This document shows positions 1-64,000 of a DNA stretch of 64,000 nt, piece after piece (positions within the stretch are counted from its first letter, which is position 1; every line of letters starts with the position of its first letter). Under the pieces are notes generated by a model, which was not told the DNA's origin, did not search any database, and worked only from the letters and a program-made list of their open reading frames with translations. Source of the DNA: Rhodopseudomonas faecalis (lineage in GTDB: Bacteria; Pseudomonadota; Alphaproteobacteria; Rhizobiales; Xanthobacteraceae); the NCBI RefSeq assembly GCF_003217325.1, contig NZ_QJTI01000003.1:1-64000 (forward strand), in the 5' to 3' direction. Both the position numbers and the translations under genes were made by a program.

Positions 1-308
1 CTTTCTGAGTCTCGACAACCAGAAAGTACCCGCTTCGCGCTGGTTTGGCCGGGCATGCGCTGCGACACGTTGAATCATTCCCCGGACAGCCGTGCACCGC
101 TACGCGGGGGAGAGAAAATCGTGGCTGCTGTGACGGACAACATCAGTTCCCGATGATGCAGCGCTGCTGACGCACGCGGCGCAGCAACACGCAGTTGCGA
201 TCAGCATCGGGCTTGATCGCCATAAACCTGCGGCATCTTTTTGCGACTAACTAACAGCACCCAATAACGCGACCAACAACGCTCCATAACGCGCAAGGGA
301 GGACGCCG
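1..308. other. Intergenic lead-in, no gene seen
   Basis: No open frame with a convincing start or family match lies here on either strand. The stretch probably holds the promoter of the DUF2189 gene that starts at 309, whose Shine-Dalgarno-like GGGAGG is at about 297-302. Bases 1-26 hold a short imperfect hairpin (CTTTCT / AGAAAG) of unknown meaning. Confidence 0.5.
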
Positions 309-1166
309 ATGACCTCGATTTCCGGCAAGAAAGATCCCGTGGTGCGCCGCATTTCTGTGCACGATGTCGCCGAAGCGCTCGGCCAGGGACTGCGCGATTT
401 TCAGGCGGCGCCGCTATATGGCCTGGCGTTCGGCGCGGTCTATGCGATCGGCGGCATTGTCATCACGCTCAGCCTGACCGCGTTTGGCCTGGTGTATCTC
501 GCTTATCCGCTCGCCGCCGGTTTTGCGCTGCTCGGCCCGTTTGTGGCGATCGGCCTGTATGAAATCAGCCGGCGCCGCGAGGCCGGCGAGCCATTGTCGC
601 CGCGCGCGGTGTTCGGCGTCGTCACCTCGCGCAGCGAGATCGGCTGGATGGCATTCGTGACGCTGTTTGTGTTCATCGTCTGGATGTATCAGGTGCGCCT
701 GCTGATCGCGCTGTTCCTCGGCCTGAACACCTCGTTCGCCAGCATCCAGGATTTCCTCACCGTGGTGCTGACCACCAATGAGGGCCTGGTGTTCCTGCTG
801 ATCGGCAATTGCGTCGGCGCGGCGCTGGCCTTGGTGCTGTTCTCGCTCACCGTGGTGTCGTTTCCGCTGCTCCTGGAACGCGACGTCGATTTCGTCACCG
901 CGATGGTGACCAGCGTGCGCGCCGTGGTGGCGAGCCCGCTGCCGATGATCGGCTGGGCGGCGACCATCGTGCTGCTGCTGGCGATCTCGACCCTGCCCTA
1001 TTTCCTCGGGCTGCTGGTGACGCTGCCGGTGCTTGGCCATGCCACCTGGCATCTCTATCGCCGCATCGTGGCGCCGGTCGCGGCTGAGCAGCCGCAGAGC
1101 GCGCCGGCCGAACCTGTGGCATCGGCGACGGTGCTACCGATGCCGCGGGCCGCGCCGCGCGATTGA
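309..1166 (+). CDS. DUF2189 integral membrane protein
   Basis: A 285-residue protein of the DUF2189 family (predicted inner-membrane proteins of proteobacteria, biochemical role unknown). After a polar N-terminus of about 35 residues there are roughly six hydrophobic spans between residues 38 and 255, with charged loops such as YEISRRREAGE after the second span. The C-terminal tail of about 30 residues is rich in Pro and Ala and is probably cytoplasmic. The ATG at 309 is preceded by GGGAGG at a suitable distance. It is followed convergently, after 10 bp, by the N-formylglutamate amidohydrolase gene. The family call rests on overall pattern recognition, so function stays open. Confidence 0.75.
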   Translation: MTSISGKKDPVVRRISVHDVAEALGQGLRDFQAAPLYGLAFGAVYAIGGIVITLSLTAFGLVYLAYPLAAGFALLGPFVAIGLYEISRRREAGEPLSPRAVFGVVTSRSEIGWMAFVTLFVFIVWMYQVRLLIALFLGLNTSFASIQDFLTVVLTTNEGLVFLLIGNCVGAALALVLFSLTVVSFPLLLERDVDFVTAMVTSVRAVVASPLPMIGWAATIVLLLAISTLPYFLGLLVTLPVLGHATWHLYRRIVAPVAAEQPQSAPAEPVASATVLPMPRAAPRD

Positions 1167-1176
1167 TGGCGGACGC

Positions 1177-1989
1177 TCAGCCGATCAGTTTGGCGGCGCG
1201 CAGGCGATCCGCAATCACCGCAAAAGCCTGCGCCAGCCGCTCGGCCCAGCGCTGCTGGCCGTCCGGATCAGCGATCTGATCCTGGCGGATTTCGATGCCG
1301 GTGCTGATCAGGCCGCGCGCCTCGCCATGCACCGGAATGGTGTAATCGGTGAGATCGCTGACGCCGTAAGGCTGATTATCGCCGACCACCAAGGTGCCGT
1401 CGGCGCGCAATTGGTCAAGCAACAGCGGCGGCAGCACGGTGTCACGGTGATAGAGCGCGCCGACATGCCAGGGCCGCGCCACCCCGGCATAGACCGGCGT
1501 AAAACTGTGCAGCGCCACCAGCACGGTCGACTGCGACACCGCCAGCCGCTGCTCGATCGCAGCGCTGATGCGCTGATGATAGGGCTCGAAGATCAGCTTG
1601 CGGCGTGCCTCGGCCTGCTGCGGCGACAGATTGAGATTGCCGGGTACTTCGGTTGCTTCGCTCAAGACCGGGATCGAACTCGCGACTTGCGGCGGCCGGT
1701 TGCAGTCGATCACCAGCCGCGAATAACGCTGCGCGATCAGCTGCGCATCGAGCAACTCGGATAGCCGTTCGGCGACGCCGCCAATGCCGATGTCGAAGGC
1801 GATGTGGCGCTGCAATTCGCTGTCCGGCAGCCCGAGATCGGCAAGCTGCGGCGGGATCAGCCGGCCATAATGATCGCACACCAAAAGGAATGGCGAACGG
1901 CCCGCGGCATTGCGCTCGATCACCGGCGGCAGCGCCGGATCAAGCTGCAGCGGCAGGGCAGCGACCAGGTCGTCAACAGTCTCGCTCAT
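1177..1989 (-). CDS. N-formylglutamate amidohydrolase family protein
   Basis: A 270-residue member of the N-formylglutamate amidohydrolase family (HutG/FGase-like, zinc-dependent hydrolysis of N-formyl-glutamate and related N-formyl amides). Family marks are the N-terminal PFLLVCDHYGRLIP segment (with a metal-type His), the central LVIDCNR segment, and ALHSFTPVY near residue 155, followed by HVGALYHRD. I chose the ATG at 1989 (MSETVDD); a GTG four codons upstream at 2001 is possible. No hut gene is adjacent, so a role in histidine degradation cannot be assumed; many Rhizobiales carry such stand-alone paralogues. Confidence 0.85.
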   Translation of the reverse strand: MSETVDDLVAALPLQLDPALPPVIERNAAGRSPFLLVCDHYGRLIPPQLADLGLPDSELQRHIAFDIGIGGVAERLSELLDAQLIAQRYSRLVIDCNRPPQVASSIPVLSEATEVPGNLNLSPQQAEARRKLIFEPYHQRISAAIEQRLAVSQSTVLVALHSFTPVYAGVARPWHVGALYHRDTVLPPLLLDQLRADGTLVVGDNQPYGVSDLTDYTIPVHGEARGLISTGIEIRQDQIADPDGQQRWAERLAQAFAVIADRLRAAKLIG

Positions 1990-2182
1990 CTTGGGCAACA
2001 CTTCGCTTCGATTGCAAAGCAGGGGTAGCGGGTCGCGCCCACGCTGTCATCCCCAACGCGGCCGAGAAGCCGCTGCTGCGCCGCGGTGTCGCGGCCGCGC
2101 AGGGCTGGTTTTGCGCAATCGCCAGTTGTCAAAACCGCTGCGCCGCGTCAACACCAAGCAAGGCGCAGCGAGGGTGGGGGCG

Positions 2183-2578
2183 ATGCAGGATCTGTTGTTC
2201 GTGTACGGCACGCTGATGCGCGGCTTTGATCATCCGATGGCGCGGCTCTTGGAGCACAACGCCGATTTTCTCGGCGAGGCGCAGTGCCCTGGCCGGCTCT
2301 ATCTGGTGCGGCACTATCCGGGGCTGGTCGACAGCGATGATGACAACGAACGGGTGCACGGCCATCTGTTCCGGCTGCGCCAGCCCGCACAATTGCTGGC
2401 GGAACTCGACGATTATGAGGGCTGCGGCGCCGATGCGCCGCCGCCCGCCGAATATCGCCGCGAGCTGCGCACCATCACCGCCGCGGACGGAACCGCACAG
2501 CAGGCCTGGGTCTATCTCTATAACTGGCCGATCGACGGCATGCCGCTGATCGCAGGCGGGCGCTTCGACCTGGCGTAA
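2183..2578 (+). CDS. Gamma-glutamylcyclotransferase-like (AIG2 fold) protein
   Basis: A 131-residue cytosolic protein of the gamma-glutamylcyclotransferase/AIG2-like fold. The diagnostic N-terminal FVYGTLMRG (substrate-loop YGTL motif) is at residues 5-13, and a DDYEGC segment in the middle carries acidic residues typical of the active site. Enzymes of this fold release 5-oxoproline from gamma-glutamyl compounds, but many members have other or unknown substrates. The start at 2183 is chosen because the fold begins there and a GGTGGGGG purine run precedes it; the frame stays open upstream to 1910, but that extension is low-complexity and overlaps the upstream gene region. Confidence 0.8.
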   Translation: MQDLLFVYGTLMRGFDHPMARLLEHNADFLGEAQCPGRLYLVRHYPGLVDSDDDNERVHGHLFRLRQPAQLLAELDDYEGCGADAPPPAEYRRELRTITAADGTAQQAWVYLYNWPIDGMPLIAGGRFDLA

Positions 2579-2736
2579 GCGGCAACGGCCATTGCCTGAC
2601 CTGTATTGCCTGGCCTGTGGATAAGCTGGATAACCGGGAGAACTCGGGCACGGCTCAGTCTTGCCCGCCCTAACCCGATATCGATGGACGGTTGCCGCCT
2701 CACCTGCGGCCGGAAACATTTCGAGCCCCTGATCCG

Positions 2737-4755
2737 ATGCGCTTCACGCCGCAATTTCTGGAAGAGCTGAAAGCCCGGCTGTCGGTGTCGGAAGTGGTCG
2801 GCCGCCGCGTCAAGCTCAAGAAGGCCGGGCGCGAGTGGAAGGGGCTGTCGCCGTTTCAGCAGGAAAAGACCCCGTCGTTTTTCGTCAATGACGAGAAACA
2901 GGCGTGGTTTGACTTCTCGTCCGGGAAGAACGGCTCGATCTTCGACTTCGTGATGCTCACCGAGGGCGTCGAGTTTCCGGAAGCGGTCGAGCGGCTGGCG
3001 GGAATGGCCGGGCTGGCGCTGCCGGCGCCGACCCCGGATGCCGCGCAGCAGCAGCGCCATCGCAAGTCGCTCTATGAGGTGATGGAGCTGGCCGCGCATT
3101 TCTTCAGCGACACGCTGGCGTCGCGGCTCGGCGCCCGGGCGCGCGGCTATCTTGCCGACCGCGCGATCTCGCCAGCCACGCAGGTCAAGTTCCGGCTCGG
3201 CTATGCGCCGGGCGAGCGCTTTGCGCTCAAAGAACATCTCGGCAAGGCCGGGGTGCCGGTGCCTGACATGATCGAGGCCGGGCTGTTGATCGCCGGCGAC
3301 GATATTCCAGTGCCCTATGATCGGTTCCGCGACCGGGTGATGTTTCCGATCACCGATGCCCGCGGCCGGGTGATCGCGTTCGGCGGCCGCGCGCTCGAAA
3401 AGGACGTGCCGGCCAAATATCTGAATTCGCCGGAAACGCCGCTGTTTCATAAGGGCGACAATCTCTACAACCTCGCCGGCGCGCGCAGCGCCGCCCATCA
3501 GGGCGCGCCGCTGGTGGTGGTCGAGGGCTATATCGACGTGATCGCGATGGCCACGGTCGGCTACACCGCGACGGTGGCGCCGCTCGGCACCGCGCTCACC
3601 GAAAACCAGCTACAACTGCTCTGGAAGATGGCCGAGGAGCCGGTGCTGTGTTTCGACGGCGACAAGGCCGGCCACAAGGCGGCGTGGCGCGCTGCCGATC
3701 TGGCGCTGCCGCATCTGTTGCCCGGGAAGAGTCTGCGCTTTGCGCTGCTGCCGGAAGGCCAGGACCCCGACGATCTCGCCCGGATCGGCGGCCGCGCCGC
3801 GGTCGATGAGGTGATCGGCGCCGCCCGGCCGCTGGCCGATGTGCTGTGGTCGCGCGAGCATGGCGCCGGCAGCTTCGCCACCCCGGAGCGGCGCGCGGCG
3901 CTGGAGGCGCGCATCAATGAGCTGACCGGCGCGATCCGTGATGAGGTGGTGCGGCGCTATTACCGCCAGGACCTTGGCGAGCGGCTGCGCCAGGCATTCG
4001 CTCCGGCGGGTGGCTTCGGCTCCGGCCGCGGCGGCTTTGGCGGGCGGGCGCGCAGCGATTCGCCGGGCGGCTTTGCGGCGCGGGGCAGTTTTTCCCTCGC
4101 CGCCGGCCGGATGCCGTCCCGCCCCGGCCGTCCCGCCGGCCCCGGTTCCGCAAGCTGGCTCGGCCGCCAGCCCTACCAGGTCGCCAGCCCCGACCTGGTG
4201 GCGAGCCCGATCATGCGCGGCCAGCGTACGGCAGTTTCACGCCGCGAAGCGTTGATCGTGCAAAGCCTGATCAACCACCCCTGGCTGCTCAGCGACCGGC
4301 TGGAGGAGATCGCCGCGCTGGAACTGGCGCATCCGGAGGCGCACCGGCTGCGCGCGGGCATCATCGCCGCCTATGCCAATGTCCATCAGCATCATCCCGA
4401 CGATCCCGCCGCGCAAAGCGAGCGACTTCGTGCAGAATTGGTTGCGATGGGATTAACCGAGCATCTTCAACGTGTTGAACGGGCGATCACCACCAAGGAC
4501 GTCTGGGGCGCGCAGCCCGGGGCCGCTGTGGAGGACGTTCGGGCCACCTGGCATCAGCTGGTCGCCTTGCATCGACAGTGGCACTCATTACTTAGGGAAT
4601 TGAAGGACGCCGAGCTGGCGCTGGGCGAGCAGTCGAGCGAAGCGAACTTCGCATGGCTGCGCGACGTCAAGCAGCGGCTCGCTGACGTCGAGGGGACGGA
4701 AGCATTGATTGAGGGATTCGGCGCTTCTTCGGGACGGTTGCAGCGCAATATGTGA
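2737..4755 (+). CDS. dnaG: DNA primase DnaG, zinc ligands replaced
   Basis: A 672-residue bacterial primase that makes RNA primers at the replication fork. N-terminal CHC2-type module (1-100), RNA polymerase core with TOPRIM signatures VVEGYIDVIA and FDGDKAGHKAA (about 245-315), a Gly/Arg/Pro-rich linker (about 425-480), and a helical C-terminal helicase-binding region. In the N-terminal module the four residues that bind zinc in the E. coli enzyme (C40, H43, C61, C64) are here S38, Q41, D59 and S62, so the zinc site is absent. I believe this is shared by Rhizobiales primases. Start at MRFTPQ (2737) because homology begins there; the open frame runs 15 codons further upstream. rpoD follows, as in the classic macromolecular-synthesis order. 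Confidence 0.95.
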   Translation: MRFTPQFLEELKARLSVSEVVGRRVKLKKAGREWKGLSPFQQEKTPSFFVNDEKQAWFDFSSGKNGSIFDFVMLTEGVEFPEAVERLAGMAGLALPAPTPDAAQQQRHRKSLYEVMELAAHFFSDTLASRLGARARGYLADRAISPATQVKFRLGYAPGERFALKEHLGKAGVPVPDMIEAGLLIAGDDIPVPYDRFRDRVMFPITDARGRVIAFGGRALEKDVPAKYLNSPETPLFHKGDNLYNLAGARSAAHQGAPLVVVEGYIDVIAMATVGYTATVAPLGTALTENQLQLLWKMAEEPVLCFDGDKAGHKAAWRAADLALPHLLPGKSLRFALLPEGQDPDDLARIGGRAAVDEVIGAARPLADVLWSREHGAGSFATPERRAALEARINELTGAIRDEVVRRYYRQDLGERLRQAFAPAGGFGSGRGGFGGRARSDSPGGFAARGSFSLAAGRMPSRPGRPAGPGSASWLGRQPYQVASPDLVASPIMRGQRTAVSRREALIVQSLINHPWLLSDRLEEIAALELAHPEAHRLRAGIIAAYANVHQHHPDDPAAQSERLRAELVAMGLTEHLQRVERAITTKDVWGAQPGAAVEDVRATWHQLVALHRQWHSLLRELKDAELALGEQSSEANFAWLRDVKQRLADVEGTEALIEGFGASSGRLQRNM

Positions 4756-4830
4756 CACAACTCGGGCGACGGCCGGCGCCGGCGCCGCGAAAAGACTCGC
4801 CAAATCTAGGATTTGGCTTCAGAAACAGGG

Positions 4831-4847
4831 TTAAACGAGGCTTAAAC
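4831..4847. promoter_or_regulatory. Candidate CtrA box upstream of rpoD
   Basis: The sequence TTAA, seven bases, then TTAAA lies in the 263-bp gap between dnaG and rpoD, about 170 bp before the rpoD start. The spacing matches the full CtrA consensus TTAA-N7-TTAAC of alphaproteobacteria, with one mismatch at the last base. It is the only exact-spacing match I noticed in the intergenic DNA. Binding is an inference. Confidence 0.4.
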
Positions 4848-5018
4848 ATCTGCCGGGTAAAGTGAGGTCCGGCGAGCGGCGGAATTCTCAACGTTCAGCA
4901 CCGGCGAGAGTGAGTAACGGGGTGGCGTGGCCGTGCGCCGCCCTTTCCGCGTCGAGATGGATCAGAACCGAAAGGGGGCGGCAACGTCCCCGGCGTGAGT
5001 GCGTTTCAGGAGCATTGA

Positions 5019-7145
<2,127 letters not shown>

Positions 7146-7179
7146 GCGGCGATACGTTCGCTCTCGACGTTCTGATAAG

Positions 7180-7210
7180 AAAAATGGCCGGGCTCGTCCC
7201 GGCCATTTTT
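7180..7210 (+). terminator. Rho-independent terminator after rpoD
   Basis: A perfect hairpin with arms AAAAATGGCCGGG and CCCGGCCATTTTT and a five-base loop, ending in a T run, 35 bp after the rpoD stop. The A-rich left arm would make it work in both directions. Confidence 0.9.
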
Positions 7211-7255
7211 GTTGGAGCTTAGCGATAGATGAGGCGGACCGGCGCAGCGCCGCAT

Positions 7256-7290
7256 GTAGGGTGGGTTAGGCGCAGCCGTAACCCACCATC
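7256..7290. repeat. Short palindromic element (GTGGGTTA type)
   Basis: An inverted repeat GGTGGGTTA ... TAACCCACC with a short loop (GGCGCAGCCG). It is followed at 7309-7345 by a second small palindrome (GGCGGATTACGCC / CATCCGCCC). Elements of this wording are scattered in intergenic DNA of Bradyrhizobium-group genomes; here they fill the gap between rpoD and the next gene. Confidence 0.55.
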
Positions 7291-7352
7291 TCAGCTGCGG
7301 CGGATTACGCCTTCGGCTCATCCGCCCTAAGGGCTACGGGCTGCCCTCTCGC

Positions 7353-7432
7353 CGTCATTGCGAGGAGCGCAGCGACGAAGCAATCTATCTTCATGCTTCC
7401 CGCTGGATTGCTTCGCTTCGCTCGCAATGACG
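7353..7432. repeat. REP-like element, CGTCATTGCGAG type
   Basis: An 80-bp element bounded by the inverted arms CGTCATTGCGAG (7353-7364) and CTCGCAATGACG (7421-7432), with an inner partly inverted pair GAAGCAATC / GGATTGCTTC. A partial second copy is at 8437-8532 and a single arm variant at 32285-32310, so this is a dispersed family in the window. The rest of the 7146-7510 gap holds no gene. Confidence 0.75.
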
Positions 7433-7510
7433 GGGAAAGGTGTCGACCAGACTGACTGCTGCACGTGGTGGAGAAACCGCCGCTGGCAGCTCACCCCTCA
7501 CACAACCCCC

Positions 7511-7933
7511 TCACGCCCGCTGTTCGCGCACTTCCTTCGGCAGCACGTTGCGCGATAGCCAGCAATTCAGCACCGTGGGCACGAGGCCGACCAGGCCATA
7601 GAGCACCAGCTGCTTGACGCCGGCGTCGGCGCCGCGGCCGCCATACATGAAAGCGGTGGCGGCGAATGCGATCGAGCCGCACAGCGCCATGCGCGCCGGC
7701 AGATGCAGCTGCGGGTAGTGCGACAGGATATCGTCGATCGCAGCGATCGCCAGCGACGGCAGCAGCGCGAACAGATAGCTGTACTGCATGGTCGTGACGG
7801 CTATCAGCAGAAACTTTTCAAGCTCCATCAGCGTGCCGCCGGTCCAGTAGCCGGACAGCACCGTCATCACCAACAGCAGCATGACGCCGCCCAGCGACGG
7901 GCCAATCAACCCATAGATCACATACCGCTTCAT
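7511..7933 (-). CDS. Small membrane protein, DUF5413-like
   Basis: A 140-residue protein with about four hydrophobic spans (roughly residues 7-27, 38-60, 72-92 and 108-125). It resembles a family of small inner-membrane proteins in Bradyrhizobium-group genomes, probably DUF5413; no function is known to me. The start MKRYVIYG at 7933 is chosen because GGAGG lies just before it; a start six codons upstream would add only a Met-Gly run. It stands alone between repeats and a divergent cupin gene. Confidence 0.65.
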   Translation of the reverse strand: MKRYVIYGLIGPSLGGVMLLLVMTVLSGYWTGGTLMELEKFLLIAVTTMQYSYLFALLPSLAIAAIDDILSHYPQLHLPARMALCGSIAFAATAFMYGGRGADAGVKQLVLYGLVGLVPTVLNCWLSRNVLPKEVREQRA

Positions 7934-8056
7934 ACCGCCTCCGCCGCCCAAAACTGTTGGGGCGAAGCTTACGGCAGCTCCGGCGAAAGCGGTATGGTCT
8001 TTTTGCCCCGGCAGGCGACCTTGGCCGTGCTACCATAATCACTTCAGCCCCGCGCC

Positions 8057-8386
8057 GTGAGCCTCAACATGCTGACCGGAAACCTGCTCGACCCGCTGCC
8101 GCCCGCCGCCCGCGACGAAGTGCTGGACACGCTGTTAACCTGCGGCGCGGTGCGCATCGAACGGATCGTATCGACCGGCCAGTCGAGCCCGCCCGGCTTC
8201 TGGTATGACCAGGACGAGACCGAATTCGTGGTGCTGCTTCAAGGCGCCGCCCGGCTGCGCTTCGAGGACGGCGAACTGACCATGACGCCCGGCAGCTACG
8301 TCACCATCGCGCCGCATCGCCGCCACCGTCTGGAGTGGACGCAGGCTGATCCGCCGACAGTCTGGCTCGCGGTGTTTTTCCCGTGA
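8057..8386 (+). CDS. Cupin-domain protein
   Basis: A 109-residue single-domain cupin. Motif 1 is degenerate (PPGFWYDQDETEFVVLLQG, residues about 46-65, with an acidic pair where His residues often sit) and motif 2 is TPGSYVTIAPHRRHRLEW (about 78-95), which keeps the PxH pair. Such small cupins often bind a divalent metal, but the substrate is unknown. The frame starts with GTG at 8057; an ATG four codons later (8069) is also possible. It is divergent from the small membrane protein gene at 7511-7933. Confidence 0.75.
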   Translation: MSLNMLTGNLLDPLPPAARDEVLDTLLTCGAVRIERIVSTGQSSPPGFWYDQDETEFVVLLQGAARLRFEDGELTMTPGSYVTIAPHRRHRLEWTQADPPTVWLAVFFP

Positions 8387-8436
8387 ACGTGCACTACGAA
8401 CGACACCGCGCCAGTTGCTCGGCACCTTTGCTCCAC

Positions 8437-8532
8437 CGTCATTGCGAGCGCAGCGAAGCAATCCAGGGACGCGAACTGAGCGTCTCGGTATAGGGTGGCG
8501 GTCCAAAGCTGGATTGCTTCGTCGGCTTCGTC
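8437..8532. repeat. REP-like element, second copy
   Basis: A copy of the CGTCATTGCGAG element: left arm at 8437-8466 (CGTCATTGCGAGCGCAGCGA then AGCAATCCA) and an inverted GCTGGATTGCTTCGTCGG segment at 8508-8525. The outer right arm is lost. The end of the element coincides with the stop codon of the neighbouring minus-strand gene. Confidence 0.65.
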
Positions 8533-8905
8533 AGCCGCGTGCCGCCGAGCCGCTGGGCGTCCGGGACGGCGCTGGCACCACGGCCGGCTGCAGCGCACCG
8601 CCGACAGGTCGGCGCCGGCCGCCACCGCCGCCCGCGTCACGATCAGTGGTCATGGTCATGATCGCGGTGCCCATCGCCGCCGAGCCAAACGTGATCACGA
8701 AGCCGAACAGCAACAGCCCGAGCGCGGTGCCGGGCGCGGCGTCGGCGAAAATCAGATCGCGCAGCCGCAGCGGGTTGAGCCACAACAGGCCGCCGAGCAG
8801 CAAGGTCGCTACCAGCCCGCCGACCGCCAGATTGATGGCCAATAGCCGCAGCAGCGGCTGCTCGCGCAGCTTGCCCGTCAGTTCGCCTGTCTGCTTCTCT
8901 GGCAT
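8531..8905 (-). CDS. Hypothetical small membrane protein
   Basis: A 124-residue protein of unknown function with two long hydrophobic spans (about residues 19-45 and 58-82) and a Gly/Pro/Arg-rich C-terminal tail. The start MPEKQTGEL at 8905 is preferred over one 11 codons upstream because the upstream part is Gly/Arg-rich and lacks a ribosome-binding site. The tail reads into the edge of a REP-like element that supplies the stop codon, so the natural C-terminus may have been altered. No family recognised. Confidence 0.5.
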   Translation of the reverse strand: MPEKQTGELTGKLREQPLLRLLAINLAVGGLVATLLLGGLLWLNPLRLRDLIFADAAPGTALGLLLFGFVITFGSAAMGTAIMTMTTDRDAGGGGGRRRPVGGALQPAVVPAPSRTPSGSAARG

Positions 8906-9153
8906 CCCTGCCCCGCTCGGGCCCTCGCCGCGTCGCATCGGCTCGCCTCCCTAAACTCGCACCGGCAGACTCGTACCGTTCAACAGGCTTGTAACGACTG
9001 CCTCAAAACGCTCTCGCCGCCAACGCCAGGCCGGATCGCACAGCAAGCTTGCCGGCTGGCGCGGCGGCGTCCAATTTCTTCCACGAAGTCTATGCTACAA
9101 GCCCGTTCGCCGCCATGCTGTTCCCTCCGTCCCCTGCAAGGAAGTCCATCACA

Positions 9154-9966
9154 ATGTCCCGATTGCGCATCGCTTTGTTCGGAATCGCCGTGCTTGCCGC
9201 TGGCCCGGCCGAGGCCGCCCGCTGCGGCGGCGATTTTCAGGGCTTCGTCGCGGCGATCTCGCAGGAGGCAGCGGCCTCGGGCATTTCCCAGGGCGTGATC
9301 AATGCCGCGCTCGGCGGCGTCACCCAGGACCCGGCGGTGCTGGCGTTCGATCGTCGCCAGCGCGGCACCTTCAACAAGACCTTTGAGCAGTACGTCGCCA
9401 CGCGAGTCGGGCCCGGCCGCATCAAGCAGGGCCTGGCGATGCTGCAACGCCACGGCTCGCTGCTGTCGCGCATCGAGCGGCAATTCGGCGTGCCGCCGGA
9501 AATTCTGGTCGCGATCTGGGGGCTGGAATCCGATTTCGGCAAGGGTGACACCGGCAAGCTGCCGGTGGTGCGCACGCTCGCCACCATGGCGCATGATTGC
9601 CGCCGTACCGAACTGTTCCAGGGCGAACTGCTGGCGGCGCTGCAGATCGTGCAGCGCGGCGACCTGCCGCTGCGCGACATGATCGGCGCCTATGCCGGCG
9701 AGATCGGCCAGACCCAGTTCCTGCCGTCGTCCTACATCAAATACGGCGTCGATTTCGACGGCAACGGCCATGTCGATCTGCGCCACAGCGTGCCGGATGT
9801 GCTGGCCTCGACCGCCAATCTGCTGAAAACCGCGGGCTGGCGCGCCGGCGGCTCCTATCAGGAAGGCTCGCCGAATTTCGAGGCGATGCGCGAATGGAAT
9901 CGCGCTTTGGTCTATCGCAAGACCATCGCTTACTTCGCCGACCGGCTGGCCGCGGGCGGCAACTGA
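9154..9966 (+). CDS. Lytic murein transglycosylase, MltB/SLT2 type
   Basis: A 270-residue periplasmic enzyme that cleaves the MurNAc-GlcNAc bond of peptidoglycan to form 1,6-anhydro ends. Signal peptide at residues 1-21 (cleavage after AEA), then the SLT_2 domain. The catalytic acid is E125 in AIWGLESDFGKG; the later GEIGQTQFLPSSYIKYGVDFDGNGHVDL block is the usual second signature. Shorter than E. coli MltB because it lacks a C-terminal peptidoglycan-binding domain. The ATG at 9154 is chosen because the signal peptide starts there and AAGGA precedes it. Followed by a hairpin terminator and then by flagellar genes on the other strand. Confidence 0.9.
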   Translation: MSRLRIALFGIAVLAAGPAEAARCGGDFQGFVAAISQEAAASGISQGVINAALGGVTQDPAVLAFDRRQRGTFNKTFEQYVATRVGPGRIKQGLAMLQRHGSLLSRIERQFGVPPEILVAIWGLESDFGKGDTGKLPVVRTLATMAHDCRRTELFQGELLAALQIVQRGDLPLRDMIGAYAGEIGQTQFLPSSYIKYGVDFDGNGHVDLRHSVPDVLASTANLLKTAGWRAGGSYQEGSPNFEAMREWNRALVYRKTIAYFADRLAAGGN

Positions 9967-9992
9967 TCCATCAACGGCCACCGAAGACCCGT

Positions 9993-10026
9993 GATGCCCG
10001 CGCCTGGTCGCGGGCATCTTCGTTTT
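9993..10026 (+). terminator. Terminator after the transglycosylase gene
   Basis: A perfect 10-bp stem GATGCCCGCG / CGCGGGCATC with a six-base loop, followed by TTCGTTTT. A second hairpin (ATGGCCGGG / CCCGGCCAT, 10053-10075) follows and may serve the converging flgD transcript. Confidence 0.8.
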
Positions 10027-10117
10027 GCCAGCAAGGCGGAGGCAAAACGTCAATGGCCGGGACGAGCCCGGCCATGATGGATCGATAGCTTGGTAGCAGT
10101 GGGACCCAGGGCCGCGA

Positions 10118-10849
10118 TCAGCTCTTGCCGCTGGTGCCGCTGTTGTAATAGCTGGCCGGCATCACGATCCTCTTGATCTGATCGACGGTGAAGGTCTGGC
10201 CACCGATCGTCAGCAGCGGCGGGTTCGAGGACAGATCCGCCGAATCGACCACGCCCTGAACCTCGGTCGCGATCGCAACGTTCTTGCCATCGGCATCCTT
10301 GCCGACCGCCGTCAGCTTGTATTTGCCAGCCGGCCATTGTGTGCCATCGGTGCCGCGGCCATTCCAGACGAAGCTTTGATGATCGCCCGCCGCCATTCTT
10401 TCTTCGCCGGAGTATACGGTCTGGCCTGCGGCATTGGTGATGGAAATCGAGACCGTCGAAGCCTTGGGGACATTCACCCCCCAAGCCGCGCTTCCATTCA
10501 CCAAGTTGGTGGTCGCGCCGTCCACGATCGCGGTGGCGCCAAGGAAGTTCAGCGCCTGCGTTGCTTGCGCCGTGGACTGCAGTTTGACCAGCGCTTCGAG
10601 CTGGCTGTTCGACTTGAGCTGCTGCTCGACGCCCGCAAACTGCACCAGCTGCTGGGTGAACTGGTTGGTGTCCAGCGGATCAAGCGGGTTCTGGTTCTGC
10701 AGCTGCGTGGTCAGCAACGTCAGGAACGACTGAAAGTTGTCGGCAATGCCCGATGACGATTTGGTCAGCGTGCTGCCCGAGTCCGACGGCTTAACCGGGG
10801 ACGGCGCCGAGTAGATGGTGTTCGGTTTGGTAGCTTCGACTGACGACAT
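10118..10849 (-). CDS. flgD: Flagellar hook-capping protein FlgD
   Basis: A 243-residue flagellar rod-hook protein that caps the growing hook and allows FlgE to assemble. The N-terminal FlgD signature FLTLLTTQLQNQNPLDP with DTNQFTQQLVQFAGVEQQ follows at residues 41-77; the C-terminal half holds the Tudor/Ig-like region (SITNAAGQTVYSGEERMAAGDH, FVWNGRGTDG). AGGAGG lies just before the ATG. Twelve bp separate it from fliK upstream, so fliK and flgD form one transcript. Confidence 0.95.
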   Translation of the reverse strand: MSSVEATKPNTIYSAPSPVKPSDSGSTLTKSSSGIADNFQSFLTLLTTQLQNQNPLDPLDTNQFTQQLVQFAGVEQQLKSNSQLEALVKLQSTAQATQALNFLGATAIVDGATTNLVNGSAAWGVNVPKASTVSISITNAAGQTVYSGEERMAAGDHQSFVWNGRGTDGTQWPAGKYKLTAVGKDADGKNVAIATEVQGVVDSADLSSNPPLLTIGGQTFTVDQIKRIVMPASYYNSGTSGKS

Positions 10850-10861
10850 GACCTGCTCCTC

Positions 10862-12436
10862 CTACACCCGGATATCGACGCCGCCTGCTGCTCCGAGCAT
10901 GCGGCCATAGTTGCGACCGATCACCGCGGCCGGCGGCACTTCTTCCTCGCCGATCTCCAACCGGTGATAGTGCGGCTGCTGATCGTCCGAATTCTGGTTC
11001 TGTCCCGACGACTGGTCACGCAGGCTGAATTGCAGCCCGCTGTCGCTGGTCTTGAGGCCGGCATCGTCGAGCGCGCGCTGCAATTGCTGGGCATCGTTGC
11101 GCAGCATGGCCAGCGTCTCCGGCTTCTCGACGGTGAGATGCGAGGTGACGTTGCCATGACGATCGACCTCAATGCGCACGTCGACGCGGCCAAGCTCGGC
11201 CGGATCAAGGCGGATCTCGAACCGGCTGTTGCCGGCTTGCGCCGTCGCCGCGATCTCGATCGCCAGCCGGTTCATCGGCACCGCGGCATTGGTCGCGACA
11301 TTCGCGGTCCATTGCGTGGTCGGCATGCCATTGGCGGACAGCTGCGAGGACGGCTGCAGCTGCTGCGTCGGCGCCGGGGTCAGCACCTGATCAGGGGCCG
11401 CGCTGAGCTGATTGACCACGCCGTTGCCATTGGCGTCAGCATGATGGCGCGGTGCCACCGGCGCATCGGACTGTGCCGTGCCCTGCGCGGCGGCTTCGTT
11501 CTGCGCGGCGTGCTGCGCCGCCTTGTGTTCGGCCTTGTGCTCACCCTTGCCGGCGGTGTCGGTCAAAACCGCAGCGCTACCCGCCTCGCCTTCGAGCGTC
11601 TTCGGCTTGGCTTCTCCGGCTGCAGCATTGGTCTGTTCGGTGCCGTCGCCATCAGCCGGCTGCTCGCCGGTCGCGGTGGTCTTGATCGCGGTCTTGGCTG
11701 CGGTCGCTTGCGCGACCATCGCGGCAAGATGCGGCGCGGGCGCAGGCTGATCGGCAGCCGCTTCCGCGGTGACCGCGGGCTGCGGCTCGCCCTTGGTTGC
11801 GTCGGCCTGCAATGCGGCCAATGCCAACGCGGCGCTCACCGGCTCTTCGGTCGGCGTCGTCGCCGCAGTCGCGGCCGTCGGCGCCGTGACAGTGGCCGCG
11901 ACTGCGACCGGCACGGCTTCCACCACGGTCTGCGCCACCGCCTGGGTTTCGGCAGCCTGGGCGTCGGCCTTGGCCGCTTCGCCATCGGCCTCCGGGCTCG
12001 ACGAGGTCGCGGTATCCTGGCTGGCGCTATCGTCGGCCTTGGCGGCGCCGGCATCGCCAGAGCTGGCGGCTTCGCGGCTCGGCTTGTCTTTGTCGGCAGC
12101 CGGCGCGTCGGCCTTGCTGTCGCGGGCCTCGCTGCTGGAACGACGATCGGCGGCATCCACGCCGCGCGGCGCGTCGCTGCGCTGCGGCGCCCGGCTGCGG
12201 TCCGAGGCGTTGCTGGCGCTGACCGGCTGGCTGTCGCGCATCGGCTCGCGGTCCATTAGGCGCCGGCCACCGGCCGACGGATCGACGTTGCTGCGCGTAT
12301 CGGCGCGGCTGGCGAGCGAATTGGCGTCCACCAGCGACGCAAAACTCTCATGGGGCTCGGCGCGATCGCGTTTGCCCGCAGAGCGCGGCTCGGACAGGGA
12401 AGGATTGAGACTTGTTTCCGTCGATACGCTGACCAC
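10862..12436 (-). CDS. fliK: Flagellar hook-length control protein FliK
   Basis: A 524-residue secreted ruler that ends hook export. About 380 residues are low-complexity (Ala, Asp, Glu, Thr, Gln), as expected for the flexible ruler part. The C-terminal Flg_hook domain (about 390-480) is clear from RFEIRLDPAELGRVDVRIEV and LTVEKPETLAMLRNDAQQL. The GTG at 12436 is the first usable start after an in-frame stop; AGAGG lies upstream at normal spacing, while a better AGGAGGG further up does not fit this frame. Transcribed with flgD. Confidence 0.9.
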   Translation of the reverse strand: MVSVSTETSLNPSLSEPRSAGKRDRAEPHESFASLVDANSLASRADTRSNVDPSAGGRRLMDREPMRDSQPVSASNASDRSRAPQRSDAPRGVDAADRRSSSEARDSKADAPAADKDKPSREAASSGDAGAAKADDSASQDTATSSSPEADGEAAKADAQAAETQAVAQTVVEAVPVAVAATVTAPTAATAATTPTEEPVSAALALAALQADATKGEPQPAVTAEAAADQPAPAPHLAAMVAQATAAKTAIKTTATGEQPADGDGTEQTNAAAGEAKPKTLEGEAGSAAVLTDTAGKGEHKAEHKAAQHAAQNEAAAQGTAQSDAPVAPRHHADANGNGVVNQLSAAPDQVLTPAPTQQLQPSSQLSANGMPTTQWTANVATNAAVPMNRLAIEIAATAQAGNSRFEIRLDPAELGRVDVRIEVDRHGNVTSHLTVEKPETLAMLRNDAQQLQRALDDAGLKTSDSGLQFSLRDQSSGQNQNSDDQQPHYHRLEIGEEEVPPAAVIGRNYGRMLGAAGGVDIRV

Positions 12437-12743
12437 AGTGGCGCCTCTTGCACTCGTTCAGCCCTCCTCTCAGCAAAGAGCGGGCCAGCCAGGCTTCCGG
12501 AACAATCTCGTTATTAATCAATAATATACCCGAACGACCCCAGCCGGAACGACGCCAGCAACCGGCGTTTCCTGCAGCCCTGCGGCAACTCTTGCCGATC
12601 AAGCGCCGGCCGAACGATTGCTTCGCTGCCATACGAACTATATGAAAGAGACGCTTCAGCGCTGCTTGCGACCGGCCTCGCCCAGATCATCAGGGTTTTG
12701 CCAATCGGTCGGGAACCGCCGCTCACGCAGAATGACCGGGCCA
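12437..12743. other. Divergent intergenic region fliK/mnmA
   Basis: About 307 bp between the divergent fliK and mnmA starts. It holds an AT-rich patch (about 12508-12530) that could carry a promoter for fliK. I looked for a sigma-54 -24/-12 motif and saw none. No gene. Confidence 0.45.
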
Positions 12744-13943
12744 ATGCTCAACAGTCTGGACCTTGAGGGTCGACCCCAGGATACGCGAGTTGTCGTCGCC
12801 ATGTCGGGCGGCGTCGATTCATCGACCACGGCTGCGCTGCTGAAGTCCGAGGGCTATGACGTCGTCGGCATCACGCTGCAGCTGTACGACCATGGCGAGG
12901 CGATCCATCGCAAGGGCGCCTGCTGCGCCGGCCAGGACATTCACGACGCCCGCACCGTGGCCGACCGGATCGGCATTCCGCATTACGTGCTCGATTATGA
13001 GAGCCGGTTCCGCGAGCAGGTGATCGACAGTTTCGCCACCAGCTACGCCACCGGCGAGACCCCGGTGCCGTGCATCGAGTGCAACCGCTCGATCAAATTC
13101 GGCGACCTCTTGGCGACCGCGCGTGAACTTGGCGCCCAGGCGCTCGCGACCGGGCACTACGTGTCGTCGCGCCGGCTGCCGGACGGCTCGCGCGCGCTGG
13201 TGTGCGCCGCCGATGCCGACCGCGACCAGAGCTATTTTTTGTTCGCCACCACCCGCGAGCAGCTGCAATTCCTGCGCTTCCCGCTCGGCGACATGACCAA
13301 GGCGCAAACGCGCGAACTGGCGCGGCGCTTCGATCTGTCGGTCGCCGACAAGCACGACAGCCAGGACATCTGCTTTGTGCCCACCGGGCGCTACACCGAA
13401 GTGGTCGGCCGGCTGAAGCCGAACGCCATGGAGCCAGGCGACATCGTCGATCTCGATGGCCGCGTGCTCGGCCATCACCAGGGCATCGTGCATTTCACCG
13501 TCGGCCAGCGCCGCGGCCTCGGCATCGCCTCGCAGGCGCCGCTCTATGTGCTGCGGCTCGAGCCCGCGACCCGGCGCGTGGTGGTCGGGCCGCGGGCCGC
13601 GATGCGCATGGACCGGATCTGGCTGCGCGACGTCAATTGGATCGGCGACAGTTCGCTCGACCTCGCGGTCGGCGACGGCCTGGAACTCTATGTCCGGGTG
13701 CGTTCGACGCGCCGGCCGCAGCCAGCCTGGCTGCGCGCGGTCGACGGCGAGTATCAAGTCGATCTGGTGGCCGGCGAGGATGGCGTCTCGCCCGGACAGG
13801 CTTGCGTTTTCTACGATGCGCCAGAAGGACAAGCGCGCGTGTTGGGCGGCGGCTTCATCAAAAGCGCCGAACCGCGCGCGGCAAACAGCGCTGTGATCGC
13901 CCCCGGAGCGGCCGCTCGGCCGATAGCGGGGGCACACGGCTAA
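12744..13943 (+). CDS. mnmA: tRNA-specific 2-thiouridylase MnmA
   Basis: A 399-residue cytosolic enzyme that 2-thiolates U34 of the Glu, Gln and Lys tRNAs. The PP-loop ATPase motif AMSGGVDSS is at residues 19-27. The catalytic cysteine is C113 in [10 protein letters not shown] and the persulfide cysteine is C210 in SQDICFV; GHY and DQSYFLF motifs are present, so it looks active. The extra cysteine pair CCAGQD (60-61) is usual in this subfamily. The frame is open upstream from 12618; 12744 (MLNSLD) or 12732 (MTGPML) fit the family length. A PmtA-like gene starts 17 bp after it. Confidence 0.95.
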
Positions 13944-13960
13944 CATCACCGGGGCAGACC

Positions 13961-14599
13961 ATGGGTAATGATATCGATCGCGCAGGCGTCGCGAAGGCGT
14001 ATGCGCGCTGGGCGCCGATCTACGATCTGGTGTTCGGCAAAGTATTCGACAGCGGCCGGCGCTCGACCATCGCTGTCGCCGACGCGATCGGCGGCCGCGT
14101 GCTCGACGTCGGCGTCGGCACCGGGCTGTCGCTGTCCGACTATTCGCGCACCACGCGACTATGCGGCGTCGACATTTCCGAGCCGATGCTGCGCCGCGCC
14201 CAGGAGCGGGTGCGCACGCTTCAGCTCAGCAATGTCGACATGCTCGGGGTGATGGACGCCAAGAATCTGGCATTCGCCGACGGCTTCTTCGACGCCGTGG
14301 TGGCGCAATATGTCATCACCGCGGTGCCGGACCCGGAAGCGACGCTCGACGACTTCGTGCGCGTGCTCAAGCCCGGCGGCGAATTGATTCTGGTGAACCA
14401 CATCGGCGCCGAAAGCGGCCCGCGCAAGCTGTTCGAGCTGGCGTTCTCGCCGATCGCGCGCCGGCTCGGCTGGCGTCCGGAATTTCCGTGGGAACGGCTG
14501 TCCAATTGGGCGGCGCGCCATGGCGGCGTGACGCTGGCGGAACGGCGCCCGATGCCGCCGCTCGGCCATTTCTCGCTGATCCGCTTCCGCAAGAGCTGA
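13961..14599 (+). CDS. SAM methyltransferase, PmtA-like (phosphatidylethanolamine N-methyltransferase)
   Basis: A 212-residue class I methyltransferase. The N-terminal AYARWAPIYDLVFGKVF segment and the SAM-binding VLDVGVGTGLSL motif (residues 47-58) match the Rhodobacter-type phosphatidylethanolamine N-methyltransferase (PmtA), which makes phosphatidylcholine at the membrane surface. Later motifs are AQYVITAVPDPE and VLKPGGELILVNH. A ubiquinone/menaquinone-type methyltransferase is the main alternative. It starts 17 bp after mnmA and is probably co-transcribed. Confidence 0.7.
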   Translation: MGNDIDRAGVAKAYARWAPIYDLVFGKVFDSGRRSTIAVADAIGGRVLDVGVGTGLSLSDYSRTTRLCGVDISEPMLRRAQERVRTLQLSNVDMLGVMDAKNLAFADGFFDAVVAQYVITAVPDPEATLDDFVRVLKPGGELILVNHIGAESGPRKLFELAFSPIARRLGWRPEFPWERLSNWAARHGGVTLAERRPMPPLGHFSLIRFRKS

Positions 14600-14649
14600 C
14601 CAAGGCCAAACGGCTCGGAACAGAGTCGGGTGCCGATCGTTGGCTGGGC

Positions 14650-15003
14650 ATGCGAATGCCCTCCACCCTGCTCTTGACCACCCTGATGCTGGCGCTGCCG
14701 CAGCTTGCGGCGGCGCAGGCGCCCCCGGTCACGCCCGGTCCGGGCGAAACCGCGCCGCCGACCGCGACGCAATGCGCGCCCAGCCGCGTCGCCCCCGAGC
14801 AAGGCACCATCACCACCCCCGGCACCACCACCGGCCAGAGCGGCGCGCCGCTGTCTGACCAATTGGCGCGCGCCGATGGCGTGCTGTGCCCGCCGGCCGG
14901 GGTCGACAGCGAGATGCGCATCCCCGCGCCCGATGTCGGCACCACCCCGGTGATCCCGCCGCCCGGCAGCGCGCAGAACCGGCCGGACCTGCAACCGAAA
15001 TGA
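14650..15003 (+). CDS. Small secreted Pro/Thr-rich protein
   Basis: A 117-residue protein of unknown function. A signal peptide with a Leu/Thr/Ala core runs to about residue 24 (cleavage near AAAQA). The mature part is Pro-, Gly- and Thr-rich with only two cysteines (in TQCAPS and VLCPPAG) that could form one disulfide in the periplasm. Start at ATG 14650 or 14656. It follows the methyltransferase by 50 bp and ends 100 bp before a tRNA gene. Confidence 0.55.
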   Translation: MRMPSTLLLTTLMLALPQLAAAQAPPVTPGPGETAPPTATQCAPSRVAPEQGTITTPGTTTGQSGAPLSDQLARADGVLCPPAGVDSEMRIPAPDVGTTPVIPPPGSAQNRPDLQPK

Positions 15004-15106
15004 GATGTGGCGAGCTGTCCGGTGATCGCTTGACAGGCCGCGATCCGCCTCCTTATATGCCGGCGCACTGGCGGCCGACGCCGATGGCGGGTCGCCCAGT
15101 GTCTGT

Positions 15107-15183
15107 GGCGGGGTAGCTCAGCTGGTTAGAGCACGGGAATCATAATCCTGGGGTCGGGGGTTCGAGTCCCTCTCCCGCTACCA
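15107..15183 (+). tRNA. tRNA-Met (CAU), elongator
   Basis: A 77-nt cloverleaf. Acceptor stem GGCGGGG / TCCCGCT (G:U at both ends), D arm GCTC..GAGC, anticodon stem CGGGA / TCCTG with loop ATCATAA giving anticodon CAU, T arm GGGGG-TTCGAGT-CCCTC, discriminator A and an encoded CCA. The GGGTC variable loop and the G1:U72 pair fit elongator tRNA-Met rather than the initiator; the Ile2 type (lysidine-modified CAU) is less likely. Confidence 0.95.
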
Positions 15184-15327
15184 AACTTCTCTCAATCCTC
15201 AATCTCCCAGACCAATAGCGAAGCAGCGGCACGGACGCGGGTCGTGCGGCGCAAACTGTTGATCGCGGCGTTGCCACTGACGCCGCTCGATCGAGACAGT
15301 GCAGCCGACTGCCAACCTCGCAAATCA

Positions 15328-15827
15328 TCAGCGCGCCAGCACGATCGAGATCCTGTTCTGGCCCTCCGTGCGCAGCACTTCCAGCGCAACATCGTCATTG
15401 TGACGCCGCACCCGGAGATCAGCACTGCACTTGCCGAGCCGCAGGTCGCGTAGCACCACTTCATTCAGGAACGACGGCAGACGCGGATTGACGAACCGGA
15501 TTTCGTCGCGGCTGGGATCGAACTCAATGCCGAGCGCGGCTTCCAGCAAAGTCAGCGGCGTGGCGCTGGCCCAGGCCTGCGGCGCGCACGCCACTGGATA
15601 CAGCGTCGGGCCGCGGCGGCGCTCGCGCGCAAAGCCGCAGAACAGCTCCGGCAGCCGCCGTGCTTCGAGATAACTCTCTGCTTCGAACAAGCCTCTGAAC
15701 AGTTGATCGAGCAAATGCTTGTGGCCGTACCGCGCCAGACCCAGCGCGATCAGCGCGTTGTCATGCGGCCAGATCGAGCCGTTGTGATAGGACATCGGGT
15801 TATAACGCGCCTCGCCGCGCGCGAAGC
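15328..15827 (-). pseudogene. Amylo-alpha-1,6-glucosidase (debranching-type), C-terminal remnant
   Basis: About 165 codons that match the C-terminal end of bacterial amylo-alpha-1,6-glucosidase/glycogen-debranching-like proteins (usually around 700 residues). The catalytic-domain signature NPMSYHNGSIWPHDNALIA is intact, followed by PELFCGFARE and CAPQAWASA. The reading frame reaches left to a normal stop, but homology stops at about 15825 on the 5' side. There it runs directly into an N-terminally truncated glycosyltransferase on the opposite strand. Some 500 or more N-terminal residues are missing, so no active enzyme is expected. Confidence 0.8.
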
Positions 15828-16763
15828 GGCGATTCCGTGACATCGGCCAAGCTGGAAGCCGCATGGCCGCGCGCGATCCGGCCCGATGACGCGGTGCGGG
15901 ACGTCAACGCGCTGCACATCGTGATGCTGGAACAGCTGCGGCGCTGCTGCGACCGCGATCAATTCGATCTGCTGCACTTCCATCTCGACTACTATCCGTT
16001 CTCGCTGTTCATGCGCCAGCCGACGCCGTTTCTGACCACGCTGCATGGCTGGCTCGATCTTCCCGAACACCAGCCGGTGTTCTCGACCTTTGACACCGTG
16101 CCGCTGGTGTCAATCTCGCTAGCGCAGCGCGCGCCGGTGTCGCAGGCCAACTGGCTCGCCACCATCCATCATGGCATGCCGATCGATCATCTGACGCCGC
16201 AGCCGATCCGGCCGTCTTATCTCGCCGTGCTCGGCCGTATCGCGCCGGAGAAAGGCGTCGACCGCGCGATCCGGATCGCCTTGCAGGCCGGCTGGCCGCT
16301 CAAGATCGCCGCCAAAGTCGATCGCGCCGGCCAGGACTACTTTGCGCAAATCATCAAGCCGCTGCTCGCTGATCCCTTGATTGAATATCTCGGCGAGATC
16401 GCCGACAGCGACAAAGCGGCGTTCCTGAGCGGCGCGACGGCGCTGCTGCTACCGATCGATTGGCCTGAGCCATTTGGCCTGGTCATGATCGAAGCGATGG
16501 CTTGCGGCACGCCGGTGGTGGCCTATCGGCGCGGCTCGGTGCCAGAGATCATCGATGACGGCATCTCGGGCTTCATTGTGGAGGATGAAGCGCAAGCGGT
16601 CGCGGCGGTCGGCCGGCTCGATCAACTCGACCGCCAGGCGGTGCGCCGGCAATTCGAGGCACGCTTCACCGCGCGGCGGATGGCGCAGGAATATCTCGCG
16701 GTCTATCGGCGCCTGCAGGCGCTCTCGCAGCCGCCGATGCGGCTGATCTCCAGCGCCGAATAG
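15825..16763 (+). pseudogene. Glycosyltransferase family 4, 5'-truncated
   Basis: About 312 codons of a GT-B glycosyltransferase (GT4). Homology starts abruptly at SGDSVTSAKLE, which in relatives lies about 45-50 residues in, after the first Rossmann strands with the YGGTERVV motif. The missing part holds part of the acceptor site. The C-terminal domain is intact (LGRIAPEKGVDRAI, then EPFGLVMIEAMACGTPVVAY with the EX7E motif). A GTG at 15837 could start translation, but without the N-terminal Rossmann elements it is probably inactive. The 5' edge abuts the debranching-enzyme remnant. Confidence 0.75.
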
Positions 16764-16772
16764 CGGGCGTGC

Positions 16773-16994
16773 TCATCCGCCCTCCAAACGTTTGCCGAGT
16801 TGCAGCAGCGTTACATCGGACACTGGCATCGCTTGAAATTCGCGAATGGCCTGCGCCAATTCCTGATCGGTCATCGGCTGTGCTGGCAGCTTGAGTTTAC
16901 CGGTCTTGAAACCGTCCTCGATGCTCTGCAAATGTTCCTTTGAATCTGCTTCAAACAATTGCTGCACGCGGGACAAGAACCAGCGATAGGGCAT
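16773..16994 (-). CDS. Hypothetical protein, 73 aa
   Basis: A 73-residue soluble protein of unknown function. It begins MPYRWFLSRVQQLFEADSK, followed by mostly helical, charged sequence and the segment MTDQELAQAIREFQAMP. AGGGAG lies about nine bases before the ATG at 16994, which is why this start is chosen over an upstream one. It converges with the truncated glycosyltransferase. No family recognised; no cysteines or membrane spans. Confidence 0.5.
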   Translation of the reverse strand: MPYRWFLSRVQQLFEADSKEHLQSIEDGFKTGKLKLPAQPMTDQELAQAIREFQAMPVSDVTLLQLGKRLEGG

Positions 16995-17110
16995 GACGCA
17001 ACTCCCTGATGGCGATAATCCTAACGCGCCTCGGGCCGCAGCCAATATCGGTTTCCGAGTGCAATAAAGGCGGCCTCTACTGTGGCCGCCTTCTTGCGCT
17101 ACTGATGATG

Positions 17111-17428
17111 TTAGCGCATGCCCGAGCCAGTACCGGTCGTGCTCTTGGTTTGACCGGTCGAACTCGGCGTGGTCGCATTGGTGGCGCCGCGCGCGCTGCC
17201 GGCACCCTGGCCGCCGCGATCGGAATTCTCCGGACCGCCGCCACCTGAACCCGCGCCGCCGCCCGCACCGGAACCGCCGGCGCCTGCGCCAGCCCCGGCG
17301 GCACCGCCACCCGCGCCACCACCGGCCCCGCCGCCTGCTCCTCCGCCACCGCCGCCTTGGGCCAGCACTTCACTGGCGCCAAACGTCAGCGCCGCGAGCA
17401 GCGCGAGCGTTGTCATCATGATCTTCAT
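17111..17428 (-). CDS. Secreted glycine-rich protein
   Basis: A 105-residue protein with a signal peptide at about 1-23 (MKIMMTTLALLAALTFGASEVLAQ) and a mature part dominated by Gly and Ala with GAGGG-type repeats, then a Ser/Thr-rich tail. AGGAG lies eight bases before the ATG at 17428. Such repeats suggest a disordered envelope or extracellular protein; function is unknown. It is divergent from the alcohol dehydrogenase gene. Confidence 0.6.
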   Translation of the reverse strand: MKIMMTTLALLAALTFGASEVLAQGGGGGGAGGGAGGGAGGGAAGAGAGAGGSGAGGGAGSGGGGPENSDRGGQGAGSARGATNATTPSSTGQTKSTTGTGSGMR

Positions 17429-17586
17429 GCATTGCTCCTGATCGTTTGCTTTTCGGCCAGGGCCAATGCCGTGGGGTGTAGTTACGTTCCTTTTCGATCG
17501 CAGCCGGGCGCACGCACGCGATCGGCGCGGCGACGAGGAACCTCCATCCACACTGCTGCTTGCCATGTGCGAACGGAGGACAAGCA

Positions 17587-18756
17587 ATGAAAGCGCTCAC
17601 CTGGCACGGCAAGAACGATATCCGCTGCGAAAGCGTGCCGGACCCGAAGATCGAGCATGGCCGCGACGCGATCATCAAGGTCACCGCCTGCGCGATCTGC
17701 GGTTCCGACCTGCATTTATTCGACGGCATCATGCCCAGCATGCAAGCGGGCGACGTGCTCGGCCACGAAACCATGGGCGAAGTGGTGGAGGTCGGCCGTG
17801 ATAACAAGAAACTCAAGGTCGGCGATCGCGTGGTGGTGCCGTTCACCATCTCGTGCGGCGAGTGCTTTTTCTGTCAGCGTGGCTACTATTCCGGCTGCGA
17901 GCGTTCCAACCCCAATGCGTCGATGGCTGCGCAGCTGTGGGGCCACTCACCCGCCGGCCTGTTCGGCTACTCACATCTGCTCGGCGGCTTTGCCGGAGGA
18001 CAGGCGGAGTATCTGCGTGTGCCCTACGCCGATGTCGGGCCGCTACAGGTGCCCAATGGCTTGAGCGACGAGCAGGTGCTGTTCCTGTCCGACATCTATC
18101 CGACCGGCTACATGGCCGCGGAGTTCTGCAATCTGAAAGGCGGCGAGACTGTCGCGATCTGGGGCTGCGGTCCGGTTGGGCAATTCGCCATCAAGAGCGC
18201 GCTGCTACTCGGCGCCGAGCGTGTGATCGCGATCGACACCGTGCCGGAGCGGCTGGAGCTGGCGCGCGCTTCCGGCGCGATCACGCTCGATTTCATGACC
18301 GAGGATATTTACGAGCGCATCCAGGAGCTGACGAAGGGACGCGGCGCCGATGCCTGCATCGATGCGGTCGGCACCGAGCCGTCAACGGCCTCGGGACTGG
18401 ACGCGGTGGTCGATCGCATCAAGGTCGCGACCTTCATGGGCACGGATCGCCCGCATGTGCTGCGGCAGGCGATTCACTGCTGTCGCAATTTTGGTACCGT
18501 GTCGATCGTCGGCGTCTATGGCGGGTTGCTCGACAATCTGCCGCTCGGCTCCGCGATTAATCGCGGCCTCACCTTCCGCATGGCGCAAACGCCGGTGCAG
18601 CACTATCTGCCGCTGCTGCTGTCTCGCATCGAGAAGGGCGAGATCGATCCGTCATTTGTCATCACTCACCGCGCCAGTCTCGAGCAGGGACCGGACCTGT
18701 ACCAAACGTTCCGCGCCAAACAGGACGGCTGCATCAAGGTGGTGATGAAACCGTAG
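17587..18756 (+). CDS. Zinc-dependent alcohol dehydrogenase (MDR family)
   Basis: A 389-residue medium-chain dehydrogenase, close to the glutathione-independent formaldehyde-dehydrogenase-like group. Catalytic zinc ligands are C38 (ICGSDLH) and the GHE at 59-61; the structural zinc site C90, C93, C96, C104 is complete. The cofactor fold [20 protein letters not shown] follows at about 197. GGAGG precedes the ATG at 17587 by seven bases. Reaction: NAD(P)-linked oxidation of an alcohol or reduction of an aldehyde; substrate not deducible. Confidence 0.88.
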
Positions 18757-18920
18757 GCCGAATCGCGCGATCGGAACCACGGCGCCGGCGTCCGGCAGCC
18801 GGCGCGAATCCGCGCGCCTCGTGCCGCTTTTGTTCCGGCTCCCGGTATTCGTAATCTTACGGAGCTATTCGAGGGAGGGAGGAGACCTTAGCCTGCGGGC
18901 CACAAACGAGGAGAGGCACC

Positions 18921-19100
18921 GTGGATCTGTATATCAGAGACGAGAACCTGAAGAGGTATCGCAAGGCTCTGGCAGACGCCGATACCGTAGTGCACCGGGC
19001 GATTCTGTCCGCCTTGATCACTCATCTCGAAGATCAAGAGCCGGTCACCCGCATGGCTTACACGCCTTCGATGGAAGGTCATCGAGACGTCAGTCTATAA
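18921..19100 (+). CDS. Hypothetical small protein, 59 aa
   Basis: A GTG-started frame of 59 residues that begins VDLYIRDENLKRYRKALAD and continues as charged helical sequence to THLEDQEPVTRMAYTPS near the end. GAGGAG lies about seven bases upstream. No cysteines or membrane span. Codon use is less GC-rich than its neighbours. No family recognised; it could be a host-specific small protein or a recent import. Confidence 0.45.
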   Translation: MDLYIRDENLKRYRKALADADTVVHRAILSALITHLEDQEPVTRMAYTPSMEGHRDVSL

Positions 19101-19185
19101 ATCCTTCCCTTCGGTATTAAGTTACTTCGTCTCAATCCAAAAACACCCTTAGGCTAGCTGCGTTCAACAAACCTCGGGTTTGCGG

Positions 19186-19350
19186 ATGAACGCAGCTCAG
19201 CCTCCTATGTGCTTTCGTTGTGGCGTTGCCCGCGAACTGGTGCTGGTGTCCCCGCTAGGACCCGGGCTGGAGTTGCGTCAGTATACCTGCCCCAAATGTG
19301 GGAAGGTGCTGCGCCTAAAAATCCGGCACGACATCCCGTCGCCGTCCTGA
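19186..19350 (+). CDS. Small zinc-ribbon-like protein, 54 aa
   Basis: A 54-residue frame with two CxxC pairs: CFRCGVARELVLVSP at residues 9-12 and CPKCGKVLRLKI at about 35-38. The spacing suits one zinc ribbon. The start is ATG 19186 or the internal MCFRC at 19207; no strong Shine-Dalgarno is seen. Such ribbons bind nucleic acid or act as protein partners; the role is unknown. Confidence 0.5.
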   Translation: MNAAQPPMCFRCGVARELVLVSPLGPGLELRQYTCPKCGKVLRLKIRHDIPSPS

Positions 19351-19416
19351 GCAATGCAACCAAGAACGAAGCGGGCCGACGCCGGGTCGCGGCCCCCATG
19401 CCACGGTGAAACCGCG

Positions 19417-20121
19417 TCAATCGAAGCCGAGATAGGCCGACTTCACCTTGGGATCGGACAACAGCTCGCTCGCCGGGCCGGCATGGACGATCCGCCCGGT
19501 CTCGATCACATAGCCGCGGTCGGCGATCTCCAGCGCGGCGGCGGCGTTCTGCTCGACCAGCAAAATGGTGATGCCGGCCTGGCGCAGCGCGGTGACCGCG
19601 GCGAGGATCTGATCGACCAGGATCGGCGATAGCCCGAGCGAGGGCTCATCGAGCAATAGCAGCTTCGGCTTACCCATCAGCGCCCGGCCGATCGCCAGCA
19701 TCTGCTGCTGACCACCAGACAAACCGCCCGCCGGCTGCTGGCGCTTGTCCTTCAGCACCGGGAACATCGCATAGATGCGTTCGCGGTCAGCCTCGATGCC
19801 ATCGTCGCGGCGCAGATAGGCGCCGAGCCGCAAATTATCATCGACGCTGAGCGGACCAAAAATCTGCCGCCCTTCGGGCGACTGCGTCATGCCGCGCGCG
19901 ACGCGCTGATGCGACGGCAGCTTGTCGATGCGCTCACCCATGAATTGGATTTGACCCGCGCTGATCGGCTGCACACCGGATAGCGCGCGCAGCAGCGTGG
20001 TTTTGCCGGCGCCGTTCGAGCCGATCAAAGCCACCACCTCGCCGGCGCTGACCTTGAGATTGATGCCCTTCAGCACCTCGATGCGGCCATAGCCGCCGTG
20101 CAGATCGATGACCTCAAGCAC
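19417..20121 (-). CDS. livF: Branched-chain amino acid-type ABC transporter ATPase LivF
   Basis: A 234-residue ABC ATPase. Walker A GSNGAGKTT at 34-42, signature LSGGQQQMLAIGRALM, Walker B LLLLDEPSLGLSP, and H-loop EQN region (LLVEQNAAAALE). The short form, without the C-terminal extension of LivG, fits LivF. It is the last gene of the minus-strand livK-H-M-G-F cluster and overlaps livG by 8 bp. Substrate: branched-chain amino acids, or an aromatic acid given the neighbouring 2-oxoacid oxidoreductase genes. Confidence 0.9.
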   Translation of the reverse strand: MLEVIDLHGGYGRIEVLKGINLKVSAGEVVALIGSNGAGKTTLLRALSGVQPISAGQIQFMGERIDKLPSHQRVARGMTQSPEGRQIFGPLSVDDNLRLGAYLRRDDGIEADRERIYAMFPVLKDKRQQPAGGLSGGQQQMLAIGRALMGKPKLLLLDEPSLGLSPILVDQILAAVTALRQAGITILLVEQNAAAALEIADRGYVIETGRIVHAGPASELLSDPKVKSAYLGFD

Positions 20122-20896
20122 GGGCCGCCTCCCGCGCGCCGTGGTGACCGAGATAGGCCTCCAGCACCAAGGGATTGTCGCGCACTTGCTGCGGGCTGCC
20201 CTCCACCAGCATCCGGCCTTGCTCCAGCACCAGGATGCGATGCGAAATCTTCATCACCAGTTTCATGTCGTGCTCAACCAGCACCACCGCGATGCCGCGA
20301 TCGGCGACGCGGCCGATCAGCCGGTCGATATCCTCGGTCTCGACCGAATTGCAGCCGGCCGCGGGTTCATCGAGCAGCAACACGCGCGGCTCGGCGGCGA
20401 GCGCCCGTGCGATCTCCAGCCGCTTGCTGGCACCATAGGACAGCGCGCCCGCGGGAATGTCGGCACAGTCGCGCAGCCCGACCTGATCGAGCAGCGCCAG
20501 CGCCGCCGCGCGGGTGGCGCGGTTCTGGCGGTTCACCGAGGGCAGCCGCAACAGATCGGCCAACAGGCTGCAATTTTCCTGCAGATGGCGGCCGACCATG
20601 ACGTTCTCAGCCGCGGTCATGCGATGGAAGATCTGCAAATTCTGAAAGGTGCGCGACAGGCCGCGCGCCGCCAGCACATCGGGCGGCAGGCCGGTGACGT
20701 CCTCGCCGGCGAGCAGCACCCGGCCGTGGCTGGCGGTGTACATCCCGGAAATCACGTTGAACAAGGTGGTCTTGCCGGCGCCATTGGGGCCGATGATCGA
20801 AAAGATTTCGCCGGGCTCGACCGCAAAGCCGACGCCGTCGATCGCTTTGACACCGCCGAACGAGATCCCGATATCGCTGACCTCAAGTACGCTCAT
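20114..20896 (-). CDS. livG: Branched-chain amino acid-type ABC transporter ATPase LivG
   Basis: A 260-residue ABC ATPase. Walker A GPNGAGKTTLF at 33-43, signature LSYGASKRLEIARAL (with Y in place of G, as in many LivG), Walker B VLLLDEPAAGCN, and the C-terminal BCA_ABC_TP_C tail EAYLGHHG. It overlaps livM by 4 bp and livF by 8 bp, so the cluster is translationally coupled. Pairs with LivF under the LivH/LivM permeases. Confidence 0.92.
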   Translation of the reverse strand: MSVLEVSDIGISFGGVKAIDGVGFAVEPGEIFSIIGPNGAGKTTLFNVISGMYTASHGRVLLAGEDVTGLPPDVLAARGLSRTFQNLQIFHRMTAAENVMVGRHLQENCSLLADLLRLPSVNRQNRATRAAALALLDQVGLRDCADIPAGALSYGASKRLEIARALAAEPRVLLLDEPAAGCNSVETEDIDRLIGRVADRGIAVVLVEHDMKLVMKISHRILVLEQGRMLVEGSPQQVRDNPLVLEAYLGHHGAREAARA

Positions 20897-21837
20897 CGCC
20901 GCCCCCTGGTGATCAGCCGCGCCAGCATCGGCACCATGCCATCGCGCATAAAGATCATCGACACGATGATCAAAAGACCGAGCATGAAGTGCTCATATTC
21001 CTGAAACACGGTCAGCGCCTGCGGCAGCACCACCAGCACGGCGGCGCCGACAATGCTGCCGACGATCGAGCCGAGCCCGCCCAGCACCACCATGGTGACC
21101 AGTTCGACCGAATGCAGGAAGCCGGCCTGATCCGGATTGACGAAGCCGTTCATCATCGCCAGCGCTGAGCCCGCCACCGAGGCATAGACCGCCGCGATCA
21201 CGAATGCCTGCAGCTTGAAGCGATTGACGGCGACGCCCGCGACGCGCGCGGCGGTCTCGCTGTCATGCAGCGCGCGAAAGGCGCGGCCGGTCGGGGTATC
21301 GTCGAGATTGAGCGCGATCCAAGTGCCGATCAGCAGCAATCCCGCCGTGATCCAGTACCAGGTATCGGAGCCGCTGACGCGCCAGCCAAACAGCACCAGC
21401 TTGGCGACCGGCATGCCGTCCGGCCCGCCGGTCCAGCGGCTTTCGGTGGTGATCACCATCGCGATCAGCACGCCGAGCCCGAGCGTGGCGATCGCGAGAT
21501 AATGTCCTTTGAGACGCAGGATCGGCCGGCCGACCAGAAACGCCAACAGGCCGGACAGCAGCGCGCCGATGCCGACCGCGGCGAGCGCGTTGACGCCAAG
21601 ATGCGCCGGGCCGATCGCGACCGCATAAGCGCCGATGCCGAAGAACCCGGCATGGCCGAGGCTGACCTGACCGGCCTTGCCCATCAGAATATTGAGACCG
21701 ATCGCCGCCAGCGCCGACACCCAGACCAGCGAGGCCACGCGGAAGTAATAGCTCGACGGAAACACCAGCGGCAGCAGCGCCATCATGGTGGCGAGCGCCA
21801 GCAGAATCACGGAGCGCCGGTTGAGACGTGTCATCAT
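20893..21837 (-). CDS. livM: Branched-chain amino acid-type ABC permease LivM
   Basis: A 314-residue inner-membrane permease with about nine hydrophobic spans and the LivM mark GLNILMGKAGQVSLGHAGFF at about 47-66. The EAA-like loop EAAFRALHDSETAARVAGVAVNRFK-type segment contacts the ATPases (here ALHDSETAARVAGV). ATG 21837 is followed by a second ATG. Three bp separate it from livH. Confidence 0.92.
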   Translation of the reverse strand: MMTRLNRRSVILLALATMMALLPLVFPSSYYFRVASLVWVSALAAIGLNILMGKAGQVSLGHAGFFGIGAYAVAIGPAHLGVNALAAVGIGALLSGLLAFLVGRPILRLKGHYLAIATLGLGVLIAMVITTESRWTGGPDGMPVAKLVLFGWRVSGSDTWYWITAGLLLIGTWIALNLDDTPTGRAFRALHDSETAARVAGVAVNRFKLQAFVIAAVYASVAGSALAMMNGFVNPDQAGFLHSVELVTMVVLGGLGSIVGSIVGAAVLVVLPQALTVFQEYEHFMLGLLIIVSMIFMRDGMVPMLARLITRGRR

Positions 21838-21840
21838 GGC

Positions 21841-22713
21841 TCAGACCCGCTCCACCGCGCGGCGGCCGAACAGGCCCTGCGGCGCCACGAACAGCACCGC
21901 CAAAATCACGATGAAGGCGATCGCGTCCTTATAAGTCGAGCTGATATAGCCGGCGCCGAACGCCTCCAAGAGCCCGAGCAACAGCCCGCCGACCACGGCG
22001 CCGAGCGGACTGCCCATGCCGCCCAGCATCGCGGCGGCAAAGCCCTTGAGCGCCAGCAGCGTGCCGACGTCGTAGCTGGTCAGCGTGATCGGGGTGATCA
22101 GAATGCCGGCGACCGCGCCGATCGCGGCCGAGCCGCCGAACGCCAGCGCCATGATGGTGGCGACATTGACGCCGACCAGCCGCGCCGCCAGCCGGTTGGC
22201 CGCGGTCGCCATCACCGCTTTGCCGAGCAGCGTGCGCTCCATCACATAATAGAGCAGCAGCACCAAGAGCGCGGCGCCGCCCAGCACCCAAAAACTCTGC
22301 GGCTGGATCGCCGCGCCGAACAGATCGACCGGCGTGTCGCCGGAAAACGCTGGCAATTTGTGAAACTGTTTGTCGAACACGATCTGCGCGCCGCCGCGCA
22401 GCAGGATCGAGGCGCCGATCGTGATGATGATCAGCGATACCGCGGTGGCGCCGCGGGCCGGCGCGATCGCGAGCCAATACAGCAGCAGCCCGACGCCAAT
22501 GGCGACCAGCACCGCGAGCAGCGCCGCGAGCGGCAGCGGCACGCCGGCGGCATAGGCGAACACCGTCACCATGCCGCCCAACATCACGAATTCGCCTTGC
22601 GCGAAATTGACGACGTCGGAGGCGTGATAGACCAGGGTGAAGCCGAGCGCGACCAGGGCATAGACCGCCCCGACGGTGAGACCCGACACAAAGAATTGCA
22701 GTAGTTCGGACAT
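21841..22713 (-). CDS. livH: Branched-chain amino acid-type ABC permease LivH
   Basis: A 290-residue inner-membrane permease with about eight spans. LivH marks: GAVYALVALGFTLVYHASDVVNFAQGE at about 15-41 and the GMGSPLGAVVGGLLLG segment near 220. Forms the channel with LivM. A stable hairpin in the 128-bp gap separates it from livK upstream. Confidence 0.93.
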   Translation of the reverse strand: MSELLQFFVSGLTVGAVYALVALGFTLVYHASDVVNFAQGEFVMLGGMVTVFAYAAGVPLPLAALLAVLVAIGVGLLLYWLAIAPARGATAVSLIIITIGASILLRGGAQIVFDKQFHKLPAFSGDTPVDLFGAAIQPQSFWVLGGAALLVLLLYYVMERTLLGKAVMATAANRLAARLVGVNVATIMALAFGGSAAIGAVAGILITPITLTSYDVGTLLALKGFAAAMLGGMGSPLGAVVGGLLLGLLEAFGAGYISSTYKDAIAFIVILAVLFVAPQGLFGRRAVERV

Positions 22714-22759
22714 GGGCTCGGGCCGGTTAGTGTTGAGTTAGGAAAGGCGGCTGCGTCTC

Positions 22760-22783
22760 CCTCTCCCCGCCTGCGGGGAGAGG
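22760..22783 (-). terminator. Hairpin between livK and livH
   Basis: A perfect 11-bp stem CCTCTCCCCGC / GCGGGGAGAGG with a two-base loop, between the livK stop and the livH start. It lacks a T run. It could slow polymerase or protect the 3' end of a livK transcript, which would raise binding protein over permease. It also belongs to a dispersed palindrome family (see 35400-35460). Confidence 0.45.
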
Positions 22784-22841
22784 TGAACGTGCCCGCGCCC
22801 CGGAATGACGGACTCATCGTCGTCGTCGCGGCGGCCGCGCT

Positions 22842-24023
22842 TCAGCTTCCCGGCTGCACCAGCACCCAGTCGCCGCCCTTGACCTCGAGCATGCGGAAGG
22901 CGGACAGGTCGAGGCCGAGATGATCGGTCGGCGACATGGTGACGATGCCGCCGGTACCGACGAACTCCTTGGTGTTCTCGATTTCGTCGCGCACCTTTTT
23001 CGGGTCGCTGGAATTGGCGCGATCCATCGCCGCGATCAGGATCGACAGCCCGTCATAGGCATGGCCGCCGAAGGTCGAGACCGGCTGCTTGGTGGTCGTC
23101 TCGTAGGTGGTCTTGTAATCGACCACCACCTTCTTCTGCGGATCATTGTCCGGCAGCTTGTCGCCAACGAGCAGCGCCGCCGCCGGCAGGCGAACGCCTT
23201 CCGCTGCCGCGCCGGCCAGATCGATGAAGCTTTTCGAGGCGACGCCGTGGCTCTGATAGAGCGGCGTCGATGACATGCCGAGCTGCGCGTAGTTGCGGGT
23301 GACGATCGCCGGGCCCTGGCCGAAGCCGGGATTGACCACCGCCTGGATGCCGGGTGTGTTCTTGATCTTGGTGAGCTGCGCCGTCATGTCGCTGTCGCGC
23401 GGACCGTAGGTTTCTTCGGCGACGATCTGCACGCCGTAAGCCGGCGCGACCTTGACGCATTGCGCGCGCATCGAGGCACCAAAGCCATCGGTGCCGGAGA
23501 TCATCGCGATCTTGGTGAAGTTGCGCTGCTTGATGTTCTCGAAGATCTTTTCGCACGCCATCTTGTCGGTGTGCGGGGTCTTGAACACGAACTTCCGCAC
23601 CGGATCGATGATTTCAACCGCGCCGGCGAATGAGATGAACGGGATCTGCGCCTCCTCGAATACCGGAATCATCGCCATGGTGGTGCCGGTGGTCGAGCCG
23701 CCGACCATTGCCACCACCTTGTCGTCCTCGATCAAGCGCGTGGCGAAGGTGCGCGCCTTGTTGGCGTCACCGCCATCGTCATAGACCACCAGCTCGATCT
23801 TCTTGCCGTCAACGCCGCCGGCGGCATTGATCTTGTCGACATAGATTTTCAGCGTCTTGTCCTCGGGGTCGCCAAGGAATGACGCCGGTCCGGTCATCGA
23901 CAGCACCGAACCGATCTTAATGGTATCCGCGGCCCAGGCCGCGGTCATGGCTGAAAAGCTGGAAATGGCGGCAGCCATCGTGCCAGCGGCAACGATGCGC
24001 AAGACCTGCATGCGGCGTGACAT
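22842..24023 (-). CDS. livK: Periplasmic substrate-binding protein, LivK type
   Basis: A 393-residue ABC substrate-binding protein of the Peripla_BP_6 (Leu/Ile/Val-binding) family. Signal peptide about 1-31 (cleavage after AWA), mature start DTIKIGSVLSMTGPAS. The two-lobe pattern is complete, with GGSTTGTTMAM in lobe one. In Rhodopseudomonas-type genomes such proteins often bind aromatic acids, and the divergent aryl-oxoacid and phenylacetate-CoA ligase genes support that here, but the ligand is inferred. First gene of the liv transcript. Confidence 0.88.
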   Translation of the reverse strand: MSRRMQVLRIVAAGTMAAAISSFSAMTAAWAADTIKIGSVLSMTGPASFLGDPEDKTLKIYVDKINAAGGVDGKKIELVVYDDGGDANKARTFATRLIEDDKVVAMVGGSTTGTTMAMIPVFEEAQIPFISFAGAVEIIDPVRKFVFKTPHTDKMACEKIFENIKQRNFTKIAMISGTDGFGASMRAQCVKVAPAYGVQIVAEETYGPRDSDMTAQLTKIKNTPGIQAVVNPGFGQGPAIVTRNYAQLGMSSTPLYQSHGVASKSFIDLAGAAAEGVRLPAAALLVGDKLPDNDPQKKVVVDYKTTYETTTKQPVSTFGGHAYDGLSILIAAMDRANSSDPKKVRDEIENTKEFVGTGGIVTMSPTDHLGLDLSAFRMLEVKGGDWVLVQPGS

Positions 24024-24453
24024 GGATCGTTTCCTCTGTGTGGGGCGGCTTGATTCTCAACGGCAGCCTGCCCGGCCCATTGCGTACAGTGTACGGCGTC
24101 AGATACGCCGGTCGCACGTCATGCTTTTGGCTATAAGTAGAATGACCGAGAGATAGCTCAGTAGCACCGCTATACCAACAGCGCATTCGCTTGCTTATCA
24201 TTATCATCGCCGACTGTGAGCTGAGTGGGCGGCGCAATAACAGATCCAGGTTGCAACAGCGCCAACTAAACGCGACTCGTTATCAGTTGCTGATAACAAA
24301 ATTTTTCTATGACTAGCCGAGCCACTACGACAGTTTTATGGAAGTCTGCGGGTCGCTTGACATATCTCAATTACGTCCAGCGGTAGATTTGGAATCTCTG
24401 TTCGCCTTGAGGCGCTGATCGCCGCAGTGGCGTACGCTGAGGGAGGCTTACGC
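24024..24453. promoter_or_regulatory. Divergent control region livK / iorA
   Basis: The 430-bp gap between the two divergent operons, clearly more AT-rich than its flanks in places. It holds a perfect 19-bp palindrome (24279-24297, listed separately), a smaller palindrome CGTAC-AGT-GTACG (24083-24095), and a TTGACA (24357-24362) without a well-spaced -10 box. No gene is seen in it. Promoters for both operons must lie here. Confidence 0.6.
24279..24297. promoter_or_regulatory. Candidate operator palindrome
   Basis: GTTATCAG, TTG, CTGATAAC: perfect 8-bp arms and a 3-bp centre. It lies 155 bp before the iorA start and 256 bp before the livK start. The 19-bp symmetric form suits a dimeric regulator. 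It is not an FNR/AadR box (TTGAT-N4-ATCAA), and no regulator gene is adjacent. Confidence 0.5.
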
Positions 24454-26274
24454 ATGCATACACCACGATCAGCGACCGAACCGTTGTCGCGCGACTCCAG
24501 CGAACTACGTCCATTGACCGGCAATGAGGCGATCGCACGCGGCGCCTGGGAAGCCGGCGTCAAGGTCGCGGCCGCCTATCCGGGCACGCCCAGCACCGAA
24601 ATTTTGGAAAATCTCGCCACCTATCCGGCCGAGGACATCCACGCGCAGTGGTCGACCAATGAGAAGGTCGCGCTCGACGTAGCAATCGGCGCATCGTTTG
24701 CGGGGCAGCGCGCGCTGGCATCGATGAAGCATGTCGGACTCAATGTTGCCGCCGACGCCTTCATGACCGTGGCCTATATCGGCGTGAATGGCGGTCTGGT
24801 GATGACCGTATGCGACGATCCGGGCATCCACAGCTCGCAGAACGAGCAGGACAGCCGCATTTACGGCATGCTCGGCACCGTGCCGGTTCTGGAGCCGAGC
24901 GACGCCCAGGAAGCGCTCGACTACACCAAGCTGGCTTTTGAGCTGTCCGAACAATTCGATACCCCGGTGATCCTGCGCGGCACCACCCGGCTGTCGCACA
25001 CCCGCAGCCCGGTCGCGGTCGGCGAGCGCAATCCGCCGCCACCGCGCAGCTTCATTGAGCAGCCCTCCAAGAACGTCATGATCCCGGCCCATGCCCGCGG
25101 CCGCCATGTCGTGGTGCTGCAGCGCGAAGCCAAGCTGAAGGAATATCTCGCCAGCGCGCCGATCAACCGCATGGAGATCGACGACACCTCGTTCGGCGTG
25201 ATTACCGCCGGCACCTGCTATCCTTACGTCCGCGAAGTGCTGCCGAACGCCAGCGTGCTCAAGCTCGGCGCGTCCTGGCCGCTGTCCGAACAGCTGCTGC
25301 GCGAGTTCTGCTCCAAGGTCGACCGCGTGTTCGTGGTCGAGGAACTGGAGCCGATCATCGAGAAGGAAGTGGCCGCGCTCGGCTTCAAGGTCGTCGGCAA
25401 GGAGTTGTTCCCGCGCAATGGCGAGTTCTCGCCGGAAGTGGTGCGCGCCGGCTTCGTCAAGGCTGGCATTCTGCCGGCCCCGCCGCTCGACAATGGCTGG
25501 ACGCCGGAGCTGGTGATCCGTCCGCCGGTGCTGTGCGCCGGTTGCCCGCACACCTCGAGCTTCCTGGCGGTGCGCGCCTCGGGCGCCCGCGTCGCTGGCG
25601 ATATCGGCTGCTATACGCTCGGCTGTCTCGATCCGCTGCGCGGCCTCGACACCTGCGTGGCGATGGGCTCATCGATCGGCAACGCCGTCGGCATGGCCAA
25701 GGCCGGCGAGACCAAGCCGATCGTCGCCACCATCGGCGACTCGACCTTCCTGCACGCCGGCCTGCCGGCGCTGATCGACGCGGTCTATAACGGCGCCAAC
25801 ATCGCCGTGATGCTGCTCGACAATCACATCACCGCCATGACCGGCGGTCAGGAGCATCCCGGCACAGGCAAGACGCTGCGCGGCGAACCGGCCCCGCGCG
25901 TCGACTACGAAGCGCTGATCAAGGCGATCGGCGTGAAGTGGGTGCGCACGGTCGACTCCTACGATCTCGCCGCGGTGCATCAGTCGCTGCGCGAGGCGAT
26001 CGCCTATCGCGGCGTCGCGGTGCTGATCTCCAACCGTCCCTGCGTGCTTGACCCGGTCAAGATCAAAGGACCGCCTCTGCAGGTGATGACCGATCAATGC
26101 ACGGCCTGCCAGTCCTGCATGAATCTCGGTTGCCCGGCGCTGACCTGGAGCGACCAGTGGTTCGAAGGCCGGCATCGGGTCCAGATCGATCCGGCGCTGT
26201 GCATCGGCTGCACGCTGTGCGCCCAGGTCTGCACCATCGATTGCATTAAGCCCACTGCCCCGGTGACAGCATGA
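24454..26274 (+). CDS. iorA: Indolepyruvate ferredoxin oxidoreductase alpha subunit, IorA
   Basis: A 606-residue thiamine-diphosphate oxidoreductase subunit that oxidises aryl 2-oxoacids (indolepyruvate, phenylpyruvate, hydroxyphenylpyruvate) to aryl-acetyl-CoA with ferredoxin as acceptor. N-terminal pyrimidine-binding domain (AAYPGTPSTEILEN), central beta-type domain with the TPP motif GDSTFLH...LDNHITAMTG, and a C-terminal two-cluster ferredoxin domain (CTACQSCMNLGC and CIGCTLCAQVC). Start at 24454, preceded by GAGGGAGG. It overlaps the next gene by 4 bp (ATGA). Confidence 0.9.
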   Translation: MHTPRSATEPLSRDSSELRPLTGNEAIARGAWEAGVKVAAAYPGTPSTEILENLATYPAEDIHAQWSTNEKVALDVAIGASFAGQRALASMKHVGLNVAADAFMTVAYIGVNGGLVMTVCDDPGIHSSQNEQDSRIYGMLGTVPVLEPSDAQEALDYTKLAFELSEQFDTPVILRGTTRLSHTRSPVAVGERNPPPPRSFIEQPSKNVMIPAHARGRHVVVLQREAKLKEYLASAPINRMEIDDTSFGVITAGTCYPYVREVLPNASVLKLGASWPLSEQLLREFCSKVDRVFVVEELEPIIEKEVAALGFKVVGKELFPRNGEFSPEVVRAGFVKAGILPAPPLDNGWTPELVIRPPVLCAGCPHTSSFLAVRASGARVAGDIGCYTLGCLDPLRGLDTCVAMGSSIGNAVGMAKAGETKPIVATIGDSTFLHAGLPALIDAVYNGANIAVMLLDNHITAMTGGQEHPGTGKTLRGEPAPRVDYEALIKAIGVKWVRTVDSYDLAAVHQSLREAIAYRGVAVLISNRPCVLDPVKIKGPPLQVMTDQCTACQSCMNLGCPALTWSDQWFEGRHRVQIDPALCIGCTLCAQVCTIDCIKPTAPVTA

Positions 26275-27221
26275 GCGATTCCAAACTCGCTTCCGGCGAA
26301 GCCGGCGAAGCCTTGGCTGCGCCTGCTCCCAACGCCCGGAAAACGCCGTTCAACGTGCTGATCGTCGGTGTCGGCGGTCAGGGCGTGATCATGGTCTCCA
26401 AGGTGCTGGCGGCGCTGGCGCAGTGGCGCGGCTTTGAAGTCAAGCAGAGCGAAGTGCATGGCATGGCCAAGCGCGGCGGCTCGGTGTTCAGCCATGTCCG
26501 CTTCGGCGAACGGGTGTGGTCGCCGACCATCGCCAAGGGCGAAGCCGACGTGCTGATCGCGCTGGAATGGGCCGAAGGCCTGCGCTGGCTGCCCTATCTG
26601 AAGCCGGCCACCGGCATCTTCATCTGCGATACCAAGCGGATCGTGCCGCCGTTCGCCTGCCTCAACCGCAAGCCCGGCGCGCCGATGCGCTATTCGCGCG
26701 AGACCGCCGAGCAGGTGGCGAACTACGTCGCCGAGGGCTATGCGATCGACGCCACCACCATGGCGGAAGAACTCGGCAATGAGCGCGCCGCCAACGTGGT
26801 GCTGCTCGGCGCGCTGTCGACGGCGCTCGACTTCCCGATCGCCGATTGGGAGTCGACGGTCTCGGAATTCGTTCCGAAGAAGACCATCGCGGTCAATCTC
26901 GAGGCGTTCCGCCTCGGCCGCACCTGGATCGCCGAAGCGCGCTCGCCGGCGCCGGCCAATGGCTCGCCGCCGCTGCTGCCGCTGGCCGAGGTGCCGTTTA
27001 CGCCGCGGCTCGAAATCAATGCGGCGTGGTGCAAGAGCTGCGACATCTGCGTGAAGATGTGTCCGGAGCGCTGCCTGCGCCTGAACGACGATCGCATCGC
27101 CGAACTTGCCAACCCGGAAAAATGCACCGGCTGCCGGCTGTGCGAATGGCTGTGCCCGGACTATGCGATCCGGGTGCATCTCGAAGCGCAGGGTAAGGCC
27201 GCGGAGGAAGCTGCACGATGA
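26271..27221 (+). CDS. iorB: IorB-type gamma subunit fused to a 2[4Fe-4S] ferredoxin
   Basis: A 316-residue fusion. Residues about 25-215 are the catalytic gamma domain of pyruvate/2-oxoacid oxidoreductases (LIVGVGGQGVIMVSKVL at 29-45, then SEVHGMAKRGGSVFSHVRFG). Residues about 245-300 are a bacterial-type ferredoxin with two CxxCxxCxxxCP sets (CKSCDICVKMCP and CTGCRLCEWLCP). Plain IorB lacks this ferredoxin; the domain resembles the delta subunit of other 2-oxoacid oxidoreductases, so it probably passes electrons on. Overlaps iorA and korA by 4 bp each. Confidence 0.85.
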   Translation: MSDSKLASGEAGEALAAPAPNARKTPFNVLIVGVGGQGVIMVSKVLAALAQWRGFEVKQSEVHGMAKRGGSVFSHVRFGERVWSPTIAKGEADVLIALEWAEGLRWLPYLKPATGIFICDTKRIVPPFACLNRKPGAPMRYSRETAEQVANYVAEGYAIDATTMAEELGNERAANVVLLGALSTALDFPIADWESTVSEFVPKKTIAVNLEAFRLGRTWIAEARSPAPANGSPPLLPLAEVPFTPRLEINAAWCKSCDICVKMCPERCLRLNDDRIAELANPEKCTGCRLCEWLCPDYAIRVHLEAQGKAAEEAAR

Positions 27222-28378
27222 ACGTGGTCGACAAAGCGCGGGTCAAGCCGGCTGCCAAGCTGCTGTCCGGCAACAATGCCTGTGCACTCGGCGCAGTCGC
27301 CGCCGGCTGCCGCTTTTTTGCGGGCTATCCGATTACGCCGTCCTCGGAAATCGCCGAGCGGCTGGTGACGCTGCTGCCGCAGGCCGGTGGCGTGTTCATC
27401 CAGATGGAAGACGAGATCAGCGCGATGGCCGCGGTGGTTGGCGCCTCGATGGGCGGCGCCAAGGCGATGACCGCCACCTCCGGTCCCGGCTTCTCGCTGA
27501 AGCAGGAGAACATCGGCTACGCCGCCGGTGCCGAAATCCCGTGCGTGATCGTCAACGTGATGCGCGGCGGTCCCTCGACCGGCATGCCGACCCGGCCCTC
27601 GCAGGCCGACGTGATGCAGACCCGGTTCGGCAGCCATGGCGACTATCCGATGATCGTGCTGGCGCCGGCCTCGGTGCGCGAAATCTACAGCGAGACCATC
27701 CGCGCGTTCGATCTCGCCGAGACCTGCCGCACCCCGGTGATCCTGCTCTATGATCAAGTGATCGCGCAGTCGTCGGAGACGGTGGCGCTCGAGCCGCCGA
27801 CCACGCCGCGCGCCGAGCGCAAATGGGCGACCGGCCCGCGCGAAGAATTTAAACCGTTCGCGGCCGGTCCTGATGGCATTCCGGCGATGGCCAAGCCCGG
27901 CGCCGGCTATCGCGTGCACACCACCGGCCTGACCCATAGCGAAACCGGCTTTCCGAGCCAGGACCCGGAAACGGTCAATCGCAATCTCGGCCGGCTGTTC
28001 TCCAAGCTGGAGCGGCATCGCGAACAGATCGAGTCCTGGGAGGCGGTGCAGTGCGACGACGCCGATGTCGTGATCGTCGCGATCGGCATTTCGTCGCGTG
28101 CCGCGCGCCGTGCGGTCGAAATCTGCCGCGCCTCCGGCGTGCGCGCCGGCCTGTTCCGCCCGATTACTTTGTGGCCGTTCCCGGAGGCCGCGCTGTGCGC
28201 CGCCACCAAGAACGCCCGCGCCGTGCTGGTGCCCGAACTCAGCATCGGCCAGCTCCGGCTCGAGGTCGAGCGGCTGCTCGGCCGTGACAAGGTCGAGGGC
28301 CTGCACCAATTCAGCGGCGAGCCGATCACGCCAGCGCAGATCGCTGCCCGTGCCACCGCTCTCGCCTCGGAGGCCTGA
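27218..28378 (+). CDS. korA: 2-oxoacid:ferredoxin oxidoreductase alpha subunit (KorA/VorB type)
   Basis: A 386-residue alpha subunit. Pyrimidine-binding domain with AGYPITPSSEIAE at 32-44 and QMEDEISAMAAVVGASMGGAKAMTATSGPGFSL-type segment (the E of MEDE activates TPP), then the transketolase C-terminal (domain II) part. The residue pattern is the KorA/VorB branch (2-oxoglutarate or branched-chain 2-oxoacid); the context also allows phenylglyoxylate. Start overlaps the iorB stop by 4 bp. Confidence 0.85.
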   Translation: MNVVDKARVKPAAKLLSGNNACALGAVAAGCRFFAGYPITPSSEIAERLVTLLPQAGGVFIQMEDEISAMAAVVGASMGGAKAMTATSGPGFSLKQENIGYAAGAEIPCVIVNVMRGGPSTGMPTRPSQADVMQTRFGSHGDYPMIVLAPASVREIYSETIRAFDLAETCRTPVILLYDQVIAQSSETVALEPPTTPRAERKWATGPREEFKPFAAGPDGIPAMAKPGAGYRVHTTGLTHSETGFPSQDPETVNRNLGRLFSKLERHREQIESWEAVQCDDADVVIVAIGISSRAARRAVEICRASGVRAGLFRPITLWPFPEAALCAATKNARAVLVPELSIGQLRLEVERLLGRDKVEGLHQFSGEPITPAQIAARATALASEA

Positions 28379-29220
28379 TGTTTACCGACGCGCCGAATTT
28401 CGATGTCCGCGACTATCTCCGTCTGGAGATGATGCCGCATTTCCTGTGTCCGGGCTGCGGCCATGGCATCGCGCTGCGCGCGCTGCTGTGGGCGTTGCAC
28501 GACCTGTCGGTCGATAAGGACAAGCTGGCGATCGTGTCCGGCATCGGCTGTGCCGGCCGCCTGTCGGCCTATATCGATGCCAACACCTTCCACACCACCC
28601 ATGGCCGGCCGCTGGCGTTTGCCACCGGGCTGGCGCTGGCGCGCCCCGACCTGCATGTGGTGGTGATTTCCGGCGACGGCGACTGCCTGGCGATCGGTGG
28701 CAACCACCTGATCCACGCCTGCCGCCGTAACCTGAAGCTGACCTGCCTGATGCTCAATAACGAGATCTACGGCATGACCGGCGGTCAGGTGTCGCCGACC
28801 ACCGCGGAAACCCGGCTGACCACCACCACGCCGCTCGGCAACAACGAACCGAGCTTCGATGCCTGCGCGCTGGCCAGCGCTGCCGGCGCCGGCTTTGTCG
28901 GCCGCGAAGTGACCCGGCACGTGCCCAAGCTCAAGGAGCTGATGAAGGCCGGTCTCGAACATCCGGGCTTCGCCTTCATCGAAGTGCTGACCGACTGCAC
29001 CGAAGTCTATGGCCGCAAGAACGAACTCGGCTCCTCGCCGGAAATGATCATGCGCCAGAAGAGCGACATGCGGCCGAGCGCCTATCGCAACACGGTCGAT
29101 ACGCCGTTCCACCCGACCTCGTTGCCGACCGGCATCCTGATGCAGAACGACCGCCCCGAATACGGCGCGGCCTACCGGCGCGCGGCAGCGCTCGCGGCGG
29201 CGAAGGGAGCGAAGAAGTGA
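28378..29220 (+). CDS. korB: 2-oxoacid:ferredoxin oxidoreductase beta subunit (KorB type)
   Basis: A 280-residue beta subunit with the TPP-diphosphate site GDGDCLAIGGNH ... MLNNEIYGMTGGQ. Four cysteines in the positions of the [4Fe-4S] cluster of this family are visible: C24 and C27 (LCPGCGHG), C58 (GIGCAG) and C207 (TDCTEVYG). It starts 1 bp into the korA stop. With korA and korC it makes a complete three-subunit enzyme; the ferredoxin delta subunit is missing as a separate gene. Confidence 0.88.
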   Translation: MFTDAPNFDVRDYLRLEMMPHFLCPGCGHGIALRALLWALHDLSVDKDKLAIVSGIGCAGRLSAYIDANTFHTTHGRPLAFATGLALARPDLHVVVISGDGDCLAIGGNHLIHACRRNLKLTCLMLNNEIYGMTGGQVSPTTAETRLTTTTPLGNNEPSFDACALASAAGAGFVGREVTRHVPKLKELMKAGLEHPGFAFIEVLTDCTEVYGRKNELGSSPEMIMRQKSDMRPSAYRNTVDTPFHPTSLPTGILMQNDRPEYGAAYRRAAALAAAKGAKK

Positions 29221-29774
29221 TGGCGGCAACGCGCTTTGAAGTCCGCTTCGGCGGCACCGGCGGCCAGGGCCTGCTGCTCAGCGGCAAGATGCTGGCCGAC
29301 GCGCTCGCCAGCGAAGGCAAGAACGTCGCGCAGTCGCAGACCTACGAGCCGACCTCGCGCGGCGGCTTCTGCAACGCCGACCTCGTGATCGCCAATGGCG
29401 AGGTCGACTATCCGCTGCCGATCTCGTTCGACTGCCTGGTGCTGCTCGATCAGCTCGCGATCAAGCCGTCCTGGTCGCGCACCAAGCCGAATGCGCTGGT
29501 GATCGCCGACAATCGCAACTGTCCGGAACTGCCGGCCGGCGACTATCCGTGCCATCATCTGCCGCTCAGCCGCACCGCGATCGAACTCGGCAGCGAGCGG
29601 GTCACCAATATTGTTGCGCTCGGCGCCCTGCTCGAGCTCAGCGGCATCTGCAAGCGCGCCTCGATCGAACGGGTGCTGCGTGCCAGCTCGCCGCGCAGTT
29701 TTCTTGATCTGAATTTGGACGCGCTCGCGGCGGGCTATGCGCTCGCTGCCCCGGTGGCTGCCGCGGCATCCTGA
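29217..29774 (+). CDS. korC: 2-oxoacid:ferredoxin oxidoreductase gamma subunit (KorC type)
   Basis: A 185-residue gamma subunit of the POR catalytic-domain family. N-terminal VRFGGTGGQGLLLSGKMLADAL at about 7-28, then QSQTYEPTSRGGFCNADLVI. The ORF could start at GTG 29217 or ATG 29220. It overlaps korB by 4 bp, and paaK starts about 85 bp after its stop. Confidence 0.85.
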   Translation: MMAATRFEVRFGGTGGQGLLLSGKMLADALASEGKNVAQSQTYEPTSRGGFCNADLVIANGEVDYPLPISFDCLVLLDQLAIKPSWSRTKPNALVIADNRNCPELPAGDYPCHHLPLSRTAIELGSERVTNIVALGALLELSGICKRASIERVLRASSPRSFLDLNLDALAAGYALAAPVAAAAS

Positions 29775-29858
29775 TCTAGTTCTTTGACGCAGCGGTTTTG
29801 GGCCGCGGCACGATCGTTCGCCGTCCGCGGGCGACCAGGCAATCGACGGGAGACAATC

Positions 29859-31202
29859 GTGGGACAAGCTCAGACCGCGGCGCGGAATGCACCGGTATAT
29901 ATGTTTGAACCCGGCAGCGAGACCATGCCGCGCGCGCAGATCGCCGCGCTGCAGCTCGAGCGGCTGCGTAAGACGCTGGAGCGCGCTTATCAGTGCGTGC
30001 CGCATCACCGCGCCAAGTTCGACGCGGCCGGCGTCAAGCCCGAGGATCTGAAGTCGCTCGCCGACATCGTGCGCTTCCCGTTCACGGTGAAGACCGATCT
30101 GCGCGACAACTACCCGTTCGGCATGTTCGCAGTGCCGCGCGAAAAGCTGCTGCGCATCCACGCCTCGTCGGGCACCACCGGCAAGCCGACCGTGGTCGGC
30201 TACACCCACAACGACCTCAACACCTGGTCAGACCTGATGGCGCGCTCGATGGCCTGCGCCGGCGCCATGCCGGGCGACATCGTGCATAACGCCTATGGCT
30301 ACGGCCTGTTCACCGGCGGTCTCGGCGCGCATTACGGCGCGGAGCGGCTCGGCGCCACCGTGGTGCCGGTGTCGGGCGGCGGTACTGAACGTCAGGTGTC
30401 GCTGCTCGCCGATTTCGGCGCCAATGTGCTGTGCTCGACGCCGTCTTACGCGCTCAACATCGCCGAAGTGGCCGAAAAGTCCGGCACCGACCTGCGCAAG
30501 GGCGCGCTGCGCCTTGGCCTGTTCGGCGCAGAGCCGTGGAGCAATGCCATGCGCCGCGACCTCGAGCAGCGGCTCGGCATCCGCGCCATCGATATTTATG
30601 GCCTGTCGGAGATCATGGGACCGGGCGTCGCCTGCGAGTGTAACGCCGAGCAGAACGGTCTGCACGGCTGGGAAGATCACTTCCTGTTCGAGACCATCGA
30701 TCCGGAAACCATGCAGCCGCTGCCGGTCGGCTCGGTCGGCGAATTGGTGATCACCACGCTCACCAAAGAAGCGCTGCCGATGATCCGCTATCGCACGCGC
30801 GATATCACGCGGCTCAGCCACGAGCCGTGCTCCTGCGGCCGTACCCATGTGCGCATCATGCGCGTCACCGGCCGCAACGACGACATGATGATCATCCGCG
30901 GCGTCAATGTGTATCCGTCGCAGGTGGAATCGGTGCTGGTCGGCTTCCCCGGCATCGCGCCGCATTACCAGATCGTGCTGACCCGCGATAAGGCGCTCGA
31001 CTCGATGACCGTCGAAGTCGAGATGGCGCCGGGCGCACCGATGGAAGACAGCGACCGCATGCGCAAGGCCGCCGAGGTCACCCATCACATCAAGTCGATG
31101 ATCGGCGTCACCTGCAAGGTGGTGGTGCTGGCGCCGGGCGAAGTGCCGCGCTCGCAGGGCAAGGCGGTGCGCGTCAAGGATCAGCGCGGCATCGCGGGCT
31201 GA
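29859..31202 (+). CDS. paaK: Phenylacetate-CoA ligase PaaK
   Basis: A 447-residue AMP-forming aryl-CoA ligase. The AMP-binding motif [17 protein letters not shown] is at about 103-119, [10 protein letters not shown] and [13 protein letters not shown] at the acid-binding pocket, YRTRDITRL and a C-terminal domain with [27 protein letters not shown]-like hinge. GTG 29859 is chosen because GGGAG precedes it; the open frame goes back to 29784. Reaction: phenylacetate + ATP + CoA to phenylacetyl-CoA, which feeds either the aerobic paa route or anaerobic benzoyl-CoA route. Last gene of the ior-kor-paaK unit. Confidence 0.9.
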
Positions 31203-31236
31203 TCGCCCCGCTTCGATTGTCAGTCGCTAACACGCA

Positions 31237-31265
31237 AAATGCCCGGCTCGCGCCGGGCATTTTTG
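31237..31265 (+). terminator. Terminator after paaK
   Basis: A perfect hairpin AAAATGCCCGGC, TCGC, GCCGGGCATTTTT, 35 bp after the paaK stop, ending in a T run. Confidence 0.9.
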
Positions 31266-31348
31266 TTGGTGGCTTATCGCTTCCCCTCCCGAAGGCTCCA
31301 TGTCTGAGACCGAAGCGATATCGATTTGTTCGCCGAGCCTGTCGTAAT

Positions 31349-32264
31349 CCCTCCCCCTTGCGGGGAGGGTCGGCCGAGCGAAGCGGAGGCCGGGGTGGGG
31401 GTCTGCACACATGGCCTCAAGGACACCCCCACCCGGCCGGCCTGACGGCCGGCCCCCCTCCCCGCAAGGGGGTCGCAAGGGGGAGGGAGAGAGCCTCGGT
31501 CTCAGCGCGTGCGCAAATTGCCGTCGCCGAGTTGAGGACACCCGTGTTGGAATTGAGCAAAGGGATTGGAAGCGGCTTGCGAAAGATCGGCCTGATTAGC
31601 TCGTCGAGCTTCTCGTAATCCCTCCCCCTTGCGGGGAGGGGCGGCCGAGCGAAGCGGAGGCCGGGGTGGGGGGCTCAACGCACGGCCTCAAGGACACCCC
31701 CACCCGGCCGGCCTGCGGCCGTCCCCCCTCCCCGCAAGGGGGAGGGAGGGAGCCTCGGTCTCAGGGCGTGCGCAAATTGCCGTCGCCGAGTTGATGACTC
31801 CCGTGTTGGAATTGAGCAACGGGATTGGAAGCGGCTTGCGAAAGACAGGCCTGATTAGCTCGTCGAGCTTCTCGTAATCCCTCCCCCTTGCGGGGAGGGT
31901 CGGCCGAGCGGAGCGGAGGCCGGGGTGGGGGGCTCAACGCACGGCCTTTGGACACCCCCACCCGTCCGGCCTACGGCCGTCCACCCTCCCCGCAAGGGGG
32001 AGGGAGGGAGCCTCGGTCTCAGGGCGTGCGCAAATTGCCGTCGCCGAGTTGAGGACACCCGTGTTGGAATTGAGCAACGGGATTGGAAGCGGCTTGCGAA
32101 AGACAGGCCTGATTAGCTCGTCGAGCTTCTCGTAATCCCTCCCCCTTGCGGGGAGGGTCGGCCGAGCGGAGCGGAGGCCGGGGTGGGGGGCTCAACGCAC
32201 GGCCTCAAGGACACCCCCACCCGGCCGGCCTGATGGCCGGCCACCCTCCCCGCAAGGGGGAGGG
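31349..32264. repeat. Tandem array of four long palindromic elements
   Basis: Four copies of a 126-139 bp inverted-repeat element: 31349-31487, 31620-31746, 31879-32004 and 32137-32264. Each begins CCCTCCCCCTTGCGGGGAGG and ends with its reverse complement, with an inner GGCCGGGGTGGGG / CACCCCCACC pair. Three spacers (31488-31619, 31747-31878, 32005-32136), each exactly 132 bp and nearly identical, separate them. Copy 1 has an 11-bp internal duplication of the GGGGGTCGCAA type. Frames in it are open by chance and repeat with the unit; I see no gene. Confidence 0.85.
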
Positions 32265-32284
32265 AAAGAGGGGCAAATGTCTCC

Positions 32285-32310
32285 GTCATTGTAAGCGAAG
32301 CGAAGCAATC
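32285..32310. repeat. Single arm of the REP-like element
   Basis: CGTCATTGTAAGCGAAGCGA followed by AGCAATCC: a one-arm variant of the CGTCATTGCGAG family seen at 7353 and 8437, just after the palindrome array and before the yqeY-like stop. Confidence 0.5.
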
Positions 32311-32391
32311 CAGCCTCGCGCCTCGCGCACCGACCCAAATTCTCGGCCGCCTGGGCGCCCGCGAGCCGGATGCCTCCGCGTGCGGCACGCC

Positions 32392-32847
32392 TCAAGCGGT
32401 CAGCGCCGCCTTCACCAGGCCGCTGGCCTTGCCAAAATCCATCTGGCCGGCATAGGCCGCCTTCAGGGCGGCGATCACCTTGCCCATGTCCTTGATGCCG
32501 GCGGCGCCGGTCTCGGCGATGGTGGCGGCGATCGCGGCCTTGACCTCGTCCTCCGACATCTGCTGCGGCAGATAGGCGGAGATCACCGCGATCTCCTCGC
32601 GCTCCTGCGCGGCGAGCTCGGCGCGGCCGCCCTTGTCGTACAGTTCGACCGATTCCTGGCGCTGCTTGATCATCTTCTGCAACAGGCTGAGCACATCACC
32701 GTCGCTGAGCGGCGGCTTGCCCTGGCCGCGGGCTTCGATGTCGGCGTTCTTGATGGTCGAATTCACCATCCGCAAGGTGGACAGCTTGCGCTCGTCCTTG
32801 GCCTTCATCGCCTCCTTCACCGCATTGTTGATGTCATCACGCAGCAT
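32392..32847 (-). CDS. GatB/YqeY domain-containing protein
   Basis: A 151-residue protein of the GatB/YqeY family (the helical tail domain of the amidotransferase GatB as a free protein; thought to bind tRNA). Family marks: MLRDDINNAVKEAMKAKDE at the N-terminus, LRMVNSTIKNADIEARG and MGKVIAALKAAYAGQMDFGKAS at the C-terminus. AGGAG is seven bases before the ATG at 32847; the frame is open upstream but without homology. It is divergent from carA, with which the pairing is common in alphaproteobacteria. Confidence 0.9.
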   Translation of the reverse strand: MLRDDINNAVKEAMKAKDERKLSTLRMVNSTIKNADIEARGQGKPPLSDGDVLSLLQKMIKQRQESVELYDKGGRAELAAQEREEIAVISAYLPQQMSEDEVKAAIAATIAETGAAGIKDMGKVIAALKAAYAGQMDFGKASGLVKAALTA

Positions 32848-33083
32848 CACAAACTCCTCATGGCGGCCTTCATCGGCCACTTGGTGCGCTGATTTAGGCG
32901 CTCCGCGCCGGTGAGACAACGACATTGACCCGCACGGCGCTACCCTGGCGGCACCGCCCGCCCGCCACCGACCGGGTGCGACAGCGCGTCCGCCTGGTGA
33001 GCCGGCAAATATTCGCAGGCCGTCCCCAAAACCGGCGGTTCCGGCTTTGACGGCCACGCGGCCCGGCTCTATGTAGTGGGCTC

Positions 33084-34274
33084 ATGACGACATCAGACAC
33101 CCATTCCGCCTGGCCGGACCTCAAGCCGACCGCGTTGCTCGTGCTTGCCGATGGTACCGTGTTCCAGGGTTTCGGCCTTGGTGCCGAGGGCCATGCCGTC
33201 GGCGAGGTCTGCTTCAACACCGCCATGACCGGCTACCAGGAGATCCTCACCGATCCGTCCTATGCCGGTCAATTGATCACCTTCACCTTCCCGCACATCG
33301 GCAATGTCGGCGCCAACGATGAAGACATCGAAGCGCTGAACGCCGCGGCGACCCCGGGCGCCCGCGGTGTGATCCTGCGTGCGGCGATCACCGACCCGTC
33401 GAATTACCGCTCCGCCAAGCATCTCGACGCCTGGCTGAAGAACCGCGGCATTATCGGCCTGTCCGGCATCGACACCCGCGCCATGACCGCGCTGATCCGC
33501 GGCAACGGCATGCCCAATGCCGTGATCGCCCATTCGCCGAGCGGCGAGTTCGACGTCGAAGCCCTGAAGAAGCAGGCCCGCGAATGGCCCGGCCTGGTCG
33601 GCATGGACCTGGTGCCGATGGTCGGCTCCGGCCAGCGCTTCGACTGGGATGAGACCCCGTGGGTCTGGAACGAGGGCTACGGCCGGCAGAGCGCGCCGGA
33701 ATTCAACGTGGTCGCCGTCGATTACGGCATCAAGCGCAACATCCTGCGCTTGCTGGCGGGCGTCGGCTGCAAGGTCACCGTGGTTCCGGCCACCACCTCG
33801 GCCGAGGACATCTTGGCGCTGAAGCCCGACGGCGTGTTCCTGTCGAACGGCCCGGGCGATCCGGCCGCGACCGGCGAATATGCCGTGCCGGTGATCAAGG
33901 AAGTGGTGGCCTCCGGATTGCCGACCTTCGGCATCTGCCTCGGCCACCAGATGCTGGGCCTGGCGCTCGGCGGTAAGACCATCAAGATGCACCAGGGTCA
34001 CCATGGTGCCAATCATCCGGTCAAGGATCTGACCACCGGCAAGGTCGAGATCACCTCGATGAACCACGGCTTTGCGATCGACCAGGAGACGCTGCCCGGC
34101 AACGTCACCCAGACCCACGTGTCGCTGTTCGACGGCTCGAACTGCGGCATCGCGCTGTCCGACAAGCCGGTGTTTTCGGTGCAGTACCACCCGGAAGCCT
34201 CGCCCGGCCCGAAGGACTCGCACTATCTGTTCCAGCGGTTCGCCGACCTGATGCGCGCCCGCAAGGCCGCCTGA
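33084..34274 (+). CDS. carA: Carbamoyl-phosphate synthase small subunit CarA
   Basis: A 396-residue glutamine-hydrolysing subunit that feeds ammonia to CarB for arginine and pyrimidine synthesis. N-terminal CarA domain ([20 protein letters not shown], then [17 protein letters not shown]), C-terminal class I glutaminase with the nucleophile Cys in [11 protein letters not shown] and the His/Glu pair in YHPEASPGP. Full length and intact. A terminator follows 25 bp after the stop; no carB lies within the window, so the two are not in one short transcript here. Confidence 0.97.
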
Positions 34275-34299
34275 TCGGGCGACCAGCCAATCGACCAAG

Positions 34300-34334
34300 C
34301 TGCGGTTCTGAGCGATCAGAACCGCAGTTTTTTT
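34300..34334 (+). terminator. Terminator after carA
   Basis: A perfect 12-bp stem CTGCGGTTCTGA / TCAGAACCGCAG with a four-base loop (GCGA), followed by seven T. Confidence 0.93.
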
Positions 34335-34528
34335 ATGGGCCGAGCTTGAGGCGCCAAAGCTGATGGCCGCGCGCAGCCGCCCGCCGCTGCCGCCCACGGG
34401 AATTTTCAGCGCGCCGCGCCCAAAACCTTCCCCCGCCCCGCGAAACGCATTAGACCCGGCGACGCGCCAGAATCGCCAAGTTCCGTTGTCAAATTCCGGC
34501 GATCGAGATTCCGAAAGCAGGCCGGCGA

Positions 34529-35227
34529 ATGGAAGACTGGATCGATTATTACGACTCCACGCACACGATCTATGTCAGCAAGCTGCACCGCGACGTGCAT
34601 TTCCGGCAGATCGCTGAGGACATCATCCGCTACATCCCCGCGCCGGATGCCGTGGTGCTCGACTATTCCTGCGGCGAAGCGCTGTCGGCTGGCCTGGTCG
34701 CGGCCGCCTGCGGCCGGCTGATCCTGGCCGAACCGGCGCCCGGGGTGCGCGGCCGGCTGATCGCGCGGTTCGCTCCCAACCTGAAAATCCGGGTGCGCTC
34801 GCTGGAAGAATTGCGCCACATGGAGCCGGGCTCGGTCGATCTGGTGGTGATGAATTCGGTGGCGCAATACATGACGCCGGACGATCTCGACCGCGCGCTG
34901 TTGGTGCTGCGCCGGCTGCTGAAGCCGCATGGCCGGCTGGTGCTCGGCGACATTCTGCAGCCCAATGTCGGCATGGTCACCGATGTCGCCGCCTTGCTGC
35001 GCATGGCGCGTCAGCACGGTTTTCTCAAAGATGCGCTGGTCGGGCTGGTCCGCACCGCGCTGTCGGACTACCGGCAACTGCGCAACACCATCGGCTTGCA
35101 ACGCTACGAAGAAGCCGAGGTGCTCGATAAGCTGACCGCCGCCGGTTTTGTCGCCGTGCGCGCCGAGCGCAATATCGGCCACAATCCCTCGCGCATGACG
35201 TTTGTGGCGCAGCCGGCGGGAAACTGA
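34529..35227 (+). CDS. Class I SAM-dependent methyltransferase
   Basis: A 232-residue methyltransferase with motif I as VVLDYSCGEALSAG (residues about 43-56), an acidic end of strand 2 in LAEPAP, and motif post-I VDLVVMNSVAQYM. The N-terminal EDWIDYYDSTHTIYVSKLHRDVHF segment and the C-terminal NIGHNPSRMTFVA tail resemble the type-11 group. Substrate unknown; no neighbour gives a clue. It stands alone after the carA terminator. Confidence 0.75.
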   Translation: MEDWIDYYDSTHTIYVSKLHRDVHFRQIAEDIIRYIPAPDAVVLDYSCGEALSAGLVAAACGRLILAEPAPGVRGRLIARFAPNLKIRVRSLEELRHMEPGSVDLVVMNSVAQYMTPDDLDRALLVLRRLLKPHGRLVLGDILQPNVGMVTDVAALLRMARQHGFLKDALVGLVRTALSDYRQLRNTIGLQRYEEAEVLDKLTAAGFVAVRAERNIGHNPSRMTFVAQPAGN

Positions 35228-35250
35228 TCGTTCGCGCGCCGCGCTCACCT

Positions 35251-35460
35251 CGTCATTCCGGGGCGACCGCTCCCCCACCTCGTCATTCCGGGGCGGCCAC
35301 CGCGCAGCGGTGGGCGAACCCGGAATCTCTGTTGGAAGACAATCGCGGGATTCCGGGTCTGCGCGCTACGCGCGCATCCCGGAATGACGTTGCGGGGCAG
35401 CGCCCCTCACCCGACCCGGCCTCGCCGGTTCGACCTCTCCCCGAACGCGGGGAGAGGTGA
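35251..35460. repeat. REP-like elements, CGTCATTCCGGGG and GGGGAGAGG types
   Basis: Two direct copies of CGTCATTCCGGGGCG (35251-35265, 35281-35295); the second pairs with the inverted CCCGGAATGACG at 35378-35389 to bound a 109-bp element with inner GCGCGCTACGCGCGC-type hairpin. Right after it, 35400-35460 is another palindrome (CCCCTCACC ... CCTCTCCCCG / CGGGGAGAGGTGA) of the same type as the hairpin at 22760. The 35228-35511 gap holds no gene; 35465-35511 has a short ACTCACACCRC-type tandem repeat. Confidence 0.7.
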
Positions 35461-35511
35461 GTAACTCACAACTGCGGCTACTCAGACCGCCGCCACTCAC
35501 ACCGCTGCTAC

Positions 35512-36621
35512 TCACACCACCACACACAGCCGCTTCGCGGCGCGGGTGATGCCGGTGTAAAGCCAGCGCGCGCGGCTGTCCTGAAACGCAAAGCTCTCGT
35601 CGAACAGCACCACGTCGTCCCATTGCGAGCCCTGGCTTTTGTGCACGGTCAGCACATAGCCATAGTCAAACTCGTCATAGGGCTTGCGCTGCTCCCACGG
35701 GATTTCCTCGATCGCGCCGCCAAAGCAATCGCCGCGCACCGACACTTTGGTGAGCCGCCCGCCGAAATCTTCATCCGGTACGATGCGCATGGTGATGATC
35801 ATCGACTTCGAGGTGGCGCGCGCTTTCACGCGCCACAGCCCGCCATTGAACAGCGCCTTCTTACGGTTGTTGCGCAGGCACACCAGCTTGTCGCCGGCGA
35901 CCGGCAACGGATCCTCGATGTTCTGCTTCTGCCGCACCCGCATATTGTAGGCGCGCCGCGTGTTGTTGCGGCCGACCAGCACCTGATCGGCGCCCATCAC
36001 CCGGTCGGGATCGAGATCGCCGCGCCGCACCACCTGGCTGTCGCCATAGTCACCGACTTCGAGACGGCGCCCTTCGCGTACCGCCATCGACATGCGCACG
36101 ATCGGATCGTCCTGCGCCTGACGATGCACCTCGGTCAGCATCACGTCGGGCTCGGCATTGGTGAAGAAACCGCCGCCCTGGATCGGCGGCAATTGCGCCG
36201 GATCGCCGAGTACCAAGAGCGGGCAATCGAACGACATCAAATCGCGGCCCAGTTCCTCATCGACCATCGAGCATTCGTCGATCACGATCAGCTTGGCCTT
36301 TGAGGCCGGCGCGTCGTCCCACAGCTCAAAACTCGGCTGTTCGACGCCGCTCTCCTTGGTGCGGTAGATCAGCGAATGAATAGTCGAGGCGCTGTCGCAG
36401 CCCTTGTTGCGCATCACCAAGGCGGCCTTGCCGGTGAAGGCGGCGAACTTGACCTCACCCTTGACGCCCTCAGCGATGTGACGCGCCAGGGTGGTCTTGC
36501 CGGTTCCGGCATAGCCGAACAGCCGGAACACTTGCGGCGTGCTGCCGCGGCCGGGCTTGGCCTTCAGCCAATCGGCAACGGCGGTGAGCGCGGCATCCTG
36601 ATGCGGGGTAAAAGTGGGCAT
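35512..36621 (-). CDS. RecD/Dda-like superfamily 1 DNA helicase
   Basis: A 369-residue SF1B-type ATPase. Motif I (Walker A) FGYAGTGKTTLARH at about 34-47, motif II VIDECSMVDEE, motif III LLVLGDPAQLPPI, motif IV/V region GADQVLVGRNNTRRAYN, and the UvrD_C_2 tail TVHKSQGSQWDDVVLFDES ending in LYTGITRAAKRL. The start at 36621 (MPTFTP) is chosen since the fold begins there; the open frame runs 19 codons upstream. It is compact like phage T4 Dda or stand-alone RecD2 cores; partners are unknown. Confidence 0.85.
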   Translation of the reverse strand: MPTFTPHQDAALTAVADWLKAKPGRGSTPQVFRLFGYAGTGKTTLARHIAEGVKGEVKFAAFTGKAALVMRNKGCDSASTIHSLIYRTKESGVEQPSFELWDDAPASKAKLIVIDECSMVDEELGRDLMSFDCPLLVLGDPAQLPPIQGGGFFTNAEPDVMLTEVHRQAQDDPIVRMSMAVREGRRLEVGDYGDSQVVRRGDLDPDRVMGADQVLVGRNNTRRAYNMRVRQKQNIEDPLPVAGDKLVCLRNNRKKALFNGGLWRVKARATSKSMIITMRIVPDEDFGGRLTKVSVRGDCFGGAIEEIPWEQRKPYDEFDYGYVLTVHKSQGSQWDDVVLFDESFAFQDSRARWLYTGITRAAKRLCVVV

Positions 36622-36810
36622 GGCTCTCAAGGGCTGATGCGGCCAAAAGGGCGCCTTCGGCGCCGCCGCGATTCGCAAGCTACAGCGTTTTACGGCGAAG
36701 TGGAGTCCGCTTCGCGTTTAAGAAACGTGTCGAAGCAATAGCCATTCAGGCAGCGAGCGCAAGCCGTCGCCCTTGCAGCAGCGCTGCGTGCCACGCATGA
36801 TGGAGGCGTG

Positions 36811-36966
36811 ATGCAGAAAATCGGAACCTGGATTGTCTATGTGGTCGGCGCGGTCGCGGTCGGCTATCTGCTGCTGTACGTCTATGCGTGGCTGACCGCG
36901 CCGGACTTAACGCCCGGCGAGCCGATCCGCATTTTCCGCAAGCACGACGCGCCGGAATATTCCTGA
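36811..36966 (+). CDS. Small single-span membrane protein, 51 aa
   Basis: A 51-residue frame, MQKIGTWIVYVVGAVAVGYL, with one hydrophobic span at about 7-28 and a charged C-terminal tail (PIRIFRKHDAPEYS). GGAGG is five bases before the ATG at 36811. It converges with flbD, 16 bp apart. Function unknown. Confidence 0.5.
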   Translation: MQKIGTWIVYVVGAVAVGYLLLYVYAWLTAPDLTPGEPIRIFRKHDAPEYS

Positions 36967-36982
36967 CGCGCCGCGGCGCCGC

Positions 36983-38365
<1,383 letters not shown>

Positions 38366-38418
38366 GGTATTGCTCCTGTCAGTCTGCCGCGCGCATCGCG
38401 TTGGGCCGTGCGGTCACG

Positions 38419-38769
38419 TCAGTTCCGCTCCGCATTGATGATTTCCGTCATGGTCACGCCGAGCTTGTCCTCGACCAGCACCACTTCGCCGCGGGCCACC
38501 AGGCGGTTGTTGACGTAGATATCGATCGCCTCGCCGACCTTGCGGTCCAGCTCCAGCACGGTGCCGGGCCCGAGCTTGAGCAGCTCGCCGACATCCATCT
38601 TGGAGCGGCCGAGCACGGCCGAGACCTGCACCGGCACGTCGAACACCGCTTCCAGATCGGCGGCGACGCGCGAGACGTTTTCTTCTTCGCTGTAGCCGAT
38701 GTCGCTAATCGGCGGGGCATCGGCGGAGTTGAGATCCGGGAGCGGTACCTGACCGTCATTATCGACCAT
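38419..38769 (-). CDS. fliN: Flagellar motor switch protein FliN
   Basis: A 116-residue C-ring protein. The SpoA domain is complete: VPVQVSAVLGRSKMDVGELLKLGPGTVLELDR-type core at about 43-75 and LVARGEVVLVEDKLGVTMTEI at about 90-110. The variable N-terminal 40 residues are acidic. Two bp separate it from fliH. Confidence 0.95.
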   Translation of the reverse strand: MVDNDGQVPLPDLNSADAPPISDIGYSEEENVSRVAADLEAVFDVPVQVSAVLGRSKMDVGELLKLGPGTVLELDRKVGEAIDIYVNNRLVARGEVVLVEDKLGVTMTEIINAERN

Positions 38770-38771
38770 TG

Positions 38772-39416
38772 CTATGTCCTCATTGCCGTGGAACCGCGGG
38801 CTTCATTCCGCGACGCCACGTAGCGTCCTACCAGTTCACTGATCTTCTCTTCGATCGCGGCGCGCTCGAGCACCACGCCGCCATCGGCCCATTCGATCCG
38901 GCAATCGCCATAGGCGATATCGGGCTCGGCCATGATCACCAGCCGGCCTTCATAGCCGTTCTGCCGCGCCAGCCGCTCGATGCTCTCATGGGCACGCTCA
39001 TACATGCCATCGTTGATGCGGATCACGATGTGTGGCGTCGCCACCAACTGCCGGAAGCAGTCGCTGACCAGCGCATTGATCTCGACCAGCGGCTGGCTCG
39101 CCATCAGTTCAGTGCACAGCTTGCGCGCCACCGCCACCGCCACTTCCACCGCCTCGGTTTCCATCCGCGCCTCGACGCTGGAAAAGCCGGTAGCAATGGT
39201 GCGGATCGAGCCGCCGATCTGTTCGAGTGCCATCGCGACGCGGCGGTCGCTCTCGGCCTTCGCCTCGTTCTGGCCGGCCTGGAAGCCGAGCTGATAACCG
39301 CGCTGTTCGGCAGCCGCGACTTGCGCGGCGATTTCGTCGGCGCTCGGCGCCTTCTCGCGGCCCTGCTCCGGCGCGCCGAAATCGAGATCGAACAGGAATT
39401 TTGCCGGGGCCGCCAT
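38772..39416 (-). CDS. fliH: Flagellar assembly protein FliH (FlbE-type)
   Basis: A 214-residue cytoplasmic regulator of the FliI export ATPase. Alignment is by position and form: Ala/Glu-rich helix with GYQLGFQAGQNEAKAESDRRVA (GxxxG-like repeats at 40-61), then the C-terminal FliH/V-ATPase-E-like part (VEVAVAVARKLCTELM, IRINDGMYERAHESIERLA, EPDIAYGDCRIEWADGGVV). The place between fliG and fliN equals Caulobacter flbE. It overlaps fliG by 1 bp. Confidence 0.85.
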   Translation of the reverse strand: MAAPAKFLFDLDFGAPEQGREKAPSADEIAAQVAAAEQRGYQLGFQAGQNEAKAESDRRVAMALEQIGGSIRTIATGFSSVEARMETEAVEVAVAVARKLCTELMASQPLVEINALVSDCFRQLVATPHIVIRINDGMYERAHESIERLARQNGYEGRLVIMAEPDIAYGDCRIEWADGGVVLERAAIEEKISELVGRYVASRNEARGSTAMRT

Positions 39417-40504
39417 CAGTACACCAGCTCATCGTCGGCGCGGTTCTTGGTGAGCACGATCTCACCCTTGGCCGCGAGATCCTTGGCGAGGTTGACGAGC
39501 AACGCCTGCGCTTCGTCGACATCGCGCAGCCGCACCGGGCCGAGCGCGGCCATGTCGTCGAGCAGCATCTTGCCGGCGCGCTGCGACATGTTACCGAGGA
39601 AGAACGAGCGCACATCCTCGTTGGCGCTCTTGAGCGCGATCGCCAGCTTGTCCTTGTCGATGTTGCGCATCAGGGTCTGCGCCGAGCCGGCGTCGAGCTT
39701 AACCAGATCGTCGAAGGTGAACATCAGCGCCTTGATGCGCTCGGCGGATTCGCGGTTGTCCTCTTCCAGCGCGGTGATGAAGCGCGCTTCGGTCTGGCGG
39801 TCGAAATTGTTGAAGATTTCCGCCATCACTTCGTGCGCGTCGCGGCGCCGGGTCTGCGACAGGTTCGACATGAATTCGACGCGCAGCGTCTTCTCGACGC
39901 TTTCGATCACGTCCTTCTGCACCGCTTCCATGCGCAGCATGCGGCCAACCACGTCGAGCGCCATATCGTCCGGCAAGATCGCCAGCACGCGCGCGGCATG
40001 TTCCGGCTTGAGCTTCGACAGCACCACCGCGGCGGTCTGCGGATATTCGTTCTTCAGATAGGTGGCAAGCACCTCCTCCTGCACGTTGGAGAGCTTTTCC
40101 CACATGTTGCGGCCGGCCGGGCCACGGATTTCTTCCATGATGCCGGACACGCGATCGGCCGGCAGATACTTCTGCAGCAGCCGTTCGGTGGCGTCGTAAT
40201 TGCCCATCAGCGCGCCGGACGCCGACATCCGCGACACGAATTCCAGCATTAGGTCTTCGACCACTTCCGGCTCGACCGTGCCGAGCGACGACATCACCGC
40301 CGACAATTCGCGCACTTCCTCGTCGTCGAGCAGCGCCCACACTTTGCCGCCATACTGCTCGCCGAGCGCCAGCATCAGCATCGCCGCGCGCTTTGGCCCG
40401 CTCAGCGGCTTGGTCGGCTGACGGTTGCCCTGCCGCATCGCCAGGTTGGCGACAACGCTGGCGATGTCATTGTTGTTGGCATCATTGGGCTGCGGGGTGC
40501 TCAT
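39416..40504 (-). CDS. fliG: Flagellar motor switch protein FliG
   Basis: A 362-residue C-ring protein that couples rotor to stator. Domains N ([36 protein letters not shown]-type, about 28-70), middle with the NYPQTAA-like [22 protein letters not shown] (about 165-187), and C with charged motor helix [35 protein letters not shown]-type (about 285-320). Six bp from fliF. Confidence 0.95.
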
Positions 40505-40510
40505 GACGAA

Positions 40511-42118
40511 TTACGCGGGTTCCTGAAGCCATTGACGAATGATAGCGACGGTCTCGTTGGGGTTGCGTTCGGCGAGTTCGCCGACCCGGTGCACGGTCTG
40601 GGCGTGTACCTGTCCCTGAACCTGAGCGATATCGACCATGCTCTGCTGCGGCACCGCCAGCGGCTGGCCATCAGCGCCGATCGCCGGCGCGCTACCGTCG
40701 GTCAGCGCCGGCGTTGCGCCTTGCCCCTGCGGATCAGCGGCGAGGATACGGCGCACCAAGGGCCGCACCACCATGAAGATCACCAGCAGACCGAGCAGCA
40801 TCATCACGCCGAGTTCGATCACATACATCACGTCGTCCTTGGTGAACTTCAGCATGCCCATGAAGCCTGCCGGTTCATTGATGGGCGCCACCGCGGGACC
40901 TTCCGCGAAGCGCAGGTTGACGACTTCCACCTGGTCACCGCGCTTTTGATCGAAGCCGATCGCCGAGCGCACCAGGGCTGCAATCCGATCCAGTTCTTCC
41001 TTGCCGCGCGCCTGATAGACCAGTTCACCCTTGTCGTTCTTCGCGTAGATGCCGTCGACCAGCACCGCGACGGAGATGCGGTTGACACGACCCACTTCGG
41101 TGACCTCGGTCTTGGTCACCCGCGAGATTTCGTAGTTGTTCGTCTCTTCCGACTTCTTGCTCTGATCGCGCGCGGTGGCGGTGCCGCCGCCTTGCGCACC
41201 CGGCAGTTCGTTGTTGACGGTGACCTGACCGTCGGTCGGATTGAGCGTCTGCGCCGATTCTTCACGCGACTGGCTCGAGCGCAGCACCCGGCCCTCGGGG
41301 TCGAACTTGTCCGAGGTCTGGGTAATCTTGTTGTAGTCGAAGTCGGCGGTGAGCTGGACGCGGGCCCGGCCGTTGCCGACCACAGACGATACGATCGCCT
41401 CGACCTGGTTACGCATCCGTTTCTCGAAAGCCGCACGGCGCTCGTCGCCGGTCACACCTTCGAGGGAATCGCCGGCCGAGCCGTCGGCGAGAAGCTGACC
41501 GGCTTCATCGACGATCGAGACGCGCTGCGGCTTGAGGCCATTGACCGCGGACGACACCAGATGGCGGATCGCGCGCACCTGCTGCGGCTCGAGCGCGCCG
41601 CGCACCCGCAGCACGATCGAGGCCGACGGCTCCGGCACTTCGCGCGAGAACAGCGGCCGTTCCGGCAGCACCAGATGGACGCGCGCCGCCTGAATGCGGT
41701 CGATCGCGCGGATGGTGCGCGCCAGTTCGCCTTCCAGCGCGCGCAGATGGTTGATGTTCTGCACAAAACTGGTCGAGCCGAGCGCTTCCGACTTGTCGAA
41801 GATCTCGTAGCCGACGCCGCCGCCCTTGGGCAGGCCGGCTTCGGCCAGCTTCATGCGCAGCCGGGTGACCTTGTCCTTCGGGACCATGATGATGGCCCCT
41901 TCATTGCGGATTTCGAACGGAATGCCCTGCCGTTCGAGGTCTTTGATGATGCCGGAGGAGTCTTCAACGCTGAGGTCGGTGAACAGCGTGGTCATCTGCG
42001 GCGCAGTGACGCGCAGGATAATGAACGCGAAAAAGCCGATCAGCGCGGCCGTGACGGCGACCATGGCCGTCAGCCGGGCGGCGCCCAGACCCTTCAGGAA
42101 ATTCAACAGACCTTGCAA
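40511..42118 (-). CDS. fliF: Flagellar MS-ring protein FliF
   Basis: A 535-residue inner-membrane ring protein. First span about 18-38 (TAMVAVTAALIGFFAFIILR), periplasmic secretin/T3SS-like ring-building motifs (about 45-215, ARVHLVLPERPLFSREVPEPSASIVLR), long periplasmic region with NYEISRVTKTEVTEVG near 330, second span at about 440-460, and the C-terminal FliG-binding tail ending in ETVAIIRQWL. First gene of fliF-G-H-N-flbD. Confidence 0.96.
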   Translation of the reverse strand: MQGLLNFLKGLGAARLTAMVAVTAALIGFFAFIILRVTAPQMTTLFTDLSVEDSSGIIKDLERQGIPFEIRNEGAIIMVPKDKVTRLRMKLAEAGLPKGGGVGYEIFDKSEALGSTSFVQNINHLRALEGELARTIRAIDRIQAARVHLVLPERPLFSREVPEPSASIVLRVRGALEPQQVRAIRHLVSSAVNGLKPQRVSIVDEAGQLLADGSAGDSLEGVTGDERRAAFEKRMRNQVEAIVSSVVGNGRARVQLTADFDYNKITQTSDKFDPEGRVLRSSQSREESAQTLNPTDGQVTVNNELPGAQGGGTATARDQSKKSEETNNYEISRVTKTEVTEVGRVNRISVAVLVDGIYAKNDKGELVYQARGKEELDRIAALVRSAIGFDQKRGDQVEVVNLRFAEGPAVAPINEPAGFMGMLKFTKDDVMYVIELGVMMLLGLLVIFMVVRPLVRRILAADPQGQGATPALTDGSAPAIGADGQPLAVPQQSMVDIAQVQGQVHAQTVHRVGELAERNPNETVAIIRQWLQEPA

Positions 42119-42190
42119 CGCACCAGCCCCTTGGATTCGGCACGCCAGACCGACTAGGCAAATATTGCCTATAGGATGGTTTCGATATGG

Positions 42191-42205
42191 TTAACGACCC
42201 TTAAC
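42191..42205. promoter_or_regulatory. CtrA-like box upstream of fliF
   Basis: TTAACGACCCTTAAC, 73 bp before the fliF start: two TTAAC half-sites as in the CtrA box, but with six bases between the TTAA cores where seven is the consensus. CtrA activation of the fliF operon is known in Caulobacter, so the position fits; binding is inferred. Confidence 0.45.
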
Positions 42206-42220
42206 CTCGGTGAACAAAAC

Positions 42221-42267
42221 GCCAAACGCCGGCCAACCACCTCCGCTGAGGGAGGGGGTGACCGGCG
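42221..42267 (-). terminator. Hairpin between sciP and fliF
   Basis: On the minus strand CGCCGG ... CCCTCC-CTCAGC-GGAGG ... CCGGCG, a 41-base imperfect hairpin, is followed by TTTGGCGTTTTG. It lies between the sciP stop and the fliF promoter region and may end the sciP transcript. Confidence 0.45.
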
Positions 42268-42307
42268 CCTAACGATTGAATTGTAAAGAAAAAGAAGCCG
42301 AAGCTGC

Positions 42308-42583
42308 TTACTGGCGGTACTGCTGAATCCGTGTCGTGCGCAGACCGGCCAGACCATGCTGGTCGATCGAGAACTGCCAAGACAGGAACTCGTCCACCGT
42401 CAGCGTGTAACGGCTGCACGCTTCTTCAAGCGACAGCAGGCCACCGCGCACCGCAGCCACCACTTCAGCCTTACGGCGGATGACCCACCGTTTGGTTCCA
42501 GGGGCCGGCAAATCCGCAATGGTTAACGGACTTCCGTCGGGCCCGATGACATACTTGACCCTCGGGCGATGGGGTTCTGTCAT
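42308..42583 (-). CDS. sciP: CtrA inhibitor SciP (DUF1153)
   Basis: A 91-residue DUF1153 protein. SciP binds CtrA and stops it from activating target promoters during the cell cycle. Nearly all of the family core is there: PRVKYVIGPDGSPLTIADLP, then TKRWVIRRKAEVVAAVRGGLLSLEEACSRYTLTVDEFLSWQ. The ATG at 42583 starts the family (MTEPHRPRV); an upstream start would add eight residues. Its place just before the fliF operon is a common arrangement in alphaproteobacteria. Confidence 0.92.
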   Translation of the reverse strand: MTEPHRPRVKYVIGPDGSPLTIADLPAPGTKRWVIRRKAEVVAAVRGGLLSLEEACSRYTLTVDEFLSWQFSIDQHGLAGLRTTRIQQYRQ

Positions 42584-42849
42584 GGCGTACTCGCAACTCT
42601 CAAACACTCAACAGTGCAAGCAACTTAGCGGGACCGGCTTAAAATTTAACTAAGCGCCGTGTGACGATTTGCATTGAATTTCAGCCACCTGCGCATGATT
42701 TCTGAAACGGTTTGTTAATCTTGAAGGGGGCCGACCCCATGCGGAATTCGCATCCTTCCGTTCGTCAGGCGAACGGATCAGGAACCCGAGTCAGATCGTC
42801 AGGCGAACAGGTGGAATGACTGCCTTCGAATACCACCCAGCACGATCGG
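42584..42849. other. sciP upstream region
   Basis: About 266 bp between the sciP start and the tonB stop. It includes AT-rich DNA (about 42638-42655, with imperfect GCTTA / TAAGC arms) that probably carries the sciP promoter. I saw no CtrA box with proper spacing and no gene. Confidence 0.4.
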
Positions 42850-43653
42850 TCAGCGCGCCGAGGAAAACCGCACCGGAACGGTAAAAGATAACGATCCTTG
42901 CGGCATTTCCGGCGGAAACGCCGGCAGCGGCTGGGCGCGCCGGATCATGGCCAGCGTTTCGGCGTCCAGCGCCGAGTTGCCGGAGGAATGCGCCAGGCTG
43001 GCGCGCAGCACCTGGCCATGGCGGCCGACGGTGAAACTCAGCATCGAGGTACCGTTAGCGCCATTGGCCTCGGCCGGATAACGCTTGTAGCGCTGCAAAT
43101 GGGCGGCGAGCCGGTCGCGATAGCTCGGCAACGCCGCGGCGGCGACCTCGCCGGCGGTCGCGGCGGCAGCGCGTCCGACCCGATCGGAGGCCGGTGGCGC
43201 GCTGGTGTGCGGCGCGGCGGCCTCGGCTTGTTTGCGCGGCGGTTTCTTGACCGGTTTGGCGGGTTCGGGCGGCTTGGCTTGCGGCTCTGGCTTGGCCTGC
43301 GGCTTGGGCTCCGGCGGCGCCGCCACGGCCGCGGTGTGCTGCGGCGGGGTCGGCGGCACCTGCTCGGGCTGCTTGACCTGTTGCTGCGGTGGCGGCGGCG
43401 GCTCCGCGGCCTCGGCCTGCTGCATCTCCGGCCCGGGCGCGATATCCGGCGATTTCGCAGAAGGCGCGGCGTGGCTCGGCGCCATATCGACCATGATCGC
43501 CGGCATCGCGGTGCCGGGCGGCGGCGCCTGATTGTACCAGGCCATGCCGGCGCCGATCAGCGCGGCATGGGCCGCCACCACCGCCGCAGCCGAGAGCGTC
43601 CAGCGCCGCACGCCGGCCGCATCCTCCGCCGCATGCAGCGCCAGCATGGTCAT
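42850..43653 (-). CDS. tonB: TonB-family energy transducer
   Basis: A 267-residue TonB. N-terminal membrane anchor (about 19-40), Pro-rich periplasmic spacer (PPPPPQQQVKQPEQVPPTPP and lysine-proline repeats), and the C-terminal TonB domain at about 180-267 with YRDRLAAHLQRYKRYPAEANGAN and the GTSMLSFTVGRHGQV strand pair. It couples proton force from ExbB/ExbD to outer-membrane receptors. Overlaps exbD by 4 bp. No TonB-dependent receptor or Fur box was seen near it. Confidence 0.88.
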   Translation of the reverse strand: MTMLALHAAEDAAGVRRWTLSAAAVVAAHAALIGAGMAWYNQAPPPGTAMPAIMVDMAPSHAAPSAKSPDIAPGPEMQQAEAAEPPPPPQQQVKQPEQVPPTPPQHTAAVAAPPEPKPQAKPEPQAKPPEPAKPVKKPPRKQAEAAAPHTSAPPASDRVGRAAAATAGEVAAAALPSYRDRLAAHLQRYKRYPAEANGANGTSMLSFTVGRHGQVLRASLAHSSGNSALDAETLAMIRRAQPLPAFPPEMPQGSLSFTVPVRFSSAR

Positions 43654-44087
43654 CGGCCATCCAACCCGACCAGCGCGACCTTGAGATAACCGGCGTCGCG
43701 CAACTGGCTCAACAAATCCATCAGCGCGCCGTAATTGACACTCTTGTCGGCGCGCAGAAACACCCGCTCGTCCTTGTTGTGGTTGCTGGCGGCATCGAGC
43801 GTGGCGACCAGATTGTCGCGCGCGATCAGCTGTTCACCGACCGCGACGGACAGATCGGGCTTGAGCGTCACGAACACTGGCTTGTCCGGCCGCGGCTGCG
43901 GCTGCACGGTGCTCGCCGGCAGCTCGACGCCGACATCGACGGTGGCGAGCGGCGCCGCCACCATGAAGATGATCAGCAGCACCAGCATCACGTCGATGAA
44001 CGGCGTGACGTTGATCTCGTGAGCCTCGACCAGATCGTCGTCCTCGCCGAGCCGCCCCCGGCCTCCGAGCCGCACACCCATGACCAA
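43650..44087 (-). CDS. exbD: Biopolymer transport protein ExbD
   Basis: A 145-residue ExbD. One N-terminal span at about 28-48 with the essential Asp in INVTPFIDVMLVLLIIFM, then a periplasmic domain with KPVFVTLKPD. Full length and standard. Abuts exbB (no gap) and overlaps tonB by 4 bp, giving the unit exbB-exbD-tonB. Confidence 0.92.
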   Translation of the reverse strand: MVMGVRLGGRGRLGEDDDLVEAHEINVTPFIDVMLVLLIIFMVAAPLATVDVGVELPASTVQPQPRPDKPVFVTLKPDLSVAVGEQLIARDNLVATLDAASNHNKDERVFLRADKSVNYGALMDLLSQLRDAGYLKVALVGLDGR

Positions 44088-44912
44088 CTACCCTGCCCGG
44101 CCGAACGCCACGGCGGGCCGACCCTTGCTGCGGCTGAGCAGCAGCAGCAACTGCGCCGAGGCATCGCCAAGCAGCGCGCGATAGCCGGTGATCACCCGCG
44201 CCAGATGATTATAGATCACCACCGCCGGGATCGCCGCCACCAGCCCGAGCGCGGTGGCGAGCAGCGCTTCGGCAATGCCGGGCGCCACCACCGCGAGATT
44301 GGTGGTGTGAGCCTGCGAAATGCCGATGAAGGCATTCATGATGCCCCACACCGTGCCGAACAGGCCGACGAACGGCGCCACCGCACCGACCGTGGCGAGA
44401 ATGCCGGTGCCCTGACCGACCCGGCGCGCCATCGCCGCTTCGACCCGCTCCAGCCGCAACGCGATCCGTTCCTTGAAATCGCTATCCCAGGACGCGCCGG
44501 GCAACGACGCCTCATGGGCGGCGGCCTGCACCAGCCGCGCCACCGCATCGCTGGCCTCGCCGCAATCGCGCGCCAATTCGGCGAGCGAGGCGCCGCCTTC
44601 CAGCGCGGCCATGCGCTCGCGCGCCTGCGCGGTGGCCTGACGCAATTCCACGGTCTTGGCGAGCCACACCGTCCAGGTGGCGAGCGACGCCAGCGCCAGC
44701 CCGATCATCACCGTCTGCACCACCACATCGGCATGGGTGAACATGCCCCAGGGCGACAGGTTACGCGGCAGCATCGCGCTATCCGCACTGGCTAGCGCCA
44801 TGGAAGGCGCCACCGTGAGCATGGCAGCAATCGCAACGCCGCACTGCAACATCAGAGCCCGACCTGCTTGAACACGCCGACGGTCACGAAGGAAGTTTTG
44901 AACAATTCTCAT
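44088..44912 (-). CDS. exbB: Biopolymer transport protein ExbB
   Basis: A 274-residue MotA/TolQ/ExbB channel protein, N-terminally extended with a signal-like segment as in the long Rhizobiales ExbB. The family core has [24 protein letters not shown] (about 165-188) and [24 protein letters not shown] (about 203-226). Start not sure: ATG 44912 gives MRIVQNFLR; 44852 (MLQCGVAI) would begin right at the hydrophobic segment. First gene of exbB-exbD-tonB. Confidence 0.88.
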
Positions 44913-45074
44913 GCGGCGGGTTCCAATCACGCGGCAGGCCAGACAGCTCATTCGTCCGGTTCGGAAATGCAAAGCTCACGCCAGCAAGGCAGGGACGAAC
45001 GGCTTATTCATGTTCATTCCGGACAATGGAACTTCAACTACCGGACGAACCACTTTTCAGGTACACAGTTTCTT

Positions 45075-45440
45075 ATGATCACGCAAACCGGCAGCCCATC
45101 GTCCCCTTCAGCGGACCAGGACCAGCGAACCGACGCGGCAGTGCTGCTGCAATTGGATGCAGCCGCCGTTGCGGTGATCGATGCGTGGGCTGCGAGCCGG
45201 CAACTATCACGATCGGATGCCGTGCACCGCCTGCTGCTGCTCGGGCTCGATAGCGTATCCCCAAGACCGCTGCCACGGGTCAGCACCCTGCGCGCGGTGG
45301 AATTGGCCGCCAGCCAGCTCGGGCCGCTGATCGATCCGCAGGCCAGCTCCGAGGAGCGCGACCGCCGCATCGAACGGCTCACCAAAGGGCCGCCGGAATT
45401 CATCGAAGCCCGCCTCGACCAGCCGAAGCCGAGGCGCTGA
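45075..45440 (+). CDS. Ribbon-helix-helix-like hypothetical protein
   Basis: A 121-residue protein. Residues about 22-58 (AVLLQLDAAAVAVIDAWAASRQLSRSDAVHRLLLLGL) have the beta strand and two helices of an RHH/CopG-type DNA-binding fold; the rest is helical and charged. The ATG at 45075 was chosen because that start gives a compact fold; the frame is open upstream to 44868 but overlaps exbB on the other strand. It is divergent from exbB, so it could regulate that operon; this is inference only. Confidence 0.5.
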   Translation: MITQTGSPSSPSADQDQRTDAAVLLQLDAAAVAVIDAWAASRQLSRSDAVHRLLLLGLDSVSPRPLPRVSTLRAVELAASQLGPLIDPQASSEERDRRIERLTKGPPEFIEARLDQPKPRR

Positions 45441-45513
45441 GCGCAGGCCGGTACGCCGCGCCAGCGCCCAGTGGAGCAAGCGGGCGTCTCGCCGCTTATT
45501 CTAGCCGCTTGCT

Positions 45514-46425
45514 CTAGCTTGGTGCCGCGTCTTTGACCGGCACCACCAGCACGTCGTTATGCACACAGCGCAGCACCTCTTCCGCCACACTGCTGAGCAA
45601 CAGCCGGACCACGCCGCGCCGGCCGTGGGTGCCGATCACCACCAAATCCGGCCGGGTGGTGGTGACGACGTCGATGATTGTCTCCGCCACCGCCGATCCT
45701 TCCCTGACCAGCGAGGTACGATCGATATCGCCGAGATCGACGGTCTTCATGAACACCGCCAGATCGCGTGCCGCCTCCGTCAGTGCATCGCCCAGATATG
45801 CGTTGCGCCGACTCGGCCGCACGCCCGCGTAATTCAGCATGCCGGCCGCCGCGGCGTCGTAGACATGCAGCACGGTCAGCCGCTTCGGCGGCAACAACCC
45901 GAGCCGGCGCGCGGTCGTAAGCGCCTGCGCCGAGCAGTCCGACAATTCCACGGGCGCGAGGCCGCTGGCATAAGGCTCGGCCGGATCGGAATTGGCCATC
46001 AACACCGGGAACGAGCTGTTGCGGATCACCCGCTCGGCGGTGGTGCCGATGAAAATGTCCTTGAGAAAGGCGCGGCGATGGCTGCCGATCACGCATAGAT
46101 CGGCCTGCTGCTGCTCGGCGACCTTGACGATGCCGTCAAAGGCGACGCCGCGCGCCACGATCGGCGTACATTGCAGCCCCGCCAAATAAGCGTGCTCGCG
46201 GATCGCATCGGCGAGCGCCGTTTCAGCCAGTTCGCATTCGCCGTCGACAATGCGCGCCGGCTGATCGTCATCGACCACATGCAGCAGCACCAGCCGCGCG
46301 CCGGCCGCCTTGGCGAGCGCCGCGGCGCGGCGCACCGCGCGATCCGAGCGCGCCGAGAAATCGGTGGCCGCTACCACAACCTGCAGGCCCGACCGTTGCA
46401 TCGCTGAGCCAGGGGGCACGTTCAT
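45514..46425 (-). CDS. Tandem universal stress protein (two UspA domains)
   Basis: A 303-residue protein made of two UspA folds. Domain 1 (about 15-148) begins VVVAATDFSARSDRAVRRAAALA and ends GSHRRAFLKDIFIGTTAERVI; domain 2 (about 160-298) begins LAPVELSDCSAQALTTARRLGL and ends GTHGRRGVVRLLLSSVAEEVLR with the ATP-binding GxxGR(x)9 pattern. A TTG two codons upstream is possible; ATG 46425 is preferred. Role in the stress or anaerobic response, details unknown. Confidence 0.88.
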   Translation of the reverse strand: MNVPPGSAMQRSGLQVVVAATDFSARSDRAVRRAAALAKAAGARLVLLHVVDDDQPARIVDGECELAETALADAIREHAYLAGLQCTPIVARGVAFDGIVKVAEQQQADLCVIGSHRRAFLKDIFIGTTAERVIRNSSFPVLMANSDPAEPYASGLAPVELSDCSAQALTTARRLGLLPPKRLTVLHVYDAAAAGMLNYAGVRPSRRNAYLGDALTEAARDLAVFMKTVDLGDIDRTSLVREGSAVAETIIDVVTTTRPDLVVIGTHGRRGVVRLLLSSVAEEVLRCVHNDVLVVPVKDAAPS

Positions 46426-46521
46426 CGTCAACCTCGTATTTTCTTATCGTGCGATCGTGGCATGATTGGACCAGCGGAACGCATCAGGTGCAAGCAAATG
46501 CGCCCCGCTCTGCGCCTTGTG

Positions 46522-49263
46522 TCACACCCCGAGCCGGCGCAGCGCACCGCTGCGCCGCATCAGCAATTTTTCCAGTTCGAGCACCACCATCATCACCGCG
46601 CCAGCGCCGATGATCACCAGGCCATCCTGCAACGACACCGGCGCAGTTCCGAACAGGGTGTGCATGAACGGCGCGTAGGTGAACGCCAGCTGCGCGGCGA
46701 TCACCACCGCGAGCGCGATCAGCACCGGCGGCGTTCCCAATGCGCCACGGAAAGACAACGAGCTGGCGTGCAGATAGCGGACGTTGAACAGATACACGGT
46801 CTTGAACACCACCAGCACGTTGACAGCCATGGTGCGCGCGGTCTCCAGCGTATGGCCCTGTGCCTGCGCAAAGAAGAAGATCGCCAAGGTTCCCATGGTG
46901 AACAGCAGCGTGACGAACAGGATGCGCCACACCAGGAACGGCGGCAGCAAGGGCGCATCGGCCGCACGCGGCGGCCGACTCATCGTGCCCGGCTCGGTCG
47001 GCTCAAAGGCCAGCACCAGGCCGAGCGTGACGGTGAGAATGAGGTTGATCCACAGAATCTGAACCGGCGTCATCGGCATGGCGAAGCCGAGCAGGATCGC
47101 CAGGGTGACACTCAGCACTTCGCCGCCATTGGTCGGGATCGTCCAGGAAATCACCTTGCGGATGTTGTCGTAAACCGTACGCCCCTCGCGCACCGCCGCC
47201 ACGATCGACACGAAATTGTCGTCGAGCAACACGATCTCCGCCGCTTCCTTGGCGGTCTCGGTGCCCTTGTGACCCATGGCAATGCCGACATCGGCCTGTT
47301 TCAGTGCGGGCGCGTCGTTGACGCCATCACCGGTCATCGCCACCACCGCGCCGCTGCCCTGCAGCGCGCGCACGATGCGCAGCTTGTGCTCGGGATTGGT
47401 GCGGGCGAACACATCGGACCGATGGATCAACGCGCTAAACTCGTCATCATCGGCGCGATCAAGATCAGCACCGCTGACCGCGCCGGCGGCCTCCGTCAAA
47501 CGCAATTGCCGGGCGATCGCCTCGGCGGTGGCGGCGTGATCGCCGGTGATCATCTTGACGCTGATGCCGGCCGAGCGGCATTCGGCGATCGCCTGGATCA
47601 CCTCATCGCGCGGCGGATCGATGAAGCCGACCAAGCCCAGAAACATCAGCCCGCACTCAAGATCGGCAAAGCCGAGTTGATCGGACGCGCGCACCGGCGC
47701 GCGCATCGCAAAGCCGAGCACGCGCTCGCCCTCCGCAGCGGCACGCGCGATCTGCTCAGTCCAAAATTGATGATCGAGCGGCCGCGGCCCAACGGCAGAG
47801 CTCTGGCTCTGGCACATCGCCAGCAGCCGTTCCGGCGCGCCCTTGACGAAGATCACATGATCGCCGGACGCCGTGCTGTGGCGCGTCGCCATGAAGCGAT
47901 GCTGGGCGTCGAACGGAATTTCATCGGAGCGCTGCCATGCGCTACGTTCCGCGGCGGGATCAAAGCCAGCCTTGATGGCGAGCGCGACCAGCGCGCCCTC
48001 CATCGGATCGCCATCGACCACGTAATGCTCCCCCGCCTGGCGCAGCTGCGCGTCATTGCACAGCAGCGCCGAGCGGATCAGCGGCAGCGCGGCTTGATTG
48101 GCGTCGGCATCGACGCGGCCTTCGCTCAACAGCTGGCCCTGCGGCACATAGCCGGAGCCACTTACGAGGATCGTGTGGTCGGCGGTGACGATGCGGCGCG
48201 CCGTCATCTCGTTGCGGGTCAGCGTGCCGGTCTTGTCCGAGCAGATCACCGAGGTGGCGCCCAGCGACTCCACCGCTGGCAAGCGGCGGATGATGGCGTT
48301 GCGCCGCGCCATGCGCTGCACGCCGATTGCCAGCGTGATGGTGATCACCGCCGGCAATCCTTCCGGGATCACGCTCACCGCCAGCGCCACCACCGCGATC
48401 AACGCCTCGGGCCAGGCATAGCCGCGCGCCAGCGTCGCAAAGGCAAACAGCGCGGCCGCGGCCACGATCACCACCCAGGTGAAACGCTGCGCGAATTGAT
48501 TGATCTGCTTGAGCAGCGGCGTGGTCAGTTGCTCGACGCTTTGCATCAAAGAATTGATGCGGCCGATTTCGGTGCGGCCGCCGGTCGCCACCACAACGCC
48601 AAACCCTTGGCCCGCCGAAACCACCGTGCCGCAAAACGCCATGCAGTGCCGGTCGCCGAGCGGCGCGTCCGGCGCTGCGGGATGATCCTGTTTATCGGCG
48701 GCGACCGATTCGCCGGTCAGCATCGCCTCGTCGATCAACAGGCCCCGCGCCCGCGTCAGGCGCAGATCGGCCGGCACCCGGTCGCCGGCTTCGATCATCA
48801 CCACGTCGCCGGGCACGAGGTCGGCGGCGGCAATACTGACGCGATGGCCGTCGCGCCATACATGGGCGCGCGGTGAAATCATCTTGCGGATGGCGGAAAG
48901 CGCCCGCTCCGCCTTGTCTTCCTGGATGAAGCCGGCGATGGCGTTGATGGTCACCACCGCCACGATCACCGCCGCATCAATGGCATGGCCGAGCACCGCC
49001 GCCGCCAGCGCGGCCGCGAGCAGGAAGTAGATCAGCATGTTGTCGAACTGCGCCAGCAGCCGCCGCCAGGCCGGACGGCGCGGCGGCTCGGGCAGCGCAT
49101 TCGGGCCATAGGTGGCGAGCCGCGCCTTGGCTTCCGCGCTGCTCAGTCCGCCGCGTTCGGTCAAGAGCAGCGCCAGCACGCGATCAGCATCGACCGCGTG
49201 CCAGATCTCGCCAGACGCCTGGTCATTGGGTCCCTTGATCGCGGCGTCTGGCACTTCGCTCAT
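46522..49263 (-). CDS. P2-type cation-transporting ATPase
   Basis: A 913-residue P-type ATPase. N-terminal cation ATPase domain, ten membrane spans in the 2-2-6 pattern, the phosphorylation site CSDKTGTLTRNEMTAR, PEGL in span 4 (VIPEGLPAV) as in calcium-type P2A pumps, KMITGDHA and GDGVNDAPALKQADVGIAMG. It may move Ca2+ or another divalent ion. Start at 49263 (MSEVPDA), where homology begins; the open frame runs further upstream but is Cys/Leu-rich and unlikely. A 98-bp gap separates it from the stress-protein gene downstream. Confidence 0.88.
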   Translation of the reverse strand: MSEVPDAAIKGPNDQASGEIWHAVDADRVLALLLTERGGLSSAEAKARLATYGPNALPEPPRRPAWRRLLAQFDNMLIYFLLAAALAAAVLGHAIDAAVIVAVVTINAIAGFIQEDKAERALSAIRKMISPRAHVWRDGHRVSIAAADLVPGDVVMIEAGDRVPADLRLTRARGLLIDEAMLTGESVAADKQDHPAAPDAPLGDRHCMAFCGTVVSAGQGFGVVVATGGRTEIGRINSLMQSVEQLTTPLLKQINQFAQRFTWVVIVAAAALFAFATLARGYAWPEALIAVVALAVSVIPEGLPAVITITLAIGVQRMARRNAIIRRLPAVESLGATSVICSDKTGTLTRNEMTARRIVTADHTILVSGSGYVPQGQLLSEGRVDADANQAALPLIRSALLCNDAQLRQAGEHYVVDGDPMEGALVALAIKAGFDPAAERSAWQRSDEIPFDAQHRFMATRHSTASGDHVIFVKGAPERLLAMCQSQSSAVGPRPLDHQFWTEQIARAAAEGERVLGFAMRAPVRASDQLGFADLECGLMFLGLVGFIDPPRDEVIQAIAECRSAGISVKMITGDHAATAEAIARQLRLTEAAGAVSGADLDRADDDEFSALIHRSDVFARTNPEHKLRIVRALQGSGAVVAMTGDGVNDAPALKQADVGIAMGHKGTETAKEAAEIVLLDDNFVSIVAAVREGRTVYDNIRKVISWTIPTNGGEVLSVTLAILLGFAMPMTPVQILWINLILTVTLGLVLAFEPTEPGTMSRPPRAADAPLLPPFLVWRILFVTLLFTMGTLAIFFFAQAQGHTLETARTMAVNVLVVFKTVYLFNVRYLHASSLSFRGALGTPPVLIALAVVIAAQLAFTYAPFMHTLFGTAPVSLQDGLVIIGAGAVMMVVLELEKLLMRRSGALRRLGV

Positions 49264-49743
49264 GAAGGCGCCGCGGTGATCGACACAGCTTCCAGCAAGA
49301 TCGCAGCGCGAGTAGATGAGCGAAGCGTCACCGTGCGCCCCCGGCAGCAAGCGGCACTGATCAGCCGACACTTGCTGTTCCGTTCAGGCCGCATCGTCGC
49401 ACAACGTGCTCCTTGCTGATCAGGCCGAGCACGGCGCAAGCCACTCGGATTCGACCTGGTCGGAACCGAAACTGTTATACCAGCGGCTCCTACCATTGAC
49501 TCGTCATGCCCGCGCTTGTCGCGGGCATCCACGTCTTGAAAGCGCGGCAAGATCAAAGACGTGGATGGCCGGGACGGAGCCCGGCCACGACGTGCGGAGA
49601 GGTCGGCATCAATCACCGTTGGTATTACTCGCGCAACATGTCACCCGGCGGACGGCCTCAACGCGGCAGTCCGCCACGGTGAGTCTATCAAGCAAAATCG
49701 CGATGGAAGATGCGGTTGCTCGTCGCAAGGCGCGCGAAAAGGC
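49264..49743. other. Intergenic gap with dispersed palindrome (49503-49592)
   Basis: About 480 bp between the ATPase start and the hyfI stop. It holds a palindromic element at 49503-49592: outer GTCATGCCCGCG / CCGGCCACGACG-like ends and a perfect inner pair CATCCACGTCTT (49526-49537) / AAGACGTGGATG (49556-49567). The wording is typical of repeats scattered in Rhodopseudomonas-type genomes. I see no gene in the gap; the hyf transcript probably ends here. Confidence 0.6.
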
Positions 49744-50277
49744 TCAGCGCGATACCGGCGCGCTGGCGGCCTTGTCGAGCAATGCCAGCAATCCTTTCAA
49801 GATTTTCAGCGGCGGTGGCGGACAGCCGGGAATATGCAGATCGACCGGGATCACTTGCGCGACCCCGCCCACCACTGCGTAGCTGCCGGCGAAGCAGCCG
49901 CCATCCTTGGCGCAGTCGCCCAGCGCCACCACCCATTTCGGCGACGGCGTCGCGTCATAGGTGGTCTTGAGCGCATCGGCCATGTTCTTGGTCACCGGCC
50001 CGGTGACCAGCAGCACGTCGGCATGCCGGGGCGAAGCGACAAAGCGCAGACCGAAGCGATCGATGTCGTAATACGGGTTGCTGAGCGCGTGGATTTCCAG
50101 CTCGCAGCCATTGCAGGAGCCGGCGTCAACTTCGCGGATCGACAGGCTGCGGCCGAGCTTGCGGCGCGCGCGCTCGCCGAGCGCGGTGGCGATCTCCGCC
50201 ACGGCGTCATCGTCGAGCGACGGCGCCGTCTCGGTGAACGGACGCTGGAACAGGCTTTCAAACAGCAGCTTGCGCAT
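49744..50277 (-). CDS. hyfI: HyfI/HycG-type small subunit (NuoB-like)
   Basis: A 177-residue group 4 hydrogenase small-subunit homologue. The four cluster ligands for the proximal [4Fe-4S] are all present: C55 and C58 (GSCNGCELE), C122 (GDCAKDGGC) and C152 (PGCPPPP). C128 in the same loop is extra. The sequence PRHADVLLVTGPVTKNM is the family mark. Thus the small subunit could still take part in electron transfer, in contrast to the large subunit. Last gene of the hyfBCEFGI unit, 9 bp after hyfG. Confidence 0.85.
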   Translation of the reverse strand: MRKLLFESLFQRPFTETAPSLDDDAVAEIATALGERARRKLGRSLSIREVDAGSCNGCELEIHALSNPYYDIDRFGLRFVASPRHADVLLVTGPVTKNMADALKTTYDATPSPKWVVALGDCAKDGGCFAGSYAVVGGVAQVIPVDLHIPGCPPPPLKILKGLLALLDKAASAPVSR

Positions 50278-50286
50278 CGCCCTCGC

Positions 50287-51795
50287 TCACAGATCGACGC
50301 CGGAATAGGAGCAGTTGAAGGATTTGTTGCAGACCGGGAAGTCGGCAACGATATTGCCCTCGATCGCCGCTTCCAGCAGTGGCCATTGGAACCAGGATGG
50401 ATCGCGCAGATGGCAACGCGCGATCGCGCCGTCCGTAAGCCGCAGCCACGCCAGCACGTCGCCGCGAAAACCTTCAACCAGCGCCAAGCCTTCGGCAGGC
50501 TCGATGATCGCCGGCAACGGCACGCGGCACTCGCCTTCCGGCAGTTCCGACAGAATTTGCTCGATCAGTCCGAGGCTCTGTTTGACCTCGCGAATCCGAA
50601 TCCAGACGCGCGCATTGACGTCGCCTTCGGTCAGCACCGGCACTTTGAAGCGCAGCTGATCATAAGGTGGATAAGCGAGATCGCGCCGCGCGTCGAAATC
50701 GCGCCCCGATGCGCGGCCGACATAGCCGCCAGCGGCGTATTGCTGCACGAGTTCCGCCGACAGCCGCCCGGTGGTCACGGTGCGGTCCTGCAACGACGCG
50801 GTCTCGTCGTAGAGTTCGATCAGTTCCGGAAAACGCTGGCGCACGGTCTTGGCCATCTGCCGGATCGAGCCCTTGCCGGTGTCGTCGAGATCGCGGGCAA
50901 CGCCGCCCGGCACCACCACATCGCGCATCAGCCGATGACCGAACGCCCGCTCCGCGGCACGCAACACATTTTCGCGCAGCACGCTGCAATGGGACAACAT
51001 CAGCGCGAAGGCGACGTCGTTGCAGACGCCGCCGATGTCGCCGAGGTGATTGGCGAGCCGTTCCAGCTCGGCGCAGAGCGCGCGCAGCCACAGCGCCCGC
51101 GCCGGCACGGTAACGCCAAGCGCGGCCTCGGCGGCACGGGCAAAGGCGATCGCATAGGCCACGGTGCTATCACCGCTGACGCGGCCGGCAAGCTGGGCGC
51201 CACGCTCAAGATCGGCGCCGATCAACAGGCCATCGATGCCCTTGTGCACATAGCCGAGCCGTTCCTCGAGCCGCACCACGGTTTCACCATTGGCGGTGAA
51301 GCGGAAATGGCCGGGCTCGATAATGCCGGCATGCACCGGGCCGACCGCGATCTGATGCAGGCCCTCGCCATCGACCGGCAGCATCTGATAGCCGCGCGGC
51401 GCGCTGGCCGGCAGCCGCGGGCCGAGCGGAAAACGCACGCCCCATTGATCGCGATCGAGCCAGGGCCGCGGATCGGGCGAGCCTTCCGGCACCAGGCCGA
51501 ACAGATCGTGGAGCGAGCGTTCCAGCCGCAGCGCCGGCGGATGCAACATGCCGACCGAGGGAAAGCTGCCGCTTGGGCACGGCAGGCTGAGCACCACCGC
51601 TTCGCCAAGCTGCGGTTCGAGCATCGCCATATGCACGGTGTCGGCTTCGCCCCACAGCGACAGCAGCGACCAGCGCCCGGCGACCAGTTCGAGCGTGGCG
51701 CGCGACCACTGCGCGGCATCAACCACCAGCCGCGGACACGGCCGATGCCCCGCAACGATCTGGCCCTGCAGCTTCAGTTCATCGAGTGACGCCAT
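50287..51795 (-). CDS. HyfG/HycE-type large subunit without NiFe cysteines (Ehr-like)
   Basis: A 502-residue fusion of NuoC-like (about 1-145, ERSLHDLFGLVPEGSPDPR) and NuoD-like (about 150-502, VHAGIIEPGHFRF, EERLGYVHKGIDGL) domains, as in HycE. True NiFe enzymes have CxxC in RxCGxC and DPCxxC. Here they read R205-V-S-G-D-S210 and D465-P-S-W-F-Q470, so all four Ni ligands are gone (S207, S210, S467, Q470). Catalysis of H2 is therefore not expected. The C-terminal end FPVCNKSFNCSYSGVDL fits the energy-converting-hydrogenase-related (Ehr-L) class, whose reaction is unknown. Confidence 0.85.
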   Translation of the reverse strand: MASLDELKLQGQIVAGHRPCPRLVVDAAQWSRATLELVAGRWSLLSLWGEADTVHMAMLEPQLGEAVVLSLPCPSGSFPSVGMLHPPALRLERSLHDLFGLVPEGSPDPRPWLDRDQWGVRFPLGPRLPASAPRGYQMLPVDGEGLHQIAVGPVHAGIIEPGHFRFTANGETVVRLEERLGYVHKGIDGLLIGADLERGAQLAGRVSGDSTVAYAIAFARAAEAALGVTVPARALWLRALCAELERLANHLGDIGGVCNDVAFALMLSHCSVLRENVLRAAERAFGHRLMRDVVVPGGVARDLDDTGKGSIRQMAKTVRQRFPELIELYDETASLQDRTVTTGRLSAELVQQYAAGGYVGRASGRDFDARRDLAYPPYDQLRFKVPVLTEGDVNARVWIRIREVKQSLGLIEQILSELPEGECRVPLPAIIEPAEGLALVEGFRGDVLAWLRLTDGAIARCHLRDPSWFQWPLLEAAIEGNIVADFPVCNKSFNCSYSGVDL

Positions 51796-51807
51796 GCCAT
51801 CCTCACA

Positions 51808-53259
51808 CTAGCCGAGCAGTTGAGCGACATGCTGGAACCAGGCCACGATCGGCGCCGGCAGGTAGAAGCCGGCGATCAGCACCAGCGCCAGATGGGCAAA
51901 CATCGGCACATAGGACGCCTGAGCCGGCGCGGTCGAGCCGCGCGGTTCGCCGAAGGCGACGCTGGTCAGCCGCAGCGTCAGCGCGCCGAATGCCACCAAG
52001 AGCCCGATCACCAGCACCAGTGCCAACAGCGGTTGCCGGGCAAAGGTGGAGCTGACCACCAGAAATTCGCTCATGAAGATGCCGAGCGGCGGCAGCCCGG
52101 CGATCGCCGCAACGCCGACCACCAGACCCCAGCCGAGCGCCGGATGGCTTTCGGTGAGGCCGCGGATTTCCGAAATCTGCTGGGTGCCTTTGATCTGCGT
52201 GATGTGACCGACCGCGAAGAAGATCGCCGACTTGGTCAGGCTGTGCATCACCATATGCAGCAGCCCGGCGAAATTGGCGAGCGGACCGCCCATGCCGAAC
52301 GCGAACACGATGATGCCCATATGCTCGATCGAGGAATAGGCGAACAGCCGTTTGATGTCGCGGCGCCGATACAGCATGAAGGCGGCGAACAAGAGCGAGC
52401 CGAGCCCCATGGTCACCATCAGCGTGCCGGGCGCCAGCGCATCCGGATTGGCGGCGAGCAGCATCTTGAAGCGCAACAGCGCATAGAGCGCGACGTTGAG
52501 CAGCAGTCCGGACAGCACGGCCGAGATCGGCGTCGGGCCTTCGGCATGGGCATCGGGCAGCCAGGCATGGAGCGGCGCCAAGCCGACCTTGGTGCCGTAG
52601 CCCAGGAACAGGAACACGAAGGCAACGTTGAGCAGCGCCGGATCGAAATTGCCGGCGCGCTCGATCAGCAGCGTCCAGACCATGGCGTCGTTGCCTTCGC
52701 CGATCACCGGCAGCGCCGCCATATAGACCAGGATGGTGCCGAACAGCGCGAACGCGATGCCGACCGAACCCAGGATGAAATACTTCCACGCCGCTTCCAG
52801 CGCCGCATGGGTGCGATAGATGCCGACCATCAGCACCGTGGTCAGCGTCGCGACCTCGACCGCCACCCACATCAGGCCGATATTGTTGGAGACGAACGCC
52901 AGGTTCATGCCGAACATCATGATCTGGTACATGGCGTGGTAGAACCGCAGATAGGCTGGGGTCAGCCGTCCGGTCTGCAGCTCATGGGCGATGTAGCTGG
53001 CGCTGAACAGGCTGGTGGTGAAGCCCACGAACGTGTTCAGCACCACGAACACGATGTTGAGGTCGTCGACCAGCACATACGACCCCGGGGTCGGCCGCGG
53101 CAGCGCCAGCAGCAAGAGCGCCGAGATGAAGGTGGCAAGGCTCGCCACCACATTGAGCCGCGCGGTCAGCCGGTAGCCCGGCAGCAGCGCCAGCACCGCC
53201 GCCGATCCGATCGGGATCAGCAGCACGCCATAGACAGCATCGAAAGCAGTCATCGTCAT
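51808..53259 (-). CDS. hyfF: HyfF-type proton-channel subunit
   Basis: A 483-residue antiporter-like membrane subunit (hydrogenase-4 subunit F / NuoN type) with about 14 spans. Family marks: LWVAVEVATLTTVLMVGIYR (the Glu of the channel), GYGTKVGLAPLHAWLPDAHAEGPTPISAVLSG and AYSSIEHMGI. It would carry protons or cations, coupled to the hyfG/hyfI arm. Overlaps hyfE by 4 bp. Confidence 0.92.
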   Translation of the reverse strand: MTMTAFDAVYGVLLIPIGSAAVLALLPGYRLTARLNVVASLATFISALLLLALPRPTPGSYVLVDDLNIVFVVLNTFVGFTTSLFSASYIAHELQTGRLTPAYLRFYHAMYQIMMFGMNLAFVSNNIGLMWVAVEVATLTTVLMVGIYRTHAALEAAWKYFILGSVGIAFALFGTILVYMAALPVIGEGNDAMVWTLLIERAGNFDPALLNVAFVFLFLGYGTKVGLAPLHAWLPDAHAEGPTPISAVLSGLLLNVALYALLRFKMLLAANPDALAPGTLMVTMGLGSLLFAAFMLYRRRDIKRLFAYSSIEHMGIIVFAFGMGGPLANFAGLLHMVMHSLTKSAIFFAVGHITQIKGTQQISEIRGLTESHPALGWGLVVGVAAIAGLPPLGIFMSEFLVVSSTFARQPLLALVLVIGLLVAFGALTLRLTSVAFGEPRGSTAPAQASYVPMFAHLALVLIAGFYLPAPIVAWFQHVAQLLG

Positions 53260-53921
53260 CCGCGCTCTCCGCGCGATCGATCGAGATCGTCGACGTCGAC
53301 CGAGTCGAAGCGCTCCCGAATCCGGAACAGGAAGATGCCGATCACGATGAAGGCGATCAGAACCGAGAACGCCACGCTGATTTCCACCACCAGCGGCATG
53401 CCCTTGGCGCCGGTGGCGGCCAGCACCAGGCCGTTTTCCAGCGACATGAAGCCGACCACCTGACTGACGGCGTTACGGCGCGTCACCATCACGAGCAGGC
53501 TGAGCAGCACCACCGACAGCGCGAAAGCGAGGTCTTCGCGCGCCAGCGCGTCGGCTTCCGCGGTGACGCGCAGCATGATCACCATCGACAGCGCCACCAG
53601 CCCCATGCCGGCCAGCATGGTCGGGCCGATGCCGAAAACGGTCTCGATATCGCGGTGAATGCCGAGCTGGCGGATGATGCGATGCAGCGCCACCGGGATC
53701 ACGATCGCCTTGAACACCAGCGCGATCGCCGCGGTGACATAGAGATGCGGCGCGTTTTGGATCATCGCCTGCCAGGTGACCGCGGCCGCCAGCACCACGG
53801 CGTGCAGCGCGAACACGTTGAGCAGCGAATAGAGCCGGTCCTGATACAGCATCATGAAGCTGATCAGCACCAGGATGCCGGCCAGCGAGTGTGAGATATC
53901 GAACGCCAGACTGTGCATCAC
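53256..53921 (-). CDS. hyfE: HyfE-type membrane subunit
   Basis: A 221-residue membrane protein with six to seven spans, the HyfE component of group 4 complexes (its C-terminal part resembles NuoK). Marks: ISFMMLYQDRLYSLLNVFALHAVVLA, AIVIPVALHRIIRQL, and GFMSLENGLVLAATGAKGMPL (carries the Glu of NuoK-like subunits). Overlaps both neighbours by 4 bp. Confidence 0.9.
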   Translation of the reverse strand: MMHSLAFDISHSLAGILVLISFMMLYQDRLYSLLNVFALHAVVLAAAVTWQAMIQNAPHLYVTAAIALVFKAIVIPVALHRIIRQLGIHRDIETVFGIGPTMLAGMGLVALSMVIMLRVTAEADALAREDLAFALSVVLLSLLVMVTRRNAVSQVVGFMSLENGLVLAATGAKGMPLVVEISVAFSVLIAFIVIGIFLFRIRERFDSVDVDDLDRSRGERG

Positions 53922-54877
53922 AAGCTCTTCGAGACGAACAACAACAGCGTGCCGAGCAGCCCCAGCATCAAGGCGGCGCCGAGGAATTGCGGCACCCGGA
54001 ACACCCGCATCTTGGCGGTCGCGGTTTCAAACAGCGCCAGCAGGAAACCGACCGCCGCCAGCTTGACGACATAGACCGCGGTGCCGACCACATAAGATTG
54101 CAGACCGGCGCCCGACACCGCGATGCCCCAGGGGAAGAACAGGCAGGCCAGCAGCGACACATAGAGCAGCAGCTTGAGGAAGGCGCCGAACTCGATCAGC
54201 GCTAGATGACGCCCGGAATATTCCAGGATCATCGCCTCATGGACCATGGTCAGTTCGAGATGGGTCGAGGGATTGTCGACCGGAATCCGGGCGTTTTCCG
54301 CGAGTGCCACCATGATCAGCGCGATCATCGCGAGGCCGAGCGACACGCGCAGCCCGACCTGCGCGGACGCGATGAAATTGGCGATGGTCGAGAGCTGGCT
54401 GGAGCCGGCGACCAGCGCCACGCAGAACACGATCAGCAGCATCGCCGGTTCGGCGAGCGCGGCGATCATCACTTCGCGGCTGGAGCCGAGCCCGCCGAAG
54501 GCGGTGCCGACATCCATGCCGGCCAGCGCCAGGAAGAAGCGCGCGGTGCCGAGCAGCGCCACGATCACGATCAGGTCGGCCATCCAGTTGAACAGCAGCC
54601 CGGTGGCGAAGGTCGGCACCAGCGCCGCCGCCACCCAGATCGCCGCGAAGGTGACATAGGGCGTGGCGCGGAACAGCCAGGAGGCATTGTCGGCCAGCAC
54701 CACATCCTTGCGCAGCAGCCGCAGCAGATCGCGATAGGGCTGCAGCAGCGATGGCCCGCGCTTGCGCATCAAGCGCGCTTTCACTTTTCGGATGAAGCCG
54801 GTGAGCAGCGGCGCCAGTGTGAACACCAGCAGCATCTGCAGGCCCTGCACCAGGAGGTCGTTGAGGGTCACGCCCAT
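53918..54877 (-). CDS. hyfC: HyfC-type membrane subunit (NuoH-like)
   Basis: A 319-residue membrane subunit of the NuoH/HycD class that anchors the soluble arm. About eight spans; marks are RKRGPSLLQPYRDLLRLLRKDVV (residues 39-60), ENARIPVDNPSTHLELTMVHEAMILEYSGRHLALIEF-type segment (charged loop, about 210-245). Overlaps hyfB by 10 bp and hyfE by 4 bp. Confidence 0.92.
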   Translation of the reverse strand: MGVTLNDLLVQGLQMLLVFTLAPLLTGFIRKVKARLMRKRGPSLLQPYRDLLRLLRKDVVLADNASWLFRATPYVTFAAIWVAAALVPTFATGLLFNWMADLIVIVALLGTARFFLALAGMDVGTAFGGLGSSREVMIAALAEPAMLLIVFCVALVAGSSQLSTIANFIASAQVGLRVSLGLAMIALIMVALAENARIPVDNPSTHLELTMVHEAMILEYSGRHLALIEFGAFLKLLLYVSLLACLFFPWGIAVSGAGLQSYVVGTAVYVVKLAAVGFLLALFETATAKMRVFRVPQFLGAALMLGLLGTLLLFVSKSL

Positions 54878-56886
54878 ATTGCGATCACCACCAGCAGTGC
54901 GACCAGCGTGGCGAACACCAGGCTGAGATAGCCGCGGATCGACAGCAGTTGCATGTTGTTGAGACGGGTCGAGACGAATTCGATCGCGGACGCGATCCGA
55001 CCGTACAGGTTCTCCCAGATCAGATCGTGCAGCTCGACCGAGAATTTCGCCGGCGCGACGCTGCCGGGCGGCGGCATGGTGACGTGGTCGCGGGCGCGGA
55101 ACAGCAGCGTGCCGAACACCCGGCGCAGCGGCTGCGCAACGCTGTCGGGCGAATATTGCGCGAGCGGCACCGGCTCGGCGTAGCCGCAGCCCCAGGCCGG
55201 CGCACGGCGCACCGCAGGCGACGACAGCTTCAGGATCGCCAAGAAGCCGAGCGTCGCGGAGATCGCGATGAAGGCCAGCACCAAGAGGCCGTTATAGGAA
55301 CCGCGGCGCAGATCGATCGGCACGATCGACAGCCACGGTAGTTCGGTCTGCCCGGCGAGCCGGATGTGCAGAATCTCGGCGCTGACCGGCGCCAGCGCAT
55401 CCATCACCAGGCCTGGGAAAATGCCCGCCAGCAGGCACAGCAGCGCCAGGATCGCCATCGCGGCGACCGAGAAGCGATCGACTTCCCGCGCGTTTTCCGC
55501 GGCCGGGCTACGCGGCCGGCTGAGGAAGCTGGCGCCATAGGCTTTGACGAAACAGGCCGCGGCCAGTGCCGCCGCCAGCGCCAGCATGCCGCCGATCGCC
55601 GGCACCATGATTTTCAGGCCCCATTGCGGCAGTTGCGGGCTCTGCAGCACCGCCTGGAAGGTCAGCCACTCCGAGACAAAGCCGTTGAACGGCGGCAGCG
55701 CCGAGATCGCCACCGCGCCGATCAGGAACACGATGCTGGTGGCCGGCATGCGGTGAATGAGGCCGCCGAGCCGGTCCATGTTGCGCTCGCCGGTGGCGAC
55801 CAGCACCGCGCCGGCGCCGAAGAACAGCAGGCTCTTGAACAGCGAGTGATTGAAGATGTGGAACAGCGCCGCGGTGAAGGCCAGCGCCGCCGGCAGACCC
55901 TGGCCATTGGCCTGAAACGCCAGCGCCAGCCCGAGGCCGACAAAGATCATGCCGACATTCTCGATCGTGGAATAGGCCAGCAGCCGCTTCAGGTCGCGCT
56001 CCATCAGCGCATAGAGAATGCCCATCACCGCGGTGACGCCGCCGAGCAACAGCACCACCACGCTCGCGGTCCAGTCGGGACGGCCGAGCAGATCGAACAC
56101 CACGCGAATGAAGCCGTAGATCGCCACCTTGGTCATCACGCCGCTCATCAGCGCCGAGACGTGGCTGGGCGCGGCCGGATGGGCGAGCGGCAGCCAGACA
56201 TGGAGCGGCACCAGGCCGGCCTTGGAGCCGGCGCCGAGCAGCATCAACACCAGCACCAGGGTCGCGGCGGCGCCGGAATGCGGGGCGGCGCGGATGGCGT
56301 CGAAGGCGTAGTTGCCGGCGGGACCTGCAAGGAAGCCGAACGCCAGCAGCAGCGCCATCGTGCCGAAACTGGCCATCAGCAGATAGACATAGCCGGCCTG
56401 CGCATTGCCGCTCTGGCGATGATGCGCCATCACCAGCGCCCATGACGCCAGCGACATGAATTCCCAGCTCAAGAGATAGGAGAATGCGTCGTTAGCCAGC
56501 AGCACCAGATTCATGCCGGCTAGAAACGCCGGGAAGAATGGCAGCACGCGCTGCGGCGCGTGTTCGTGGCGGCCGTAGCCGAGCGCATACAGGCTGGCGA
56601 GCGCGCCGCCGAGATTGATCACCACCAGGAAGAACGCGGACAGCGCATCGAGCCGGAAATGCGCGCCGAGCCATGGCAGGCCGATCGGCAGCACCAGGCC
56701 CGGCCCCGGCGCCGCGCCGGTGACCAGCACCCGCAGCGCGCCAAAACAGGCGGCACCGCACAGCAGCAAGGTGGCGCCATAGACCACGGCATTGCCGATC
56801 CGCCAGCGCGCCAGCATCACCGCCAGCACCGAGACGGCGAGCAACGCGCCGACACAGCTCAGTTGCAGGGCGACGGCCGACATCAT
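54868..56886 (-). CDS. hyfB: HyfB-type proton-channel subunit (NuoL-like)
   Basis: A 672-residue antiporter-like subunit, hydrogenase-4 subunit B. About 15 spans; marks: LLSWEFMSLASWALV (Glu), GAGSKAGLVPLHVWLPLAHPAAPSHVSALMSG and LAYSTIENVGMIFVG; then a C-terminal extension with a charged loop and a last span, as in HyfB/HycC. First gene of the six-gene unit, about 430 bp after the CxxC protein gene. Confidence 0.93.
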   Translation of the reverse strand: MMSAVALQLSCVGALLAVSVLAVMLARWRIGNAVVYGATLLLCGAACFGALRVLVTGAAPGPGLVLPIGLPWLGAHFRLDALSAFFLVVINLGGALASLYALGYGRHEHAPQRVLPFFPAFLAGMNLVLLANDAFSYLLSWEFMSLASWALVMAHHRQSGNAQAGYVYLLMASFGTMALLLAFGFLAGPAGNYAFDAIRAAPHSGAAATLVLVLMLLGAGSKAGLVPLHVWLPLAHPAAPSHVSALMSGVMTKVAIYGFIRVVFDLLGRPDWTASVVVLLLGGVTAVMGILYALMERDLKRLLAYSTIENVGMIFVGLGLALAFQANGQGLPAALAFTAALFHIFNHSLFKSLLFFGAGAVLVATGERNMDRLGGLIHRMPATSIVFLIGAVAISALPPFNGFVSEWLTFQAVLQSPQLPQWGLKIMVPAIGGMLALAAALAAACFVKAYGASFLSRPRSPAAENAREVDRFSVAAMAILALLCLLAGIFPGLVMDALAPVSAEILHIRLAGQTELPWLSIVPIDLRRGSYNGLLVLAFIAISATLGFLAILKLSSPAVRRAPAWGCGYAEPVPLAQYSPDSVAQPLRRVFGTLLFRARDHVTMPPPGSVAPAKFSVELHDLIWENLYGRIASAIEFVSTRLNNMQLLSIRGYLSLVFATLVALLVVIAIWA

Positions 56887-57009
56887 GAGCGGCGCCCCCG
56901 ACCACTACCGCAGAACCGGCGTTCCGGCGCGCAGCACGCCCGCCGATGGCCATCGCCAGTCCGGACTTTATGCGTGCTTGCATCACCGAGGGTCATAGCC
57001 GCTCCACTT

Positions 57010-57028
57010 ATGATGTTCAAAACATCAT
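57010..57028. promoter_or_regulatory. Candidate operator palindrome upstream of hyfB
   Basis: ATGATGTT, CAA, AACATCAT: perfect 8-bp arms and a 3-bp centre, 124 bp before the hyfB start. The region around it (57000-57050) is the most AT-rich in this neighbourhood. The form suits a dimeric regulator. The site differs from the one at 24279 in sequence, but shares the 8-3-8 layout. Confidence 0.5.
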
Positions 57029-57320
57029 ATCTGATAGATGGGATATCTGTCTCGCCGCGATTCGTGAGTTTTTCGCGGAGCAGCTATTAAGCCACCGCTG
57101 GTGTCGAATGAAAATTGTCGCATTTTGAAACAGTCTTTCCGAGCAGCGAGCGGATCTGCCGGAACGGTCAACCGCCGGCGGGGCGCGGACGGGAAAGGCA
57201 GCTGAGGCGGCACTCTTGGCCGCTCAGCACAGCTGCCGCGGGCGCGGCAGTCGATCCGGCGGCGGCGGCGCAGCTCAGGCTGGGCTCGCCGATCCGGGGG
57301 GTGGGAGCGGCGGCCGCTCC

Positions 57321-57512
57321 TTAGATCCAACCCGGCGTGCAGCTGATCAAGGCGGTGGAGCAATCGTCCTCGGACTCGCCGGCGCCGAGCACGGCGCCGC
57401 AATGCCGGCAGATGCGCGGCTTCAGCGCCGTGGCGCGAGTGGTTTTGCGCTGCAACTGATAGTCGACGAAATCGACGACGTTCGGAGCTGGCGTTGATGA
57501 TTGTTCGACCAT
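57321..57512 (-). CDS. Small CxxC protein, 63 aa
   Basis: A 63-residue protein, MVEQSSTPAPNVVDFVDYQL at the N-terminus, then KPRICRHCGAVLGAGESEDDCSTALISC at about 31-58. Four cysteines (CxxC, then two more at 12- and 6-residue spacing) suggest one zinc ribbon. GAGGG precedes the ATG at 57512 by nine bases. It lies upstream of the hyf operon on the same strand, 434 bp away; co-regulation is possible, not shown. Confidence 0.55.
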   Translation of the reverse strand: MVEQSSTPAPNVVDFVDYQLQRKTTRATALKPRICRHCGAVLGAGESEDDCSTALISCTPGWI

Positions 57513-57949
57513 GACTACCCTCACTTCTGAGGCGACGTTATCGCAGCACTTTTTTCGACAACCGTTCAGTCGAAAGCTCAAATTTTACCGGAGGCGCGCC
57601 GCACCGTGTTCTGTGCCGCCGATCCTGCTGAATGCGTTGAGGAACTGATAATACGATCGCACAGATCGCACAGCGAGCAATCAGGTGCGGCTGCAATCCA
57701 GGCTGCCCGGCGAGCGCCGCAAAGCATGATCGGCATCATCACAACGCCGAAACGACCGTGGTGCACGGGCGCTTCGCAGCACCACCGCGCGGGCAGATCG
57801 CCCCCACATCTCCAGCACGGACGCTATCGCCTGGCGGAGATAACGGTCGCGGTGCGGCTGCGCTGACGCCGAGGGATTGCCGCTGGCGAGCAGGCAACAA
57901 AAAAAGCCCCCGAAGGGGCTTTTCCGTTGTCGTTGTCCAATCGCTTCGA
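57513..57949. other. Intergenic gap between fbcH and the CxxC gene
   Basis: About 437 bp. A rho-independent terminator for fbcH lies at 57902-57923 (AAAAGCCCC-CGAAGGGGCTTTT). Minus-strand ORF 57578-57766 was considered and not accepted. No other gene is supported. The AT-rich part near 57535-57590 may hold the promoter of the CxxC gene. Confidence 0.5.
57902..57923. terminator. Terminator after fbcH
   Basis: A perfect 9-bp stem AAAAGCCCC / GGGGCTTTT with loop CGAA, preceded by an A run. On the minus strand this ends fbcH with a T run, 27 bp after the stop. Confidence 0.9.
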
Positions 57950-60025
57950 TCAGTGGGCGTTGGCCCAGACCCGGCGCTTGGTGAAGTACAGAAGGCCGGT
58001 CAGCAGAGCCAGGAAGATCATGACCTGCAGGCCGAGGCGCTTCCGGGCTTCCATGTGCGGCTCAGCAGCCCACATCAGGAATGCGGTGACGTCCTTGGCG
58101 TACTGATCCGCGGTGTTCGGCGTGTCGTCTTCATAGGTGACGACACCATCCATCAGCATCTGCGGCATCTTGATGGCGTGGCCCGGGTAGTACTTGTTGT
58201 AGTACGCGCCGTCCGGGAGAACGAAGCCCTCCGGGGGAGTGTCTTCGTAGCCGCGCAGCAAGCCAGCCACGTAGTTCGGGCCCTGCTCCTGGAACTGGGT
58301 GACCAGGTCGATCAGGAACTGCGGGAAACCACGCTCATACGAACGAGCCTTGGTGATCACCGACAGGTCCGGGGGAGCCGCACCGCCGTTCGAGAACCGC
58401 GCAGCGGCTTCGTTCGGATAGGGCGACGGGAACGGGTCGGCAAGGCGGCGCGGACGATCGAACATCTCGCCGGAGTCGTTCGGGCCGTCCTTGATCGGCG
58501 CGGCTTCGGCAGCGAACGCCTTGGCCTGCTCGACGGTGAAGCCCGGTCCACCCGGCTCGGTGAGGTTCCGGTAGTGGACATACTTCATCGAGTGACAGGC
58601 CGAGCAGACTTCCTTGTACACCTTGTAGCCACGCTGCAGCTGAGCGCGGTCGAAGGTGCCGAACGGGCCGGCGAACGACCACTCCAGCGACGGCGGCACG
58701 TTGCCACCCGCCGAGGCCTTGGCGTCCTGGCTGGCGCCGACCACCAGGGTGCCGGCCAGCGCAGCGATCACGGCGACCGAGGCCAGCGACTTGCCCTTGG
58801 AGGCCGAGCTGGCGAGCACGTCGTCAGCGATCGAGTTCGGCAACGGCAAGGTCTTCTCCTTACGCGACAGCACAGGCAGCACCACCAGGAAGTAGGCGAA
58901 GTAGCAAGCGGTGAGCACCTGCGACATCACGGTGTAGACGCCTTCCGCCGGCTTGGCACCCAGCCAGCCCAGCAGCAAGCAGACCGCGACGAACGCCCAG
59001 AAGAAGCGCTTGGCCAGCGGACGATAGCGCGACGAACGAACCTTGCAGCTGTCGAGCCAGGGCAGGAACAGCAGAACCAGGATCGCGCCGAACATCGCCA
59101 CCACGCCGAGCAGCTTGTTCGGGATGGCGCGCAGGATCGCGTAGAACGGCAGGTAGTACCATTCCGGAACGATGTGCGGCGGGGTCACGCCCGGGTTGGC
59201 CGGGATGTAGTTGTCGGCCTCGCCGAGATAGTTCGGCATGTAGAAAATGAACCACGAGAAGAACATCAGGAAGGCAGACATGCCGACCAGGTCCTTCAGC
59301 GTCGCATAGGGCGTGAAGGGCACGGTGTCCTTTTCGGTCTTGGCCTCGACGCCGGTCGGGTTGTTTTGGCCGGTGACATGAACTGCCCAAACGTGCAGCA
59401 CCACCACGCCGACGATCACGAACGGCAGCAGGTAATGCAGCGAGAAGAAGCGGTTCAGCGTCGGGTTGCCGACCGAGTAGCCGCCCCACAGCAGCGTCAC
59501 GATGCTGTCGCCGACCAGCGGAATGGCCGAGAACAGGTTGGTGATCACGGTGGCGCCCCAGAAGCTCATCTGGCCCCAGGGAAGCACGTAGCCCATGAAG
59601 CCGGTGGCCATCATCAGCAGGTAGATGATGACGCCGAGGATCCACAGCAGCTCGCGCGGCTCCTTGTACGACCCGTAATACAGGCCGCGGAACATGTGCA
59701 CATACACCGCGATGAAGAACATCGAGGCGCCGGCGGCGTGGATGTTACGCATCATCCAGCCATAGTTCACGTCACGGACGATCGCCTCGATCGAATCGAA
59801 GGCCATGTCGGCGTGCGGGGTGTAGTGCATCGCCAGCACAACGCCGGTGATGATCTGCACCACCAGCATCATCGAGAGGATGGCGCCGAACGTCCACCAG
59901 TAGTTGAGGTTGCGCGGCGTCGGCCACGCCACGAAGGAGGAGTTCACAAAGTTCATCACCGGCAGTCGTTGTTCTATCCACTGCAGGACTTTGTGTTGTG
60001 GTTGATAGGTTGAAGGTCCACTCAT
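57950..60025 (-). CDS. fbcH: Fused cytochrome b / cytochrome c1, FbcH
   Basis: A 691-residue fused precursor of the bc1 complex (quinol:cytochrome c oxidoreductase). Cytochrome b: residues about 1-410, heme ligands H96, H110, H197 and H211, and the Qo motif PEWY at 287-290. A linker with a signal-peptide-like stretch (about 412-438, ending AKASA) allows cleavage. Cytochrome c1: about 440-691, heme motif C474-SACH and a C-terminal anchor [18 protein letters not shown]. The fused form is a Bradyrhizobium-group mark. Follows fbcF by 52 bp. Confidence 0.97.
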
Positions 60026-60077
60026 GTCGCGATCCTAGGAATGATGGCAGCGATGCTTAATGGAGGATGGGGTGACG

Positions 60078-60605
60078 TCAGCCAATCTGGATCTTGCTGG
60101 CGGAGACGAACTGATAGGGCGGCACCGGGAGGTTGGCCGGCGCAGGCCCCTGGCGAATGCGGCCCGAGGAATCGTACTGGGAACCGTGGCAGGGGCAGAA
60201 GAAGCCGTTGTAATTGCCCTGGCGGGCCATCGGGATGCAGCCAAGATGGGTGCAGATGCCGACCACCACCAGCCACTGTTCATAACCTTCCTTGGTCCGT
60301 TCCTGATCGCTCTGCGGATCGGGCAGGCTCGACAGCGACACCGTGCGCGCTTCGTCGATCTGCTGCGCAGAGCGGTGCATGATGTAGATCGGCTTGCCGC
60401 GCCAAAACACCTTGATTTCCTGGCCCTCAGCAACCGGACCAAGATCGACCTCGATCGGCGCACCGGCCGCAATCGTGGACGCGTCAGGATTCATCTGCGT
60501 AACCAACGGCCAAACCACCGCGGCCGCGCCGACAGCAGCTACGGCACCGGTCGCGATGTATAGAAAATCACGGCGAGTCGGTTCCGTCGAAACCTCTGTC
60601 GTCAT
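60078..60605 (-). CDS. fbcF: Rieske iron-sulfur protein of cytochrome bc1
   Basis: A 175-residue Rieske subunit. N-terminal TAT-type RRDFLYIATG (11-20) with the membrane anchor, flexible hinge, then the [2Fe-2S] box CTHLGC and CPCHGSQYD. It is exported folded and transfers electrons from quinol to cytochrome c1. Start at 60605 (MTTEVSTEP). First gene of fbcFH. Confidence 0.96.
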   Translation of the reverse strand: MTTEVSTEPTRRDFLYIATGAVAAVGAAAVVWPLVTQMNPDASTIAAGAPIEVDLGPVAEGQEIKVFWRGKPIYIMHRSAQQIDEARTVSLSSLPDPQSDQERTKEGYEQWLVVVGICTHLGCIPMARQGNYNGFFCPCHGSQYDSSGRIRQGPAPANLPVPPYQFVSASKIQIG

Positions 60606-60732
60606 GACAACAAGCCCTTTCTTGTCTTCTCTAGCTGGTGCACCGCGCGATGCGGCGGCCACACACACTCACGCTCCGAGAGCAGCTTACGATATCCGCA
60701 ATCCACGAAGGCGCGGCAATATGACCACTTCA

Positions 60733-60749
60733 CCAACGATTAGCGTTGG
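60733..60749. promoter_or_regulatory. Inverted repeat upstream of fbcF
   Basis: CCAACG, ATTAG, CGTTGG: perfect 6-bp arms, 128 bp before the fbcF start and 146 bp before trmL. It lies in the 289-bp divergent gap. It could bind a regulator of bc1 or be incidental; no known box fits. Confidence 0.3.
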
Positions 60750-60894
60750 AACAGCCAGTCCAGGGTCGTTCTATTGGCACCCTTGCCGAAATAGCGCAAG
60801 CCCGCTATCGGCCTAGTGACCCGCAATGCCTGAATCTGATGCAGCCTTATGATCAGACAGTGCTTTCGGGACTGTTAAGGAAGCCTGGCACCAG

Positions 60895-61371
60895 ATGCGG
60901 ATCGCCCTGTTCCAGCCCGACATCCCGCAAAACTGCGGAACCATTTTGCGGATGTGCGCGTGCCTGAATGTCGAGGCGCATATCATCGAGCCGGCCGGCT
61001 TCCCGGTGTCGGATCGGCATTTCCGGCGTGCGGGCATGGATTATCTCGACCAGGTGCAGATCGTCCGTCACGATTCCTGGACCAAGTTCACCGAGTGGCG
61101 AGATCGAACCGGCTGCCGGCTGGTGTTGCTTACAACTAAAGGATTAATCCCCTATTGGCAGTTCCGGTACGAACAGACCGATGTGCTGCTGCTCGGCCGG
61201 GAATCGGCCGGGGTTCCGGACGAGGTGGCGGCGGTGGCCGATGCCCGGCTGGTGATTCCGGTGCAAGCTGGGTTACGCTCGCTCAATATCGCAGTCGCCG
61301 CGGCGATGGTGGCCGGTGAAGCGTTGCGGCAGACCAGCTGGCAAACCTCCACTTCGCAGGGCGCGCCATGA
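60895..61371 (+). CDS. trmL: tRNA (cytidine/uridine-34-2'-O)-methyltransferase TrmL
   Basis: A 158-residue SPOUT methyltransferase that methylates the ribose of nucleotide 34 in Leu tRNAs. N-terminal IALFQPDIPQNCGTILRMCACLN (SPOUT start), and the knot motifs LLLGRESAGVPDEV and RSLNIAVAAAMVAGEALRQ. Short form without an RNA-binding extension, as in E. coli TrmL. Overlaps queE by 4 bp, so both tRNA-modifying genes are coupled. Confidence 0.92.
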   Translation: MRIALFQPDIPQNCGTILRMCACLNVEAHIIEPAGFPVSDRHFRRAGMDYLDQVQIVRHDSWTKFTEWRDRTGCRLVLLTTKGLIPYWQFRYEQTDVLLLGRESAGVPDEVAAVADARLVIPVQAGLRSLNIAVAAAMVAGEALRQTSWQTSTSQGAP

Positions 61372-62000
61372 GCTACGCCGTAAAAGAGATCTTTCTCACT
61401 TTGCAGGGCGAAGGCGCGCAGGCCGGGCGCGCCGCGGTGTTCTGCCGCTTTAGCGGCTGCAATCTGTGGAGCGGCCGCGAGCAGGATCGCGGCAAGGCCG
61501 ACTGCCAGTTCTGCGACACCGACTTTGTCGGCACCGACGGCACGCTCGGGCAGCGTTATCAAAACGCCGCCGAGCTGGCTGAGGCGATTGCGGCGCAATG
61601 GCTCGGCGCCGAGGCGGAACGCTATGTGGTGCTGACCGGCGGCGAGCCGCTGTTACAAGTCGATGCCGCGCTGATCGATGCGCTGCATGATCTCGGCTTC
61701 TCGGTCGGGCTGGAGACCAATGGCACCATGCTGCCGCCCGATGGCATCGACTGGATCTGCGTCAGTCCCAAGGCAGGCACCGAGCTGGTGCTGCAGCATG
61801 GCGATGAGCTGAAGCTGGTCTTTCCGCAGGCGGGCGCCGAGCCGGAACGGTTCGCACGGCTGCCGTTCGAGTATTTTTCGCTGCAACCGCTCGATGGCCC
61901 CGATGCCGCGGCACATACCCAGGCGGCGATCGACTATTGCCTGCACCATCCGCAATGGCGGCTCAGTGTGCAGACCCATAAGGTGATCGGCATCCGCTGA
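61368..62000 (+). CDS. queE: 7-carboxy-7-deazaguanine synthase QueE
   Basis: A 210-residue radical SAM enzyme of queuosine synthesis. The three cluster ligands are C31, C46 and C49, the CX14CX2C form (GCNLWSGREQD, then CQFCDTDF) found in this QueE subgroup. LTGGEPLLQVD and GLETNGTM complete the SAM and substrate sites. Overlaps trmL by 4 bp. Other que genes are not in the window. Confidence 0.93.
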   Translation: MSYAVKEIFLTLQGEGAQAGRAAVFCRFSGCNLWSGREQDRGKADCQFCDTDFVGTDGTLGQRYQNAAELAEAIAAQWLGAEAERYVVLTGGEPLLQVDAALIDALHDLGFSVGLETNGTMLPPDGIDWICVSPKAGTELVLQHGDELKLVFPQAGAEPERFARLPFEYFSLQPLDGPDAAAHTQAAIDYCLHHPQWRLSVQTHKVIGIR

Positions 62001-62043
62001 TCCGATCCCGGCCGATGTGGCGGCCCGCTACACAGCCGCCCCG

Positions 62044-63300
62044 CTACAACAGATGGTCGCGGGCGTAACGTGCCACGGTCTGATCGGCGATCGCATTCAG
62101 CGTCGTCGGATCAAGCGCGAAATCCGAGGCCAGCCAAGCGTCTTCCGCCAGCGCCACGACGTGGCCGAGCGCCGGCCCCTGCGCGACGCCGCGCGCGATG
62201 AAATCGGCCGCCTTCAGCGGGAAAGTCGGCGGTTGCCAGCGCTGCGGCAGCCCGATCAGATGCTGCCACTTGGCGAAATCGGCATCGCGGCCGGCGCGGG
62301 CAAAGGCCTGCATCATGCGGTCATGGTAGCGCGGCGCACCCAGCCGATAGAGCCGCCGCCGCGCGATGGTTTCGTCCATGCCGGCCAGCCGCCACCAGCG
62401 ATGGCCCATGGAATCGAGCCGCTTGGTTTCGGCATTGGACAGCCGCAGCCGCTGCGACAGCCGCCGCGCGTCCTCGGTGACCGCCACCGCCAGCGCGCCG
62501 AGCCGGCGCACAGCATCGGGCGAAAGGCCCAGCGATTGTTCGGCGCGGATCATCGCCGAAAACGGCCCCAGATAAGGCACGCCGCCGAGCACCCGCAGCA
62601 GCAGCCCGCCATCGGCCATGGCGGTCGCGGCGCACAGCGCGCCGGGCGTCACCATCAGTTTGAGCAGCTCCATGCGCACCCGCTCGGCGGACAGCGTCTC
62701 CAGGCCGTCGCGGCCGCGGATGCAGGCGAGATAGGCGTCGCGCGGCGGTTCGCCGTGGCCATAGGCGGCATGAATCCGGAAGAAGCGCATAATGCGCAGA
62801 TAGTCTTCCGCGATGCGGCGGTCCGGATCGCCGATGAAGCGCACCCGCCGCGCGGCGATGTCGGCGAGCCCGCCGACATGATCATGGACCACGCCGTCGG
62901 CGGTCACCGACAGCCCGTTGATGGTGAAGTCGCGGCGCTCCGCGTCGCGCTGCCAGTCGCGGCCGAACGCCACCTTGGCCTTGCGGCCAAAGGTTTCGAC
63001 GTCTTCGCGCAACGTGGTGATCTCGAACGGCGTGCCATCCAGCACCAGCGTGACCGTGCCGTGCTCGATGCCGGTCGGCACGCTCTTGATGCGTGCGGCC
63101 TGCGCCCGGCGGACCACCTCCTCGGGCAAGGCGGTGGTGGCGATGTCGACATCGCCGAGCGGCACGCCGAGCAAAGCATTGCGCACCGCACCGCCGATCA
63201 CCCGCGCTTCTTCGCCGTCCGTGTTGAGGAGGGCCAGCACCCGCGCGGCCGGTCCGGTCCGCAGCCAGGGCGCATTGCTCAGCATTACAACCGTACTCAC
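62044..63300 (-). CDS. cca: CCA tRNA nucleotidyltransferase
   Basis: A 418-residue class II nucleotidyltransferase of the poly(A) polymerase/CCA type that adds or repairs the 3' CCA of tRNA. Motif A RVIGGAVRNALLGVPLGDVDIATT (GGxVR then DxD metal residues), RRDFTINGL (motif B), YLRIMRFFRIHA (motif D/E neck). GTG 63300 has an AGGGGGCGG before it; ATG 63285 is the alternative. Ten bp separate it from the DUF6111 gene upstream. Confidence 0.9.
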   Translation of the reverse strand: MSTVVMLSNAPWLRTGPAARVLALLNTDGEEARVIGGAVRNALLGVPLGDVDIATTALPEEVVRRAQAARIKSVPTGIEHGTVTLVLDGTPFEITTLREDVETFGRKAKVAFGRDWQRDAERRDFTINGLSVTADGVVHDHVGGLADIAARRVRFIGDPDRRIAEDYLRIMRFFRIHAAYGHGEPPRDAYLACIRGRDGLETLSAERVRMELLKLMVTPGALCAATAMADGGLLLRVLGGVPYLGPFSAMIRAEQSLGLSPDAVRRLGALAVAVTEDARRLSQRLRLSNAETKRLDSMGHRWWRLAGMDETIARRRLYRLGAPRYHDRMMQAFARAGRDADFAKWQHLIGLPQRWQPPTFPLKAADFIARGVAQGPALGHVVALAEDAWLASDFALDPTTLNAIADQTVARYARDHLL

Positions 63301-63310
63301 CCCCGCCCCC

Positions 63311-63574
63311 TTATTGACTCTGGCCGGGGACCAGCCGGCCGTCTTCGATATGGGCGGGGACGTAGGTGGAGACCGGGGGCGCGCCGGAGAAGTCCGCCAG
63401 CAGCACCAAGCTGAGGATGGTGAGCAGCAGCGCGCCGAGCGCCAATTTGGCGAGCACATGCCCTGGCCACGACGACTGCGCGAAAAGGCGAGAACGGCTT
63501 GCCACCAGATAGAGCGCATAGACCGCAAAGGGAATCAGGAAGATCCCGATCTCGGTCAGAATGGGACGGATCAT
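63311..63574 (-). CDS. DUF6111 family membrane protein
   Basis: An 87-residue protein with two spans (about 5-24 and 41-63) and a short C-terminal tail (AHIEDGRLVPGQSQ), DUF6111. Function unknown. It overlaps the NUDIX gene stop by 3 bp and lies 10 bp before cca, so NUDIX, DUF6111 and cca are one unit, an order I believe is common in Rhizobiales. Confidence 0.75.
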   Translation of the reverse strand: MIRPILTEIGIFLIPFAVYALYLVASRSRLFAQSSWPGHVLAKLALGALLLTILSLVLLADFSGAPPVSTYVPAHIEDGRLVPGQSQ

Positions 63575-64000
63575 GGCAGATAGATTCGCTCGTACAGACC
63601 ACGCAGGATACCAGCGGTGGCGCCCCAAATATAGCGCTCCGCGAACGGCATCGCGTAGTAGGACCGCATCGCGCCGCGGAATTCCTTGCTGTGCAACTGG
63701 TGATTGGCGGGATTCATCAGAAACGAAAGTGGAACCTCGAAGGCGTCATCGACTTCCGAGCTATTGAGCGCCAGTTCAAAGCCGGGCGCAACCCGCGCCA
63801 GCGCAGGCAAGATACGAAAACCGAAGCTGGTGGCATAAAGGTTGAGATAACCGATCGGCTCGACAAAACCGCGATCGAGCCCGATCTCTTCTTCAGCCTC
63901 GCGCAGCGCGGCGGCGAGCGGCGAGGCATCGCTCGCATCGATCTTGCCGCCTGGAAAGGCGATCTGACCGGCATGGCTGTTGAGATGCGGCGCGCGCAGC
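63571..64000 (-). CDS. NUDIX CoA pyrophosphatase, partial (5' end outside window)
   Basis: The last 142 or so codons of a NUDIX hydrolase of the CoA pyrophosphatase (NudL/YeaB) group. The NUDIX box is visible on the minus strand: GGKIDASDASPLAAALREAEEEIGL, with the EExEIG core, preceded by HAGQIAFPGG, typical of CoA-cleaving members. The N-terminus lies beyond the window end. It overlaps the DUF6111 start by 3 bp. Confidence 0.88.
   Translation of the reverse strand, partial: LRAPHLNSHAGQIAFPGGKIDASDASPLAAALREAEEEIGLDRGFVEPIGYLNLYATSFGFRILPALARVAPGFELALNSSEVDDAFEVPLSFLMNPANHQLHSKEFRGAMRSYYAMPFAERYIWGATAGILRGLYERIYLP

Follow-up and report, generated by a model that had tools for sequence, protein, structure and literature searches.

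Introduction

The closest described relatives of the locus reported here have been studied under two names. In Azorhizobium caulinodans and listed relatives, with orthologs in Rhodopseudomonas palustris, Bradyrhizobium japonicum, and Rhizobium leguminosarum, the available text of the Hyq papers describes the hyq operon through deletion mutants, H2 phenotypes, and NifA control (PMC2650096, PMC2930871, PMC3357923), and the excerpted 2012 Hyq paper already reports the absence of both CxxC pairs in the large subunit HyqG. At 20 µM O2, H2 evolution is given there as 12 pmol/10^9 cells/min in the parent, 175 in a hyq deletion, and 540 in a hup hyq mutant, and below 1 µM O2 the values, in the same unit, are 7,100 for the parent, 2,600 for hyq, 61,000 for hup, and 14,000 for the double mutant (PMC3357923 Table 2). 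In the portion of the nodule study at hand, H2 amounts to 0.30 µmol/g/h for the parent, 0.32 for hup, 0.36 for hyq, and 27 for the double mutant, and H2 recycling survives deletion of the hup/hyp operons (PMC2930871). According to a further excerpt, the hyq deletion also slows growth on N2, a defect that ammonium relieves (PMC2650096). Passages on Ehr (energy-converting hydrogenase-related) complexes, on the other hand, describe their function as unknown or, in one instance, call the complex nonfunctional (PMC13194489). A word search found no mention of Ehr in the 2012 Hyq paper, and none of Azorhizobium, hyq, or endo-hydrogenase in four Ehr papers. A preliminary description of the present locus, which called its substrate unknown and its partner undescribed, likewise omitted the published hyq work, i.e. 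the mutants, H2 phenotypes, NifA control, and the 2012 report of CxxC loss.

Results

A six-gene operon under purifying selection

The window, a 64,000-nucleotide stretch of Rhodopseudomonas faecalis DNA (contig NZ_QJTI01000003.1, positions 1 to 64,000), contains six ORFs forming a single minus-strand operon at 49744-56886 in the gene order B-C-E-F-G-I:

54868..56886, minus strand: hyqB/hyfB-like antiporter-type pump subunit, 672 aa (NCBIfam NF005086, hydrogenase 4 subunit B, 874.5 bits, cut-off 667)
53918..54877, minus strand: hyqC/hyfC, NuoH-like anchor, 319 aa (PF00146, E 7.9e-40)
53256..53921, minus strand: hyqE/hyfE-like membrane subunit, 221 aa (NF008556, the hydrogenase 4 membrane subunit E model, E 4.4e-24, 85.6 bits, below the cut-off of 136)
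51808..53259, minus strand: hyqF/hyfF-like antiporter-type pump subunit, 483 aa (NF005043, hydrogenase 4 subunit F, 923.6 bits, cut-off 533)
50287..51795, minus strand: hyqG/hyfG-like large subunit, NuoC and NuoD fused, 502 aa, no Ni ligands (PF00329 and PF00346)
49744..50277, minus strand: hyqI/hyfI-like small subunit, NuoB family, 177 aa, CxxC...C...C (PF01058, E 5.9e-33)

Successive ORFs overlap by 10, 4, and 4 bp and are then separated by gaps of 12 and 9 bp, such that the ORFs and their Pfam and NCBIfam matches bear out the tight hyfB, C, E, F, G, I unit of the preliminary description. The hyfE-like assignment is the one made with a profile match under its model's cut-off. For comparison, we defined as Ehr genomes the 57 with a match at E 1.6e-130 or better among 299 genomes, leaving 242 without Ehr, and DNA was fetched for 38 of the 57. 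In 59 of 80 loci, the six-gene order is full and does not run up against an end of the fetched stretch, and 20 of the remaining 21 reach to within 200 bp of a stretch end. A cluster of hyqE-like subunits was found in 73 of 81 sources (the 80 loci plus the window). Genes of the relatives were called by a home-made codon score, so their start sites are approximate, and the G-I gap is longer than 150 bp in 5/74 cases. Median dN/dS values of 0.05-0.16 (13-15 pairs per gene) indicate purifying selection.

The large subunit has lost its Ni ligands throughout the family

The alignment comprised 125 Ehr large subunits, 8 HycE/HyfG sequences, and 3 NuoD sequences; the large subunit of L144 (G204), which is fused to hyfF, was left out. 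Three segments of HyqG are relevant here:

51166..51183, minus strand: codons of RVSGDS (205-210), in the place of RxCGxC (S207, D209, S210)
50299..50316, minus strand: codons of NCSYSG (494-499), the segment that actually corresponds to DPCxxC, with N494 at the canopy Asp position
50386..50403, minus strand: codons of DPSWFQ (465-470), an ordinary segment

RVSGDS aligns with RVCGIC of HycE/HyfG, whereas DPCYSC falls upon NCSYSG, in which S496 and G499 replace both Cys and C495 lies one residue ahead of S496. DPSWFQ, previously taken for the second Ni motif, aligns instead with RAATYANW of HycE/HyfG and with RAPGF/RTPSF of NuoD, which rules it out as such. The preliminary description was thus right about the missing Ni ligands and the first site, but it misplaced the second; the alignment with HycE/HyfG that it had proposed confirms the loss and relocates the motif to NCSYSG. 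Among the 124 Ehr rows covering both sites, 122 lack Cys at all four ligand columns, and the other two (L039 and L142) have one ligand-column Cys each, which makes sequencing error an unlikely source of the loss. Furthermore, Ehr rows extend 0 residues past the motif as compared with 32 in 8/8 HycE/HyfG rows. HyqG consequently has neither the four Cys of group 4 [NiFe] hydrogenases nor the C-terminal extension that these remove on maturation. The alignment, the family-wide Cys loss, and passages of the Ehr literature (PMC6349859, PMC10284858) all support the earlier statement that HyqG cannot hold NiFe.

Despite this loss, residues shared with hydrogenases persist among Ehr rows, including E160 (the beta1-beta2 Glu, 124/125), R444 (the canopy Arg, 124/124), H250 (125/125), and D501 (124/124). 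Also retained are E403 and R361, which were matched manually to HycE Glu437 and Arg395. Other residues are specific to Ehr, namely S207 (123/125), D209 (125/125), and K491, N494, and G499 (124/124 each); altogether, 24 positions mark Ehr, and 11 of these lie in segments surrounding the former NiFe site. C258, C489, and C495 of the window occur together in 99/124 rows. The NuoD column of the Tyr that in complex I binds quinone holds G208 in HyqG, and E160 occupies the place of the complex I loop His, as in hydrogenases; quinone binding is therefore not supported by the usual ligands. The canopy Asp column is Asn (N494) in 124/124 Ehr rows, a position termed strictly conserved in hydrogenases and complex I in the available text of PMC9474812.

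The best PDB sequence match of HyqG (E 6.4e-54) and the best fold match of its predicted structure (TM 0.86 over the query) are both HycE, 7z0s_E, with the model poorly ordered at 133-184 and 480-502. The structure alignment took 38 rows, the window's own included, out of 80 loci. In the tree, Ehr forms one side of a branch with support of 100/100, and the window sequence lies beside two Rhodopseudomonas sequences (96/84). The alignment, this branch, and passages in PMC6349859 and PMC10284858 uphold the Ehr assignment.

The small subunit and the membrane arm are intact

HyqI keeps Cys 55, 58, 122, and 152 in 119-120 of 120 Ehr rows, as the preliminary description had stated for the window, and its hydrogenase-spaced CxxC is present in 120/120. 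The two antiporter-like pumps and the NuoH-like anchor were likewise correctly described as intact, with invariant proton-path residues in HyqB (E142, K222, K253, K351, and E406; 62/62 relatives), HyqC (E143, D201, E208, E214, and E219; 67/67), and HyqF (E135, K224, and E398; 75/75).

Regulators are the only recurring neighbors

Nothing supports a dedicated redox partner encoded alongside the six genes, since the recurring neighbors are regulators, and in none of 46 loci did gene calling yield a ferredoxin-type protein less than 2.5 kb from the operon. Clustering of the neighbors likewise eliminated a conserved neighbor as redox partner, as only small regulators recur. An XRE protein adjoins 27 of 67 called hyqB starts, the window included; in L018, the only XRE gene is downstream on the other strand. 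Among 14 distant loci, 9 have a protein of 180-190 aa beside the operon (both scanned examples are cupin-XRE proteins), while 3 carry two hyfB-type genes as compared with one in the window. No hyqR-like gene adjoins the window operon, and neither a NifA box nor a sigma54 site was found upstream of it. In 62 upstream regions, sigma54 sites with at most 2 mismatches gave 0 matches (2.7 expected) and NifA boxes 6 (4.6 expected), and a looser sigma54 pattern matched once in 63 regions. NifA/sigma54 control was accordingly set aside as a signature without support in the window or its relatives. Judged from these upstream sequences, the missing signature weakens the case for nif control, but not that for orthology to hyq.

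Co-occurrence across 299 genomes

In each genome, the first-look candidates that were scored were capped at 3-7, depending on the protein. HypD is absent from 35/57 Ehr genomes and, when only the 29 with a completeness of 99% or more are considered, from 12/29, yet it is present in 6/6 genomes with HycE-type subunits. Thus, the Ehr family is not confined to genomes with Hyp maturation genes, as would be expected of group 4 [NiFe] hydrogenases. HypD is nonetheless mildly enriched with Ehr (22/57 versus 58/242 without; odds ratio 2.0, P 0.03), the more so outside the largest family, and the window genome encodes it on the same contig as its ordinary HupL-type hydrogenase. A nifD match at E 1e-150 is absent from 46/57 Ehr genomes, which argues against nitrogenase-derived H2 as a general substrate.

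RuBisCO, counted at E 1e-30 and hence including RuBisCO-like proteins, occurs in 37/57 Ehr genomes versus 57/242 others (P 7e-9). Outside the largest family (f72), the partial split counts with and without Ehr are 14/27 versus 24/204 for RuBisCO, 10/27 versus 27/204 for nifD, 13/27 versus 31/204 for coxL-like proteins, and 13/27 versus 38/204 for HypD; inside it, among the 68 f72 genomes with at least one match to any of the proteins, RuBisCO stands at 23/30 versus 33/38. As nifD, coxL-like proteins, and HypD are also enriched outside f72, we read the RuBisCO association as largely phylogenetic, a reading that falls short of proof. Fdh-alpha at E 1e-150 occurs in 29/57 Ehr genomes and 135/242 others (P 0.56), and none exceeds the cut-off in the window genome (best E 5.1e-14), whose best matches are probably NuoG, given that both nuoD copies of this genome have one within a few kb. 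A formate dehydrogenase link was rejected on both counts.

Discussion

We tentatively favor, at a probability of roughly 0.45, a NiFe-free, proton-pumping oxidoreductase, a minimal six-subunit Hyq/Ehr complex of the complex I superfamily that probably connects a soluble low-potential carrier with quinone. Its composition, the loss of the Ni ligands and the extension, and the retention of the cluster, E160, R444, and pump residues are all demonstrated at the sequence level. HyqI would carry one hydrogenase-type [4Fe-4S] cluster next to a NiFe-free HyqG pocket with the Ehr-specific S207, D209, K491, N494, and G499, and HyqC, E, F, and B would make up a membrane arm in which the proton-path residues are intact. 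As no NuoI/HyfH subunit is encoded with the operon, the carrier, which we guess to be of the ferredoxin or flavodoxin type, might dock directly at HyqI. Electrons might then be exchanged with a membrane quinone at the HyqG/HyqI/HyqC junction, again a guess, and homology suggests that this transfer would be coupled to proton pumping. Presumably, the complex would be reversible, with proton-motive force driving electrons uphill when low-potential reductant is needed. The N2-growth defect of the Azorhizobium hyq deletion and its rescue by ammonium would also be expected from a reductant- or pmf-linked role. Several observations run counter to the favored oxidoreductase: the usual quinone ligands are missing; neither a carrier nor an input subunit accompanies the operon; the HyqG model is poorly ordered precisely at 133-184 and 480-502; HypD is enriched with Ehr, as a hydrogen link would predict, although the window's own HypD lies with its HupL-type hydrogenase; and the nodule values of 27 µmol/g/h in the double mutant versus 0.32 in the hup mutant are difficult to account for unless Hyq takes up H2.

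These nodule data and the H2 evolution of the hyq and hup mutants (PMC2930871, PMC3357923, as excerpted) are the foundation of the endo-hydrogenase proposal, whereby Hyq is a true H2:quinone oxidoreductase that works in both directions in vivo and whose catalytic site differs from the classic NiFe center. The retention of E160, R444, H250, and the hand-placed E403 and R361 agrees with it, as does the mild HypD enrichment. It nevertheless strikes us as unlikely: Ni ligands and maturation extension are missing, the canopy Asp is uniformly Asn, most Ehr genomes lack HypD or a nifD match, and the authors themselves, in the available text, had no cell-free assay at hand and regarded the catalytic site as speculative. 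Slightly less probable is a reductase of a small substrate, e.g. an MBS-like sulfane-sulfur reductase, in which the proximal cluster itself would be catalytic. MBS, as the accessible text describes it, sets the precedent of the same fold losing NiFe and changing substrate (PMC7684303). However, the hydrogenase-spaced CxxC of HyqI is unlike the three-Cys MBS motif, and all four pocket Cys are gone in nearly every row, whereas MBS keeps two.

A relic or non-catalytic complex, i.e. a pump or antiporter arm whose head no longer performs redox chemistry and which evolves under relaxed selection, would accord with the lack of a partner gene and with the Geobacter complex being called nonfunctional in a passage of PMC13194489. 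The low dN/dS and the near-invariant pocket residues across 125 sequences argue against relaxed selection in the Hyq/Ehr clade, and we consider a relic improbable. The complex may also be a gated, non-redox pump. Decidedly improbable is a hydrogenase of new chemistry that would oxidize and make H2, in keeping with the Azorhizobium genetics, without NiFe(CN)2CO, Hyp maturation, or the four Cys, using the proximal cluster and a pocket of S207/D209/K491/N494/C495 or another metal. Least credible is a complex fed by formate dehydrogenase, which was proposed for Riflemargulisbacteria (excerpt of PMC6349859) and suggested for Geobacter, whose Ehr subunits are more abundant with formate (excerpt of PMC7894505), but which is refuted here, unless an unrecognized type of formate dehydrogenase exists, by the window genome lacking Fdh-alpha over the cut-off and by the absence of association over 299 genomes.

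It seems that two literatures describe one complex type under the two names Ehr and Hyq. The Hyq papers assign H2 uptake and evolution from genetics alone, which conflicts with a NiFe-free pocket. This conflict has become testable, given the family-wide pocket residues to mutate, HypD-free hosts, and free-living laboratory hosts that carry the operon. Either outcome would be useful, whether the complex proves to be a hydrogenase devoid of NiFe or a proton-pumping oxidoreductase that is widespread and has so far been misread.

Comparison with known systems

Complex I shares NuoB, C, D, H, and antiporter-like subunits with the window operon, as well as the lack of NiFe and of a C-terminal extension. 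The operon differs in lacking the NADH module, NuoA, and NuoI, in having a HyfE-type subunit, a CxxC in place of adjacent CC, and Gly at the quinone Tyr column, and in its canopy Arg, where Lys is commoner. MBS, according to the available text, ligates its cluster with three Cys via a shortened motif, and two of its pocket Cys are retained (PMC7684303); the window family differs in these respects, and the operon carries no ferredoxin-type subunit. The E. coli FHL-1 and FHL-2 systems (hyc, hyf) share the large-subunit fold, the proximal cluster motif, the beta1-beta2 Glu, the canopy Arg, and the hyf membrane subunits B, C, E, and F. Unlike these, the window has no NiFe ligands or 32-aa extension, its canopy Asp is replaced by Asn, hyfA, D, H, and J are absent beside the operon, and no formate dehydrogenase exceeds the cut-off in the genome.

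The Ehr complexes of Geobacter, comammox Nitrospira, and ammonia-oxidizing archaea, likened by description, have the same group-4-like subunits and antiporter-type pumps with no CxxC ligands, and the window operon combines a group-4-type large subunit devoid of Ni/Fe Cys ligands with antiporter-like subunits whose proton-path residues are intact. Geobacter has both ehrA-1 and ehrA-2 in the passages at hand (PMC7894505, PMC13194489), whereas the window has a single hyfB-type gene. Azorhizobium hyqRBCEFGI contains the six structural genes in the window's order, likewise as one operon, although its hyqR, NifA box, and sigma54 promoter have no counterparts at the window operon. Its HyqG, as published, has 504 aa, no CxxC, and Cys 258, 491, and 497, which agree in number and spacing with 258, 489, and 495 of the 502-aa window protein; the Hyq paper reports these three as fully conserved, whereas all are present in 99/124 rows here. 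HyqI Cys 55, 58, and 152 are identical, while the fourth is printed as 112 versus 122 in the window. The window operon is therefore a new member of the already known Hyq/Ehr type, matching both published names.

Results

Six open reading frames fill positions 49744-56886 of the minus strand, with overlaps of 10, 4 and 4 bp followed by gaps of 12 and 9 bp, which bears out the tight six-gene unit of the preliminary description.

Genes of the hyqBCEFGI operon
hyfB (B): 672 aa, minus strand, family-model match
NuoH-like anchor (C): 319 aa, minus strand, family-model match
hyfE (E): 221 aa, minus strand, match below the model's cut-off
hyfF (F): 483 aa, minus strand, family-model match
large subunit, NuoC/NuoD-type fused (G): 502 aa, minus strand, family-model match
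small subunit, NuoB-type (I): 177 aa, minus strand, family-model match

A fused cytochrome b/c1 gene lies upstream, while a P-type cation ATPase gene (46522-49371, minus strand) and a universal stress protein gene lie downstream. The interval that separates the cytochrome bc1 gene from hyqB holds a 63-aa ORF (57321-57512, minus strand) with a CxxC and a second Cys pair. About 140 bp upstream of hyqB, a perfect 9-bp inverted repeat, TATGATGTT-TTG-AACATCATA (57009-57029, minus strand), is a possible operator; among the scanned upstream regions, a shorter similar repeat occurs only in one relative's locus (L024).

The closest solved relative of the large subunit is HycE of E. coli (sequence E 6.4e-54; fold 7z0s_E, TM 0.86 over the query). 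Our alignment of 136 rows (125 Ehr, 8 HycE/HyfG and 3 NuoD) was obtained from 149 matches by removing four own-genome copies and those rows whose ends were identical. As previously described, RVSGDS (205-210) replaces RxCGxC, aligning with RVCGIC of HycE. The second motif had been wrongly placed at DPSWFQ (465-470), which aligns with AATYANW of HycE and the RAPGF/RTPSF segment of NuoD; the place of DPCYSC falls within the last ten residues, FNCSYSGVDL, such that S496 and G499 occupy the positions of the two cysteines. Cys is missing from every Ni-ligand column in 122 of the 124 Ehr rows covering both sites; only L039 and L142 have one (RTCGDS and RSCGDS). Beyond the second motif, HycE/HyfG rows carry 32 extra residues, an extension removed by cleavage during maturation (PMC7384014), which neither Ehr nor NuoD rows have. 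As far as sequence can establish it, nickel binding has been lost.

Residues near the NiFe site (PMC11228991, PMC9474812) were mapped via the large-subunit matches to solved relatives. The beta1-beta2 Glu (Glu21 of MbhL; E160 here) is kept in 124/125 Ehr rows, H250 in 125/125, and both the canopy Arg R444 and D501 in 124/124. The canopy Asp, strictly conserved across hydrogenases and complex I (PMC9474812), is Asn (N494) in 124/124, whereas K491, also in 124/124, replaces a Gly of HycE/HyfG and NuoD. Where MbhL has Ile70, in the gap between the first pair of lost cysteines, the Ehr residue is Asp (D209) in 125/125. Of 24 Ehr-specific positions (conserved to at least 97% within Ehr and unlike all 8 HycE/HyfG and 3 NuoD rows), 11 fall in segments 156-159, 207-209, 465 and 490-499. 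Cys 258, 489 and 495 occur together in 99 of 124 Ehr large subunits. The small-subunit cluster cysteines, a hydrogenase-type CxxC plus two more, are kept in 119-120 of 120 rows, and the pump residues also proved intact: E142, K222, K253, K351 and E406 of B are present in 62/62 relatives, E135, K224 and E398 of F in 75/75, and E143, D201, E208, E214 and E219 of C in 67/67, at columns that carry protons in NuoM, NuoL and NuoH. Subunit F and E. coli HyfF share an Asn at one Lys place; C differs from NuoH in having Ala or another small residue at the E216 place and His at that of E218.

Scanning named genomes gave at least 580 confirmed loci, of which the best 80 were analyzed. In 59 of these, all of B-C-E-F-G-I is present in that order, away from the ends of the fetched stretch; 20 of the remaining 21 reach to within 200 bp of one end, and a single locus shows just C-E-F-G-I. 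Apart from the operon genes, clustering of called neighbors revealed one gene with a constant position: an XRE regulator adjacent to hyqB (27 of 67 called hyqB starts). The next clusters were dispersed or occupied no more than 16 loci, and the P-type ATPase was not a conserved neighbor among those called. Across 46 loci of at least 19 kb, no CxxCxxCxxxC protein was called within 2.5 kb of the operon, and a single locus encoded one anywhere. All six genes occur in 12 of 14 distant loci; L134 stops before I, and in L144 F and G are read together as a single 1005-aa ORF (7136-10153) that is possibly a fusion of pump and large subunit. Three (L132, L143, L144) have two hyfB-type genes in tandem, as the names ehrA-1/ehrA-2 suggest for Geobacter. 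Directly upstream of hyfB, nine of the 14 carry a 180-190-aa gene (including L133 3257-3811 and L143 17811-18365), encoding a cupin-XRE protein in the two scanned; whatever this protein binds might give a clue to the substrate of the complex. In a tree of 69 sequences, a branch with 100/100 support separates the 60 Ehr members from the rest, and the window sequence sits next to those of R. palustris and R. pseudopalustris (96/84). Median dN/dS was 0.16 (B), 0.11 (C), 0.05 (E), 0.10 (F), 0.16 (G) and 0.10 (I) by Nei-Gojobori, using for each gene 13-15 selected pairs of closely related sequences, some of which are not independent, with a maximum of 0.50 (F, L092-L096); medians of 0.05-0.16 argue against a relic in this clade.

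Within the phylum, 63 of 299 genomes match the large subunit at E 1e-70, 57 of them at 1.6e-130 or better (Ehr genomes); the other 6 (1.8e-73 to 9.6e-79) all have intact NiFe motifs. At order level, 12/150 match at E 1e-60. HypD occurs in 22/57 Ehr genomes versus 58/242 others (P 0.03) and in 6/6 HycE-type genomes, and is missing from 12 of 29 Ehr genomes that are at least 99% complete. Corresponding counts are 11/57 versus 28/242 for nifD, 29/57 versus 135/242 for Fdh-alpha, and 37/57 versus 57/242 for the RuBisCO family, an excess absent inside the largest family among genomes listed. The window's genome encodes two reaction-centre (Photo_RC) genes, four RuBisCO-family matches, nifD, two different nuoD genes (one in a 654-aa open frame), and, on one contig, a HupL-type hydrogenase, a second hydrogenase-like gene and HypD; no Fdh-alpha exceeded the cut-off there.

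Discussion

We propose that the complex is a NiFe-free, reversible, proton-pumping oxidoreductase. Pumping is inferred from the conserved residues, while a carrier and quinone as redox partners are guesses. The Azorhizobium hyqRBCEFGI operon is NifA-dependent and required for full growth on N2 (PMC2650096), nodule H2 data and independence from hup/hyp have been reported (PMC2930871), and Hyq was assigned reversible H2 metabolism in vivo (PMC3357923). Of all the evidence, the nodule results from Azorhizobium speak most strongly against a purely indirect H2 effect. Nitrogenase at low electron flux releases relatively more H2; this could contribute to the phenotype of the single hyq mutant but would scarcely account for how the hup and hup hyq strains differ. 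An ordinary NiFe hydrogenase, toward which the mild HypD enrichment leans, is disfavored by the canopy Asp-to-Asn exchange and the many hosts lacking HypD.

The operon deserves attention because Hyq genetics and the sequence of the active site are still at odds, a conflict that specific pocket residues now make testable. The initial observation was real and its Ehr assignment right in outline, one misplaced motif aside. This kind of operon is already described under two names. As Ehr, it was named and its lost ligands described (PMC6349859, PMC10284858, PMC10432482, PMC13194489), with Geobacter proteins reported in PMC7894505. The hyq studies are the closest prior work: for HyqG of eight genera, PMC3357923, which lists Rhodopseudomonas palustris among hyq organisms, notes that both CxxC pairs are missing, that Cys 258, 491 and 497 are present and that NiFe may not be carried. 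The central finding was thus already published in 2012. Word searches found no mention of Ehr in the available text of that paper, nor of Azorhizobium, hyq or endo-hydrogenase in the four Ehr papers searched. The available text of PMC2930871 (2010) describes hyq as generally absent from non-diazotrophs, whereas a search for nifD at E 1e-150 drew a blank in 46 of our 57 Ehr genomes.
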